Both the position numbers and the translations under genes were made by a program. A DNA stretch of 64,000 nt, from assembly GCA_030710605.1 (NCBI GenBank), contig CP092886.1, positions 56,416,885 to 56,480,884 on the forward strand, written 5' to 3'. How positions within the stretch are numbered: position 1 is the first letter of the stretch; the number at the start of each line of letters is the position of its first letter. This document shows positions 1-64,000 of the stretch, piece after piece. Origin of the DNA: Cordylochernes scorpioides. Taxonomy: Eukaryota > Arthropoda > Arachnida > Pseudoscorpiones > Chernetidae. Below the pieces are notes generated by a model, which made no database searches, was not told the DNA's origin, and was given only the letters and a program-made list of their open reading frames with translations.

Positions 1-317
1 ATATCGTTCCCCTTTCTTTGTTTATTAGCTGTGCGCAGTTTTATACGGTATATATGTTCAGACATCTAGAGAGCTGAAAATGTTTACATTTGCATTGTCA
101 TGGAGATTGAGCAGGTGTGAACATTTTCGCTATTCTAAGTGTGTGGGGTCTAGAAGTATGTTAAAAAGCATTAAAAGAGAGGAGAAAGTTAAGAAGGTTT
201 TGAAATGTAAAAAAAAAAAGAAAAAGTTCTAGCGTCATTAATAAAATTATTATATCGAAAGTAGTAGTTGGAAATTGGCTAATTTAACGAACACTCTAGA
301 GCAACCGCCAGTCTTTT

Positions 318-424
318 TTTGCTTATCCCTAGTACATGTGGTATAGGTCATGATGGTAGACGTAGGTGACAGCTTTTACTGTAAGTGAACCACATGTCTA
401 CACATGTGAGAAGCAGACCACCAG
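318..424 (-). repeat. SINE fragment, 3' half
   Basis: Reads on the minus strand as the distal half of the tRNA-headed SINE seen complete at 27456-27758 and at 15789-16068. The shared landmarks are the ACATGTGTAGACATGTGGT block, the 'cacttacagtaaaagc' stretch and a GGGATAAGC-like end. The tRNA-derived head is missing. No target duplication could be placed. Confidence 0.65.
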
Positions 425-483
425 TCTTAAAAACATCATTGAAGTTTCCCTAATAAAAATAAAGTATAATGTATTTTGTGAAA

Positions 484-745
484 TGTCCATACAATCTACG
501 CCTGTGAAAAAATAATTTAAAATAAAATAATAAAAAAGGTCAGGTATTGGTATTACAATCAAAAAAAGGCATATCCTGACCACACTCACATGAGCTTTTT
601 TAGATGGCAGAGCGCCATCTAGTGGAACAAAATCAACTAAACGTTGATTTAGCTTGTTCCCTGATGTTTGGCCAACCCATTTTCTTGATGAATCAAGAAA
701 CGCCAACCACGAACGTATACGTTTATAGAGAATTATTCCGTCGCA
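484..745 (+). repeat. Foldback element family B (GGCATATCCTGACC), half copy
   Basis: Contains the marker GGCATATCCTGACC at ~568-581, then AGAGCGCCATCT and AATCAACTAAACGTTGATTTAG, in the same order as the complete palindromic copy at 6939-7195 and the half copies at 12.3-12.8 kb. The outer flank (a GTCAGGTATTGG-like block) is also shared. No ORF in it looks coding. A non-autonomous inverted-repeat element is the best description; its superfamily is unknown. Confidence 0.6.
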
Positions 746-1004
746 CACATGCAGAGGGACATTTGAGAATAATTAAACCTAAAAAGGTCGATGTAATACA
801 ATTCTCACTCCGCTAAAATATTTCCATAACAAAATAAGGAGATCAAGTGTGTCACACACAATATTCTCATAATACAAATAATAAATAAGCCTCTAATAGA
901 GTATAATAAGTCATTAATATAACTTCCATATAAATTTGTTTATAAAAGTACAGATATATAGAATGGCAAAAATAAAAATATTTTAATGTTACCAAAAATA
1001 ATAT

Positions 1005-1080
1005 ACAGCATTTCCTAGAATCGAACCCGCGATCTTATGTTCGAAGGATACGTCTCGGAGATGAAGAAACACTGTACGCT
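1005..1080 (-). other. tRNA-like (B-box) sequence, degenerate
   Basis: The minus strand carries a good RNA polymerase III B box (GGTTCGATTCTAG), but I cannot fold a full cloverleaf. It resembles other tRNA-derived passengers in this window (10.9 kb, 17.85 kb, 49.06 kb). It is most likely the head of an old SINE or a tRNA pseudogene. Confidence 0.35.
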
Positions 1081-1234
1081 GATTGTCTGATAAAGGGTAG
1101 GGAACCAATCAGATGGCGAATATCAGCCACGCTTCAGACAGACATATAAGACCAGTTCCAGCTAAAAAAAAAACCTTTATTACGTACCATTTAAAAAGAG
1201 CAATCTATGACATAATGTTTACAACGAGGAATAT

Positions 1235-1574
1235 TAACACAAAGCAATAACGCGCCATCTTTAAATATAAAATGAATGGATTTGAAAGCACGAATGTTTC
1301 TTTTATACATAATACAAACTCATATTGTCCTTACTGCGCTGAATAAATATATTGGGAGGGCTTGGCTCATCAGTGGTAAACCCTCCCAGCGGTTTCGCCA
1401 ATTTAATCTACCAGACCGCTTCTCAGAGCTCTAAATTAGCGAAACCGCTGGGAGGATTCGCCACTGATGAGCCAAGCACTCCCAATTTATTTATTCATCG
1501 CAGTAAGTACAGTATAAGTTTGTATTATGTATAAAAGAAACATTCGTGCTTTTAAATCCTTTCGTTTTATATGT
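1235..1574. mobile_element. Foldback element family A, full palindromic copy
   Basis: The outer arms (from ~1264 and up to ~1570) are inverted complements over roughly 60-70 bp each. Inside are two inverted cores: one with GGGAGGGCTTGGCTCATCAG, the other with GCGAAACCGCTGGGAGG...CTGATGAGCC. It is flanked by a perfect 12-bp duplication, aacgaggaatat, at 1223-1234 and 1575-1586. An unpaired leader of ~28 bp containing GCGCCATCT precedes the left arm. The same leader-plus-foldback plan recurs at 22466, 49227 and 38975. It encodes no protein. Confidence 0.75.
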
Positions 1575-1836
1575 AACGAGGAATATATACATGTTCATCT
1601 CATTTGCAGTGTCTTCATGTGTGTTTACAAGGGGTCGGTGGTTTGAGGCAATTTTACGTTATTTGGTGCCTTGAATTACTATTTTTGCCCATTTAAGGAA
1701 AGGATTCTTATGATTTGAGATGTATTTATTCATCTTTTTGAATAGTTGACAGCCACACCAATTCGCTGTATGCTATCCCTGGAAATTTGCGCATTTCGTT
1801 GGGAATAGCTGTAAAATTGTTCTCTCCGCACTTGAC

Positions 1837-2085
1837 TCATTTAGGCATTTCTCTGGATTCAAATTTTGAGTGACCAAAATTTTGGCAATTGTGACATTGA
1901 CCTGGACCTTTGGGAGTCCTGTAGGCCATGACTCTGCACTTCATATCGCATATGTCCGTGATGTTGTATATTTCTTTGTTCTTGGCCGTTTTAGGACGAG
2001 TTACTTGGATGAGTGGGAGTTCCTCATCTGTTCCTGCTTTGCGTAGTCTTAAAATTGTTGTCAACTCGAATACTTTATTTTCCAT
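1837..2085 (-). pseudogene. LINE ORF1 (gag-like nucleic-acid-binding protein) fragment
   Basis: An 82-codon open stretch resembles the PRE_C2HC/zinc-knuckle region of ORF1 proteins of Jockey and X-type LINEs. It has the 'LPLIQVTRPKT' RNA-binding-fold segment, then GPGQCHNCQNFGHSKFES. The last cysteine of the CCHC knuckle is replaced by serine. In the family this protein coats the LINE RNA for ribonucleoprotein formation. No reverse transcriptase follows, so it is an isolated, broken fragment. The first codons may not be the original start. Confidence 0.6.
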
Positions 2086-2264
2086 GTCCTCTTGTAGAGA
2101 TCATGATGCAACGATCAAGAACTCTGGCGACTCCTATGTTATTCTTGTTGTCGTGTAGTTTCTTTCTTCCACCCACTTTTGACTACTGTGCGGTAATCCG
2201 CCACGGAGTCAGTCTGGACGTTGATGTGGCGCCCAGATGTGTAGAATTCTGGTTTTGAGTTTTT

Positions 2265-2640
2265 GCAATTGATAATTCCATCTCTTAAAATCAGACCATT
2301 CAGTTACCCCACTTATTTTGATTGACGTTATTCTAATCTTTGGGTTAGGAGGGGGGTTGCTTGAGGGGTAACTTGGTCGCACTGCTACAACACAAAGACT
2401 TTATTAAGACATTTTATAGTCATGTATAATATTCTTCTGGGGGATTTATAAAAATAAAGAGATTGAAATAAAAGTGGAGAAAGATTAAGATATATTGGCT
2501 TATATACAAATAATATTATAATTTTGATAATTAAAAATTGATATTTATTTACCTTTTAAAAAGTGGAATAAAGATAAAAATACAGTTTATTGGTTCATTT
2601 TTATGCAAAAAATATTTTTAGTTTTTATAAATATATATAT
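2265..2640. other. Intergenic, AT-rich, nothing recognised
   Basis: No coding, RNA or clear repeat signal was found, apart from A/T runs and a short (TA)n stretch near 2625-2650. Confidence 0.5.
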
Positions 2641-2644
2641 TTTT

Positions 2645-3108
2645 TTATATTGACAAAAAGTTACTTTGTACGGGTTAACACAAAATGCAATAAACTATGA
2701 CCTAAAGTAATAGTAACTAAACACACAAAAAGCGTACACTTAAGAGTACAACAAAAAAAAAGGTAAATAATAAATCACAATTTGTTAAATAAAATTAAAA
2801 AAAAAAAAACAGTACTTATCTTTATTGCTGCTTAGGTAGGGATCGGACCGGGGTTACACAGGGAATGCGAAGAGATCACCAGACACGGATAAAATACGAA
2901 GAGAACACTATAAGCGTCTCTACACAAAACCTTTAACCACACTGCCCTCTCACGCATTCCCTTAAACCCCCTTTATATACAAACATTGCCACACTCGTCC
3001 AATTAGAATGCTTGAGAGATCGGTTTACTTATCTGATAAAAACAACGTTCTTCGCACTAAAGAAATAGGATAAGATAAGCGTGCAAATATTTGTCATAAT
3101 AATTTGAC
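2645..3108 (-). repeat. Solo-LTR-like repeat, copy 1
   Basis: Homologous to 29030-29485; the best-conserved part is 2812-3060. Read on the minus strand, it has a TATATAAAG box, a downstream conserved stretch ending in a GTGTAACCCCGGTCCG-like block, then AATAAAGATAAGTACT. This is the order expected of U3 promoter, R region and polyadenylation signal in an LTR. No gag or pol lies beside it, so a solo LTR is the simplest reading. The exact ends are uncertain. Confidence 0.5.
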
Positions 3109-3536
3109 AATATATTTACTTTTTTTTTTAAGTGTAAGAATCGCATTTTTTTAAACAAAAATAAAATTGTATATTACTACTAATATAAATATAACTTTTC
3201 AAAATTAATGAGCTAAATATATCAAAATAATAGAAATCATAATGAAAAAGAGATAGAATAGGAAAGTATAATTTAGAAATCCTAATTAACAGAAATATTC
3301 TCATTTTTCAACTTCACGGTAGCTTTGTAAACTGGATATATTTGAAAGGCAGATATTTGGCTGATAATGCTGTTGTGGAAAGTTTTCCTGTCTGTGAGAT
3401 GGTGTGTTAGCCCAACTCATAGACACGGCTTTTATTTAGGCTCTCAGTCTTAGAAAGGATTCCTCACTGGATTATAACAGAGAAAGAAGTAGAATAAAGG
3501 GAGGTTGGGTATGAAGAAAAGAGGAAATATGTATAT

Positions 3537-4099
3537 TGTTATGACGGCACGTCGTTTGTTTGTGTCCAAGGCTTCTAAACAAAAAAGCGGGTTTTCTTTT
3601 AATACAGCTTAGCGCGACGTACTTTATTGCAAGTGGTTAATGTGGGGTTAAGAACTGGATAGACTTGCCTCCAAGTCAAACACCAGAAGGATCCTCCTCG
3701 TGAACGGCCGACTTAGTCCTCGCCGGGTCAGCTTCCTTGGCACCGCGTTCTTAGTTAATCCACACGGTCACACTCATTCCGGTGTCCATTTCTACAGAGC
3801 AGTCGCCAATCCGGCTCGGTCAGCTTCAGGGCACCTCCCGCCTTCAAGCCAACAGCTTCTATCCACTGGGATTTTCTCCCCCGGGATACTCGCATTTTTG
3901 CCGAGAGACTACATCACTGTCGAACTCTCTCACAAGAAGACTCGCCGTTTTCTTTCTTCGACACCGCGGTCAGTTCCCCTCGCTGTCGGCCTTGTTGGTT
4001 CTACGGCTTATCTCCCCCAGCTGCTGTGCCACCCCCGGCGCCAGTATCACGTCCTTGTTAATCCCTTTGACTCTTGGAGTAAAAGGGCCGAACGTAACA
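3537..4099 (+). repeat. Possible solo LTR, GC-rich
   Basis: A block of clearly higher GC than its surroundings, starting TGTTATGACGG and ending CGTAACA, so its ends are a short inverted TGTTA...TAACA as in many LTRs. Open frames across 3700-4258 follow the GC content and match nothing I know. No convincing target duplication flanks it. Alternatively it is a 5' UTR or gene-flank fragment. Confidence 0.35.
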
Positions 4100-5098
4100 G
4101 TTTATAATACACACATATACCAAAACATAAATCCATATATCTCAGATATGGTCATCGAATGTATATGCCCATGCGCCAACCCCTTGGATAATGTCGACAG
4201 GAATAAAATAAATGGAACAGAAACTCAAAGAGAAGAATGGCTAAAAAAAGAACATTAGAAAGCAGCATCTATGTACGATACATTCTCAAATGATAGACAT
4301 GCATTTTCATTAGTTGTGCTATCTTACTTGCTGACATGTAAAATCCATATGGATTTAAAGCAAAGCTTCTACATGTTATAGCGTCGGCTAAAACCTCCGT
4401 TATTGTATTAAGAAGACTGTTGCCCATTTTTTTTAGAGTAGAATAATTTTCTTTCTCTTCAAGAATTCTTGTGCGATGGAAAAGTTGTTAGAAATTTCAG
4501 AATCACTTTCCGTTTACAAAGATAGCATATCAGGCCATCGTCTTTGAATATGTCTAATGATTTTCCCGAAGAGTAATCTTTGCTGAGCACCGCATCGTTT
4601 AGCACGACAAGGAAGGTTGCCGGTCAAATACCTCCCAGGGCGAAAAGATCGATTTCATGTTTTTGTAATAGGGGCATATAGAGTTTTTGGCCGTTATTAT
4701 TATCGCTTGGCCGTTTTGGATAGATTGCTCCATTTTCCTCTGGACTATAAAGGGGATTCCTCTTTGAGTGAAATAAATGTCGCTGCAGAAGTTCAGCCAA
4801 AAGAATCCTGTGAAGAGTTTAAAATGTCGGCTAAATCTGTATCCGCCCAATATATGTGCTTGTTGTTTCTTGATATTTCTGTAAGGTTGGTAAGATATAT
4901 AGTCGATTCTTTTCTATCTTAAGAATTCTGTTTCAAAACATCAGCGTCAGAATTGCTGAAAACAACTTCAGGACCTAGTTGCGCCGTTAATATTCATTCT
5001 CTCTCTTTCTCAAACGACTTGAATTCGTGTCTAAATAATTAAATCCTGTGGCTAGAGTCAACTTTAAGGCCAAGTTGTACCAACACTGGCCATTTGAA
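4100..5098. other. Unassigned stretch
   Basis: Open frames on both strands around 4599-4922 (~80-100 codons) have no motif I recognise and look like chance or decayed repeats. Nothing else is supported here. Confidence 0.4.
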
Positions 5099-6090
5099 TG
5101 CTTTTAACTTGGTAATCAGTCCTACTCTATGCGGCTCCAATCTGGGCACATGATCAAACCTTAATCCTAGATAGAATCCAGGATACCTTCCTCAGACGTT
5201 TTCTGTGCCTTCCAAGCTATACTCCGGGCTATATTTTGAGGGCTGAAACAGGAAGAAACTCTCTTGATATCACAGTGAAAAACCTAACTTTAAAATTCTG
5301 GACTAGAATTCTGAAAATGGACGGCAGCAGGCTACCTTCAATATGTTTGGCACATTTGTGGGACATTTCAATTTCTTCAAAACAGAATATCGGACTGGTA
5401 AAAAGTATAACAGAGCTACTTAATAACACCGGCTTCTCATGGCTTGTTGGATGTACAGACTTCAATATTCTACAAAGATACATCCCCCTAATTATTAGAA
5501 CGGCAACCGATCAGTCCTTGCAGCTCGATTATGTAAGAATAAGAAAATCAGTACTCTACTCTCACTATAAATACTTTCATTCATCACCTACAATGGAATG
5601 CTATCTGAATGACAATATCCCCCTAACCTTAAAGAGAATCATTGTACAAGTAAGAAGCCTTTTTGTAGTACAGAGAATTAATCATGTTTCACTATTGAAA
5701 ACTAAGACCATAAAATGCACCTTATGCAACGGTGAATTTAGTCTCGATTTTCCACACTACATGTTCTACTGTACGGCAATGGAAGAAGAAAGAGAAATTC
5801 TTCGTCAAGAGACCGGCTATAATAGCAATTCGCCTTATGTTTTAATGGCAAAAGTCGTAAAATCCAGACCCTTTGCATTCGCTTTTTATAAATACTGGAA
5901 ATCAGCTCAATCAAAATATTTAGCACAGACACCGGATCCAACTCGATAATCAGTCGAGGTCAATACCCAATACTTGTATATAACTACAATGCTAATCTGT
6001 TATTTATTTATTTTGTCCTACAGAGAGAATCCTGTATGGCACGTGTGCCCAATAAAGGCTATTGTTGTTGTTGTTGCTTTTAACTTGGTA
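5099..6090 (+). mobile_element. 5'-truncated LINE insertion with 16-bp target duplication
   Basis: The insertion (5115-6074) lies between perfect direct repeats tgcttttaacttggta at 5099-5114 and 6075-6090, the hallmark of target-primed reverse transcription. It ends in a hairpin (GGCACGTGTGCC, 6038-6049), an AATAAA signal (6051-6056) and (TTG)n. The minus-strand copy at 23711-24480 ends the same way. Only the C-terminal part of ORF2 remains. Confidence 0.88.
5116..5949 (+). pseudogene. LINE ORF2 C-terminal fragment (I/Jockey/R1-like)
   Basis: The frame is open from just after a stop at 5113 to the stop at 5947-5949, with no genuine start: the 5' end was lost on insertion. Early residues (LYAAPIWA..., ...FLRRFLCLP) match the region after the reverse transcriptase palm in I/Jockey/R1-type ORF2 proteins. 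A C-terminal zinc knuckle of type C-x2-C-x9-H-x4-C lies at Cys 5716, Cys 5725, His 5753 and Cys 5770. Endonuclease and polymerase domains are absent, so it cannot act alone. The lack of internal stops over 277 codons suggests a fairly recent insertion. Confidence 0.82.
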
Positions 6091-6349
6091 TTTCAATAAC
6101 TTGATCTCTCATTGCTAGAATGACGTTCACTGCCGGGTTGCGCCGCGACTGGCCATTTAATATGCATTTGGAGAGCAGTTAGAACCTAATGCCTCTTGTT
6201 GTGTGAGTCACGACAGCCGGTCGATGCATGCCGTCCGTCCGTCTGACCGTCTATACCGAATGTAGCGAACAACCGCTGACAGCGAGAGGAAGGAGTAAGC
6301 TAGAAGGAAAGACACAACGAAATAACACATTGAATTTATATTTTAATTT

Positions 6350-6475
6350 GTTTTCATATTCATAATATGAAAATTCGAAACTATTATAGACACGCGTATG
6401 ATTCTTTTTAAAAAATTAAACAATTTCGAATTTTCATAACAGATGGCGCGCTAATGCATCATAATATTCATAGTA
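6350..6475 (-). repeat. Foldback element family A, core-deleted copy
   Basis: The minus strand shows the family leader (GATGCATTAGCGCGCCATCT-like), a short left arm (GAAAATTCGAAA) and a right arm, but no GAAAC/CTGATGA core. A 9-bp direct repeat, atattcata, lies on both sides (near 6358 and 6465). This is a deletion derivative of the elements at 22466 and 49227. Confidence 0.6.
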
Positions 6476-6489
6476 TATTTAAATATATT

Positions 6490-6925
6490 TATATGTACTA
6501 AAAGTGGCACCTCTTCCTTTTAAAATTCATTTTTGAAATACATTTTAAAAGGGAGAGATGCCAACTTTTGGCACACATGAATACAATCCTCCCGCAACTT
6601 TATGTTGTATTCTGTCCTGAAAATCGGCTAAACTATTTCACCAGCTTAAACAGCTTTTTGGCCAATTCGACCTATTTCATAACTCTTAAGATATTATGAA
6701 ATCTCAGCAGCCCCTGTACTGATGAGGGCCAAAACCAGGGTATACAGCTTGGCTTTATGTCTGAATTTGCCCAAACGGGTGTTGTGGCTCATTATTTATC
6801 ATCACCGTTATATTTTGTGCTCGAATGATAAACAAAATGCATTGTTTTAACTCTTTTTTTTTTTAAGGAAGTGGTGCCACTTTTGGTACATGACTATCAT
6901 CTTCCAGAAAATTTATGCTATATAT
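6490..6925. repeat. Interspersed repeat shared with 37.9-38.2 kb and 56.0-56.2 kb
   Basis: Shares with 37940-38200 (and its inverted copy at 55960-56215) blocks around 'ggcacctctyccttt', 'aattcgaccKatttcataac', 'tctgaatttgcc' and 'tgtggctcatt'. Its ends carry inverted segments of the ACCTCTCCCTTT type, so it may be another non-autonomous inverted-repeat element. The boundaries are soft. Confidence 0.45.
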
Positions 6926-6938
6926 ATATATTTTTTTT

Positions 6939-7195
6939 AAAAAGGCATATCCTGACCAGGAGCACATGTGCTTTTCAGAAGGCAGAGCGCCATCTGGTGG
7001 AACAGAAATCAACTAAGCAATGCGCCAACAGCGTGAAACGCGTTCGTGGATGGCTTTTCTTGATTTATCAAGAAATTGAGTTGGCTAAATATCAGGGACC
7101 AGGCTAAATCAATGTTTAGTTGATTTCTGTACCCCCAGATGGCGCCATGCCTTCTGAAAAACACATGTGCTCCTGGTCAGGATATGCCTTTTTTA
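6939..7195. mobile_element. Foldback element family B, complete palindrome
   Basis: Begins aaaaaGGCATATCC and ends GGATATGCCttttt. The arms are near-perfect inverted complements for ~75 bp (CCTGACCAGGAGCACATGTG..., CAGAGCGCCATCTGG, ATCAACTAA), with a loop centred on a self-complementary CTTGATTTATCAAG block. It is non-coding. The hairpin would extrude as a long cruciform. The superfamily is unknown because no clear short target duplication is visible. Confidence 0.72.
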
Positions 7196-7740
7196 TTTTC
7201 AATATCAACACCTGACCTTTTTATTATTTTTTTCTATTATTTTTTTCACACACACATTTTTATTGGATTGAATAAAATATTTATTTTTCCCATATTTCGG
7301 TTGGATAAATAAATCTTTTATTCAATACAATATATGCCTTTTTATTATCTAATGATTTAAATATGGATTGCTCTATTTTCAGAAAAAAAAATGTATTGCC
7401 TGGGAGGTTGGCGCAAGTAGAACCAAGAGTTCCATCTTTTGCCCATAGATGGCGCGCTAAAATATTTTGACACTTTCCCGATCTTGTATTAATGCTTGTC
7501 GATGTTCTTTCACTGTTATAACTTTTGGAGATAATTCCTATCTGTAATTATATCGGTGTTAATGCTTATTTTGTAGACTACCATTGATTAAGAGAACTTT
7601 CAATGCTGATCTACAAAAAAAAAGGGGTTTAATATAACCCTTGATTTGTCCTGACAAATTTTTTCTGGAAAATTTTTCTTAAGGATACCTGATAAAATCA
7701 TAGTTACTGGGCAGACTCTAGCTCATAAAAAAAATCCTTC

Positions 7741-8026
7741 CTAAAAGGGAAAAGAGCGAGTCTTCGCGTTGCTGCGTTCGTCGCGCCACTACCAACCACG
7801 CTGCATTTTCCTGCCTGCCTGGGACTGACCATCGCTAGGCGTCCAAGCAATCTCCTGCTGCCTGTGCCATCACCTCTAGGACCGCACCGTGCTCCCCGTC
7901 TGCGCGGTTCTACTCACGTCCTCTTAGCCCCATCGTCCGAGCCAAGGTACCGGTCACAACTCCGGGGAAATTCTAGCACACGTCACAAAGCTCTTCTCTG
8001 AACCTCAGACCATCAAGATAGTCGGC
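7741..8026 (+). other. GC-rich leader-like block
   Basis: A C-rich segment (~60% GC) within AT-rich DNA. It leads into a short basic ORF at 8027 and resembles the 5' UTR of a retroelement or a promoter-proximal exon. No splice or promoter signal is decisive. Confidence 0.3.
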
Positions 8027-8137
8027 ATGGCCAGAAAGGGGAAGAAAAATAACATCAAAAAGATCGCTGAAGTAGTAAAATCTAATGACTATGGAAGTCT
8101 ATCACGGAAACTATTGGCTAAAATCTTAACAACATAA
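8027..8137 (+). CDS. Short lysine-rich ORF, 36 codons, function unknown
   Basis: The ATG at 8027 opens a frame rich in Lys and Arg (it begins MARKGKKNNIKK) and stops at 8135. The position after a GC-rich leader suggests the start of a decayed LINE ORF1 or a truncated exon, since basic N-termini are common there. After the stop, no frame continues convincingly. It could be chance. Confidence 0.25.
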   Translation: MARKGKKNNIKKIAEVVKSNDYGSLSRKLLAKILTT

Positions 8138-8311
8138 CTGCCTGGATCAAAAATGGAATTTTCAAGATGAGGATATGAGAGAGACTATCCCAACAAATGA
8201 CACCAGCCTAGTGAATCATTCGTGGGGGAACTTGCTTGATAAAGACTAAAATTAAATTTCAGATTCCTACATGCTCTAGAAGTATATTAAAAATTGATGA
8301 CAAGATTTGTG

Positions 8312-8338
8312 GACAGACAGACAGACGGACAGACAGGA
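8312..8338. repeat. (GACA)n microsatellite
   Basis: Imperfect run of gacagacagacagac. Confidence 0.7.
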
Positions 8339-8339
8339 A

Positions 8340-9120
8340 AGCAAAAGGACAAAACATTGGAAACTCTAGCACAACAGAGAAAAATAAGTGAAGAGCTGCA
8401 TGATGGAACTGATGATGTGCAATAATGACAATAGAACTACCATTATAATCTGTTTAGATACAATATTTCAGGTTCATACTATGGCCTATCATCACTCGCC
8501 TGCAACACACCTCTCTAGACACTCATCAGCTCCCCTCGCGGCCATAGTTAGATCATCTAACTACACTTTGAATACCCATCGCCCCATGCTTTATTATAGA
8601 TATTAGGACTTCAAAACCAAGCCCAGAATTCAGTTCTTCCAATGGTGTTGACCGGCGAGCTTTCGAATCTTCCTCAGACCTGGTACAATTGAATGAATGT
8701 ATGAAACTTTAAAATCTGAAGATAGACCGCTGTATGAAACTATAATATCCTCTATAAAAGTTTATTATAGATTATTTTATTTTCCGTCTTTTCTCTTTAG
8801 AGATTTAATAGTTTTATTTATTCCTTTAATTGAATCAGGTCGGAGGAAGAGTCCAGAGTGGCTTACCAGTTAACACCGTTGAAAGAAACGTATTGCTAAC
8901 GGATTATCATTTTGTCTCCAACATAACTGCAATTTGAATCAATTTCAAATAAGTGTAGGATAACGAGCGGATTTCAAATACCCTCAGAAAACTATGAATT
9001 AAAACATGCTCCTATCATAAAATCTGATAGGCAAATGAAATAACCCTCTCTTCACCCAGCCCACGCAGATAGAAAATATGATTTTACGAGCTACTAACCA
9101 AAGTGTATGATTTTTGAGCC
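8340..9120. other. Unassigned stretch with one PLE-type motif
   Basis: No gene is supported. At 8650-8684 the minus strand reads CTGAGGA...TCGAAAGCTCG, the box pair typical of Penelope-like element ends, but with the stem between the boxes almost lost. The rest is AT-rich sequence without a recognisable signal. Confidence 0.4.
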
Positions 9121-9140
9121 CCCCCCCCCCCCAAAAAAAA
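9121..9140. repeat. Homopolymer tract C12A8
   Basis: A run of C followed by A. On the minus strand the T run directly follows the 5S pseudogene and would act as a polymerase III terminator. Confidence 0.8.
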
Positions 9141-9148
9141 GGGTATTA

Positions 9149-9246
9149 GCCTAAAGCACCCGGTGTTCCCAGGTGATCACCCTCCCAAGTACTCAACTTC
9201 GATGATCGAACGAGAACCGGTGTTTTCAATGTGGTATAGCTTAGAC
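9149..9246 (-). pseudogene. 5S rRNA pseudogene with internal deletion
   Basis: The minus strand matches animal 5S rRNA from the 'ATACCACATTGAAAACACC' segment through 'GGTTCTCG', 'GATCATCGAAGTT', 'TACTTGGGAGGGTGA' and 'CACCTGGGAACACC' to 'GGTGCTTTAGGC'. About 20 nt of the middle (the ...AGCA...GGGC... part) are missing, giving ~98 nt instead of ~119. Without that segment the molecule cannot fold normally. A run of T follows it. It is either a dispersed 5S pseudogene or the head of a 5S-derived SINE; no SINE body is evident. Confidence 0.8.
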
Positions 9247-9249
9247 AGA

Positions 9250-9880
9250 AGCTAACGCAGCGCAAGTCAATTCAGTACCGAGATTGCAATGCCGCCACAA
9301 ATGTTGGTGAAACCGGCAGATAATCCAGATGGATTCAATAAACACAACAGAAACTTAGGAACAGCCAAAGACCAACCTTCTATGATCTGCCAGCATTCTT
9401 CGCTGACCGGCCACTTCTTCAACATGTCACAGGTCAAACGTCAAAATATCACAGGAAAAAGTAACAAATATTACTTTTATAATACCTTGTATCCAATAAC
9501 CACAATAGCATCAACAATAAATATTGAGTTACCTGCAGAGTTCTGATTCCTTAGTAAAATAAATTATATTCATTTTCCTTACCAGTATTGAATCTACTTC
9601 CTCATTATCTTAATTTTGTGAATGACCATAATTTGATTGTTTTGGACATTTCAATATTTATAGCTTTTAAATATTCCTCGGCACGTGCACACGCCATTAT
9701 TTCCTTTGTAAATAGTTCGATTTGTTCCGACGTTCATATTTATGAGTGAGTAGAAAAGCAACTTTATTGAAAAGTAATTTTATTGGTAATTTTATTTTAT
9801 TTTTGTAATTTTTATAAAATACTTCAATCATTTTATCTAATTCAATAAATATCTTATAACAGGAACATGTTGTATATGGC
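9250..9880. other. Unassigned stretch
   Basis: An 85-codon frame at 9289-9546 has no recognisable motif and no codon-level support. The remainder is AT-rich with no recognisable feature. Confidence 0.4.
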
Positions 9881-9884
9881 TAAA

Positions 9885-10522
9885 ACCACGTAGTGATAGT
9901 TATCGCGGCCCCATGCTAAGCTGAAACCTGATGTAAGCGGCCACGTGGTGCCAGTTCCTTTCTTGCGCCGCGGTAAAGTTAAGCTGAAACCTGATGTAAG
10001 CGGCCACGTGGTGCCAGTTCTCTCCTTGCCGCGGCCATTGTTAAACTGAAACCTGATGTAAGCGGCCACGTGGTGCCAGTTCTCTCCTTGCCGCGGCCAT
10101 GTTAAGCTGAAACCTGATGTAAGAGGCCACGTGGTGCCAGTTCTCTCCTTGCCGCGGCCATGTTAAGCTGAAACCTGATGTAAGAGGCCACGTGGTGCCA
10201 GTTCTCTCCTTGCCGCTGCCATGTTAAGCTGAAACCTGATGTAAGCGGCCACGTGGTGCCAGTTCTCTCCTTGCCGCGGCCATGTTAAGCTGAAACCTGA
10301 TGTAAGAGGCCACGTGGTGCCAGTTTTCTCCTTGCCGCTGCCATGTTAAGCTGAAACCTGATGTAAGCGGCCACGTGGTGCCAGTTCTCTCCTTGCCGCG
10401 GCCATGTTAAGCTGAAACCTGATGTAAGAGGCCACGTGGTGCCAGTTTTCTCCATGCTGTGGCAATGTTAAGCTGAAACCTGATGTAAGCGGCCACGTGA
10501 TGATATCCCTCCCTTTGTCGCG
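9885..10522. repeat. 61-bp minisatellite with an E-box in each unit
   Basis: About ten tandem copies of a ~61-bp unit. Each contains 'gctgaaacctgatgtaag', 'ggCCACGTGgtgccag' and usually 'gccgcggcc'. CACGTG is the canonical palindromic E-box and recurs with the unit period. Units differ by few substitutions (cgg/agg, gcg/gct). Confidence 0.9.
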
Positions 10523-10631
10523 GCCGCATTTCTTAAAATACGCACAAGTTTAGAAAATGAAAAAAAAAAAAAAAAAAAAACAACTACTTAGACTGAATTA
10601 TTATTCGGTAGTAAAAAGACACTTCGCCTGA

Positions 10632-10692
10632 ATTTGAATTTTTTTTTTTTTTTTTGCGCGACGTTTCGATGAACATCCTTCACCCTCGTCAA
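10632..10692 (-). repeat. Penelope-like end with hammerhead-like boxes
   Basis: The minus strand reads TTGACGA, a hairpin (GGTGAA...TTCATC), then GAAACGTCGCGC and a run of A. This is the box order of the minimal hammerhead ribozymes reported from Penelope-like elements, with the first base of CUGANGA changed to U. No PLE protein lies beside it. Confidence 0.5.
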
Positions 10693-10861
10693 GATAAAAG
10701 TTCAAACAGAGAGAGAGAGAGAAGCCATAGAATAGTTCGACTTCTAATTCATTATGATTATTACTATGGGGTAGAGAGAGGCTCTCTCTTGCTATTACCA
10801 TCTGGCTAAAGTGACGTGTCCTTTTGTCATGAAATGCGTGTTGTTGTAGATATTCCTATAC

Positions 10862-10990
10862 TACTATAAAATAAATAAATGACGAGCCCGCGCCAAGATT
10901 CGAATTTGGGATCTTCTGCTCAGTAGAGTCAGACAGATTGAACGTTGGACACATTACGTTCTCTAAAGTGCCGCCAATATACAATAATAC
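10862..10990 (-). other. tRNA-like passenger sequence
   Basis: The minus strand has a B-box-like segment (AATTCGAATCTTGG) and upstream A-box-like sequence, ending towards an A/T-rich tract. It does not form a complete cloverleaf. It sits just outside the Helitron end at 11102. Confidence 0.3.
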
Positions 10991-11101
10991 ATTCAGCATC
11001 TCACGTATCAAGTAAGGAAATAGGCGTTACAGCACAAGTAGACAAGAAATGTACAAGAATATGACGCAAAGAAATAGCATCTACTATGTTTTATATATTT
11101 A

Positions 11102-12136
11102 CTAGACGAATGGCCCGGGCAACGCCCGGGTTTTACCCGAGTGCGAATATATTTTAAAAACGTTGTCTTGGGTGGTCGCTATAGACAGGGTGGTCTGTAT
11201 AGACAGGTGTATGTATCACACAGCCGATAACAGGGTTGTCTAGAGTGGCCGCTATAGACAGGGTGGTCTGTATAGACAGGTGTATGTATCACACAGCCGA
11301 TAACAGGGTTGTCTAGAGTGGCCGCTATAGACAGGGTGGTCTGTATAGACAGGTGGATGTATCACACAGCTGATAACAGGGTTGTCTAGAGTGGTCGCTA
11401 TAGACAGGGTGGTTTGTATAGACAGGTGGATGTATCACACAGCTGATAACAGGGTTGTCTAGAGTGGCCGCTATAGACAGGTGTATGTATCACACAGCTG
11501 ATAACAGGGTTGCCTAGAGTGGCCGCTATAGACAGGGTGGTCTGTATAGACAGGTGGATGTATCACACAGCTGATAACAGGGTTGTCTAGAGTGGTCGCT
11601 ATAGTCAGGGTGGTTTGTATAGACAGGTGTATGTATCACACTGCTGATAACAGGGTTGCCTAAGGTGTCCGCTATAGACAGGGTGGTCTGTATAGACAGG
11701 TGGATGTATCACACAGCTGATAACAGGGTTGTCTAGAGTGGCCGCTATAGACAGGTGTATGTATAACACAGCTGATAACAGGGTTATCTAGAATGGCCGC
11801 TATATACAGGGTGGTCTGTAAAGACAGGTGGATGTATCTCACAGCTGATAACAGGGTTGCCTAAGGTGACCGCTATAGTCAGGGTGGTCTGTATAGACAG
11901 GTGGATGTATCACACAGCTGATAACAGGGTTGTCTAGAGTGGCCGCTATAGACAGGTGTATGTATCACACAGCTGATAACAGGGTTGTCTAGAATGGCCG
12001 CTATAGACAGGTGTATGTATCACACAGCTGATAACAGGGTTGTCTAGAGGGGGGCAGGGAAGACACGTGTCCGCCGGCAGCCAATGGGCGCGCATTCTAT
12101 CCGTGAGCTTCAGAATAAGGCAATTATATAAGTAGA
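11102..12136 (-). mobile_element. Non-autonomous Helitron filled with tandem repeats
   Basis: On the minus strand the 3' end has the classical Helitron form: hairpin CCCGGGC-gtt-GCCCGGG about 11 nt before a terminal CTAG (plus 11102-11105), flanked by a host T. A plausible 5' end TCTACTTATATAA starts at 12136 after a host A, giving the A|T insertion preference. There is no Rep/helicase gene. The body is almost wholly the minisatellite at 11155-12050. The 3' end is firm; the 5' end is inferred. Confidence 0.65.
11155..12050. repeat. ~73-bp (and ~55-bp variant) minisatellite inside the Helitron
   Basis: Units contain 'gtggccgctatagacagg', an optional 'gtggtctgtatagacagg' half and 'tgtatcacacagctgataac'. 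Long and short forms alternate irregularly, the short one lacking the second 'tatagacagg' half. There are about a dozen copies. Confidence 0.88.
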
Positions 12137-12314
12137 TACGCTCAAAAGTAATATGTAAGAAGAGGTAACGGGAAAGGGGTTCCAAGGGGGATTCCTCCCT
12201 TAGTCATGGGCCGGAGTTCCTTGCGATATGCAATGCGCCGTCCAATTAAAAATAATAAAAATAATAATAAAATATATGTATATATATACAAGTATTATAC
12301 TTGTATTATATACA

Positions 12315-12782
12315 GCCTGCACCATGCTGACGAGGGCCAACAGCCCGAAACGCGTTCGTGGTTGGCTTTTCTTGAATTTTCAAGAAAATGGGTTGGCCAA
12401 GTATCACGGAACAGGATAAACCAACGTTTAGTTGATTTCTGTTCTATTGATGGCGCTGTGTGCCATCGAAAAAGCTCATGTGCTTGTGGTCAGGATATGC
12501 CGTTTTTGATTTTAATGCCAACCCCTGACTTTTTTTTATTATTACTATTTCAATTATTTTTTCACATATATATAGTAAAAATAAAAATGGCATATCCTGA
12601 CCAGGAGCACATGTGCTTTATAGAAAGCAGAGCGCCATCTGGTGGAACAGAAATCAACTAATCATTGATTTAGCGTGTTCCCTGATATTTGGCCAACCTA
12701 ATTTCTTGATAAATCAAGAAAAGTCATCCACGAAAGCGTTTTCGCGAATTTTGGCGCTCGTCAGCGTGGAGTAAGTAGGCTG
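12315..12782. mobile_element. Foldback family B, two half copies in inverted array
   Basis: A right half (12315-12512, ending GGATATGCC) faces a left half (12592-12782, beginning GGCATATCC) across an AT-rich spacer. The outermost sequences, CAGCCTgcacc...GCTGACGAG and CTCGTCAGC...agtaGGCTG, are themselves inverted complements. The result is a ~470-bp palindromic unit turned inside out relative to the copy at 6939-7195. Confidence 0.6.
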
Positions 12783-12904
12783 TACCATTGCGACCAAAAT
12801 AGTTTTGGTCCCAGAGGCTTCTTGAGAAACCAAGAATTGGGTATTTAAGGCCAAACTTGCGCAAATACGCTTAAGATGTGAAAAAATAATAGAAAAAAAG
12901 AAAA

Positions 12905-14036
12905 CAATCAAAACAAATGTTTAATTTTTTGTTAAATTTTAATGTTCCACCTTTTGAGACTTATTTGCAATTAAATATACAAATTTTTACGACGCATTAC
13001 CTATAATTAGGCAAGCTTCAATGCATTTTAATCAATAGCCCAACTCTACATTGTACAGATTTAATTGACATCCAATGGTACAGGGACAATTCAGCCACGG
13101 CAGTAGAGGACAAAACCCGATGGGCCTACACCAATGTGCGCCAACATACCATTACAGCCAAAACAATTGTTGGGAGAAGATTGAAACTGTACCGCAATAA
13201 TAAATTTCTAGAAGTTCACATTTTTAATTTCGGCCTTCACAGAGCGCCTATCATCATCATCATAATAAAAGCACTTTGGGCCGTAATAATCCCGCGGGCA
13301 GGCGCTCTAATCTCTCAGGATTAGACGTGCGCGACTTTAAAACCGGCATTAAACTTGCTAACTTATTTATTGAATGGTCCGGGCTGGTGGACGATATTAT
13401 CCAAGTTTGACCATTACAGCCTTATCTCCCACCTTCCTTCCTTTAAAATCTCGCCCAGAGATTGGATTTTATATAATTTCTTTAAAACGTTCCGAGTCAT
13501 TTTGCCGCAGCACGGAACGGACGGTGGTGCTACCCAATGATTTATTGAAGAAAAATTAGATAGTTCTGCTTTTTTTCTTTTTTCAAATTATTTATTGGTT
13601 GAAGTGTAATGGACCAATTGAAAGAAAATGTTCAACATGTGGGGAGAAATCGAATATTTGCTGCGTTTGTTCGGAATGATTGTTGGTGAGGTTTGGGTTT
13701 ATTCTGTTTTATTGGTTCACACACAAAGGCTTTCTTTATACTTTCATATTTCTAATTATACCTTTTTTTAATTGCATGAAAATTATATTGTGATTTCAAA
13801 AATAAAGTGATTAGATTTAATTAGAAATATATTTAAGCCCTCTCCCAATTATTCTAATGATATAAATATTTTAATTGTTCAATTTTTTTTTTTATTAAAA
13901 TGATTCGTTTTAATGCCATGATTTGATAAAACTATCTTTTTTTCACGTTGGTTTATTATAAAGTGTTTGATATGTTTATATTATAGGGTGAAGATTAAAT
14001 TTACATATACCTTCGATTATCTCAAATCAAACAGAG
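12905..14036. other. Unassigned stretch
   Basis: No gene is supported. There is a short (ATC)n run near 13250-13265, and a moderately GC-richer block at 13080-13530 that may be decayed transposon. Frames of ~60 codons there overlap each other and show no motif. Confidence 0.4.
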
Positions 14037-14038
14037 TA

Positions 14039-15372
14039 CGAGGTGTGTTCAAAAGGTATCGCGACTTTTGTGTTTTTTCAAATATTATTTATTTATTCAT
14101 GAATACCTATTTTGTCCCCTTCAAAGTAATCCCCATGAGATATTATACACTTGTGCCAACGGTTTTTCCAATCTTCGAAGCACTTCAAAAAATCTTTTTT
14201 TTTTTTTTTTAAATCTTTTTCAGCTCCTCCTTCGATGCCGTCTTTATCTCGTCAAGCGTAGCGTAACGTCGTCCTTTCATGGGCCTCTTCAGTTTAGAGA
14301 ACAAGAAAAAGTCACAGGGGGCCAGATCTGGGGAATACGGTGGCTGCGGCATCATTAGTGTGTTGTTTTTGGCCAAAAAAGTCGCGCACAAGCAACGATG
14401 TGTGAGCAGGGGCGTTATCGTGGTGCAAAAGCCAATTTTTGTTCTTCCACAAATCCGGGCATTTCTGGCGGATTGCTTCGCGCAAATTGCGCATAACTTG
14501 CAGGTAATATTCCTTATTGGCCGTTCTACCCTGTGGCAAGAACTCATGATGCACCACGCCCCTGCAATCGAAGAAAACTGTCAGCAAAACTTTCACATTC
14601 GACCGAACTTGGCGCGCTTTTTTCGGTCTTGGTTCGTGCGGCAGCTTCCATTGAGATGATTGAGCTTTGGTTTCCACGTCATAACCATGAACCCACGCTT
14701 CGTCACCAGTTATGACCCTCTGGAGCAAATTTGGGTCGTCGCGGACAGAGTCCAACATCTCATTAGCAATGTTCATGCGATGCTGTTTTTGGTCGCAATT
14801 GAGCAATTTTGGTACGAATTTCGCGGCGACCCGTCTCATGCCCAAATCATTGATAAAAATCGAATGGCACGAGCCAATCGATATGTTTAGGTCCTCAGAA
14901 ACTTCTCTAACGGTGATTCGACGATTGGCAAATATTATTTTCTCCACTTCAATAATTTTTTTGTCTGTTGTTGAAGTGCTCGGGCGTCCGGCACGCTCTT
15001 CGTCGTTCATATCTTCTCGGCCTCCTGAGAACATTTTGTACCACCGATAAACGTTGCTTCGGTCCAAGGTAGCTTCTCCGTATGCCACAGTCAACATTCG
15101 GAATGCATCCGCGCACTTAATTTCGTTTTTCACACAAAATTTGATACAGGTTCTTTGATCCATTTTTTTTTTAAATAGGTAAAAATCGAAGACGATCCAA
15201 AACACCCGCAAGCAAAGCAGCTGTCAACAATTAAGTGAACATTCAAAATGGCCGAGCTTGTCGGCATAAGTGAGAGACATGAGTACCAACATAAAGCCAC
15301 AAAAAGATCGAAATTCGAATATACGTAACCCGCGAAAATTCAAAAGTCGCGATACTTTTTGAACACACCTCG
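14039..15372 (-). mobile_element. Full-length mariner element, irritans/mauritiana-like D34D type
   Basis: Bounded by ~32-bp terminal inverted repeats beginning CGAGGTGTGTTCAAAA, with one mismatch between ends (GG/AG at positions 17-18). TA dinucleotides at 14037-14038 and 15373-15374 are the expected target duplication. The length of 1334 bp is typical of an autonomous mariner. The transposase inside is broken by two frameshifts, so the copy could only move with help. Confidence 0.93.
14093..15163 (-). pseudogene. mariner transposase, frameshifted
   Basis: Start at 15163 (MDQRTCIKFCVKNE), where mariner proteins begin; the frame is open further upstream, but only by chance. The N-terminal helix-turn-helix region runs to about residue 110. 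Catalytic Asp154 (ITGDEAWVHG) and Asp249 (LLHHDNAPAHT) are in the first frame. A frameshift near 14370 moves the third Asp (YSPDLAPCDFFLF, 34 residues on) into another frame. A poly-A/T expansion at 14197-14213 inserts a stop after KEELKKI, and the true C-terminus (CFEDWKNRW...) resumes beyond it to a stop at 14093. All three catalytic residues survive. Confidence 0.9.
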
Positions 15373-15474
15373 TAAAGTAATAACATATCACTGATATATT
15401 ATCTTTAAACAAAACAGATCAGTGTCTCTCTACATATTTTACATAAAAAGGTAGATTAAGTATGCTGGGGAGGT

Positions 15475-15570
15475 TCACCACTGATAGCCAGGCCCTTCTA
15501 ATATGTTAGCATTGCAGTAAAGGCAGTAGGGAATTGTTTATTTAAAAAAAATACAACGCGCGTAAATTAT
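15475..15570 (+). repeat. Foldback family A fragment
   Basis: Right part of a core (gctgggGAGGTTCACCACTGAT, with the following GA lost) and right arm (cattgcagtaaaggcagtaggg...cgcgcgtaaat). The left arm and the GAAAC box are missing. Confidence 0.6.
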
Positions 15571-15788
15571 TTACAATTTTTTTTTATTATCCGCATACAA
15601 AACCTTTGTGATCGATTTATTGGTTTCTTGAAAGATAATTTTCAATTAAAGCTGAAAGATGGGAGAGATGAAGGATAGAATGCTTACAAAATAACTATTT
15701 GAATATAAATAATAAAAGATATGTATTGTTAAATTTTAATGCATTTTTGAATAAATTTTAACAATTTTACTTAATGAGTACAAATAAA

Positions 15789-16068
15789 AGATGGCGTTGG
15801 TGGAAGAGTGGTGTAAACTGTCTATTTTCGACAGCCACGAACTGGGATCGAATCCCGCATTGGGAACTTTTTCCTAAAAAAAAAAACCTCAATGGCCCCC
15901 GATTCTTGCAAAAGTCCAAGCTCACCAGTGAATAAAAGTAACTAAACCGAGAGCTGATAGACTTGTAAGTGCAAATGTTCAACTGCTATCTACATGTGTA
16001 GACATGTGGTGCACTTGCAGTAAAATCAATCGCTAACTACTCACTATGATTATCATGGTGTACTTGGG
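15789..16068 (+). repeat. tRNA-derived SINE
   Basis: The head has an A-box-like GTTGGTGGAAGAGTGG and the B box GGGATCGAATCCC, then a body shared with 27456-27758: 'GGCCCCCGATTCTTGC', 'AAAGTCCAAGCTCACCAG', 'ACATGTGTAGACATGTGGTG', ending TATCATGGTGTACTTGGGATAA. It would be transcribed by polymerase III and mobilised by a LINE. An A run interrupts the head/body junction. Confidence 0.78.
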
Positions 16069-16093
16069 ATAAATAGAAATTATCAAATATAAA

Positions 16094-16740
16094 TTATATA
16101 CAACCGTATGCTCGTGAGATGTTGGTTGTATGTTGTCGGGCATTATCTTGTTGGGAAATGGTATTATTAGTCTGCTGAAGAAAAGGTAACACAACAGGTT
16201 GCAACACATCTGCAATGTATAGCTGAGCAGTCATTGTGCCTTGAATAAAGACTAAAAGGGATCCTACTTTCATAGCTGATGCCACCCCACACCATGAAGC
16301 CAGGGGTTCTTGCTGTATACCTTTCAAACACAATACAAAAGATGGGATCTAACATGTATCCTGCCGGCATGAATCCCCAAACTAAATCTGGATTCATCAA
16401 AGTTGAGCCTGTCGCTTTTGCGTATGGAGAGAGTGAAATCCTTAATAAAGTCCGGCGACTACGGAGTTTTGCTTCGATAAGACGGTTATTAATGGTGTTC
16501 AGAGATGGTCCAGATTGATTCTGTACATGTAAATCTGCTTAAATCATTGGTACAGTTGTTGTCCTGTCTGCTACAACAATCCTTCGAATCCTCCTATCCT
16601 CTCTCTTTGTTATTACTCTAGGGCGACCTGAACCAAGTTTTCTTGAACTTTTCTCTTCCTTTGATCACTAAGACCAAATTCTCACAACAGCACTTTGATT
16701 GCAGCCTACTCACATAGAAATTTATAAAGTCGAAATTCCA
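16094..16740 (-). pseudogene. Tc1-like transposase remnant
   Basis: Two overlapping frames give recognisable Tc1 (DD34E) segments: 'TPGFMVWGGISYESRIP', then 'VFIQGTMTAQLYIADVLQP', then 'QQDNARQHTTNISRAYG' around the second catalytic Asp. Upstream (16400-16740), fragments of the N-terminal DNA-binding half appear in several frames. Frameshifts and stops are numerous. No inverted repeats were located. Confidence 0.78.
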
Positions 16741-16859
16741 CCTTCTCTGAAGCCTATGATTCTGCCTTTTGTAAAATAAGAATTTTACTTGTATAACGCC
16801 CTTGTTTTCTGCTTTGGCATTCTACAGATTAAATATGATCTTAAGAATAATAATAAAAA

Positions 16860-17580
16860 AAAAACAAGAGATATATCTTTAATTAATAATACACTATGAC
16901 TCTATTTAAATACCCTTTCATTGAATAAACAAGGCTATTTTCATGCACTTTTATTCTAGTCACAGTTTCAAAAAAAATTTACATTCCTTAATATCCTTAT
17001 TAAGTATGCACATTTTCTGAAAATATTTAGTGTTTATAGTTGTGATGCAGTTTTTTTAATGCAAGTCTATATATATATGTTATATAATTTTAAAGTATTT
17101 AAATTTTATTTTCATTCATTATTATTGAATTTTGTTCACATTTTTGAGACTCGTATTTTTAAATTGGTTTATTCAAATATTGTGAGTTGTAAATATCGTG
17201 TTTTTAAGATAAATTTGTGAAAGGAGCATTTGAAAATTAGATATTTCTCAAAATGAGTTTCCTGATTTCTTTATTTTTAATATTCTAGCTTTCAAGCGAT
17301 AATCGCGCTTTAGCAGGCTTAATTAAAAATATCGACTATTTCTTATAAGAAGTGTTTACAAATATACGCGTAGTGTGTAAATATCCACGCGCACTGCGAC
17401 GGACGAATATTTGTGTGTGTGTGTTTACATTTCTTGTAAGAAATGGTCGATGTTTTTAATTAATCCTATTCCGATTATCGATTGAAAGCTAGCATTTCAA
17501 AATATAAAGAAAAGAAGGAAATTCAGTTAGAGAAATCTTTGTAGTTTTTAAATATCGTAAGTAAATAGTTGCTCTTTTAT
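16860..17580. other. AT-rich stretch with a degenerate inverted repeat
   Basis: No gene. Around 17255-17345 and 17440-17500, 'cttcaagcgataat'-like and 'attatcgattgaaagctagc'-like blocks face each other around 17350-17440. This suggests an old inverted-repeat element. Confidence 0.4.
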
Positions 17581-17586
17581 TTTCCA

Positions 17587-18457
17587 CTAGCAGAGTGACC
17601 CGGGGTACGCCCGGGATTTACCCGAGTGCTTATCTGCCCTAGTGAATATATATTTGGTTAGAGCATTCCTAGCTGAAAAGAATAATTTGAATATATAGTT
17701 TTAATATTTAATTTATATATAATTTAAAATAGCCTATCGTTTTCCTCGTATTTTTTTACCTATGTATGGAAATTTTGGTACTGTAAAAAAAAAACTTTGC
17801 TTCAATAATATATAAAAAAAAAAAAAACACCCAGGCTAAGTTTCGAACCAAGGTTGTGGAAATACGAAGCCGTACACCTAACCATTAAGCTACACTTGGC
17901 ATCATAAATATTCGCATGTAAAGCTATTTCAGGCCTTACATATTTCTAACGACCTTTTTGAAATAGGTTTTTGAAACATGGAAATTATAATACTTTAAAT
18001 AAATAGAAATAGAGTGAACACAAATAAAACATACCAAATATTTCGAATTAGAGCAGTTATTTTAAACGGCGAATTAGATCAGTTATATCTAAAATGAAAA
18101 TATATAAATCTTCAAATCGAGCGAGCGTCTATAAATATTTCGATTTAAATCAAGTATTCTAAACGTATGTGTTATTAAGCGAACTATTATTAATAAAATA
18201 TTGAGAAGATTTAGATTTTAAACGTATTTATAACCTTTAAGTACTTGATAGAGGGCGCTGTTCGTGAGCTAAGTAGAATAATTTGAATATATAGTTTCAA
18301 TAATTGATTTATATATTTTTTTAAATAGCCTATCGTCTTCCCCGTATTTTTTTACCTATGTATGGAAATTTTGGTTTGAATTAGTGAACTACTGCGAATT
18401 TGTATACCGGACATATACAAACAAACAAACATACAAACATTGATTTATATATATATA
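17587..18457 (-). mobile_element. Non-autonomous Helitron
   Basis: Minus-strand 5' end TCTATATATATATAAATC (plus 18457 and leftward) after a host A. The 3' end has a CCCGGG...CCCGGG hairpin before CTAG at plus 17587-17590, next to a host T. It is 871 bp with no Rep/helicase ORF. It contains a tRNA-like passenger (17828-17905) and an internal direct repeat: 17665-17782 resembles 18266-18376 ('aataatttgaatatatag', 'tagcctatcg', 'tttttttacctatgtatgg'). Confidence 0.75.
17828..17905 (-). other. tRNA-like passenger inside the Helitron
   Basis: The minus strand has an A box (GTAGCTTAATGGTTAGG), a B box (GGTTCGAAACTTA) and a following T run. A complete acceptor stem does not form, so it is not called as a tRNA gene. 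It is a tRNA-derived relic or SINE head carried by the Helitron. Confidence 0.45.
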
Positions 18458-18619
18458 GATATAACAATAAAATAAAATTAATTTTATAAATTCTATGCTA
18501 ACATTGATGTATAGTTGAATATTTTTATCAATACATATAGTTGATACTAAACTACTTGTTCAAAGATAACATAGGTAAGAAAAAACCTTATAATCTTAAG
18601 GTAAGAAAAACCTTTTGTA

Positions 18620-18652
18620 AAAGCTTTCGAGTCTTGCGTTCTTCTACAAGTA
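18620..18652 (-). repeat. Penelope-like end motif
   Basis: On the minus strand, GTAGAAGAACGCAAGACTCGAAAGC shows the spaced box pair seen at 32892-32940 and 8650-8684, with the first box degenerate. It is an isolated fragment. Confidence 0.35.
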
Positions 18653-18929
18653 CTCTCTGATATACAAATAGTCGATTATACAACGTACATTAAATAATTT
18701 CCAGAACTGTGTGTTCCGCATTTAAAAAGAAACAAAAAAACGAATATTTTTTTCAAAATATGCCCTTCCTTCCTCAATACATCTTTGTCATCTTTTTTTT
18801 TTTTTCCAATTGTCGAAGCAGGAGATAAACCATCTTTTGAGAGGCTCCTCAAGGTTGCTTTCGATTCGGCTTGTATCATATCAACGTTGTCAAATTTCCC
18901 TACTTTTAACTTCATTTTCAATTAAGGAT

Positions 18930-19850
18930 AGAGGTAGGAGTTATTGGGGGCTAAGTTGGGGCGTGTCATCATGGACTGATAAAGATTCCTTGGTGTGCTG
19001 CGGGATTTTTTGTCAAATTGTCTCCAACTGTCGGAATGGTTGCAATCGCCTTCCCATCACGTCCCAGATGTGATCTATGGGTGAGAGTTCAGGAAGTGTT
19101 CGACAAGATTGAAGACAATTCGTAGTAACACGAGCCGTGTGTGGCCGGGCATTATCTTGTTTAAAAGTAAGCCCGGATGATGTGAGAGGAACGGCAACAA
19201 AATAGGCCGTAGAATGTCATCTATGTACTGTTGTGCTGTCAGGATACCAGGAATGACTACCAATTGGGTCATGCTATCAAATAAAATGGCACTTTAGATC
19301 ATAACGCCCTGTTGTGGAGCCGTGTGGTGCTAGAAAGTAAATCCAGAATCCACACACTGTCTCGGATGTCTCCAGACATGTTTGCGACGGTCGTCAGGGC
19401 ACTGTAAGAAATGGGACTCTTCACTAAAGAATATAGGTCCTCAGTCAGCGCAGTTCCAAGTTGATCGCTCCCGACACCAATGTAATCGGACTTTTCGATG
19501 TACGGGTGTGAGGGGTAGGCATCATAACGGTCGGCAAGCTCTTAGATTCCGCTCTATCAGTCGTCTGTTGATGGTCATTTTGGACACTTGTGTGCCGGTC
19601 ACACGTTGGATGGTAGATAACGTGGATTCCGGTGCTGCGACAGCCATTCTGACAATCGCTCTGTCCTCACATTCTGTTATGTCCCTTGGTCGACTGCTGC
19701 CTCCTTGGCGTTGTATTCCTCCGTTGTTTACCCACTTTTGCCAACATCGTCTAATAGCCGCATCACTTTGACACTGATGTCGCACGATTAGTCGATTTGA
19801 CCAACCAGCTTCTTTCAATCCAATGACCCGAATTTTTTGGCGAGGCATTG
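18930..19850 (-). pseudogene. Tc1-like transposase, near full length, broken
   Basis: The start at 19848 (MPRQKIRVIGLKEAGWSNR) gives 108 intact codons covering the paired-like helix-turn-helix domain (GWSNRLIVRHQ, ...RRCWQKWV) and the GGSSRP linker. A stop or frameshift near 19522 breaks it. The catalytic part continues in other frames: 19075-19272 has 'PGILTAQQYIDDILRPILLPF' followed by a corrupted DNARPHTA motif, and the end reads HIWDVMGRRLQ, the usual Tc1 C-terminal signature with the final acidic residue region altered. Terminal repeats were not located. Confidence 0.82.
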
Positions 19851-19869
19851 ATTCAATAAAAATAGTCTT

Positions 19870-21240
19870 ACTGCAAAAAAAAAAAAAATTAAAGGAAAAA
19901 TTTAAAAATCAGTTCGTGCCGCGCCGAATATTAGTCCATAATACTCGTGCTGGATGCGCAGTTCAGATATGCTGGGGCTCTTGCTTTGGATAAATCGGCC
20001 TTCAAATTTCAATCATTTGCATGTTTGGTCGAAACGCCTTTTTATATGTATTTTCATATAAATCTGACAACTCTTTCTTGGTGCTTCGTTTTTTTTTTTT
20101 TTTTGTTATAGCATGAATATATAAAAGCGCTTGATGTAAACTACAAACTAAGCTTTATTCAATTATCAATTGTATTTCTTGCTGCGTCGATTTCCATGTT
20201 AGAGAGTTGTATATGTTATATATTATATCTCATATTTTCATATAGTTGAGGATGCTATAACACTAAGAATGTCTCCTTTTTGATGCACGCAAGGTAAAAA
20301 TGGCTAAACTATTTTTTTTTAACTCGCAAATATTCATAATGTTGTCTGGGTCTATGCCCGATTGTTTTCTAATTGTGAAGCACCAGAATAAATTTAATGC
20401 GATAGAAATATTGATGTCAGAAATGTTCGATATTAATGAGAGGATTTCTTACTCCACTTAAGATTTGCATCGATTTCGCTTGGCCAGAGGAGAAGTGGAG
20501 AAATTTTACCTGGCCATAACCATAAACCAATCTTCGTAGCAAGCTCCTAAATGACCAATAAGTAATCTGTCACAGTTTCGCATCCTTAATAAACGAAATG
20601 TTGCAAGTCCTCCATTCTCCTAAACAATCGCTCCAGGTTCCGCCCCATCAACGAGGCCATTCTCCCGGGTCATTAAAAGTAACCGCGTCCTTAAGTGGCA
20701 GTGAGACTTGCATTGATTCATGGAGGAACAAACGCCTCCTTTGGATACGGTTTTGTATCGTTTAAATATTAGAGTTGTGTGGATGATATTTTTTTGCTCA
20801 ATTTTCGCGAAAAACGTCAAAAATGATCTACTCAGATTACACTGGCCAACAGAATTTTTTTTGTCTGTTGCCGGCGAAGAAACAGCTGTTCTAGGATTTT
20901 TTTAGTGTGCTGATTCCAAATATGTAAAACTTTTCTTTCTATCAGCTCATATTTTAATTATTGCCAACTCATATATTGAAGACATTTTATCCTCTTTGAC
21001 CATGTTTCTATTCCAGTGGCACAGAGTCTCACTCTGTACTTCATAATAAGCCACATATATATTTTCACATATATATTACATCATCATATATTTCCAATAG
21101 CCGTTGCTTGCCCCAACTGTAAATTTTAATTCTCTGGTAGAAAGACAATAATATTGAGTCTTTTTTAAAAATAAAAATACAACCTTTCGCAATGAGTTTC
21201 CTTTATTCTACTTATTTTATATTATTATATTATTTTACTT
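19870..21240. other. Unassigned stretch
   Basis: No gene is supported. Homopolymer runs lie at ~19873-19886 and 20088-20104. The block at 20835-20930 has the look of an old transposon end, but I could not place it. Confidence 0.35.
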
Positions 21241-21245
21241 CAAAT

Positions 21246-21975
21246 ATTGAGTCTACTAGCAGAAGATCATGCGTCAACCATCCCAATATGTTTTGTTACA
21301 CATGTGGCGGGTATACATTCCAAGATTTCAGGAAACCCCTTTCCGACTTCGTAAAAAGGTCTTCCTCGCTTACTTTGGAATTAAACTAGAAGACGTGGGC
21401 TTCACGTTATTTTTGTAAAACTTGAATTACATTTTTTTTTTGCGTCAGTGGACGAATAGTAAAAGAAGAAGCCTCAAGTTCAAAGGGCCAATGATTCGGA
21501 GAGAACCAAGCGACCGCACTAACGATTGCTATTTCTGTATCGTCAGCATTGTTGGTATCAACCGAAACAATCGCCAAAAGTGGACTTAACTACCTTCTGC
21601 AATACGTTCACTTCCTCACTCAGAAGACGTACCTCTCCCAACTTGTCATAGCCTTCCACAGCTCTTTGAAGATATACTGGTTAGAAGTCATAGTAGAAAG
21701 GGTGAAGATAGTGATTATGTTGGTTTTTATTCGAATCTAGAAAAAATTGATCATTGGGTTGCTCCATGAGTGTAAGTTTTATTTCCTTCACTTACATGTA
21801 AACTTTCCCCCGAAATTTTAGAATCCATCAGCGAAGAACAGGGTGGAAGGTTTTATCAAGACATCAAAGTATGGAGCTCAAATATCAAGGAAGATGGGAT
21901 AAGAACATGCTTGCCGACTACTGTTTGATATTGACACGAGAAATAAACCTGAGATTCAACATCAAATAAAAGCGT
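21246..21975 (+). pseudogene. Remnant of an arthropod-wide protein family of unknown function
   Basis: Fragments appear in the family order. First comes a Cys-containing N-terminus (HPNMFCYTCGGYT...DFVKR, ~21270-21370), then VCKT-like sequence. Next is REPSDRTNDCYFC at ~21500 with 'LPSAIRSLPHSEDVPLP' after it, then SEEQGGRFYQDI (~21830) and, after a one-base frameshift, YQGRWDKNMLADYC (~21880). Proteins with these signatures occur as many near-identical copies in arthropod genomes and are presumed transposon-related; their activity is unknown to me. Here the middle third is deleted and several stops are present. Confidence 0.72.
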
Positions 21976-22453
21976 GAAAAAATTCCAAAGGAAAAAGAGC
22001 AATACTTAAAGGCACACTTTATCGTTTTGTTTTATATCCATTCATGGACAAAAGGAAGTGGAAAGTATTTAATAGTGCCGGTCGTCTGTTTTTTTTTTTT
22101 TTTTAAGTAGACAAAGGAAATTTTGCTCAGACTTGGTTATCTCGTGTGTCTCCAATAAAGGTCACTGTGTGTCAAATATCTTTCAGAGTTATTGACTGAA
22201 TCCTGATATATGCTAAAAGGTACAACTTTTTTAGGTTTTATCCATGAGCGCATTAATCAATAAGGCTAAACATTTTACAAAAATACTAATACATTTGAGA
22301 CTGTTAATGTCATCTCAAAACATCAGAGAAATTATTAATACAACGGATGATGATAAAAAAATATAGTAATGAATTCGATACTTTATACTTAATCTAAAAA
22401 TATGAATTCTTATCAGAAGTTTCTCTTATCTTCCTTTAAAGTTATGATGATAT

Positions 22454-22711
22454 ATAATGAAATGTTACGATGCACTAGCCCGCCATCTGTTATCAAATTA
22501 TAAAACTATTTTAGAGGCGTAATATTCTTTTTAAAATAAAACAATTTCTACTGTCCTTACTGCGATGGAAACTGGCGAAACCGCTGGGAGGGTTCACCAC
22601 TGATGAGCCAGGCCCTCCCTTTAATTTTTCCATCGTAGTAAGGACAGTAGAAATTGTTTTATTTTAAAAAGAATATTACGCCTCTAAAATAGTTTTATAA
22701 TAATGAAATGT
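22454..22711 (+). mobile_element. Foldback family A, compact copy with 11-bp target duplication
   Basis: Direct repeats taatgaaatgt at 22455-22465 and 22701-22711 bracket a 235-bp element. Its unpaired 32-bp leader (GATGCACTAGCCCGCCATCT...) is followed by ~70-bp inverted arms (TTATAAAACTATTTTAGAGG ... inverse to 22700). A single ~50-bp core lies between them: CTGGCGAAACCGCTGGGAGG then CTGATGAGCCAGG. The right arm ends exactly at the duplication; the left arm does not, because of the leader. Confidence 0.8.
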
Positions 22712-23127
22712 ATTATAATAATATTTTTGTTGTTGTTGTTCCTAACTCTATATATATATATAATACAGTATCTTAGAATTTTTTCTGTATGTCTGTTTCG
22801 CAAAATTAGATAATTATTTTATTACGTTACCTTTTTCTTTATATTTCTATTTTTTTTTAAACGGTTATAATTATTAAAATAATAATGTACATTTCCTCAT
22901 CTCTTTCTTCTCTCTATATATATATGAATGAAGTTCGTCTGTGTTAATTTTGCGATAAACTGCTAAACTACTTAATCATTTTCTATCAAATTTTCCATGT
23001 AACCCATTTTGGTAGATTTGGCGAAATCAATCAAAAATTATAAAACCATCAGCATCAATGAGTAATTTTGAAATGTAATCATCCTCTTTAACTTTGTATA
23101 TATTTCCATGTGAGTCTTTAAACCTTG
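22712..23127. other. Unassigned, with a possible Helitron 5' end
   Basis: (TTG)4 at 22727-22740 may be a LINE tail relic. From ~22912 a TCTCTATATATATATG... start resembles the Helitron 5' ends at 51502 and 18457, but no matching 3' end follows. Confidence 0.3.
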
Positions 23128-23495
23128 AGTTGGTTTTGGGCACATTTTTTTAGAATCCTTCCTGGAACTCCTATTTAGGGATTTTTATAGGTGCGAAATA
23201 GAGAGGGCTGTTGTATCCCTAACTATGAGGGAAGACGTCCTCGCGTTTATCTCGCCCGAGCAGAGCTCTGCTCTAAAGAAATTCCTTGACATGGCAATCG
23301 CCCATGTCGGGGACAAGGACTCCGACCTAGGCAAGTTGCTGTCTGATTTCAAGGCAGAATGCGACCTTGAACGAGACGACATTCAGTGGGATTCGTCTGA
23401 TACAAATAATTCGAAATTTTGATTTTTTATTTTGTTATATTTTGTTTATGTACATTTTTTAAACCGTTGACTAGAAGTCAATAAACCTTTTTCAT
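23128..23495 (+). CDS. Coding-like terminal exon with polyadenylation signal, function unknown
   Basis: The frame is open from 23128 to a stop at 23420-23422 (about 97 codons). A pyrimidine tract ending in AG at ~23150 looks like a splice acceptor, so the exon may begin near 23151. GC content rises to ~50% over the ORF against ~33% around it. The predicted peptide is acidic (MREDVLAFISPEQSSALKK ... DSSDTNNSKF). AATAAA lies at 23480, preceded by a hairpin TTGACT-aga-AGTCAA. I do not recognise the protein. It may be the last exon of a host gene, or the 3' end of a retroelement, since LINEs here also end in a hairpin plus AATAAA. Confidence 0.4.
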
Positions 23496-23710
23496 TGTCA
23501 ATTCTCTCTCTCTGCGCTTTTTCCCAAACATTCAATTAATATCAATAGTGGAAGGTGATTTCCCTTATGACATCACAATTCTATTATATCAACTGGTAGC
23601 ACAACGGTAGAAAGCGATTTTCCCTCAGACACATAACTGGACCTTATACTCTACTATAGGGACAACTCCTATATTCCCAGCTTCCAAAAACAGCCTTAGA
23701 ACCTCACTAA

Positions 23711-24480
23711 GACAACAACAACAAAAAGCCTTTATTTAGGGTCACTGACCCTATACAGGATTCACCAGAGGTATGCATAAGAACAAAGCAGTGAGACAAA
23801 GGAAATACGATATATACAGAAGAAAAATAAAAGAAAAAAATAAGAAAGAGAAAGAGGGAAGCAAGAAAAACAACACAAAAAGAGTAGCAGTAAGAAAGTG
23901 AGGAGTGAGTGTCACTTGGCCTTCTTCTGAGATATGGACTTGTGGAAACCATAAAACGCCGTAGCAATATACTTATTCTGGGTCATATTGTCAATTAATG
24001 ATGGAAGTGAAGCACAGAGTTGCCCAGTTTTGAGCATAAGGGTTCTTCTTTCTTCTTTCAGAGCAGAACAATCAAAAATATAGTGAGTGATTTCATTTTT
24101 TAGTTTTGAATTACAGGAGGTACGAATCGGGTCCTCACCGCAGAGCATCTTGGTGTGGTTTTCTCTAAAAAAACTTGAAAGTATTCTAACTTGTGCGAGT
24201 AGTCTTACAACCGGGAAAGGAAAATCCCCTAAAAGGTATCCCTCCGTCATGAAAGATATGTGAATGTCTTTGTAGTGAGAGTATAGCTTAGATTTATCCA
24301 TTCTTGTAAAGTCATTTTGTATAGATTGGTCTGCCGCTGTTTTTAAGAGCCCTGTAATCGCGCTCCTCAGCGTTTCAGGAACCTTACTAAGACATATTGG
24401 GTTTATACTTTTGCCATATAAATAAGAGGGTGAAAATAAAGTTTGCCGTAAAAACATATATATATTTAGCCACATAAAAG
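23711..24480 (-). mobile_element. 5'-truncated (TTG)n LINE, second copy
   Basis: On the minus strand the element ends TGTATA, then hairpin GGGTC-agt-GACCC, AATAAAGGCTTTTTGTTGTTGTTG. This is the same plan as 5115-6074. The hairpin sequence differs but the stem is kept. It is truncated within ORF2 near 24480. A target duplication could not be identified with certainty. Confidence 0.82.
23912..24475 (-). pseudogene. LINE ORF2 C-terminal fragment
   Basis: 187 open codons, homologous to the fragment at 5116-5949: 'TAADQSIQNDFTRMDKSKLY' aligns with TATDQSLQLDYVRIRKSVLY. The knuckle reads ...C-NSKLKNEIT-H-YIFD-C, with the first Cys replaced by Arg. The upstream polymerase and endonuclease regions are absent. 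The initial Met is not a real start. Confidence 0.78.
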
Positions 24481-25265
24481 GCCCAGGTTCAAACTGTCAC
24501 TATAATTGTAATTTCATACAAACCGCAGTAAAATATCGTATGGCATCCGCTTGAACGATATTTTTCTCATTTCTAGATTTAAAAAGTCATTTGAGGCAAA
24601 ACTTCCGTATTTAAATGTGATTTTTAATAAGTAATAAGCACAAAAATAAAATAAGTTTTCAAATTATTTTTAAAAGAGTTCATTCTCATATTTAATAATA
24701 ATGACTCTCCAAGCTTTCATTAAAGCGCCAAGTTAGAATGAGCCGTTAAAGTCAGGTAACATCATAACATGGTGATATATGTGGCTGGTGCGTCAATCAA
24801 TATCAATTTTGGGAAAGCATCCCATTACATGTAGAAACAATTTAACCGACTTAAAAAGGCCCAAGGCAAAGGTTATTAACAAAGGCTCATTAGACACTGG
24901 GGAAGAAGGCTCATTTGCAAGGAGGCAGCAAGTGGCCAAATGGCGGCTAAGCTGCCACTTTTGTCACCCGTGTCCAGTAAACCTATTAGCAGCTCCGCCG
25001 GCTAATTCCTGTTAGGCCGCGCGGCGAGCTTTCATTTATAAATGAGGAGGATTCCTCGGCCCCGCGCGGATCATTTAGAAAGCAAAGGTCTAAACCCATT
25101 ATAGGGCCAGCAGCAAGTGCTGAATATTTGATGGGCTGGTGGGCCAGAGTTTTTCTCCGCCGCCTACAGCAGCAATTAACACCGCCTGTGACAGCAGCGG
25201 ACATAAACATTTTTTAACAGTGATGGCGTTAATTGAATTGTCCGCTTGCTTTCTCACCTGCCATT
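24480..25265. other. Non-coding, partly GC-rich block; possible regulatory DNA
   Basis: 24860-25240 is non-repetitive within the window, GC-richer than its flanks, and holds several homeodomain-type ATTA/TAAT cores. No gene or transposon signature is visible. A conserved non-coding element is one possibility; a decayed repeat is another. Confidence 0.25.
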
Positions 25266-25269
25266 ACTT

Positions 25270-26278
25270 ATTCACACATATGTACAATACCCATTGTTTC
25301 CTCTTCTCTCCACTCATCGTGTGTATACACGTGAACAATATTATCTCTCTAATCATGCATACCGTGTTCATCACACGTGAAAAATGGTATCTCTCTACTC
25401 ATTCGTACCGTATTTATCACTAAGTGAGTGGTATTTCTCTCCACTCATACATACCGTGTTGTGATCACTAGTGAACAATATTATCTCTCTACTCATACAT
25501 ACCGTGTTTATTACTAAGTGAGTGGCATTTCTCTCTACTCATACATACCGTGTTGTGATCACTATGAACAATATTATCTCTCTACTCATACATACCGTGT
25601 TGTGATCACTAGTGAAAAATATTATCTCTCTACTCATACATACCGTGTTTATTACAAAGTGAGTGGTATTTCTCTCTACTCATACATACCGTGTTGTGAT
25701 CACTATGAACAATATTATCTCTCTACTCATACATACCGTGTTTATTACTAAGTGAGTGGTATTTCTCTCTACTCATACATACCGTGTTGTGATCACTAGT
25801 GAACAATATTATCTCTCTACTCATACATCCCGTGTTTATTACTAAGTGAGTGGCATTTCTCTCTACTCATACATACCGTGTTGTGATCACTAGTGAACAA
25901 TATTATCTCTCTACTCATACATCCCGTGTTTATTACTAAGTGAGTGGTATTTCTCTCTACTCATACATACCGTGTTGTGATCACTAGTGAACAATATTAT
26001 CTCTCTTCTCATACATACCGTGTTTATTACTAAGTGAGTGGTATTTCTCTCTACTCATACATACCGTGTTGTGATCACTATGAACAATATTATCTCTCTA
26101 CTCATACATACCGTGTTTATTACTGAGTGAGTGGCATTTCTCTCTACTTATACATATCGTGTTGTGATTACTAGTGAACAATATAATTTCTCAACCCATA
26201 CATACGGTATTCATCACAGGTAAACAACATTATCTCTCTACTCATACACACCGTGTCGATCACTAGTTAGTGACGGTA
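25270..26278. repeat. Two-monomer (A/B) minisatellite, ~94-bp dimer
   Basis: Alternating ~48-bp A units ('gtgttgtgatcactagtgaa...tatctctctactcatacatacc') and ~46-bp B units ('gtgtttattactaagtgag...tttctctctactcatacatacc') share their 3' halves and differ in their 5' halves. Most A units carry the palindrome TCACTAGTGA. There are about ten dimers, with degenerate units at both edges. Confidence 0.85.
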
Positions 26279-26449
26279 TTTCTCTACACTCTGTTGATCA
26301 CGGCATACTTGTAACGCCAGGTTGTACATGGGAACTATTGAAGATATCTCCTGAGTCGGTATGCCAAGCGGCGTCACCCGACAACAACGAGTGTGGTTTA
26401 TGTGACTGTTTTCTGTGGATGTCTTTAATGCACTCTCTCGTGTCACAAA

Positions 26450-26690
26450 AAGAGAGATTGATTTCAAGAAAAACGTTCGGCTGTGAAGTTTGTTTTTATT
26501 CAGCAAGAACGCAGTTGAAATTGTGGTATGCAAACAGCTTACAAAGGACATGATCTTAGTAAAGCTAAAGTATACAAATGGTTTTATCGGTTAAAATGTG
26601 GAAATAGCCAATGAAGATTGGCTTCTTTCCAAACTTCCTTCAGCTGCTCGAACCGAAGGACAACATCGACAAATTCCATATATAGAAATG
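26450..26690 (+). pseudogene. mariner-like transposase N-terminal remnant
   Basis: Across frames, the segment around 'CEVCFYSARTQ', then 'DLSKAKVYKWFYRLKCGN' at ~26560-26610, matches the helix-turn-helix start of mariner transposases (K-x-C-F ... L-S-x-x-x-V-Y-x-W-F-x-R-F-x-x-G). No catalytic region follows. Weakly supported because of frameshifts. Confidence 0.4.
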
Positions 26691-27130
26691 GAAGCATTAA
26701 AGCACGAATGTTTCTTTTAAACATAAAACAAACTTCTACAGTCCTTGCTGCGATTAAAAAATATTGGGAGGGCTAGACTCATCATTGGTGAACCCTCCCA
26801 GCGGTTTTGCCAATTTATTCTACCAGACCGCTTCTTAGAGCACTATAACTGTATTGGACGATTCTGCTTAAATATGCTGCAATGACAATAGTTTGCCTGA
26901 AAACCATTTATAAGATTCCACCTTTCATTGCAGCATATAAGCATAATCGTACAATACAGTTATAGAGCTCTAGCTAGCGGTCTGGTAGATTAAATTGGCG
27001 AACCGCTGGGCCTTCTCATCAATTTTCCCATTGCAGTAAGGACAGTAGAAATTGTTTATTTTTTAAAAGAATCATAGGCGTCTATAATAGTTTCCAATTT
27101 TGACAAATTATTTTCAAACCTACCGATATC
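26690..27130. mobile_element. Foldback family A, mosaic copy with nested palindrome
   Basis: The left arm (AAAGCACGAATGTTTCTTTT) is of the type seen at 1262-1330, while the right arm (AGAAATTGTTTATTTTTTAAA...GCGTCTATAATAG) is of the 22466/49227 type. In the centre, at ~26838-26976, a further inverted repeat (AGAGCACTATAACTGTATTG ... CAATACAGTTATAGAGCTCT) has inserted in the loop. Box motifs are partly mutated (GGCAAAACC, AATGATGAG). Confidence 0.65.
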
Positions 27131-27442
27131 TTGTAGGAGCGCGTTTTAAAATTAAACAATGGGTAGGGGCTTAATGGCACAGGGCTGCCCGAACCCAAGT
27201 ATTCGGCGTTAACAATGCGGGAATTCGAGTAAAAGCCCACGTTCTTATGTAAGTATGTATCATATGTAAATACCAGTGTCTTTATTATTCTGTATAAGAC
27301 TAATTGCCTTAATTAAGTGTTTTTGGTTTATATATCATCTGTATTATTATAATTGAAAGTACACTCATGGACAAAACATAAGGAAGTTGTGTCTTTTAGC
27401 ATGCATATATCGGGATTCATACAATAACTCTGATATTTGATA

Positions 27443-27771
27443 CACAGTGATGTTTCTTTCTTCTTTCTTACTTTCTTATCTCAAAGACATGATAATCATG
27501 GTGGGTAGTTAGCGACTGCTTTTACTGTAAGTGCACCACATGTCTACACATGTGAAAAACAGTTCGACTTTGCACTTACAAATGTGCCAGAGCCCCGTTT
27601 GGTTACTTGCACTCGCTGGTGGGGTTGGACTTTTGCAAGAATCGGGGGCCATTGGAGCATTTTTTTTTTTTAAACAGAAAAAAGTGTCCAATGCGGGAAT
27701 CGAACCCGGGTCGTAGTGGTCGAAAACCAAACGGTTTAACCAGCCTTCCACCGACCCCCACAGTGATGTTT
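27443..27771 (-). repeat. tRNA-derived SINE with 13-bp target duplications
   Basis: Direct repeats cacagtgatgttt at 27443-27455 and 27759-27771 flank a 303-bp SINE. On the minus strand the head reads GGGGTCGGTGGAAGGCTGG (A-box region) and GGGTTCGATTCCCGC (B box), followed by the body shared with 15789-16068. The tail is a (GAAA/GTAA)-rich tract. The insertion is itself inside an older Tc1-type end (27364-27790). Confidence 0.88.
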
Positions 27772-27824
27772 GAATTATAGAAATGGTTTTATATTGTTCA
27801 AGAAATTTAGAATGCTTGCTATAT

Positions 27825-28960
27825 TATTATTTTCGGTTATGCGAATATATATATAATTTTATCAATATATCTTTAACAAAGTGTGATTTTAATTGTTCAT
27901 TTTCTATTTTTAATTTGTCAATGCTGTTCATAAATATTTTTTGCCAGAGATAAGGATATTGGATTGCCCATCGGGAGTCCCTTGATCTGTTTGTAATGTT
28001 TGTTTTTGTAATTAAAGTAACTGAATGACAGAGGCATAGTTTGAGTAAGTCTACTGGAGCTTCCTTCGGTACAGATAATGGTAGGTTCGGGGTGACCATT
28101 CAAAAATTTGTAAAAATCTGTAATTTCTTCATCATATGGGATTGAAGTATATAGCGATTCTACATCAGAGGAGACAAGATGACTGTGCTATGATATTTGA
28201 GTCTTTGAAATTATTTCGATAGTTTCAGTGGAGTTGGAAACAGTATGGAGTAATTCTTTTTGAAAATCTGAAATCATTGAGGAAAGATATTTTGCCAAGG
28301 GGTATATGGGAGTGCCAGAGTAGAATTCAATGGGACGTAGAGAGCCGTTTGGTTTGTGTACCTTTGATAGGTCATAGAATATCGGTAAGTTAGCGCTTGT
28401 TGCTTTTACCTTTTCAAATATATTTTGTTTTAATATATTTTGTTTAATTGTATTTTGCCGTCCAATTTGTATATACATTTTATTTTTTTCAGTTATTTAC
28501 TGAATTCTTTGATTATATTTGTGCTTGAGGAATATTCGTTAATGTTTCAAATATTTTGGTCTTGAAGTAACTGCTTGATTTTATTATAATAATCTATTGT
28601 GTCCATAATTACGGTATTTTTGTCTTTATCTGATGGAGAAATGGTAATATCTGTTTGCGCTTTTAATGAATTTATTATTTTTTGTTTCATATTTAGTAAG
28701 ATTATTCTTATTTTGTCGGTTCAAGTTTTGAGAATGGGTACTATTCTGTTCTTTTACTTTCTCTTCAAATGACATGTTCTTAATTGATGTTTTAATACTT
28801 GTTATTGTTTTTGGAATGTCTATTTTTTGTGATGGAATGAAGACCTTTAGACAATAATGTTATGGTTTCTGGTGGGAATGATTGTTTTAACAGATTTATT
28901 ACATTGCTTTCTATGTTATGATTTTGAGGCTTATGATTCTATTTGTTAAGTTTTTTTTTA
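27825..28960 (-). pseudogene. Penelope-like element reverse transcriptase remnant
   Basis: In order on the minus strand: 'SPSDKDKNTVIMD..DYY' (start of the RT domain, ~28640), 'FYDLSKVHKPNGSLRPI' with 'PIYPLAKYLSSMI' (28188-28478), then YKNKHYKQIKGLPMGNPIS (27918-28103). These are the PLE versions of RT motifs 1-2 and 4 (the xxGxPMGxP region). The active-site DD motif and the GIY-YIG endonuclease are not seen. Several frameshifts make it inactive. Confidence 0.8.
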
Positions 28961-29029
28961 TTTGGAGATTTCGCATCCCTTTTCTTTTACTCATACATTT
29001 TTGTTCTATATATTATATATTAAATGTTT

Positions 29030-29485
29030 GGAGTGTGAGAATCTGACAAATGCTAACTTTTACGAGTTTACGCAAAAGTAAAAGGTAGCTAAAAATAAAA
29101 CCCTTAACACGTGTATAAACTAATAGGTAACAACAACAATAAAAAATCAATAAAAAAATAAATTAAAAACACGATAAGTTATATTAAAAGGAGTACTTAT
29201 CTTTATTCCAGCGTAGGGGAGAGCGGACCGGGGTTACATAGGTATGCGAGGAGATCACCAGACACGAACACAGAGAACGCTTTAAGCGTCTCCCCACAAT
29301 AATCCACTGGCAGAGTCCCCGAATTCCCTTTGAATCCTCTTTATATACCAACATGGCTACATTCGTCCAATGAGAGGGCGGGGGAGATCAGTTCACTTAA
29401 CAAATAAACAACATTCTTCCCACAAAACACACACTGAGAATATTAAAACTACTTATGTTTGTCAAAATAATTTTACACAAATTAC
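29030..29485 (-). repeat. Solo-LTR-like repeat, copy 2
   Basis: Same family as 2645-3108. TATATAAAG, GTCTGGTGATCTCCTCGC, TAACCCCGGTCCGCTC and AATAAAGATAAGTACTC occur in order on the minus strand. The right edge reads TTTGTCAAAATAATTTTACA. No internal region is attached. Confidence 0.5.
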
Positions 29486-29945
29486 CAATTATTTCTTAAA
29501 CTTCAGAAATTAATGTATTCATAGTTAACTCGATTCGGTGTAGATTGGATTGGCAGTTTTTTATTCCAGCATTTATAACTTTTTTTTCTGGTTTGAATTA
29601 TGATTTTTCACACGAATAATTAGTTCGTATCGGGTCTTTGAGCATTAGATACGGTGGAATTATGTTGTTTTCTTAGGCTAGAAGTCGAATTGTAGAACTT
29701 CTGTGCTTCAGACTAAAACCGTTTCTGTCTTGATGCAATGCTGGACGCATGTTGGTTATAAGGAGAACAGGTGAGCGTTTGTAACCAATCTGTGTTTGCG
29801 GCATAGACATATTGGAGCTACACTAGTAGTTATGGTCTGAGACCAATTACCTATGGCAGCAGGATCAATTTTTTCGTTACTCCAAACACTTTGATAGAAA
29901 TATATGTAGTTCACACTGGTAATTGAACCAGTTGGCCTGGTATTC

Positions 29946-30185
29946 TTGACCATTATTCTAGGGGGCATTTTCCAACAGGATAACGCTCATCCTCATACCG
30001 CTGCTGTCACCCAACGTACTCTACAGAATGTCGACATGTTGCCTTGGCCGGCAATACCACCAGATATTTCTTCCATAGAGCGCATAGGGGACATTATTGG
30101 TTGTCATCCCCATCCACCGCAAGCAGGTACCATTGCTGATTTGACTGATTCAGTGCAACAAGCATGGAAGGCCATCCAAAACTAA
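29946..30185 (+). pseudogene. Tc1-like transposase C-terminal fragment
   Basis: 79 codons: 'IFQQDNAHPHTAAVTQRTLQ' holds the second catalytic Asp, and PPDISSIERIGD holds the final Glu, with two residues fewer than the usual spacing. The N-terminal domain and first Asp are missing. The sequence is truncated upstream near 29945. The inverted copy is at 63688-63927 with two residue changes. Confidence 0.8.
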
Positions 30186-30469
30186 CATACGGCACCTCAT
30201 GCATTGCTAATCGTGACAACTACAGTGGTCATTAATGTACCACCGTTTCACATTTTAAATTACTTTTCTAGAGCTTCATTTAACATGTGTCCTTGAAACT
30301 TTAATTAAATAATTGTGTTATCTAGACAAATACTTTGCCCGAATTTCATTCCTTCAAAATATATTTTTTGTTGGTGTTGTGGTACTTTTTTTCTGTCAGA
30401 GTATATTCTGTATAGAGTGCTGTATATGATGACGCTCCACACATATAAATCATTTATACCATTTCACCG

Positions 30470-31230
30470 TTAGAGCGCTGAATGCGATGTTTACCCTCAG
30501 TTCCTGCCGACATCTGTGCGAGGGCACGGAGAAAGGCATAAGTACATCTCTCTATCTGCCTGGTAGGGCAACCCTCAAGGGTTCTCCCAATCAATCTCTA
30601 CATGGAGCATATAGTTGTCTTCCCGAAATTTTAAACTTTTTAGAATCCAACACATCCAAGGTAAATGATTTTCAATAAAATAAGGTAAATACGATACATA
30701 AAATAAAATTTAATAAGAAAAAATAAATTAATAATAAAAAAACAAGGTAGTTACACCCATTCACCTAGCGTAGCTGGGGCCAATGTAGGAAGCCAATATT
30801 TAGAGTCGGTAATTAAACTGTGCGCTACGTCTGTCATATTGGCTCTGATTAAATTGATGGACCACGGCGGGTTGTTAAATTAGGGCCGTCGCGTCATTAA
30901 CGCCGGACGGGCCTGAGGCTAAAAAAGTAGGACCCGCATTTATCATCATTTCTGTCAGGGCCCTGATCGATGGGCGGAGGCTCATTGGTCATAAAGTGCG
31001 GCTACCGCTGGCCAGCCAAGTGATACCTGCGCCTACTGCACGAATTAAAGAGCAAAACTATTGTCTGCGCAGCTACTAACCTTCGACAATCCGCTATTTA
31101 TAAATCATGCTGCGAGTTTCTAAATGCCTTGCATGTCCTGAGAACGTCATTAAGTAGAAGCCTACTAGGATGCTCCACTAGCTTGAAGGTCCGAGAGACG
31201 AAATAATCAAGTCGTGATGTTGAAATGTTT
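30470..31230. other. Non-repetitive, GC-richer block conserved between arms; possible regulatory DNA
   Basis: 30770-31200 is unlike the surrounding AT-rich repeats and carries several TAAT/ATTA and GATAA-like cores. It is ~99% identical (by eye, about four changes) to 62690-63120 in the other arm. No ORF is conserved. It may be a cis-regulatory or conserved non-coding element. A 63-codon frame at 30487-30678 has no known motif. Confidence 0.3.
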
Positions 31231-31307
31231 TTAAACAAGATTTACGAGGGGTTAAATGATAGTAAGTATAAATAATGGTAGGGCACAATTTGGATTATAG
31301 ATTATAA

Positions 31308-31469
31308 ACACAAGGTAATAAGACAAAAGTACTGAATGTTATCCAAATAAATAAATAGTGTGTGACGTTTTGGCAACATTCAGTACTTTTGTCTGAAGAT
31401 GGTAACAACACTGTTACCGAAACGTCACACACTATTTATTTATTTGGATTTGGTCTTATTACCTTGTGT
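31308..31469. mobile_element. Penelope-like foldback end with hammerhead-like core (left arm)
   Basis: Ends are inverted complements (ACACAAGGTAATAAGAC ... GTCTTATTACCTTGTGT). Inside, the plus strand reads CTGAAGA, a perfect 7-bp hairpin GGTAACA-acac-TGTTACC, then GAAACGTC. This is the CUGANGA-stem II-GAAA order of minimal hammerhead ribozymes known from Penelope-like elements. It is 62 bp shorter than the copy in the other arm. Confidence 0.6.
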
Positions 31470-31628
31470 TTAACTATCAATAAATATCTTTGAAAACACC
31501 TTTAGCCTTATATACAGATTCTCTCAAGAGGTACAGGAGAGGAGAGGGAGAAAGAAATTATATGAAGTAAATAAAGGAAAATACAGGCTATAGCCATTCT
31601 CCTACTTTCCTTAAAAAAAAAAATAAAG

Positions 31629-31716
31629 TCCCTCGACCCGGATTTGAACTAGCAACCAAAGGATTACCATTAACATATCTACCAGTCCTGCTATCTACAA
31701 AATGAGCTATTGAGAG
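31629..31716 (-). pseudogene. tRNA-Tyr-like sequence, probably a pseudogene (left arm)
   Basis: On the minus strand: AATAGCTCATTTTGTAGA (D-arm and A box, as in tRNA-Tyr), AGGACTGGTAGA around a GTA anticodon, an ~11-nt interruption where tRNA-Tyr introns sit, ATCCT closing the stem, and AGTTCAAATCC (B box). The T-stem has two mismatches and the acceptor stem has one mismatch and a G-T pair, so function is doubtful. It is also present at 62100-62187. Confidence 0.5.
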
Positions 31717-32117
31717 CTAACGATAGACTAAATGTATTGTCTAAAAGTGCTTTGGATAGTCTTTCAACAAGCTGTATTTTATGTTTGGGATATTTTTAAG
31801 TAACGTTGCTTCCTATAAGAAGATCATGTTTGATATAAATCACTAAAAACGTTAAAAACTTAGCTTTAAACTGGAGCTTTAAACTAAGCTTAAAACTGGA
31901 CATTTGAAAGATTTTCGATAAAATTCAGTAATACCATCGTTTTCTCATAATAAAAAAAAAGTAGTTTACATCATTGAGAGGACACACGTAGAAGTAAATA
32001 TATATATATTGAACTGAGAGAGATATATATTTATTATAAATCAAGTTTCAATAATAATAATTTTTAATCATTAAATACAGATTAAATAAGTATATACTGT
32101 AGTCTCTCTAAAATTGT

Positions 32118-32190
32118 GGTCCTGTGGCCTAATGGATATGGCGTTGGCCTCCGGAGCCAAAGATTGTGGGTTCGATTCCCATCAGGATCG
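32118..32190 (+). tRNA. tRNA-Arg (CCG), left arm copy
   Basis: Full cloverleaf: acceptor GGTCCTG/CAGGATC (one G-T), D arm GCC...GGC, anticodon stem TTGGC/GCCAA with loop CTCCGGA (anticodon CCG, reading CGG), 5-nt variable loop, T stem GTGGG/CCCAT with loop TTCGATT, and discriminator G. A run of ten T follows directly as a polymerase III terminator. No intron. The identical gene lies in the other arm. Confidence 0.93.
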
Positions 32191-32388
32191 TTTTTTTTTT
32201 AATTTTTTTTTTATTTAAACAGTAAATTATATATATAATAGCTTCATTTATTATACATGTATGTTATATACTCACTATTATTGATATATTTTCATATACA
32301 AATATGTATATATATAAAGATTCATTTATTATTATAAAGTTTCGTTTTATTATTTTAAATATAATAAATAGGTTAAACATTTTTTTTT

Positions 32389-32590
32389 AAAAGGGCAGTC
32401 AAGTCGGTGGATGAGAGGGTAACACGCTCGATTCCCGACAGTCATGAACCGGGATTGAATCCCGCGTTTAGTTTTGTTTAATATGTGAATAACATTCACA
32501 TATATTATTCACTGTTTCAATTATCATGAACTAGGTTGCTCTTGCTGAGCGGTACCTATTTATGTGAATTTGAACCAAAAGGGCAGTCAA
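32389..32590 (+). repeat. SINE insertion present only in the left arm
   Basis: Target duplications aaaagggcagtcaa at 32389-32402 and 32577-32590 bracket a 174-bp SINE with a tRNA-like head (GTCGGTGGATGAGAGGGTAA ... GGGATTGAATCCCGC). The matching place in the other arm (~61440-61455) holds a single uninterrupted aaaagagcagtcaa, the empty site. The head resembles that of the SINE at 27456, while the body differs. Confidence 0.9.
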
Positions 32591-32859
32591 TTAATAAAAT
32601 CTCTTTTAAAGCCCAATCGGAGGGAAAATGTATTACATTTCACTTTTAAAAGTTCGGTGACAGCCCCGCCCTGGATCGAGTGAACTCCCGTGACCTTGAC
32701 CTTTCCCTCATAGCGCCCCCTCCCACCTGCAATAATAAAAAAGCGTTCTCTAGTAATTTTCACATGTCAGTACAAATTATGATGACATTCTGAAAGAGAT
32801 TTTCAAAGAGCGTTGCACGCGAAAAAGCTGAACTTAAAAAATAAAGTAGACCAATTTTA

Positions 32860-32961
32860 ATAACGAAAATATTCAAAAAGGATAAGTTTCTTTATTTGAA
32901 AAATAAATTCGAGCTTTCGGGCGTAAGCTGCCCTTCTACAGGAATAATTATAATCATTTTA
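32860..32961 (-). mobile_element. ~100-bp Penelope-type insert present only in the left arm
   Basis: The other arm reads straight through (...ccaattttataaacgc..., ~61168-61182), while this arm has ~102 extra bases between near-repeats attttaataa and attttataaa. On the minus strand the insert carries CTGTAGA, a GGGC...GCCC hairpin and GAAAGCTCG, the PLE box arrangement with the first box altered from CUGANGA. No protein is encoded. Confidence 0.6.
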
Positions 32962-34017
32962 TAAACGCTAAAGCTTCAAACGCGCTTGCGGCCCGAAAAA
33001 TATCAGCAGTGTATAGACTAAATAAGACAATTTAGTGAACAAGGACGTAATCTCCTAAAGAAAGGTTCAATCAATATGTAAGCAGACAAAATCCCCAAAG
33101 TGGACATTCTTCAGGAAAAGTTGCTAACACATAAAGGGTGAATCACTAAGACAAAAATTACATAACGCAAACATTCCACTTATAGAAACCTGGTGCTCTG
33201 CCAGATTCTAGGCTTTGAATACTCTGCGGCCACACAGCTGTAAAGTCACTTTCTACCTAAGCTCTCCGCTCGCTCGCACATAATCAAGAAACCTCTAGGG
33301 CACAAATTAGTTGTATAGCCGTTAGTAAACAGAAGTGGCTTTTTAGGCGATGTAGATCTTGCAATCAACATGTCACGAATCATTGCGTGCGTGCGAAGAT
33401 GCGTGCGTATAGACTAAGGCCTCATTACACTTCCTACTAAATAAAATAGAACTGAAGATGCTTAAAGCAATATTATGCTGAACGCTTTGGAAATGATTGA
33501 CGCGTTCTCTTTACAGAAACTACAACTTCTGAGCGTTTTAAACAAATTACTCTCTTTTTAGAAATCAAAAAGAAAAATTATATTTTCAGTTGCCACTGGA
33601 GTCTAGAATTTCATGAAGTTCACATTTAGAAAAATCTCACAATCTCGTGAAAAAGTTGCGATCATCGGAGATGGTGTGAAAGAGCGGGATGGGGATTCAA
33701 TAGAAATTGCTAATCCGAAAATAAAGAGATAAAAACAAATATTAAAAATACTTGCCAATTTTCTCTAGAAGTTTCAAACTTTATGGCTTCCAAAAGAAGG
33801 CTATTTCAGCGTTTCAGATTTTAGCCATTCAAACATAAAAGTTCTCTACCAATTGTTGCTAAACGCACGGAAAATAAGGTGAAGGTTATGTGATTTTATG
33901 TAAATAAAAGTATATATGCAAAAGATGGCCACAGAAAAATCATATTTTATATTAAAAATGAATATTTTATATATTCTGCATTCCCTCAAATAACAAATTA
34001 CACAAACACTTTTCTTT

Positions 34018-34290
34018 TCTCAACACGCCCGGGTTGTCAGAGCAACAAAAGGAAATTTGTCACTTTCTTTGTCGAGGAAGTTTGCATATGGCTATTTTCA
34101 GGAAGCAGAAGACTACTTCTATATATCAGAAGGCGCTGCATTTAGAATGACGGCGGACCAACAACGTCCTACTTTCCCAGTGTTCCATGAAAGAGATGGC
34201 TTCCAGAGAAAGAAAGAAGCCATAAAATATTTTTTCCTATCATCAACATTCAATAAGTTTTATCGTTCTGTGCTTTCACACAGAGCATAG
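34018..34290 (+). CDS. Open frame of ~90 codons kept in both arms, unknown
   Basis: The frame is open from just after an upstream stop to 34290. From 34057 it differs from its inverted copy (59836-60069) by one amino acid (Thr/Pro) and two silent changes in 77 codons. No Met precedes residue 40, so as drawn it would need a splice acceptor (a pyrimidine-rich ...ttgtcag lies at ~34040). I recognise no domain. The low divergence may only reflect recent common origin of the arms. Confidence 0.25.
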   Translation, partial: SQHARVVRATKGNLSLSLSRKFAYGYFQEAEDYFYISEGAAFRMTADQQRPTFPVFHERDGFQRKKEAIKYFFLSSTFNKFYRSVLSHRA

Positions 34291-34539
34291 GAAGTATTAT
34301 ATCAAAACTATCATAGAGAGGATTAGAAATAAATGAATGATAATATTTGTAAAATGAGGTTTAGGATAAGAATTTGAAACAAATTTATAATATATTTATT
34401 TCAACACACAAAACGCGATATCCCGGCTAGAGATAATTGCGTCGATTTACATTTTTAAACAGAAACAGTTATAGACATATTATACAATAAAAAATAATTT
34501 TTAAAAAATAGGAACAATAATATATTTTAGGAACCTAAA

Positions 34540-34891
34540 CCTTTCAGGTTAGAAAGATAATCATAAATATATTTACAAAAATAGTTAAATCTCTGACAAT
34601 TATCTCTAGTATTTACAAATTTATATAGATTTACAACATTATTAACTGTCTGTTGTCTAGCGGTAAAGAAGAGTGGACATTCAAGCAGTAGGTGTCTCGA
34701 GTACTGGATTTCCTTGCCACAGTGACAGCTAGAGGCCTCAACCGCTCCAATTGTTGATAAAAATCCCTTGAAATTTCCGTGGTTCGTTGTAAACTGGGTA
34801 TTATAAAAATTGGAACGGAAAAATGATGGAATTCCAAACGGGGAAAAGTTTTGGAATGTTTCGGTTTTTTTTTTAGAAATAAATCATCCAT
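34540..34891 (-). pseudogene. LINE ORF2 C-terminal zinc-knuckle fragment (left arm)
   Basis: A minus-strand frame overlapping the open stretch MDDLFLKK... reads SSCHCGKEIQYSRHLLLECP, then FFTARQQTVNNVVNLYKFVN. The C-x-C-G...H-x4-C-P pattern is the C-terminal knuckle of R1/RTE-like LINE proteins. It is not closely related to the (TTG)n LINEs here. The other arm copy (59244-59600) has a small deletion through the knuckle. Confidence 0.55.
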
Positions 34892-35519
34892 TTTTGCACT
34901 TAAAAATGATCTAATTTTATTTATAATCGTAAGTAAATATGAGCAGAGATTCGAGAAGAGAGTAGGCTCTTATTCCTCTTTAAAATCTTGACTGGTGAGT
35001 TCTAAGCCTTATACAGTATTTAATTTCTGTGTCAAATTTGTAAAGCTCCCGTTCTTCGGTTGAATAATTTTGCGACGAAGACGAAAACTTTTAATAACGA
35101 CGTATATATGCATGTATCATATGTAAATATGTTTGTTTTACTCTTTCATTTTAATCATTTTGTTTTCTTTGGACTTATCATACATATCCGTGGCTTTCGT
35201 GCGTGAATCCATGTATAACACTTTGTCTTTATAAAGGCTTTTTGTGTATGCGTGTGTCAGTTTTAAGCCTTTTGCCTTTTTGAGCCTTGAGAGAGCCGGC
35301 ATTGGTTTAAATACCTCGGTTGTACCAAGCTATAGGCTTTGTTCGCATGTTCGATTTTTGAATAGAAAAGGAAAACGAAAGTGAAATCTCTCTTGTCTTT
35401 CTTATGACTGTGTGTCGAACTTGACCAATATGATCGGTATTCTAACTGGCATTGAACTAGGGAATACTTTGAAAGATTTCGTGAAGTGGGGACCACTTGG
35501 CAGATGGTGGCAAACATCG

Positions 35520-35810
35520 ATCCGTCAAGCCCTGATCAATATCCGTGTTTCGCCGGCTAGGTGCACACGATGACTGTCGTTAGACAAATTAAGGTTTTAA
35601 TTGATTTTTTCTACGGGCAGTTGTAGCCGTTTCCCACACGTTAAAAAAGTTGGTGTTGGCGCCATTCAATTGTTTCGGGCGAAGTGGCGACTGATTGGCG
35701 GTCGTCACGCACGAGCCTGGCTAATTATCTAACAATTAGTGTACGGCAGGCAGCATATCAGCCCAGCGCCTCGCCGATGTCGGTAACGTTCTTTCCTTCC
35801 CTACTGTCCA
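35520..35810. other. Conserved non-coding block between arms
   Basis: By eye this block shows no difference from 58335-58620 over ~280 bp, although arms elsewhere differ by a few percent. It includes TTAATTG, CTAATTATCTAACAATTAG and GGCGCCATTC. There is no conserved ORF. Possible regulatory element. It also borders the 41-bp minisatellite. Confidence 0.3.
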
Positions 35811-35814
35811 GCCG

Positions 35815-37125
35815 CTAGTGGTAGCGCAGAGCTTTCTCTCTCCCTTTATTGTTCGCTCAGCGTTAGTAGCACAGAACTTTCTATTGCCTGGTCAGAATTA
35901 GTTGCACAGAGCTTTCTCTATTTATTGTCCAGTCAGTGTTAGTAGCACAGAGCTTTCGCTCTTTATTGTCCGGTCAGTGTTAGTAGCACAGAGCTTTCTC
36001 TCTTTATTGTCCGGTCAGTGTTAGTAGCACAGAGCTTTCTTTCTCTATCTTATTGTCCACTCGGTGTTAGTAGCACATAGCTTTCTCTCTTTATTGTCCG
36101 GTCAGTGTTAGTAGCACAGAGCTTTCTCTCTTTATTTGTCCGGTCACTGTTAGTGGCACAGATCTTTCTCTATTTATTGTCCGGTCAGTGTTAGTCTCAC
36201 AGAGCTTTCTCTCTTTATTTGTCCGGTCACTGTTAGTGGCACAGATCTTTCTCTATTTATTGTCCGGTCAGTGTTAGTCTCACAGAGCTTTCTCTCTTTA
36301 TTGTCCGGTCAGTGTTAGTAGCACAGAGCTTTCTCTCTTTATTGTCCGGTCAGTGTTAGTCTCACAGATCTTTCTCTATTTATTGTCCGGTCAGTGTTAG
36401 TCTCACAGAGCTTTCTCTCTTTATTGTCCGGTCACTGTTAGTAGCACAGAGCTTTCTCTCTTTATTTGTCCGGTCAGTGTTAGTAGCACAGATCTTTCTC
36501 TATTTATTGTCCGGTCAGTGTTAGTCTCACAGATCTTTCTCTCTTTATTGTCCGGTCAGTGTTAGTAGCACAGAGCTTTCTCTCTTTATTGTCCGGTCAG
36601 TGTTAGTCTCACAGAGCTTTCTCTCTTTAGTGTCCGATCAGTGTTAGTAGCACAGAGCTTTCTCTCTTTATTGTCCGGTCAGTGTTAGTCTCACAGAGCT
36701 TTCTCTATTTATTGTCCGGTCACTGTTAGTAGCACAGAGCTTTCTCTCTTTATTGTCCGGTCTGTGTTAGTAGCACAGAGCTTTCTCTCTTTATTGTCCG
36801 GTCAGTGTTAGTAGCACAGAGCTTTCTCTATTTATTGTCCGGTCAGTGTTAGTAGCACAGAGCTTTCTCTCTTTATTGTCCGGTCAGTGTTAGTAGCGCA
36901 GAGCTTTCTCTCTTTATTGTCCGGTCAGTGTTAGTAGCACAGAGCTTTCTCTATTTATTGTCCGGTCAGTGTTAGTAGCACAGAGCTTTCTCTCTTTATT
37001 GTCCGGTCAGTGTTAGTAGCACAGAGCTTTCTCTCCTTATTGTCCGGTCAGTGTTAGTAGCACAGAGCTTTTGCTCTTTATTGTCCGGTCAGTGTTAGTA
37101 GCGCAAAGCTTTCTTTTTTCTATTT
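35815..37125. repeat. 41-bp minisatellite, left arm array
   Basis: About 31 copies of 'gagctttctctctttattgt' + 'ccggtcagtgttagtagcaca'. Variants with 'gtctcacagatctttctcta' alternate with the basic unit in the first half. The other arm carries an array of similar length, but with a different set of variants. Confidence 0.92.
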
Positions 37126-37399
37126 GTATCTAGTGATGTTAAGGGCGAAAAGCTTTTTCCAGCTTTATTATTCAATCAGTGTTGGTAGTGCAGAGCTTTC
37201 TTTCTTTCTCTACATATATTGGTTGAGCAGAACGTTATTTCTCTTTCTATACCGCGCTTGGTAGAGTGGAACTTTCTTTCACTCCCTGCCGCTGATAGAA
37301 GCACAGAGCTTTATTCTCACGGTCCAATTCACTGTCCAGGTGATTTCAATATCGTAGAGGGTTTTTCTCTCCATAACATCCAATGCAAGATAGCTGCGT

Positions 37400-38975
37400 A
37401 AAGCCAGCGTCTATCCATGCCCCATACAGTCTGGTAGTGCAAGTGAGATCTCCATCTAACATTTAAGCTGGAGTAGTTAGGTTAGTTAACTTTCCTGCCG
37501 TCATATATTGGTGTAGTTGTGTGCGGTCCTCTCTGAGATCAATATTTGTCATCACTCAAAATTTCTTTTCGCCAAAGGTCTGTCAGAAAATACACAACTA
37601 GGTCAACATTATTTCTCTGATTGATTTTGACAATTGCCAAAATTCTTCCGATTCTATTGTATTAAAATGTTATGTGTGTAAAGTTTATATAATAATTAAT
37701 TGAAGGAAATTTTCTGGGAAGATATTGACCTATAAAAAAGAAAGGGAACACCGCACGTCAAAATTAGCGCTAAAGCTAAGTGCCATCTTAATGACCCACT
37801 CCGGGTGGTCTCCAGGTGGGTGTTCTGAATTCGCCAAAGCTGGTGTTGCAGCTTTGTCACCGGCCTTTATGTTGCAGCGAGGCTCAATGAATTATGTTAT
37901 TTTTAGCATCTAGACATCAGCACATCATCCAGACAAAAAAATTATATATATAACATAATGTTTAGGTCTGAATTTGCCAGTACTTGGTTTTGTGGCTCAT
38001 TCTTTTTCATCACTAGTAAAGTTTTTACTAGGGTGATGTACAGTGCATCGTTCTGATGCACGTTTAAAGGGAGAGGTGACTCTTTTGATGTATATTTTTA
38101 TAACACAAAGTTTCAGGAGGATGATATTTATGTACCAAAAGCGGCACATCTCCCTGTTTGGTAAATTCGACCGATTTCATAACCCCTCTCGTAGTATGTG
38201 ATAGGGGAAACTGGAAACATTTTTAGATTCAATGCCCAAAAGTTATTCGAAACAAGTGTCAAGTATAGATAAAATAAACATATTGCCCAAATACTGTTAT
38301 TCGATAGATATGATATAAATATTGAAAAGGTAAGGACTAATATATTTTTATTCTTATTTATGATTACATGCTTTTATGTTATTTTCTATTGTTTTCAAAT
38401 GAAAAGGGGTCCCCTCTCACTCTTATCAATTGTCACACAAGACACACTATGCGTGCCATTTATTTTATCTCCTCGCGAAGCGCTAAATGTCCAACCATCT
38501 GAAGAAGGAATGGCGAAGAAGACCCGATGGATGAACGCCTCTGTATTCTGGGCCGTGCGACTTGTTTTCTTGGTATTGCCAGAGAATTGGTGGGGTTTGA
38601 GCATCGGTAACATTGGACTGCAAAGTTGGCGGTCTAATGAACACATTCAATCATTTGATTGAGAATTGATTATTATAAACCAATAGAATTAATATAAAAT
38701 AATTCTAATATATGTGTAAAATAAGAGATAAGATATTATTAAAACTAAATATCTATCTTCTTCAACTTGCAATAGGCGAGAGGGAAAGATACTAAAGCCA
38801 TGGAATTATTATTGGAATTCTATTGCATCACTCTAATTAAAGAATTCTCACTTTCAAGGCTAAAATACCGCTATGAGAATGATAAATAAATCTTAAGAAA
38901 CCTTGAAAATAATCTAAAAGACGAGATTTGATCGAGGCCATGATATATAGAAGTTGACATCAATTTATTACAGCA
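37400..38975. other. Unassigned stretch of the left arm
   Basis: Contains the interspersed repeat shared with 6490-6925 (37940-38200). An open frame at 38360-38662 (100 codons, ...KKTRWMNASVFWAVRLVF...) is mostly preserved at 55488-55781 in the other arm but matches no family I know. No start context or splice signal supports expression. Confidence 0.4.
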
Positions 38976-39256
38976 TATAAGCGCGCGCCATCTATATTCA
39001 AATTTATGAACTATTTACGCGCGTAGGTTTCTTTTGTGTAAATAAACAAGTCCCTACTGCCCTTACTACCATTATAATATATTGGTAGGGCCTAGCTCAT
39101 CAGTGGTGAACTCCCCTAGCAGTTTCGCCAGTTCTAAATATGGATTAAACTGGCGAACCCGTTGGGAGTGTTCAGCACTGATGAGCCAGGCCATCCCAAT
39201 AGTTTATCATTGCAGTAGGGGAAAAGTAGGGAATTGATAATTTTAATTTAAAAAAA
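38975..39256. mobile_element. Foldback family A copy that abuts the 70-bp satellite
   Basis: Leader ATAAGCGCGCGCCATCT, left arm (...TTTACGCGCGTAGGTTTCTTTTGTG), two inverted cores (GAAACTGCTAGGG... with CTGATGAGCTAGG; and GAACCCGTTGGGAGTG with CTGATGAGCCAGG) and a right arm ending ...CTATGCGTGTGAATACAG. The right arm runs without a break into the first satellite monomer. Confidence 0.75.
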
Positions 39257-42200
39257 CTATGCGTGTGAATACAGTAGTTTATAAAATAAGTATATAAACT
39301 GCCGGGTCTTGTGAATAAAATAAACCTATGCGTGTGAATACAGTAGTTTATAAAATTGAGAATATAAACTGCCGGGTCTTGTGAATAAAAGAAACCTATG
39401 CGTGATTACACAGAAGTTTATAAAATTGAGTATATAAACTGCCGGGTCTTGTGAATAAAAGAAACCTATGCGTGTGAATACAGTAGTTTATAAAATAGAG
39501 TATATAAACTGCCAGGTCTTGTGAATAAAAGAAACCTATGCGTGTGAATACAGTAGTTTATAAAATAGAGTATATAAACTCCCGGGTCTTGTGAATAAAG
39601 GAAACCTATGCGTGTGAATACAGTAGTTTATAAAATAGAGTATATAAACTGCAAGGTCTTGTGAATAAAGGAAACCTATGCGTGTGAATACAGTAGTTTA
39701 TAAAATAGAGTATATAAACTGCCGGGTCTTGTGAATAAAAGAAACCTATGCGTTTGAATACAGTAGTTTATAAAATAAGTATATAAACTGCCGGGTCTTG
39801 TGAATAAAATAAACCTATGCGTGTGAATACAGTAGTTTATAAAATTGAGAATATAAACTGCCGGGTCTTGTGAATAAAAGAAACCTATGCGTGATAACAC
39901 AGAAGTTTATATAATTGAGTATATAAACTGCCGGGTCTTGTGAATAAAAGAAACCTATGCGTGTGAATACAGTAGTTTATAAAATAGAGTATATAAACTG
40001 CCGGGTATTGTGAATAAAAGAAACCTATGCGTGTGAATACAGTAGTTTATAAAATAGAGTATATAAACTGCCGGGTCTTGTGAATAAAGGAAACCTATGC
40101 GTGTGAATACAGTAGTTTATAAAATGGAGTATATAAACTGCCAGGTCTTGTGAATAAAGGAAACCTATGCGTGTGAATACAGTAGTTTAGAAAATAGAGT
40201 ATATAAACTGCCGGGTCTTGTGAATAAAAGAAACCTATGCGTGTGAATACAGTAGTTTATAAAATAGAGTATATAAACTGCCAGGTATTGTGAATAAAAG
40301 AAACCTATGCGTGTGAATACAGTAGTTTATAAAATAAGTATATAAACTGCCGGGTCTTGTGAATATATGAAACATATGCTTGTGAATACAGTAGTTTATA
40401 AAATAGAATATATAAACTGCCGGGTATTGTGAATAAAATAAACCTATGCGCGTGAATACAGTAATTTGGAAAATATAGTATATAAACTGCCGGGTCTTGT
40501 GAATAAATGAAACCTATGCGTGTGAATATAGTAGTTTATAAAATAGAGTATATAAACTGCCGGGTATTGTGAATAAAAGAAACCTATGCGTGTGAATACA
40601 GTAGTTTATCAAATAGAGTATATAAACTGCCGGGTCTTGTGAATAAATGAAACCTATGCGTGTGAATATAGTAGTTTATAAAATAGAGTATATAAACTGC
40701 CGGGTCTTTTGAATAAATTAAACCTAAGTGTGTGAATCCAGTAGTTTATAAAATAGAGTATATAAACTGCCAGGTCTTGTGAATAAAAGAAACCTATGCG
40801 TGTGAATACAGTAATTTGGAAAATATAGTATATAAACTGCCGGGTCTTGTGAATAAAGGAAACCTATTCGTGTAAACACAGTAGTTTAAAAATTTGAGTA
40901 TTTAAACTGCCGGGTCTTGTGAATAAATGAAACCTATGCGTGTGAATACAACAGTTTATGAAATAGAGTTTATAAACTGCCGGGTCTTGTGAATAAAATA
41001 AACCTATGCGTGTGAATACAGTAGTTTATAAAATTGAGAATATAAACTGCCGGGTCTTGTGAATAAAAGAAACCTATGCGTGATAACACAGAAGTTTATA
41101 AAATTGAGTATATAAACTGCCGGGTCTTGTGAATAAAAGAAACCTATGCGTGTGAATACAGTAGTTTATAAAATAGAGTATATAAACTGCCAGGTCTTGT
41201 GAATAAAAGAAACCTATGCGTGTGAATACAGTAGTTTATAAAATAGAGTATATAAACTGCCGGGTCTTGTGAATAAAGGAAACCTATGCGTGTGAATACA
41301 GTAGTTTATAAAATAGAGTATATAAACTGCCAGGTCTTGTGAATAAAGGAAACCTATGCGTGTGAATACAGTAGTTTATAAAATAGAGTATATAAACTGC
41401 CGGGTCTTGTGAATAAAAGAAACCTATGCGTGTGAATACAGTAGTTTATAAAATAAGTATATTAACTGCCGGGTCTTGTGAATAAAATAAACCTATGCGT
41501 GTGAATACAGTAGTTTATAAAATTGAGAATATAAACTGCCGGGTCTTGTGAATAAAAGAAACCTATGCGTGATAACACAGAAGTTTATATAATTGAGTAT
41601 ATAAACTGCCGGGTCTTGTGAATAAAAGAAACCTATGCGTGTGAATACAGTAGTTTATAAAATAGAGTATATAAACTGCCAGGTCTTGTGAATAAAAGAA
41701 ACCTATGCGTGTGAATACAGTAGTTTATAAAATAGAGTATATAAACTGCCGGGTCTTGTGAATAAAGGAAACCTATGCGTGTGAATACAGTAGTTTATAA
41801 AATGGAGTATATAAACTGCCAGGTCTTGTGAATAAAGGAAACCTATGCGTGTGAATACAGTAGTTTATAAAATAGAGTATATAAACTGCCGGGTCTTGTG
41901 AATAAAAGAAACCTATGCGTGTGAATACAGTAGTTTATAAAATAGAGTATATAAACTGCCAGGTATTGTGAATAAAAGAAACCTATGCGTGTGAATACAG
42001 TAGTTTATAAAATAAGTATATAAACTGCCGGGTCTTGTGAATATATGAAACATATGCTTGTGAATACAGTAGTTTATAAAATAGAATATATAAACTGCCG
42101 GGTATTGTGAATAAAATAAACCTATGCGCGTGAATACAGTAATTTGGAAAATATAGTATATAAACTGCCGGGTCTTGTGAATAAATGAAACCTATGCGTG

Positions 42201-45200
42201 TGAATATAGTAGTTTATAAAATAGAGTATATAAACTGCCGGGTATTGTGAATAAAAGAAACCTATGCGTGTGAATACAGTAGTTTATCAAATAGAGTATA
42301 TAAACTGCCGGGTCTTGTGAATAAATGAAACCTATGCGTGTGAATATAGTAGTTTATAAAATAGAGTATATAAACTGCCGGGTCTTTTGAATAAATTAAA
42401 CCTAAGTGTGTGAATCCAGTAGTTTATAAAATAGAGTATATAAACTGCCAGGTCTTGTGAATAAAAGAAACCTATGCGTGTGAATACAGTAGTTTATAAA
42501 ATAGAGTATATAAACTGCCGGGTCTTTTGAATAAAGGAAACCTATTCGTGTGAACACAGTAGTTTAAAAATTTGAGTATTTAAACTGCCGGGTCTTGTGA
42601 ATAAATGAAACCTATGCGTGTGAATACAACAGTTTATGAAATAGAGTTTATAAACTGCCAGGTCTTGTGAATAAAAGAACCTATGCGTGTGAATACAGTA
42701 GTTTATAAAATAGAGCAAATAAACTGCCGAGTCTTGTGAATAAAAGAAGCTTATGCGTGTGAATACAGTAGCTTATAAAATAGAGTATATAAACTGCCGG
42801 GTCTTTTGAATAAATTAAACCTATGTGCGTGTGAATCCAGTAGTTTATAAAATAGAGCATATAAACTGCCGAGTCTTGTGAATAAAAGAAGCTTATGCGT
42901 GTGAATACAGTAGCTTATAAAATAGAGTATATAAACTGCCGGGTCTTTTGAATAAATTAAACCTATGCGTGTGAATCCAGTAGTTTATAAAATAGAGTAT
43001 ATAAACTGCCAGGTATTGTGAATAAAATAAACCTATGCGTGTGAATACAGTAGTTTATAAAATTGAGAATATAAACTGCCGGGTCTTGTGAATAAAAGAA
43101 ACCTATGCGTGATAACACAGAAGTTTATATAATTGAGTATATAAACTGCCGGGTCTTGTGAATAAAAGAAACCTATGCGTGTGAATACAGTAGTTTATAA
43201 AATAGAGTATATAAACTGCCAGGTCTTGTGAATAAAAGAAACCTATGCGTGTGAATACAGTAGTTTATAAAATAGAGTATATAAACTGCCGGGTCTTGTG
43301 AATAAAGGAAACCTATGCGTGTGAATACAGTAGTTTATAAAATGGAGTATATAAACTGCCAGGTCTTGTGAATAAAGGAAACCTATGCGTGTGAATACAG
43401 TAGTTTAGAAAATAGAGTATATAAACTGCCGGGTCTTGTGAATAAAAGAAACCTATGCGTGTGAATACAGTAGTTTATAAAATAGAGTATATAAACTGCA
43501 AGGTATTGTGAATAAAAGAAACCTATGCGTGTGAATACAGTAGTTTATAAAATAAGTATATAAACTGCCGGGTCTTGTGAATATATGAAACATATGCTTG
43601 TGAATACAGTAGTTTATAAAATAGAATATATAAACTGCCGGGTATTGTGAATAAAATAAACCTATGCGCGTGAATACAGTAATTTGGAAAATATAGTATA
43701 TAAACTGCCGGGTCTTGTGAATAAATGAAACCTATGCGTGTGAATATAGTAGTTTATAAAATAGAGTATATAAACTGCCGGGTATTGTGAATAAAAGAAA
43801 CCTATGCGTGTGAATACAGTAGTTTATCAAATAGAGTATATAAACTGCCGGGTCTTGTGAATAAATGAAACCTATGCGTGTGAATATAGTAGTTTATAAA
43901 ATAGAGTATATAAACTGCCGGGTCTTTTGAATAAATTAAACCTAAGTGTGTGAATCCAGTAGTTTATAAAATAGAGTATATAAACTGCCAGGTCTTGTGA
44001 ATAAAAGAAACCTATGCGTGTGAATACAGTAATTTGGAAAATATAGTATATAAACTGCCGGGTCTTGTGAATAAAGGAAACCTATTCGTGTAAACACAGT
44101 AGTTTAAAAATTTGAGTATTTAAACTGCCGGGTCTTGTGAATAAATGAAACCTATGCGTGTGAATACAACAGTTTATGAAATAGAGTTTATAAACTGCCG
44201 GGTCTTGTGAATAAAATAAACCTATGCGTGTGAATACAGTAGTTTATAAAATTGAGAATATAAACTGCCGGGTCTTGTGAATAAAAGAAACCTATGCGTG
44301 ATAACACAGAAGTTTATAAAATTGAGTATATAAACTGCCGGGTCTTGTGAATAAAAGAAACCTATGCGTGTGAATACAGTAGTTTATAAAATAGAGTATA
44401 TAAACTGCCAGGTCTTGTGAATAAAAGAAACCTATGCGTGTGAATACAGTAGTTTATAAAATAGAGTATATAAACTGCCGGGTCTTGTGAATAAAGGAAA
44501 CCTATGCGTGTGAATACAGTAGTTTATAAAATAGAGTATATAAACTGCCAGGTCTTGTGAATAAAGGAAACCTATGCGTGTGAATACAGTAGTTTATAAA
44601 ATAGAGTATATAAACTGCCGGGTCTTGTGAATAAAAGAAACCTATGCGTGTGAATACAGTAGTTTATAAAATAAGTATATAAACTGCCGGGTCTTGTGAA
44701 TAAAATAAACCTATGCGTGTGAATACAGTAGTTTATAAAATTGAGAATATAAACTGCCGGGTCTTGTGAATAAAAGAAACCTATGCGTGATAACACAGAA
44801 GTTTATATAATTGAGTATATAAACTGCCGGGTCTTGTGAATAAAAGAAACCTATGCGTGTGAATACAGTAGTTTATAAAATAGAGTATATAAACTGCCAG
44901 GTCTTGTGAATAAAAGAAACCTATGCGTGTGAATACAGTAGTTTATAAAATAGAGTATATAAACTGCCGGGTCTTGTGAATAAAGGAAACCTATGCGTGT
45001 GAATACAGTAGTTTATAAAATGGAGTATATAAACTGCCAGGTCTTGTGAATAAAGGAAACCTATGCGTGTGAATACAGTAGTTTATAAAATAGAGTATAT
45101 AAACTGCCGGGTCTTGTGAATAAAAGAAACCTATGCGTGTGAATACAGTAGTTTATAAAATAGAGTATATAAACTGCCAGGTATTGTGAATAAAAGAAAC

Positions 45201-46648
45201 CTATGCGTGTGAATACAGTAGTTTATAAAATAAGTATATAAACTGCCGGGTCTTGTGAATATATGAAACATATGCTTGTGAATACAGTAGTTTATAAAAT
45301 AGAATATATAAACTGCCGGGTATTGTGAATAAAATAAACCTATGCGCGTGAATACAGTAATTTGGAAAATATAGTATATAAACTGCCGGGTCTTGTGAAT
45401 AAATGAAACCTATGCGTGTGAATATAGTAGTTTATAAAATAGAGTATATAAACTGCCGGGTATTGTGAATAAAAGAAACCTATGCGTGTGAATACAGTAG
45501 TTTATCAAATAGAGTATATAAACTGCCGGGTCTTGTGAATAAATGAAACCTATGCGTGTGAATATAGTAGTTTATAAAATAGAGTATATAAACTGCCGGG
45601 TCTTTTGAATAAATTAAACCTAAGTGTGTGAATCCAGTAGTTTATAAAATAGAGTATATAAATTGCCAGGTCTTGTGAATAAAGGAAACCTATTCGTGTG
45701 AACACAGTAGTTTAAAAATTTGAGTATTTAAACTGCCGGGTCTTGTGAATAAATGAAACCTATGCGTGTGAATACAACAGTTTATGAAATAGAGTTTATA
45801 AACTGCCAGGTCTTGTGAATAAAAGAACCTATGCGTGTGAATACAGTAGTTTATAAAATAGAGCAAATAAACTGCCGGGTCTTTTGAATAAATTAAACCT
45901 ATGTGCGTGTGAATCCAGTAGTTTATAAAATAGAGCATATAAACTGCCGAGTCTTGTGAATAAAAGAAGCTTATGCGTGTGAATACAGTAGCTTATAAAA
46001 TAGAGTATATAAACTGCCGGGTCTTTTGAATAAATTAAACCTATGCGTGTGAATCCAGTAGTTTATAAAATAGAGTATATAAACTGCCAGGTCTTGTGAA
46101 TAAAAGAAACCTATGCGTGTGAATACAGTAGTTTATAAAATAGAGTATATAAACTGCCGGGTCTTTTGAATAAATTTAACCTATGCGTGTGAATCCAGTA
46201 GTTTATAAAATAGAGTATATAAACTGCCAGGTCTTTTGAATAAATTAAACCTATGCGTGTGAATCCAGTAGTTTATAAAATAGAGTACATAAACTGCCAG
46301 GTCTTGTGAATAAAAGAAACCTATGCGTGTGAATACAGTAGTTTATAAAATAGAGTATATAAACTGCCGGGTCTTGTGAATAAATGAAACCTATGCGTGT
46401 GAATACAGTAGTTTATAAAATAGAGTATATAAACTGCCGGGTCTTGTGAAAAAAAGAAACCTATGCGTGTGAATACAATAGTTTATAAAATAGAGTATAT
46501 AAACTGCCGGGTCTTGTGAATAAAATAAACCTATGCGTGTGAATACAGTAGTTTATAAAATAGATCATATAAACTGCCGGGTATTGTGAATAAAAGAAAC
46601 CAATGCGTGTGAATACAGTAGCTTATAAATATAGAGTATATAAACTGA
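39257..46648. repeat. ~70-bp satellite array, about 105 monomers, with higher-order structure
   Basis: The consensus monomer reads gaaacctatgcgtgtgaata / cagtagtttataaaatagag / tatataaactgccgggtctt / gtgaataaaa. Variants (a 'gataacacagaag' type, an 'aatttggaaaatatag' type, a 'gaatatatgaaacatatgct' type) recur in fixed order. The last marker lies at 40361, 42039, 43579 and 45257, giving spacings of 1678, 1540 and 1678 bp, i.e. blocks of ~24 or 22 monomers. About 50 of the 70 bases align with the terminal arm of the foldback element at 38975-39256. Minus-strand frames through it are artefacts. Confidence 0.95.
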
Positions 46649-46654
46649 CATCTT

Positions 46655-47280
46655 GAGATGGAATGAAGTGTAAGTCTATCACAGAAAGAGTGGAAAGAGA
46701 TAGGGGAGGGAGTTCGATACCAGAGCAGATCAAATGCGGATTTGGTGTCTAGACCTCGTAATACTTTTTTGATGGCGGCCGACCACCATCAATATTCGAA
46801 TGGCTCAAGCCTCGCCCGTCAACCTGTATAATCTCTGACCGCCGTCGCTGGATTAACAACTGCTTGGAGCCCTGCTGAATAGTGGCGATTCCTTAAGTAA
46901 AATTCACACTTCTTTCTTTATTGGATACAGTTTATAAAAATATCCTCTATTATTTACAAATTATTATTTATATATGTGTGTGGGGGTTCGGAAATTCAAT
47001 AAAAATAATACAAAATATCATGAACATGCGTGAGCAATGATAATTATTGCCCCAAAATAAAATCTATACATTGTTTCACACAATATGACCTCAAGTTTCA
47101 TAAAAATATCACACAATCTTCTTATACCAAATATTACACACACCTTTTCTTTAGATCATTTTGTATACGTTCTTCTACATTATAGTGTAAGTACATGTTC
47201 TGATACTATATTTCTTCTAAGCAATATATTACTGCTCTACACTTCATATATCTTTCTCTTCTGCAAAATATTACCTCTTA
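46655..47280. other. Unassigned stretch
   Basis: 46660-46900 is moderately GC-rich and not repeated elsewhere in the window. 46900-47280 is AT-rich. No gene signal. Confidence 0.4.
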
Positions 47281-47282
47281 TA

Positions 47283-48394
47283 CGAGGGCCATCCAATAAA
47301 TAAGTTTCCCTATTTTTTAACAAATAAACGACATCATTTACAATTATGCAGTTATTTTATTTTCATTATACAACTCATAGACTACCTTTCTAAATAATCA
47401 CCATTTCTGTCCAAACATTTTTGGTACAGTTGTAGCAATTTTTAGATACCACTGTTGTACCAAGCCGTGTCCTGTCTTCGTAGCCAGTGGTTCACCTCCG
47501 CCTGCACTTCGTCATCATTCGCAAAGTGCTTGCCTCCAAGGTGCCACTTGAGTGCTGGATAAAGATGGAAGTCGCTTGGGGCAATTCCGGAGAATAAGGT
47601 GGATGTGTGAAAATTTCCCATTTGAAGTTTTCCATAGCCATAACTTTGCCTGCAGAGATTGTGACCTTCGCCTTTTTTGGTGCACTTTCCTCAGGCTTCT
47701 TCCACACCATGCTTTGTCGTTTTGTTTCTGGAGTTGAATGATGTACCCAGCTTTCATCTCCAGTGACAATACTGGAAAACAGTTGATCTCCATCTCTTTG
47801 ATGCATTTCCAGGAAAGCTCGGGCTGCCTCCATCCGTTGGACCCATCTTGTGCAGACTTTGAGAAAATTCAAAACATCTGACATGATTGTTCCAATCGAA
47901 GAGCGTCTAATTTCGTTTCCAGGAGGCAGTCGAATAATTATTTCGTCAATGGTGACTCGGCGATCTGCTTCCACCACATTCCGAACAGCAGCAACGGCTG
48001 CATTGTCCGTGGCAGTAACGGGGCTGCCGCTTCGCTCGTCATCATGCACGTTTTGCCGTCCTTCTAAGAACCATGAACGCCATCGGCGAACCATTTGGAT
48101 GCTCATACATTCTTCACCATACACTGACACTGAATTGCGATGAATATTGACCGCAGTTTAATTTTTCGCCGTGAAAAAACGAATTACAGAACGGAGTTCG
48201 CAAGTGGACACGTTCACCAGTGGTAGCTCCATGGAAACTGAAGCGCTACGGACTTGCGCGTACGAGTAGCGTGATTTTGAAGGTCACCAGCTTCCAACGC
48301 ATCCTAGTGACCATTTATTCTATACTAACTAATTTTTACAACGTTTTGTTCGCAGAAAAAAAAATAGGGACACTTATTTATTGGATGGCCCTCG
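47283..48394 (-). mobile_element. mariner element, internally deleted
   Basis: ~36-bp terminal inverted repeats beginning CGAGGGCCATCCAATAAATA are found at both ends. The left flank is TA; the right flank is TT, a probable mutated TA. The total of 1112 bp is ~200 bp less than an autonomous element because part of the transposase is deleted. A different subfamily from the mariner at 14039. Confidence 0.88.
47440..48150 (-). pseudogene. mariner transposase, internal deletion and frameshift
   Basis: The N-terminal helix-turn-helix (MSIQMVRRWRSWFLEGRQNV, then DERSGSP) and first Asp (TGDESWVHHSTPETKRQS) are intact in a 212-codon frame. After ...KKAKVTISAGKVMA the frame jumps directly to FKWEIFTHPPYSPE, deleting the stretch that carries the second catalytic Asp (HDNARPH region). 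A further frameshift just after YSPEL moves the end (SDFHLYPALKWHLGGKHF) to another frame. It cannot be catalytically active. Confidence 0.85.
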
Positions 48395-48407
48395 TTTATG
48401 TATTCTA

Positions 48408-49214
48408 CTAGCCGAAAGACCCGGGCAACGCCCGGGTTTTACCCGATTAAATGCTTTTATTCAAATACTTTTCGTTACAATTATAAATTGGCGCCGTGGA
48501 TGTTATTCTTGTGAAACGTCCCGCTCCAAACTTTGTGTCTGAGAAGCGATATTTTTATAAAGAGATGATCTGGCTTTGTGTCTTCTGCTCGAATGAATGT
48601 TTTTCTGTTAGAATTTTGTTCCTGCATACTAAAAATGAACGGGCTTCTCTGTGGTCTCTGCTTTTTGGAATTTTTCCGGAAATAATTTTGTATATGATAA
48701 TCAAATATGATACAGCAATATTGTCATCATCATTTTCTGAATAAAAAACCACTACTTTTTTCCCAGAACCTGTCAATTTATTTTTCTTGACTAAAAATCC
48801 GAAAAATATATTTTCAAGATTTTTCTCTATGTCCTGTTAAAACACGTTTTACATGTCCATTAGGTCAGCTGATATTACCTCCCATATTCACCGCTAGAGG
48901 CGCTGCTTGCGAGCGAAAGGGCAAATTTTGCAAACGCAATTTGCAAATAACTTGTATACATACTTGTATACTTGTGTACATAGACCATAAATATGTACAT
49001 AGACAGGAAAAAGCACATATATTTTAATAATATAAATGAGTTTTAAAAATTAAAAAAAAAATGCATCGGCCGGGAATCGAACCCGCCCGCATTGCAGGCG
49101 AGCATTCTACCACTGAACCAAAAGCAAACGGTGACAGAATTGTGCATGACTCTGATACTTGTATATTTTAATGTTACTTATGCACAATGTTACTTTAACT
49201 TTCTTCCAAATAAT
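48408..49214 (-). mobile_element. Helitron 3' end and body, 5' end not found
   Basis: On the minus strand, hairpin CCCGGGC-gtt-GCCCGGG, then GTCTTTCGG and the terminal CTAG (plus 48408-48411) against a host T. The end is nearly identical to that at 11102. The body contains a tRNA-Gly-like relic. No TC-type 5' terminus could be recognised before the foldback element at 49227, so the right limit is arbitrary. Confidence 0.6.
49062..49127 (-). pseudogene. tRNA-Gly-like pseudogene
   Basis: The minus strand matches tRNA-Gly(GCC) in GGTTCAGTGGTAGAATGCTC, GCCTGCAATGCGGG and GGGTTCGATTCCCGGCCG with a terminal ATGCA and a T run. The loop reads CTGCAAT (GCA instead of GCC), about five bases are missing between the anticodon and T arms, and the 5' acceptor strand has decayed. 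Not functional; carried within the Helitron. Confidence 0.72.
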
Positions 49215-49478
49215 ATTATATTATATGATGCACTAGCGCGCCATCAGTTATCAAAATTCGAAACTATTTTAAAGGTGTAAGATTCTTTTTGAAATTAAAC
49301 AATTTCTACTGCCCTTTCTGCAATGGAAAAATTAATGGGAGGGCCTGGCTCATCAGTAGTGAACCCTCCCAGCGGTTTCGCCAGTTTAAATTTTTCCATT
49401 GCAGTAAGGGCAGTAGAAATTGTTTGATTTCAAAAAGAATCTTACGCCTTTAAAAAATAGTTTCGAATTATATTATAT
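49215..49478 (-). mobile_element. Foldback family A, compact copy with 12-bp target duplication
   Basis: Repeats attatattatat at 49215-49226 and 49467-49478 bracket a 240-bp element with leader GATGCACTAGCGCGCCATCA, inverted arms (TCGAAACTATTTTAAAGG...) and a single core on the minus strand: CTGGCGAAACCGCTGGGAGG, CTGATGAGCCAGG. It was itself hit next door by the LTR element at 49481. Confidence 0.82.
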
Positions 49479-49480
49479 AT

Positions 49481-49734
49481 TGTAGCGTAGAAATCAAGCC
49501 TTGAAATATCCTAAGATGTAAAAGTATTTATTGATGACGTCACAGCGACGAGTAGACAATTATTAACAGGTCAGCCCCAAAAACTATTTACAGCTAGAGA
49601 ATCTTAAGCAAGCAAGCAAAGAAATATTTTAAAGATGATTTCACAAATACAGATTAATATATACATTTTTAATCTGTTGAATATATTTTCATTGAATAAT
49701 ATTAAATTAAATAATAAAATATTTCTTCGTCACA
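49481..49734 (-). repeat. 3' LTR of the gag-only element
   Basis: 254 bp; matches 51232-51485 base for base as far as I can read. Confidence 0.92.
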
Positions 49735-49992
49735 TAGCCTCCTCCTATAGAGAGCATCGACCCGATGCTCAGCAGGAAACTTACGTCGTCAGTCTTAAGA
49801 ACTAGTACTATGGCCAGGGATATTTTCAGGTGACTGCTGTGGATGTCTTCTTTCAGTTGAGATATCTTCTTCATGAGGACTTGGTAGGTCTATGTTTACG
49901 TCAAGGTAGCTTTTTCTCATTTCTACTGTGGTCGGTAAGGAGGGATTTTATAACTTTGCGGCCTCACCTCCAATGTGGTCTATCATCTAGTT

Positions 49993-50538
49993 TTAATGGC
50001 GGGGCGTCCAGCTAGATCTTCTAGCAGGTGAGAAATGTTGTCTGTTTCGACCGCGATATGAAGTAGGGCTTCGGTAGCGAGTGAAAGTTTTCCTCGATAA
50101 TTCGTCATTGGGGTCCTGAGATTCAGCTCGAGAGTTGTAGGATACCATTGCGTCTTGCTTTCTTTGGAAATAAACATTTCTCCTTTCCTCATTGAGTCTC
50201 TTCCTGTCACGGCAATAGCGGACGACGTGACCTGGGCGTCCGCAGTAGAAACAGATTGGCCTTCCCTCAGTTGTACGCCAATCATTGGTGTCGCGTCTTC
50301 CTCCTTGTTTTAGGTATCGAGGTTCAGGGTGCGGTCTTATCGTTTCGGCCTCATATCTAGTATTTAAAAACTGTCGGGGTCTTTCCTTATGAGGGGGACT
50401 TCTCCTAGACTTTGAGATTGGCGCCAGGGTTCTTCCAATCTCCTCCTTTACAATTTCTTCGATTGTAGCATTTTTTGGTTCCTCCCGAGGAGAGCCTAAT
50501 GCCCGCTGTACCTCCTCACGAACAATTTGCCTAATCAT
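49993..50538 (-). CDS. gag: Gag, nucleocapsid part with CCHC knuckle
   Basis: Begins MIRQIVREEVQRAL, the segment that normally follows the capsid domain in arthropod gypsy Gags. It contains a basic stretch and a single zinc knuckle CFYCGRPGHVVRYC (C-x2-C-x4-H-x4-C) for RNA binding. The ORF ends in a basic tail at 49993. A parallel frame (to 49983) reads DLAGRPAIKTR, resembling the entry to an aspartic protease, but the DTGA site is gone. The AUG may be used by re-initiation or the break may simply be a mutation. Confidence 0.78.
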   Translation of the reverse strand: MIRQIVREEVQRALGSPREEPKNATIEEIVKEEIGRTLAPISKSRRSPPHKERPRQFLNTRYEAETIRPHPEPRYLKQGGRRDTNDWRTTEGRPICFYCGRPGHVVRYCRDRKRLNEERRNVYFQRKQDAMVSYNSRAESQDPNDELSRKTFTRYRSPTSYRGRNRQHFSPARRSSWTPRH

Positions 50539-51155
50539 AGATGACAGATCTTTCCGTCATCCTGGTCACAGAGAGAGGCTACATTTGGTAGGCGCTCGTA
50601 CATGGTTGGGGTAACTCGCCTACAACGGAGCGCTTCGACACGGCGACATTCTATAATGAATTGCTCGGTGCTCTGTACATCCCTCGGTAGGAGTGCTTGA
50701 TAAAGCTCCTCAGCTATCCCCTTCATGAGGTGGGAGATTTTATCTTCCTCGCTCATTTGAGGATCAACCTCTCTGCACAGGTACAGAAGATCCTGGATGT
50801 AACATTCGGTACTTTCACCTTTTAATTGTGCCCGTGTTTTTAATTTCTTCTCCGCTTGCAATTTTGAATTTTCTTTTTTTCCGAACACATTCTCTAATTG
50901 AGATGTGAATTCCTTCCAAGTCTGTATGCTTTCTTCGTTGTTCTCAAACCATTTGAGAGCAGTTCCAGACAGATAAAAATAAACTTTAGTAAGACAAAGG
51001 GTTTCGTCCCAATGGTTGTACCTTGCCACACGTGCATACCCTTTTAACCATTTTTGGAGATCTTCACCATCCTCCCCGGAGAAAATGGAAGGGTTCCTTG
51101 GCAGATGTTGAACAACGTGGTTGCTTACCTGAGTACCTTCCTTCTTTACATTCAT
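50535..51155 (-). CDS. gag: Gag, N-terminal and capsid part
   Basis: The first ATG of the frame is at 51155 (MNVKKEGTQVSNHVVQHLPR); the frame is open further upstream into the LTR without a Met. The middle, GEDGEDLQKWLKGYARVARY ... FYLSGTALKWFENNEE ... WKEFTSQLENVFG, is the Retrotrans_gag capsid-like domain that self-assembles and packages element RNA. The ORF ends at 50535, overlapping the next ATG by four bases (ATGA). The other frame just there reads KDLSSMIRQIVREEV, as expected for uninterrupted gag, so a one-base indel near 50555 probably split it. Confidence 0.82.
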   Translation of the reverse strand: MNVKKEGTQVSNHVVQHLPRNPSIFSGEDGEDLQKWLKGYARVARYNHWDETLCLTKVYFYLSGTALKWFENNEESIQTWKEFTSQLENVFGKKENSKLQAEKKLKTRAQLKGESTECYIQDLLYLCREVDPQMSEEDKISHLMKGIAEELYQALLPRDVQSTEQFIIECRRVEALRCRRVTPTMYERLPNVASLCDQDDGKICHL

Positions 51156-51231
51156 AGAAGTTTCTTCTGGTTCAACAGAATCAATTTTTCTTAAATTTCT
51201 TAATGGGTATCGGTCCAGTCTCTCCACCAGT

Positions 51232-51485
51232 TGTAGCGTAGAAATCAAGCCTTGAAATATCCTAAGATGTAAAAGTATTTATTGATGACGTCACAGCGAC
51301 GAGTAGACAATTATTAACAGGTCAGCCCCAAAAACTATTTACAGCTAGAGAATCTTAAGCAAGCAAGCAAAGAAATATTTTAAAGATGATTTCACAAATA
51401 CAGATTAATATATACATTTTTAATCTGTTGAATATATTTTCATTGAATAATATTAAATTAAATAATAAAATATTTCTTCGTCACA
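51232..51485 (-). repeat. 5' LTR of the gag-only element
   Basis: 254 bp; the element is read from here on the minus strand. The primer-binding region after it begins ~CTGGTGGAGAGAC. Confidence 0.92.
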
Positions 51486-51501
51486 ATATTATAATATAAT
51501 A

Positions 51502-52213
51502 TCTATATTAATAAAATGGAAATTTCATAAGTGGACATCACTAAAAACTTTCATTACAATGCATCAATTTCTACCAAATTTTCAACATTTATGTAAAACG
51601 AGATGGAGCAGGTTTTGCTTAACATCAAAATATATTTCCTAACATTAACATGCGTAACTTCGCTGTTATCGATTAAATACAAAAAAAAAATCAACAGAGT
51701 TAATTTTATTTATATTTAAATACAAAATTAAATTTCAACAGAGTTAATTTTTTTACATACTAGCTAATAATCTCAATCTAAAAAATATTCAAAACAAGCA
51801 ATTTTAAGATAACACCATATGTAAAACAGTCGGCTAAGAAAACAACAACGATATTACATCTTTCTCACATATTCACACACAATCTTGATTAATAATTAAA
51901 ACTAATCTTTAACATTGTTTATTATACTTCAACTTTTATTTCTACATTTGTTTTTAAATACCCAATTGTTTTATCATGTTTCTAATTTCGCCTAACAAAT
52001 ATACAAATTTATAGTGACTAACATATGCAAATTTTATCTTTGTTTTTATTTAACTTGATATCGTAAACATAACATCCATTGTAAGCATTTTTCTGTTCAC
52101 CTTCCGTGGTTTCTCTTTTCTCTGATAGTTTTTAGGTGTAGTATATTTTCTTATTACTAGACTACAAACATTCCCTCGAGAAAAACCTGGGCGAAGCCGG
52201 GTACATCCGCTAG
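51502..52213 (+). mobile_element. Non-autonomous Helitron, complete
   Basis: Starts TCTATATTAATAAAATGG after a host A (51501) and ends with hairpin ACCTGG-gcgaag-CCGGGT (52186-52202) and CATCCGCTAG before a host T (52214). TC...CTAG ends, an A|T insertion site and a 3' hairpin are the Helitron signature. 712 bp with no ORF of note, so it is mobilised in trans. Confidence 0.85.
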
Positions 52214-52489
52214 TATATATATATATACACTATATAATATTATATTATATATTCTTTTCTACACAATTTTACCTGCATATTTTATCTTCTAAACAATACT
52301 ATTCACGCCATCTTCCACACAATATTACACACAATCCCTCTTTTTATCCACACAATATTGTACAAAAGTTACCAAATTACCTAGTTCTTCTACACAATAT
52401 AGCCTACACCTTCTCTTCTGTCTGCATGCGCCTTCTTCTATAGAAAGTTACAACCAACTTCTTCCAACCAAGATTACATGCACTACATA

Positions 52490-52905
52490 TGAACAAGAAT
52501 ACAGGAACTCCATCTGAACAAGATTACGTGAACCTCTATCTGAACAATATTACGTGCACCTACCTCCATCTGAGCAAGAATACATGCACTTCCATATGAA
52601 CAAGAATACGTGCACCTCCATCTGAACAAGAATACGTACGCCTCCATCTGAACAAGATTACGTGCACCTCCATCTGAACAAGAGTACGCGCACCTCCATC
52701 TGAACAAGAGTACGCGCACCTCCATCTGAACAAGAATACGTACGCCTCCATCTAAACAAGATTACGTGCACCTCCATCTGAACAAGAATACGTGCACCTC
52801 CATCTGAACAAGAGTACGCGCACCTCCATCTGAACAAGATTACGTGCACCTCCATCTGAACAAGAATACGTGTACCTCCATCTGAACAAGATTACGTGCA
52901 TCTTC
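52490..52905. repeat. 26-bp minisatellite
   Basis: About 15 copies of 'cctccatctgaacaagaata' + 'cgtgca' with aa/ag/at and gtgc/gcgc/gtac variants. Since 26 is not a multiple of three, it yields 78-bp protein-level repeats in minus-strand frames, which are artefacts. Confidence 0.9.
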
Positions 52906-52914
52906 TTCAATAAC

Positions 52915-53640
52915 GTAAAATACCGGGGTGCGGTAGGTATCGCAGCGGGTTCGCAGAACTAAAACGAGTTCACAAAGGCATTAATCACGTGCACTCGCTC
53001 AAAGCAACAAGAACGGCTTGTCAGCCAATTAACAAATTACTTGGCAAGAAGCAAGTTCTATTCAATCATGATTTGGACCTCAAGGCAACGAACTTTTTCC
53101 CCCTAAATTAATTGATTAAAAAAAAGGTTAAAATATTCGCTTTCCTAATTAACTTTTATTTTGCCTCAATTTGTCATACGTAAAATATTAATTAGCGGAA
53201 GGAAATAATTCTTCCTCGGCGGCACGGCGTTAAATTAGGGAAACTCATCGCCAAATTATGTTTTCATTATCGCCTTTTTAATGCGATCAGTTCGCTGGAC
53301 CGCAGACCTCATTTTCCGAGAATTCCAATTACCGCCCTGACGACAGCCCCTCCCGATCTCTTTCAGGGGCAGGAGCGGACGATGTGGTCTGGAACGTTAT
53401 CTCCTTCGGTCTCTTGAAACTGTCGCGGGGTCCAGTGACGGATCGACACGCGGGATTATCCAACATTCTAGAAACTCCAAGTTCTACATATATGGAGCTA
53501 TTGTAGGATGGAGAGATTTGGTAATTAAATATTCAGGGGTTGGCGAGATTGAAGGGTAAATTGGATTAAGCCTCCCCTGACGCCCGCTCCTGCTCTTGTT
53601 GCCAATAAGAGAGAGGAGCTCATTTAAATTACACTATAGG
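52915..53640. other. Non-repetitive block rich in homeodomain-type cores
   Basis: Mixed GC content and many ATTAA/TTAAT/AATTAG cores (e.g. CCAATTAACAAATTAC, TAATTAACTTTTA, ATTAATTAGCGG), unlike the surrounding repeats. No ORF or transposon signature. A candidate conserved non-coding or enhancer-like element, on composition only. Confidence 0.25.
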
Positions 53641-54859
53641 CTTAGGATTTAACATGTGTGAAAGCTGTCTAAATATATCTAAATAAATGATGACTACTTT
53701 GTCTCCGTTTTAACGTTTGATTTAAAATGTCAACGCCCTGAGATAAAATGTGCTTACAATTGTCTTCTAATAATGTTCTATCTTGTTTTGACCCATTTGA
53801 TAATAATCCCCCCCCCCCCCCCCCAAGTAAACCTGGAATTTTAATTAGATTTCTTTCTATTCTCTCTGACACAGAGGAGTGGGCTATAAAGGAGATGTGT
53901 CTAAATAGGATATTTTTAAAATTTTCATGGGGAAAAAAGAAATTCCTTACAAAAACATGTATGTTTACAAAATATATAAATATTTTGATAAAAGTTTCAC
54001 TACTCTTATAAACTTTTTTACTATAGCTGTAAATTTTGCCGGAAGGATTTTTCTATGTGTGAAAAGAAAGGTCACTTATCTCTTAAAAAATAGACGCGAA
54101 AACTACGTGCTATCTGTCGACCGTCTCTTCAACTAGCAGAATCAGTCAGTGACGTAGAAACAACCTCTGCCTTGGCAAATCCAGAACGCTTACCAAGATT
54201 CTATGGTTTCAAGACTTTGTCAATCCATGAGATTTTGAATTGCATTTAATTTTGTGACTGCCATTTTGAAAATTGAGATCTAATTATTCAAAATGGCAGG
54301 TAGCAGGAAAAGTTTTCTGCTATTCTGAACTGCGGATATGGGTTGTATTCTATCTTTCTTAAGTCATAGAATATCGAACGACGCACGCAGCAGAACTGCA
54401 GAGCGACAACCGCAATCCGGTACACTCAAATGCTACCACTATCAAACTCTGTAACGTGTTGGTAAACTTTTCTCCTTCTTAAACGATACTTTACGACGAC
54501 TTCTACAAACTAAGCAACGTTTCAAATGAAATTTCTGTTTGAGAAGCCTTCTGTCCAATCTCTTCCTCTCAACACTTCGTAGGTGTCACTACCGGCGCCT
54601 CTTTTGCATAAAGGCGTTGAAAATCTAATTAATTGCATATCACAGGATCTTACGATCGGGTAAACTTCACGTCTGTAGCGTGTCGCCTTCTTGGTGAAGT
54701 AAATTTAATGGCTAGTACTATAGGTAGGGGACTTCTTCTAAATTCACCATAAGGTAATTCTGTGATTAATTCATTTATCTAAATATGAACGAATATTATT
54801 CATATAAAATTTACTATGAGCGCTGCTTCTCATCGTTTCATGGAGTGCATCCCTTCTCA
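53641..54859. other. Unassigned stretch up to the assembly gap
   Basis: Holds a C run (~53809-53824) and a short perfect inverted repeat (54258-54299). Frames of 65-90 codons at 53669-54136 show no motif. No gene is supported. Confidence 0.4.
54258..54299. repeat. Short perfect inverted repeat
   Basis: CTGCCATTTTGAA and TTCAAAATGGCAG, 13-bp arms with a 16-bp loop; a possible relic of a miniature inverted-repeat element. Confidence 0.7.
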
Positions 54860-54959
54860 NNNNNNNNNNNNNNNNNNNNNNNNNNNNNNNNNNNNNNNNN
54901 NNNNNNNNNNNNNNNNNNNNNNNNNNNNNNNNNNNNNNNNNNNNNNNNNNNNNNNNNNN
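54860..54959. other. Assembly gap of exactly 100 N
   Basis: One hundred N, the conventional size for a scaffold gap of unknown length. The inverted arm starts at the very next base. Confidence 0.98.
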
Positions 54960-55185
54960 ATGGCCTGGCTCATCAGTGCTGAACACTCCTAACGGGTTCG
55001 CCAGTTTAATCCATATTTAGAACTGGCGAAACTGCTAGGGGGGTTCACCACTGATGAGCTAGGCCCTACCAATATATTATAATGGTAGTAAGGGCAGTAG
55101 GGGCTTGTTTATTTACACAAAAGAAACCTACGCGCGTAAATAGTTTATAAATTTGAATATAGATGGCGCGCGCTTATATGATGTA
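54960..55185. mobile_element. Foldback family A, copy truncated by the gap
   Basis: Inverse of 38975-39194: core with CTGATGAGCCAGG inverse, second core GAAACTGCTAGGGGGG, left arm and leader (ATGGCGCGCGCTTATATGAT at 55163-55182). The arm that grades into satellite on the other side is missing at the gap. Confidence 0.75.
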
Positions 55186-55189
55186 ATAA

Positions 55190-57045
55190 ATTGATGTCAA
55201 CTTCTATATATCATGGCCTCGATCAAATCTCGTCTTTTAGATTATTTTCAAGGTTTCTTAAGATTTATTTACCATTCTCATAGCGGTATTTTAGCCTTGA
55301 AAGTGAGAATTCTTTAATTAGAGTGATGCATTAGAATTCCAATAATAATTCCATGGCTTTAGTATTTTTCCCTCTCGCCTATTGCAAGTTGAAGAAGATA
55401 GATATTTAGTTTTAATAATATCTTATCTCTTATTTTACATATTAGAATTATTTTATATTATTTCTTTTGGTTTATAATAATCAATTCTCAATCAAATGAT
55501 TGAACGCGTTCATTAGACCGCCAACTTTGCAGTCCAATGTTACCGATGCTCAAACCCCACCAATTCTCTGGCAATACCAAGAAAACAAGTCGCACGGCCC
55601 AGAATACAGAGGCGTTCATCCAGCGGGTCTTCTTCGTCATTCCTTCTTCAGATGGTTGGACATTTAGCGCGCGCGAGGAGATAAAATAAATGGCACACAT
55701 AGTGTGTTTTGTGTGACAATTGATAAGAGTGAGAGGGGACCCCTTTTCATTTGAAAACAATAGAAAATAACATAAAATCATGTAATCATAAATAAGAATA
55801 AATATATTAGTCCATTCCTTTTCAATATTTATATCATATCTATCGAATAACAGTATTTGGACAATATGTTTATTTTATCTATATTTGACACTGGTTTCGA
55901 ATAACTTTTGGTCAATAAATATAAAAATGTTTCCAGTTACCTTTATCACATACTACGAGAGGAGTTATGAAATTTGTCGAATTTACCAAACAGGAAGAGG
56001 TGCCGCTTTTGGTACATAAATATCATCCTCCTGAAACTTTGTGTTATAAAAATTTATATCAAAAGAGTCACCTCTCCCTTTAAACGTGCATCAGAACGAT
56101 GCACTGTACATCACCCCAGTAAAAACTTTACTAGTGATGAAAAAGAATGAGTCACAAAACCAAGTACTGGCAAATTCAGACCTAAACATTATGTTATATA
56201 TATAAAGTTTTTGTCTGGATGATGTGCTGATGTCTAGATGCTAAAAATAACTTAATTCATTGAGCCTCTCTGCAACATAAAGGCCGGTGACAAAGCTGCT
56301 GTACCAGCTTTGGCGAATTCAGAACACCCACCTGGAGACCACCCGGAGTGGGTCATTAAGATGGCACTTAGCTTTAGCGCTAATTTTGACGTGAGGTGTT
56401 CCCTTTCTTTTTTATAGGTCAATATCCTTCCAGAAATTTTCCTTCAATTAATTATTATATAAACTTTACACACATAACATTTTAATACAATAGAATCGGA
56501 AGAATTTTGGCAATTGTCAAAATCAATCAGAGAAATAAGGTTGACCTAGTTGTGTATTTTCTGACAGACCTTTGGCGAAAAGAAATTTTGAGTGATGACA
56601 AATATTGATCTCAGAGAGGACCGCACACAACTACACCAGAATTGACAACAGGAAAGTTAACTAACCTATCTACTCTAGCTTAACTGTTAGATGGAGATCT
56701 CACTTGCACTACCAGACTGTATGGGGCATGGATAGACCACGCTACCGCCATCGGTTAAAACGTGAGAGGAAAGATAGAAAGCTTTACGCTGCTATCTTGC
56801 GCATTGGATGTTATGGAGAGAAAAACCCTCTGCGATATCGACGTCACCTGGACAGTGAATTGGACCGTGAGGATAAAGCTCTGTGCTTCTATCAGCGGCA
56901 GGGAGTGAAAGAAAGTTCCACTCTACCAAGCGCGGTATAGAAAGAGAAATAACGTTCTGCTCAACCAACATATGTAGAGAAAGAAAGAAAGCTCTGCACC
57001 ACCAACACTGATTGAATAATAAAGCTGGAAAAAGCTTTTCGCCCT
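55190..57045. other. Unassigned stretch of the right arm
   Basis: Counterpart of 37130-38970, including the interspersed repeat at 55960-56215 and the frame at 55488-55781. A 78-codon frame at 56704-56940 has no counterpart of the same length in the left arm, so it is unlikely to be coding. Confidence 0.4.
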
Positions 57046-57059
57046 TAACATTACTAGAT

Positions 57060-58310
57060 ACTAAATAGAAAAAGAAAGCTTTGCGCTACTAACACTGACC
57101 GGACAATAAAGAGAGAGAGCTCTGTGCTACTAACACTGACCGGACAATAAGGAGAGAAAGCTCTGTGCTACTAACACTGACCGGACAATAAAGAGAGAAA
57201 GCTCTGTGCTACTAACACTGACCGGACAATAAAGAGAAAAAGCTCTGTGCTACTAACACTGACCGGACAATAAAGAGAGAAAGCTCTGTGCTACTAACAC
57301 TGTTCGGACAATAAAGAGAGAAAGTTCTGTGCTACTAACACCGACCGGACAATAAAGAGAGAAAGCTCTGTGCTACTAACACCGACCGGACAATAAAGAG
57401 AGAAAGCTCTGTGCTACTAACACTGACCGGACAATAAAGAGAGAAAGCTCTGTGCTACTAACACTGACCGGACAATAAAGAGAAAAAGCTCTGTGCTACT
57501 AACACTGACCGGACAATAAAGAGAGAAAGCTCTGTGCTACTAACACTGTTCGGACAATAAAGAGAGAAAGCTCTGTGCTACTAACACCGACCGGACAATA
57601 AAGAGAGAAAGCTCTGTGCTACTAACACTGACCGGACAATAAAGAGAGAAAGCTCTGTGCTACTAACACTGACCGGACAATAAAGAGCAAAAGCTCTGTG
57701 CTGCTAACACTGACCGGACAATAAGGAGAGAAAGCTCTGTGCTACTAACACTGACCGGACAATAAAGAGAGAAAGCTCTGTGCTACTAACACTAACCGAA
57801 CAATAGAGAAGGCTCTGTGCTACTAACACTGACCGGACAATAAGGAGAGAAAGCTCTGTGCTACTAACACTGACCGGACAATAAAGAGAGAAAGCTCTGT
57901 GCTACTAACACTGACTGGACAATAAAGAGCGAAAGCTCTGTGCTACTAACACTGACCGGACAATAAAGAGAAAAGAAAGCTCTGCGCTACTAACACTGAC
58001 CGGACAATAAAGAGCGAAAGCTCTGTGCTACTAACACTGACTGGACAATAAAGAGCGAAAGCTCTGCGCTACTAACACTGACCGGACAATAAAGAGAGAA
58101 AGCTCTGTGCTACTAACACTGACTGGACAATAAAGAGCGAAAGCTCTGTGCTACTAACACTGACCGGACAATAAAGAGCGAAAGCTCTGTGCTACTAACC
58201 ATGACTAGACAATAAACAGAGAAAGCTCTGTACAACTAATACTGACCAGGCAATAGAAAGTTCTGTGCTACTAACGCTGAGCAAACAATAAAGAGAGAGA
58301 GAAAGCTCTG
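57060..58310. repeat. 41-bp minisatellite, right arm array
   Basis: About 30 copies, inverse of the unit at 35815-37125. Variants here ('tgttcggacaat', 'aagagcgaaagc', 'aagagaaaaagc') differ from the 'gtctcacagatctt' variants of the left arm. Confidence 0.92.
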
Positions 58311-58334
58311 CGCTACCACTAGCGGCTGGACAGT

Positions 58335-58620
58335 AGGGAAGGAAAGAACGTTACCGACATCGGCGAGGCGCTGGGCTGATATGCTGCCTGCCGTACACTA
58401 ATTGTTAGATAATTAGCCAGGCTCGTGCGTGACGACCGCCAATCAGTCGCCACTTCGCCCGAAACAATTGAATGGCGCCAACACCAACTTTTTTAACGTG
58501 TGGGAAACGGCTACAACTGCCCGTAGAAAAAATCAATTAAAACCTTAATTTGTCTAACGACAGTCATCGTGTGCACCTAGCCGGCGAAACACGGATATTG
58601 ATCAGGGCTTGACGGATCGA
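58335..58620. other. Conserved non-coding block, right arm copy
   Basis: Counterpart of 35520-35810; no difference noticed. Confidence 0.3.
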
Positions 58621-59243
58621 TGTTTGCCACCATCTGCCAAGTGGTCCCCACTTCACGAAATCTTTCAAAGTATTCCCTAGTTCAATGCCAGTTAGAATAC
58701 CGATCATATTGGTCAAGTTCGACACACAGTCATAAGACAGACAAGAGAATTATACTTTCGTTTTCGTTTTCTATTCAAAATTCGAACATGCGAACAAAGC
58801 CTATAGCTTGGTACAACCGAGGTATTTAAACCAATGACGGCTCTATCAAAGCTCAAAAGGGCTAAAGGTTTGAAACACACACACGCATACACAAAAAGCC
58901 TTTATAAAGACAAAGTGTTATACATGGATTTACGCACGAAAGCCACGGATAGGCATGATAAGTCCAAAGAAAACAAAATGATTGAAATTTAAGAGTAAAA
59001 CAAAGATATTTACATATGATACATGCATATATACGTCGTTATTAAAAGTTTTCGTCTTCGTTGCAAAATTATTCAACCGAAGAACGGGAACTTTACACAT
59101 TTGACACAGAAATTAGACTTACTGTATAAGACTTAGAACTCACCAGTCAAGATTTTAAAGAGGAATATGAGCCTACTCGCGCGAATCTCTGCTCATATTT
59201 ACTTACGATTATAAATTTAATTAGATCATTTTTAAGTGCAAAA

Positions 59244-59600
59244 ATGGATGATTTATTTCTAAAACAAACGAAACATTCCAAAACTTTTCCCCGTTTGGAA
59301 TTCCATTATTTTTCCGTTCCAATTTTTATAATACCCAGTTTACAACGAACCACGATAATTTCAAGGGATTTTTATCAACAATTGGAGCGGTTGAGGCCTC
59401 TAGCTGTCACTGTGGAAAGGAAATCCAGGACACCTACTGCTGGAATGCCCACTCTTCTTTACCGCTAGACAACAGACAGTTAATAATGTTGTAAATCTAT
59501 ATAAATTTGTAAATACTAGAGATAATTGTCAGAGATTTAACTATTTTTGTAAATATATTTATGATTATCTTTCTAAATTGAAAGGTTTAGGTTCCTAAAA
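59244..59600 (+). pseudogene. LINE ORF2 C-terminal fragment (right arm)
   Basis: Counterpart of 34540-34891. About nine bases are missing between the CHCGKEIQ segment and the following codons, which removes the His/Cys half of the knuckle in that frame. Confidence 0.5.
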
Positions 59601-59835
59601 TATATTATTGTTCCTATTTTTTTAAAATTATTTTTTATTGTATAATATGTTTATAACTGTTTCTGTTTAAAAATGTAAATCGACGCAATTATCCCTAGCC
59701 GGGATATCGCGTTTTTCTGTGTTGAAATAAATATATTATAAATTGGTTTCACATTCTTATCCTAAACCTTATTTTACAAATATTATCATTCATTTATTTC
59801 TAATCCTCTCTATGATAGTTTTGATATAATACTTC

Positions 59836-60108
59836 CTATGCTCTGTGTGAAAGCACAGAACGATAAAACTTATTGAATGTTGATGATAGGAAAAAATATT
59901 TAATGGCTTCTTTCTTTCTCTGGAAGCCATCTCTTTCATGGAACACCGGGAAAGGAGGACGTTGTTGGTCCGCCGTCATTCTAAATGCAGCGCCTTCTGA
60001 TATATAGAAGTAGTCTTCTGCTTCCTGAAAATAGCCATATGCAAACTTCCTCGACAAAGAAAGTGACAAATTTCCTTTTGTTGCTCTGACAACCCTGGCG
60101 TGTTGAGA
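59836..60108 (-). CDS. Open frame of ~90 codons, right arm copy, unknown
   Basis: Counterpart of 34018-34290, with one residue change in the shared 77 codons (Pro instead of Thr). The same doubts apply. Confidence 0.25.
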   Translation of the reverse strand, partial: SQHARVVRATKGNLSLSLSRKFAYGYFQEAEDYFYISEGAAFRMTADQQRPPFPVFHERDGFQRKKEAIKYFFLSSTFNKFYRSVLSHRA

Positions 60109-61640
60109 AAAGAAAAGTGTATGTGTAATTTGTTATTTGAGGGAATGCAGAATATATAAAATATTCATTTTTAATATATAATATGATTTTTTTCTGTGGC
60201 CACCTTTGCATATATATACTTTTATTTACATAAAATTACTTGACCTTCACCTTATTTTCCGTGCGTTTAGCAACAATTGGTAGAGAACTTTTATGTTTGA
60301 ATGGCTAAAATCTGAAACGCTGAAATAGCCTTCTTTTGGAAGGCATAAAGTTTGAAACTTCTAGAGAAAATTGGCAAGTATTTTTAATATTTGTTTTTAT
60401 CTCTTTATTTTCGATTAGCAATTTCTATTGAATCCCCATCCCGCTCTTTCACACCATCTCCGATGATCGCTACTTTTTCGCAAGATTGTGAGATTCTTCT
60501 AAATGTGAACTTTTTGAAATTCTAGACTCCGGTGGCAACTGAAAATATAATTTTTCTTTTTGATTTCTAAAAAGAGTATTTGTTTAAAAACGCTCAGAAG
60601 TTGTAGTTTCTGTAAAGAGAACGCGTCAATCATTTCCAAAGCGTTCAGCATAATATTGCTTTAAGCATCTTCAGTTCTTATTTTATTTAGTAGGAAGTGT
60701 AATGAGGCCTTAGTCTATACGCACGCATCTTCGCACGCACGCAATGATTCGTGACATGTTGATTGCAAGATCTACATCGCCTAAAAAGCCACTTCTGTTT
60801 ACTAACGGCTATACAACTAATTTGTGCCCTAGAGGTTTCTTGATTATGTGCGAGCGAGCGGAGAGCTTAGGTAGAAAGCAAGTCACTTTACAGCTGTGCG
60901 GCCGCAGAGTATTCAAAGCCTAGAATCTGGCAGAGCACCAGGTTTCTAAAAGTGGAATGTTTGCTTTATGTAATTTTTGTCTTAGTGATTCACCCTTTAT
61001 GTGTTAGCAACTTTTCCTGAAGAATGTCCACTTTGGGGATTTTGTCTGCTTACATATTGATTGAACCTTTCTTTAGGAGATTACGTCCTTGTTCACTAAA
61101 TTGTCTTATTTAGTCTATACACTGCTGATATTTTTCGGGCCGCAAGCGCGTTTGAAGCTTTAGCGTTTATAAAATTGGTCTACTTTATTTTTTAAGTTCA
61201 GCCTTTTTCGCGTGCAACGCTTTTTGAAAATCTCTTTCAGAATGTCATCATAATTTGTACTGACATGTGAAAATTACTAGAGAACGCTTTTTTATTATTG
61301 CAGGTGGGAGGGGGCGCTATGGGGGAAAGGTCAAGGTCACGGGAGTTCACTCGATTCAGGGCGGGGCTGTCACCGAACTTTTAAAAGTGAAATGTAATAC
61401 ATTTTCCCTCCGATTGGGCTTTAAAAAGAGATTTTATTAATTGACTGCTCTTTTAAAAAAATGTTTAACTTATTTATTATATTTAATATAATAAAACGAA
61501 ACTTTATAATAATAAATGAATCTTTATATATATACATATTTATATGAAAATATATCAATAATAGTGAGTATAACATATAATAAAGGAAGCTATTATATAT
61601 ATGATTTACTGTTTAAATTTAAAAAAAAAAAAAAAAAAAA

Positions 61641-61713
61641 CGATCCTGATGGGAATCGAACCCACAATCTTTGGCTCCGGAGGCCAACGCCATATCCATT
61701 AGGCCACAGGACC
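61641..61713 (-). tRNA. tRNA-Arg (CCG), right arm copy
   Basis: Identical in all 73 bases to 32118-32190, with the same CCG anticodon, and followed by a longer T run on the minus strand (A run at 61621-61640). Confidence 0.93.
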
Positions 61714-62099
61714 ACAATTTTAGAGAGACTACAGTATATACTTATTTAATCTGTATTTAATGATTAAAAATTATTATTATTGAAACTTGATATTTATAAT
61801 AAATATATATCTCTCTCTCAGTTCAATATATATATATTTACTTCTACGTGTGTCCTTTTAATGAAGTAAACTACTTTTTTTTTAATGAGAAAACGATGGT
61901 ATTACTGAATTTTATCGAAAATCCTTCAAATGTCCAGTTTTATAATAAAAGCTAAGTTTTTAACGTTTTTAGTGAGTTATATCAAACATGATCCTCTTAT
62001 AGGAAGCAAATGTTACTTTAAAATATCCCAAACATAAAATATAGCTTGTTGAAAGACTATCCAAAGCACTTTTAGACAATACATTTAGTCTATCGTTAG

Positions 62100-62187
62100 C
62101 TCTCAATAGCTCATTTTGTAGATAGCAGGACTGGTAGATATGTTAATGGTAATCCTTTGGTTGCTAGTTCAAATCCGGGTCGAGGAA
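62100..62187 (+). pseudogene. tRNA-Tyr-like sequence (right arm)
   Basis: Counterpart of 31629-31716. The 3' acceptor strand reads TCGAGGA instead of TCGAGGG; otherwise it is the same, including the interruption after the anticodon and the T-stem mismatches. Confidence 0.5.
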
Positions 62188-62345
62188 CTTTATTTTTTTT
62201 TAAAGGAAAGTAGGAGAATGGCTATAGCCTGTATTTTCCTTTATTTACTTCATATAATTTCTTTCTCCCTCTCCTCTCCTGTACCTCTTGAGAGAATCTG
62301 TATATAAGGCTAAAGGTGTTTTTAAAGATATTTATTGATACTTAA

Positions 62346-62569
62346 ACACAAGGTAATAAGACCAAATCCAAATAAATAAATAGTGTGTGACGTTTCGGTA
62401 ACAGCGTTGTTCCCATCTTCAGACAAAAGTACTGAATGTTATCCAAATAAATAAATAGTGTGTGACGTTTCGGTAACATTCAGTACTTTTGTCTGAAGAT
62501 GGGAACAACGCTGTTACCGAAACGTCACACACCATTTATTTATTTGGATTTGGTCTTATTACCTTGTGT
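62346..62569. mobile_element. Penelope-like palindrome with hammerhead-like cores (right arm)
   Basis: 224 bp, near-perfect foldback: ACACAAGGTAATAAGACC at one end and its inverse at the other. It contains two inverted CTGAAGA...GAAACGTC modules and an off-centre extra copy of the 'aataaataaatagtgtgtga' segment. Stem II here reads GGGAACA...TGTTACC (one mismatch), against a perfect stem in the left arm. Confidence 0.65.
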
Positions 62570-62639
62570 TTATAATCTATAATCCAAATTGTGCCCTACC
62601 ATTATTTATACTTACTATCATTTAACCCCTCGTAAATCT

Positions 62640-63130
62640 TGTTTAAAAACATTTCAACATCACGACTTGATTATTTCGTCTCTCGGACCTTCAAGCTAGT
62701 GGAGCATCCTAGTAGGCTTCTACTTAATGACGTTCCCAGGACATGCAAGGCATTTAGAAACTCGCAGCATGATTTAGAAATAGCGGATTGTCGAAGGTTA
62801 GTAGCTGCGCAGACAATAGTTTTGCTCTTTAATTCGTGCAGTAGGCGCAGGTATCACTTGGCTGGCCAGCGGTAGCCGCACTTTATGACCAATGAGCCTC
62901 CGCCCATCGATCAGGGCCCTGACAGAAATGATGATAAATGCGGGTCCTACTTTTTTAGCCTCAGGCCCGTCCGGCGTTAATGACGCGACGGCCCTAATTT
63001 AACAACCCGCCGTGGTCCATCAATTTAATCAGAGCCAATATGACAGACGTAGCGCACAGTTTAATTACCGACTCTAAATATTGGCTTCTTTCATTGGCCC
63101 CAGCTACGCTAGGTGAATGGGTGTAACTAC
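62640..63130. other. Non-repetitive block conserved between arms, right copy
   Basis: Counterpart of 30770-31230. A 78-codon frame at 62639-62875 is not shared with the left arm reading, so it is not called. Confidence 0.3.
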
Positions 63131-63687
63131 CTTTTTTTTTATTAGTTAATTTTTTTTCTTATTAAATTTTATTTTTTTGTATCGTATTTACCTTATTTTA
63201 TTAAAAATCATTTACCTTGGATGTGTTGGATTCTAAAAAAGTTTACAATATCGGGAAGACATCTATATGCTCCATGTAGAGATTGATTGGGAGAACCCTT
63301 GAGGGTTGCAGGCAGATAGAGAGATGCACTTATGCCTTTCTCCGTGCCCTCGCACAGATGTCGGCAGGAACTGAGGGTAAACATCGCATTCAGCGCTCTA
63401 ACGGTGAAATGGTATAAATGATTTTTATGTGTGGAGCGTCATCATATACAGCACTCTATACAGAATATACTCTGACAGAAAAAAAAGTACCACAACACCA
63501 ACAAAAAAAAAATATTTTGAAGGAATGAAATTCGGCAAAGTATTTGTCTAGATAACACAATTATTTAATTAAAGTTTCAAGGACACAGGTTAAATAAAGC
63601 TCTAGAAAAGTAATTTAAAATGTGAAACGGTGGTACATTAATGGTCACTGTAGTTGTCACGATTAGCAATGCATGAGGTGCCGTATG

Positions 63688-63927
63688 TTAGTTTTGGATG
63701 GCCTTCCATGCTTGTTGCACTGAATCAGTCAAATCAGCAATGGTACCTGCTTGCTGTGGATGGGGATGACATCCAATAATGTCCCCTATGCGCTCTATGG
63801 AAGAAATATCTGGTGGTATTGCCGGCCAAGGCAACATGTCGACATTCTGTAGAGTACGTTGGTTGACAGCAGCGGTATGAGGATGAGCGTTATCCTGTTG
63901 GAAAATGCCCCCTAGAATAATGGTCAA
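63688..63927 (-). pseudogene. Tc1-like transposase C-terminal fragment (right arm)
   Basis: Same 79 codons as 29946-30185 with two changes (Asn for Thr after TAAV; Gln for Pro before AGT). Second Asp (QQDNAHPH) and Glu (SIERIGD) are present; the rest of the transposase is absent. Confidence 0.8.
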
Positions 63928-64000
63928 GAATACCAGGCCAACTGGTTCAATTACCAGTGTGAACTACATATATTTCTGTCAAAGTGTTTGGAGTAACGAA

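Follow-up and report, generated by a model that had tools for sequence, protein, structure and literature searches.

We consider it likely that a tandem array in this 64,000-nucleotide stretch of Cordylochernes scorpioides DNA (hereafter the window, which lies within a 24-contig assembly of 2.62 Gb) is a single-locus minisatellite that grew from a fragment, about 70 bp long, of one arm of the adjoining inverted-repeat element. The array (39249..46647, + strand) consists of 106 head-to-tail monomers of about 70 bp, with 44 distinct sequences among them, as determined with TRF, wraparound alignment and a distinct count. The monomer sequence is AAAAGAAACCTATGCGTGTGAATACAGTAGTTTATAAAATAGAGTATATA. 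The element lies directly to the left of the array. It is palindromic and about 280 bp long (38968..39248, no strand assigned, boundaries approximate), with a complete left end (ATTACAGCATATAAGCGCGCGCC) and a right arm that merges into monomer 1. It was delimited by a self-inverted match at 39012-39271, by family alignments and by relatives from the genome searches; self-comparison and the family alignments indicate long inverted repeats around a small middle.

Inverted, the left arm of the adjacent element reads AAAAGAAACCTACGCGCGTAAATAGTTCATAAATTTGAATATAGA, and the arm stretch that is homologous to the monomer by local alignment lies at 38993..39054 (- strand). Strict scoring brings 48 monomer positions, AAAAGAAACCTATGCG...TAGTTTATAAAATAGAGTATA, into alignment with the inverted left arm, with a score of 41 versus a shuffle maximum of 29, and none of the dinucleotide shuffles (0/2000) attains the observed value. 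Under loose scoring, 61 of the 70 monomer positions align, with gaps of 6 and 5 bp (score 26.5, shuffle maximum 19, 0/2000). Loose scoring also brings in the monomer sequence GGGTCTTGTGAAT against the arm sequence GGGACTTGTTTAT; these 13 extra bases depend on the method, a multiple alignment of the arm segments having put them elsewhere, and they are less sure. Identity over the aligned bases is 46/56 for the left arm beside the array and 47/56 for the same stretch in the second assembled copy (55100..55161, + strand), which is the best arm match to the monomer (28.5). About nine of the 70 monomer bases are without a clear source, and 13 further bases align under loose scoring alone. The original prediction had attributed about 50 of the 70 bases to the element, and the strings that it quoted as shared by arm and monomer do occur in the sequence in the order given.

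The comparison was extended to the arms of the family at large, i.e., to 136 segments from 76 fetched copies (L009-L028, L041-L058 and L064-L101) and 11 segments of the window. To obtain them, 152 strands were screened, of which 125 were kept (a score of at least 22 against the arm template) and 27 dropped; the fetched copies are the best-scoring ones from the searches and not a random sample. Ranks 1 and 2 among the 136 segments (28.5 and 26.5) go to the two assembled copies of the adjacent element's left arm. The next-ranked segments are those of L090 (24.0), L017 (23.5) and L071 (22.0), and the average of the 134 segments other than these two left arms is 13.9 (sd 2.9). The same two left arms also come out best when the window is scored by tile and strand with the array excluded (3206 scores); the next place there reaches 23.0 via a long gapped alignment. 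When 1000 shuffled monomers were scored against 127 arm segments, no score exceeded 22.5 and none (0/1000) reached the observed one; the observed mean score over segments was 14.12 and that of the shuffles 9.27 (sd 0.67), the former being reached by 0/1000. With a doubled monomer and longer segments, L082 (29.0) and L017 (26.0) come close to or above the window arm, by means of long gapped alignments that extend past the arm; with the single monomer, these copies score 18.5 and 23.5. The consensus of 20 other copies, which belong to the main family, matches the monomer at a level near chance (109/2000 strict, 128/2000 loose) and was rejected as its source; therefore, the unit is to be assigned to the window element's subfamily. 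These comparisons support the derivation of the monomer from an arm of the repeat family of the adjoining element, the arm of the adjacent copy being the closest.

The GGGxCTTG of the monomer is common, among the arms aligned, to both copies of the window left arm and to L080. At this position, the left arm has GGGACTTG, the second copy GGGGCTTG and the monomer GGGTCTTG; L093 and L094 have GGGACTTT, and the other arms vary (GGGAATTG, GGGAGTTG, GGAAATTG, etc.). The adjoining right arm reads GGGAATTG and does not have GGGxCTTG, so that the unit is here more like the left arm than like its immediate neighbour, the right arm. The unit is a subterminal piece of the arm, which stops short of the outermost GCGCGC end.

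The right arm (39145..39248, + strand) has diverged from the left arm, and its alignment with the inverted left arm is unbroken through monomer 1, to about 39304. Arm and array share one register, and the original prediction is right in that no junction is visible where the right arm runs into the first monomer. Monomer 1 (39249..39315, + strand) belongs to an interior variant class. From about its tenth base, it is the variant that is present in monomers 16, 40, 62, 78 and 86 (one deleted base, column 42), and monomers 8 and 32 have this variant plus one change each. The variant that comes after it is the one that also comes after monomers 8, 32 and 78. Its likeness to three arms ranks 106, 106 and 100 of the 106 monomers, although the junction monomers had been expected to be the most element-like. 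The locus had been presented as a direct view of a mobile-element end becoming an array; monomer 1, as a mature interior variant that is the least or nearly the least arm-like, argues against this, and the junction is therefore not a frozen birth scene. The variant class of monomer 1 indicates that the edge of the array was homogenised or set by later exchange.

The array grew by blocks of 1.7 and 3.2 kb, as is evident from an ungapped self-comparison. The block at 39289..40998 (+ strand) has a second copy at 40967-42676, i.e., a shift of 1678 bp or 24 monomers (1710 bp at 99.1% identity), and the block at 39778..42609 (+ strand) has a second copy at 42996-45827, a shift of 3218 bp or 46 monomers (2832 bp at 99.0% identity). 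The two shifts overlap. Monomers that are 46 apart have a mean identity of 96.8%, and 35 of 60 such pairs are identical, versus 91.5% between neighbours. The right flank of the array (46648..47280, + strand) was studied by genome search, which gave one candidate, the flank itself, and by terminus alignment, which found no element terminus at the right end of the array (the best match, 8.5, is 113 bases into this flank). The sequence TGACATC, which is common to the left flank and to the right flank of the array, was considered as a target duplication around element plus array and set aside as being at chance level, at least seven shared bases occurring in 10.5% of 20000 random pairs.

A 151-base monomer query gave one first-look candidate place in the 2.62-Gb assembly, and all 46 matches listed are inside this array; the search scores the best candidates alone and omits common words, and unassembled arrays would escape it. 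Arrays at more than one locus were thus not found in the assembly (unassembled ones are possible), and with one array locus in the assembly, satellite is too strong a name. The finding is consistent with a single-locus minisatellite that was born on the spot. An array of the monomer away from any foldback neighbour had been named as evidence that would speak against the original prediction; none was encountered, this locus being the sole place found. TRF detected no 70-bp array in any of the 76 fetched copies (0/76), and the 10-kb surroundings of seven copies (L034-L040) do not contain the 70-bp unit.

One of the 76 fetched copies, L054 (C18:58554436-58555065), has tandem pieces of the same arm stretch, which are therefore rare in this sample. 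Within its arm, TRF reports a 36-bp unit, AAACAATTTTAAAGGCGTAAGATTCTTTTTGATATT, in 3.2 copies. This unit aligns with the main-family arm (31.0) and with window positions 39009-39049 (17.0), inside the stretch that matches the monomer, and so, arm duplication recurs in the family. The unit spans from one AAACNATTT of the arm to the following one, so the duplication may have been guided by short direct repeats that the arm already had. In L058, TRF found two copies of a 48-bp core piece. A 73-bp array (four copies) beside the L071 arm was considered as a second case and rejected; its unit matches neither the arm, nor the window element, nor the monomer, the shuffles attaining its score in 302/500, 388/500 and 285/500 cases for the L071 arm, the window element and the monomer, respectively.

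The element has relatives scattered over many contigs, two genome searches having given 4449 and 196 first-look candidates, the best 40 of which were scored in each. The ends of the main family were analysed in 38 copies, of which 30 were usable and eight were dropped for weak ends. One end has about 27 bp (TGATGCATTAGCGCGCCATCTGTTATC) outside the inverted repeat that are missing at the other end, and in 29 of the 30 main-family copies, the inverted repeat does not reach both element ends (the score of the weaker end is 20 of 42 or less). The exception, L025, resembles a pair of adjacent elements. Flanking direct repeats (9-16 bp) reach a score of at least 9 in 16 of the 30 copies versus 23 of 870 mismatched flank pairs; one of these 16 cases (L055) is a simple repeat. 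A short target duplication of fixed length was not found in the main family, the lengths being variable (9-16 bp), and a TA target site of the Tc1/mariner type was dropped as a candidate once the longer flanking duplications were seen. Because of the variable flanking duplications and the one-sided end, the main family looks retroposed; it does not resemble a two-ended foldback or TIR DNA transposon, and target-primed retroposition appears likelier, judging from these sequence features. As for SINE-like or LINE-mobilised retroposons, variable target duplications were seen in the main family (16 of 30 copies). The window element's own relatives have flanking duplications in two of eight loci versus one of 56 mismatched pairs, which is little material, 30 of 38 loci having been dropped.

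These results bear on the wording of the original prediction, in which a satellite appeared to be born from the terminal arm of a foldback element. The origin from an arm is upheld, with the adjacent copy as the nearest one; the words "terminal" and "foldback" are not supported, and "satellite" is too strong. The unit is subterminal, and the duplications and one-sided end of the main family look like target-primed retroposition.

The element also holds CTGATGAGCCAG and CTGGCGAAAC, which we take to recall the two halves of a hammerhead core. The Rfam hammerhead families have no match at E<=10 in 13 copies of the element or in window positions 38500-40500. Of the 21 sequences aligned, 18 have an intact CTGATGA, which is among the better kept 7-mers; CGAAAC is intact in 16 of 21 and is not better kept than its surroundings. 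By eye, the order and spacing of the two halves do not give a type I ribozyme. A hammerhead or retrozyme identity was rejected, there being no Rfam match and no special conservation of the GAAA block. One could still imagine a palindromic retroposon, i.e., a short class I element with a near-perfect hairpin RNA that moves by target-primed reverse transcription and has hammerhead-like core halves paired between strands (CTGATGA-GCCAG/CTGGC-GAAAC). Its arms would repeatedly nucleate arrays on the spot, as in L054 and the 70-bp array, during replication or repair of the palindrome, such that an inverted copy of the left arm would become the right-hand unit. We regard this picture as doubtful; a limited literature search gave none by title, and we do not claim that it is absent from print.

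How might the array have formed? If it was seeded by the arm, the element would have been there first. A subterminal arm piece would then have undergone a first tandem duplication, in which 6 bp were lost and CAGTA was gained, perhaps via slippage or end joining while the palindrome was being replicated or repaired. The 106 copies would later have come about through unequal exchange or the duplication of blocks, and the oldest copy, at the junction, would have been overwritten in the process. Some observations count against seeding by the arm, namely, that monomer 1 is the least or nearly the least arm-like, that the right arm is without GGGxCTTG and that there is no terminus past the array. 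The chance-level TGACATC, the monomer bases without a clear source, the doubled-monomer scores of L082 and L017 and the lack of a 70-bp array in the 76 fetched copies also count on this side.

The unit may instead have come from another copy of the same family, the array having formed elsewhere (at a place perhaps lost or unassembled) and having been joined to the element by homologous recombination between arm and monomer. Such recombination is also expected to produce an unbroken, in-register junction, and both the mature interior variant at monomer 1 and the differing letters of right arm and monomer fit this scheme. However, no second array place was found in the assembly, the nearest of the 136 segments is the arm of the adjacent element and L054 indicates that arm pieces can duplicate in tandem in place. 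We therefore judge an origin from another copy to be rather unlikely. The reverse direction, in which the element captured a tandem repeat and its arms are former satellite monomers, seems highly improbable. Homology by itself is symmetric, but nothing specific favours this direction; the family arms occur on many contigs and resemble one another beyond the monomer-like stretch too, the array has a single location and the match reaches significance with the window copy's subfamily only. A chance resemblance of two AT-rich sequences would account for the near-chance match to the 20-copy consensus if that result (109/2000) stood by itself; with 0/2000 against the window arm and 0/1000 against 127 arms for both the best and the mean score, it is hardly credible.

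The assembly itself must also be considered. A 100-N scaffold gap (54860..54959, no strand) is followed directly by an inverted second copy of the region, which starts inside the element. Its collinear pieces of more than 600 bp are 88-98% identical, with unmatched stretches between them, and it was traced for about 68 kb in either direction, to window coordinates of about -28751 and 122630. This second copy is probably an allele, the other haplotype apparently having been placed beside the first, and for this reason, it says nothing about a biological duplication. A second copy of this extent that is broken exactly inside the element, together with the difficulty of assembling long arrays, could suggest that the array length and the junction result from misassembly at a collapsed or duplicated haplotype. 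However, there is no N between element and array, the two assembled copies of the left arm agree and the array has several overlapping block shifts rather than one repeated unit, so we consider an artefact very unlikely. Seeding by an arm of the adjoining element is the explanation that we prefer.

The starts of tandem arrays are usually guessed from mature satellites. Here, one locus combines a presumed source arm, a junction in register and an array whose block duplications can still be read, and L054, where a piece of the same stretch of arm is present three times, shows an early stage. The family is tractable for dating the growth of the array by comparing alleles and sister species.

That an element arm can seed an array is already published in principle for Tetris and Xstir. 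The Tetris element of Drosophila virilis, whose inverted arms are long, provided the repeat unit of tandem arrays (TIR-220; PMC4079207), and it is the closest published case that we found. In both systems, unit and arm end have a stretch in common (37 bp for Tetris), and short tandem duplications occur inside arms (here in L054). The repeats are a regular part of the Tetris arms and occur in many places (610 repeats, 69 contigs), whereas here, there is one long array with a 70-bp unit. The target duplications of Tetris are 8-10 bp, in contrast to the 9-16 bp and the one-sided end of our main family. According to two reviews (PMC12628747, PMC9659126), the Xstir satellite of Xenopus is derived from the MITE Xmix, listed as class II, and the reviews list further arrays derived from TIRs and MITEs; the likeness to Xstir is that the array comes from the TIR or an internal part of a short inverted-repeat element and that composites of element and array occur. 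Three features of arrays derived from transposable element arms of the Tetris TIR-220 and Xstir kind were observed, namely, homology beyond chance and a physical junction at this locus and, rarely (1/76), tandem arm pieces in other copies of the element. The non-LTR retrozymes of animals (PMC7229834) are similar in having short low-GC repeats, target duplications of more than 4 bp and strongly self-paired RNA; they differ in that our element has no Rfam hammerhead match (E<=10) and that the repeated unit is an arm piece and not the whole element. The main branch of the source family looks like a retroposon, and the inverted-repeat sources in the review passages cited here (MITEs and Tetris) are listed as class II. 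The array differs from these cases in its single locus, its short unit and the probable retroposon nature of its source family.

Among the relatives of the approximately 280-bp inverted-repeat element that adjoins the 70-bp array, those on the main branch of the family (loci L009 to L058) are palindromic, have a one-sided end and show flanking duplications of 9-16 bp; they are possibly a family of hairpin retroposons. Two similar copies, L017 (C18:60700074) and L057 (C18:60713717), lie less than 14 kb apart; among the arms compared with the 70-bp monomer, the right arm of L017 ranks fourth.

Tandem repeats also occur at other copies of the element. For example, a 36-bp piece of the arm is present three times in tandem within the copy at L054 (positions 78-194), and this triplet may represent an early stage of the same process as the 70-bp array. 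At L071 (562-850), a four-copy array of a 73-bp unit immediately adjoins an arm of the family; this unit is unrelated to the neighboring arm.

The window contains a large inverted duplicate in which positions 29873-39194 are paired with 64000-54960, and the duplication extends beyond the window through L029-L033 and L060-L063. It was traced for about 68 kb per side, the identity being 88-98% in collinear pieces longer than 600 bp, and it starts exactly at the 100-N scaffold gap (54860-54959). The duplicate is very likely an uncollapsed second haplotype that was misplaced in the scaffold.

Besides the 70-bp array, the window has five arrays of different units, i.e., 61 bp (9911-10499), 73/55 bp (11162-12049), 94 bp (25327-26267), 41 bp (35839-37114) and 26 bp (52469-52900). 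The 41-bp array recurs in inverted orientation at 57073-58298, as a sixth array. The 61-bp array was assembled twice, with 9.6 units in the window as opposed to 21.7 units at L031:1057-2380, which would imply a polymorphism in array length if the two copies are alleles.

The window also has other candidate mobile elements. Two identical direct repeats of 255 bp each (49480-49734 and 51231-51485) enclose ORFs of 181 and 237 amino acids that look gag-like by eye (a CCHC knuckle); this arrangement is perhaps a young, gag-only LTR element. Two minus-strand ORFs, at 14312-15211 and 47492-48130, may resemble transposases of the mariner type.
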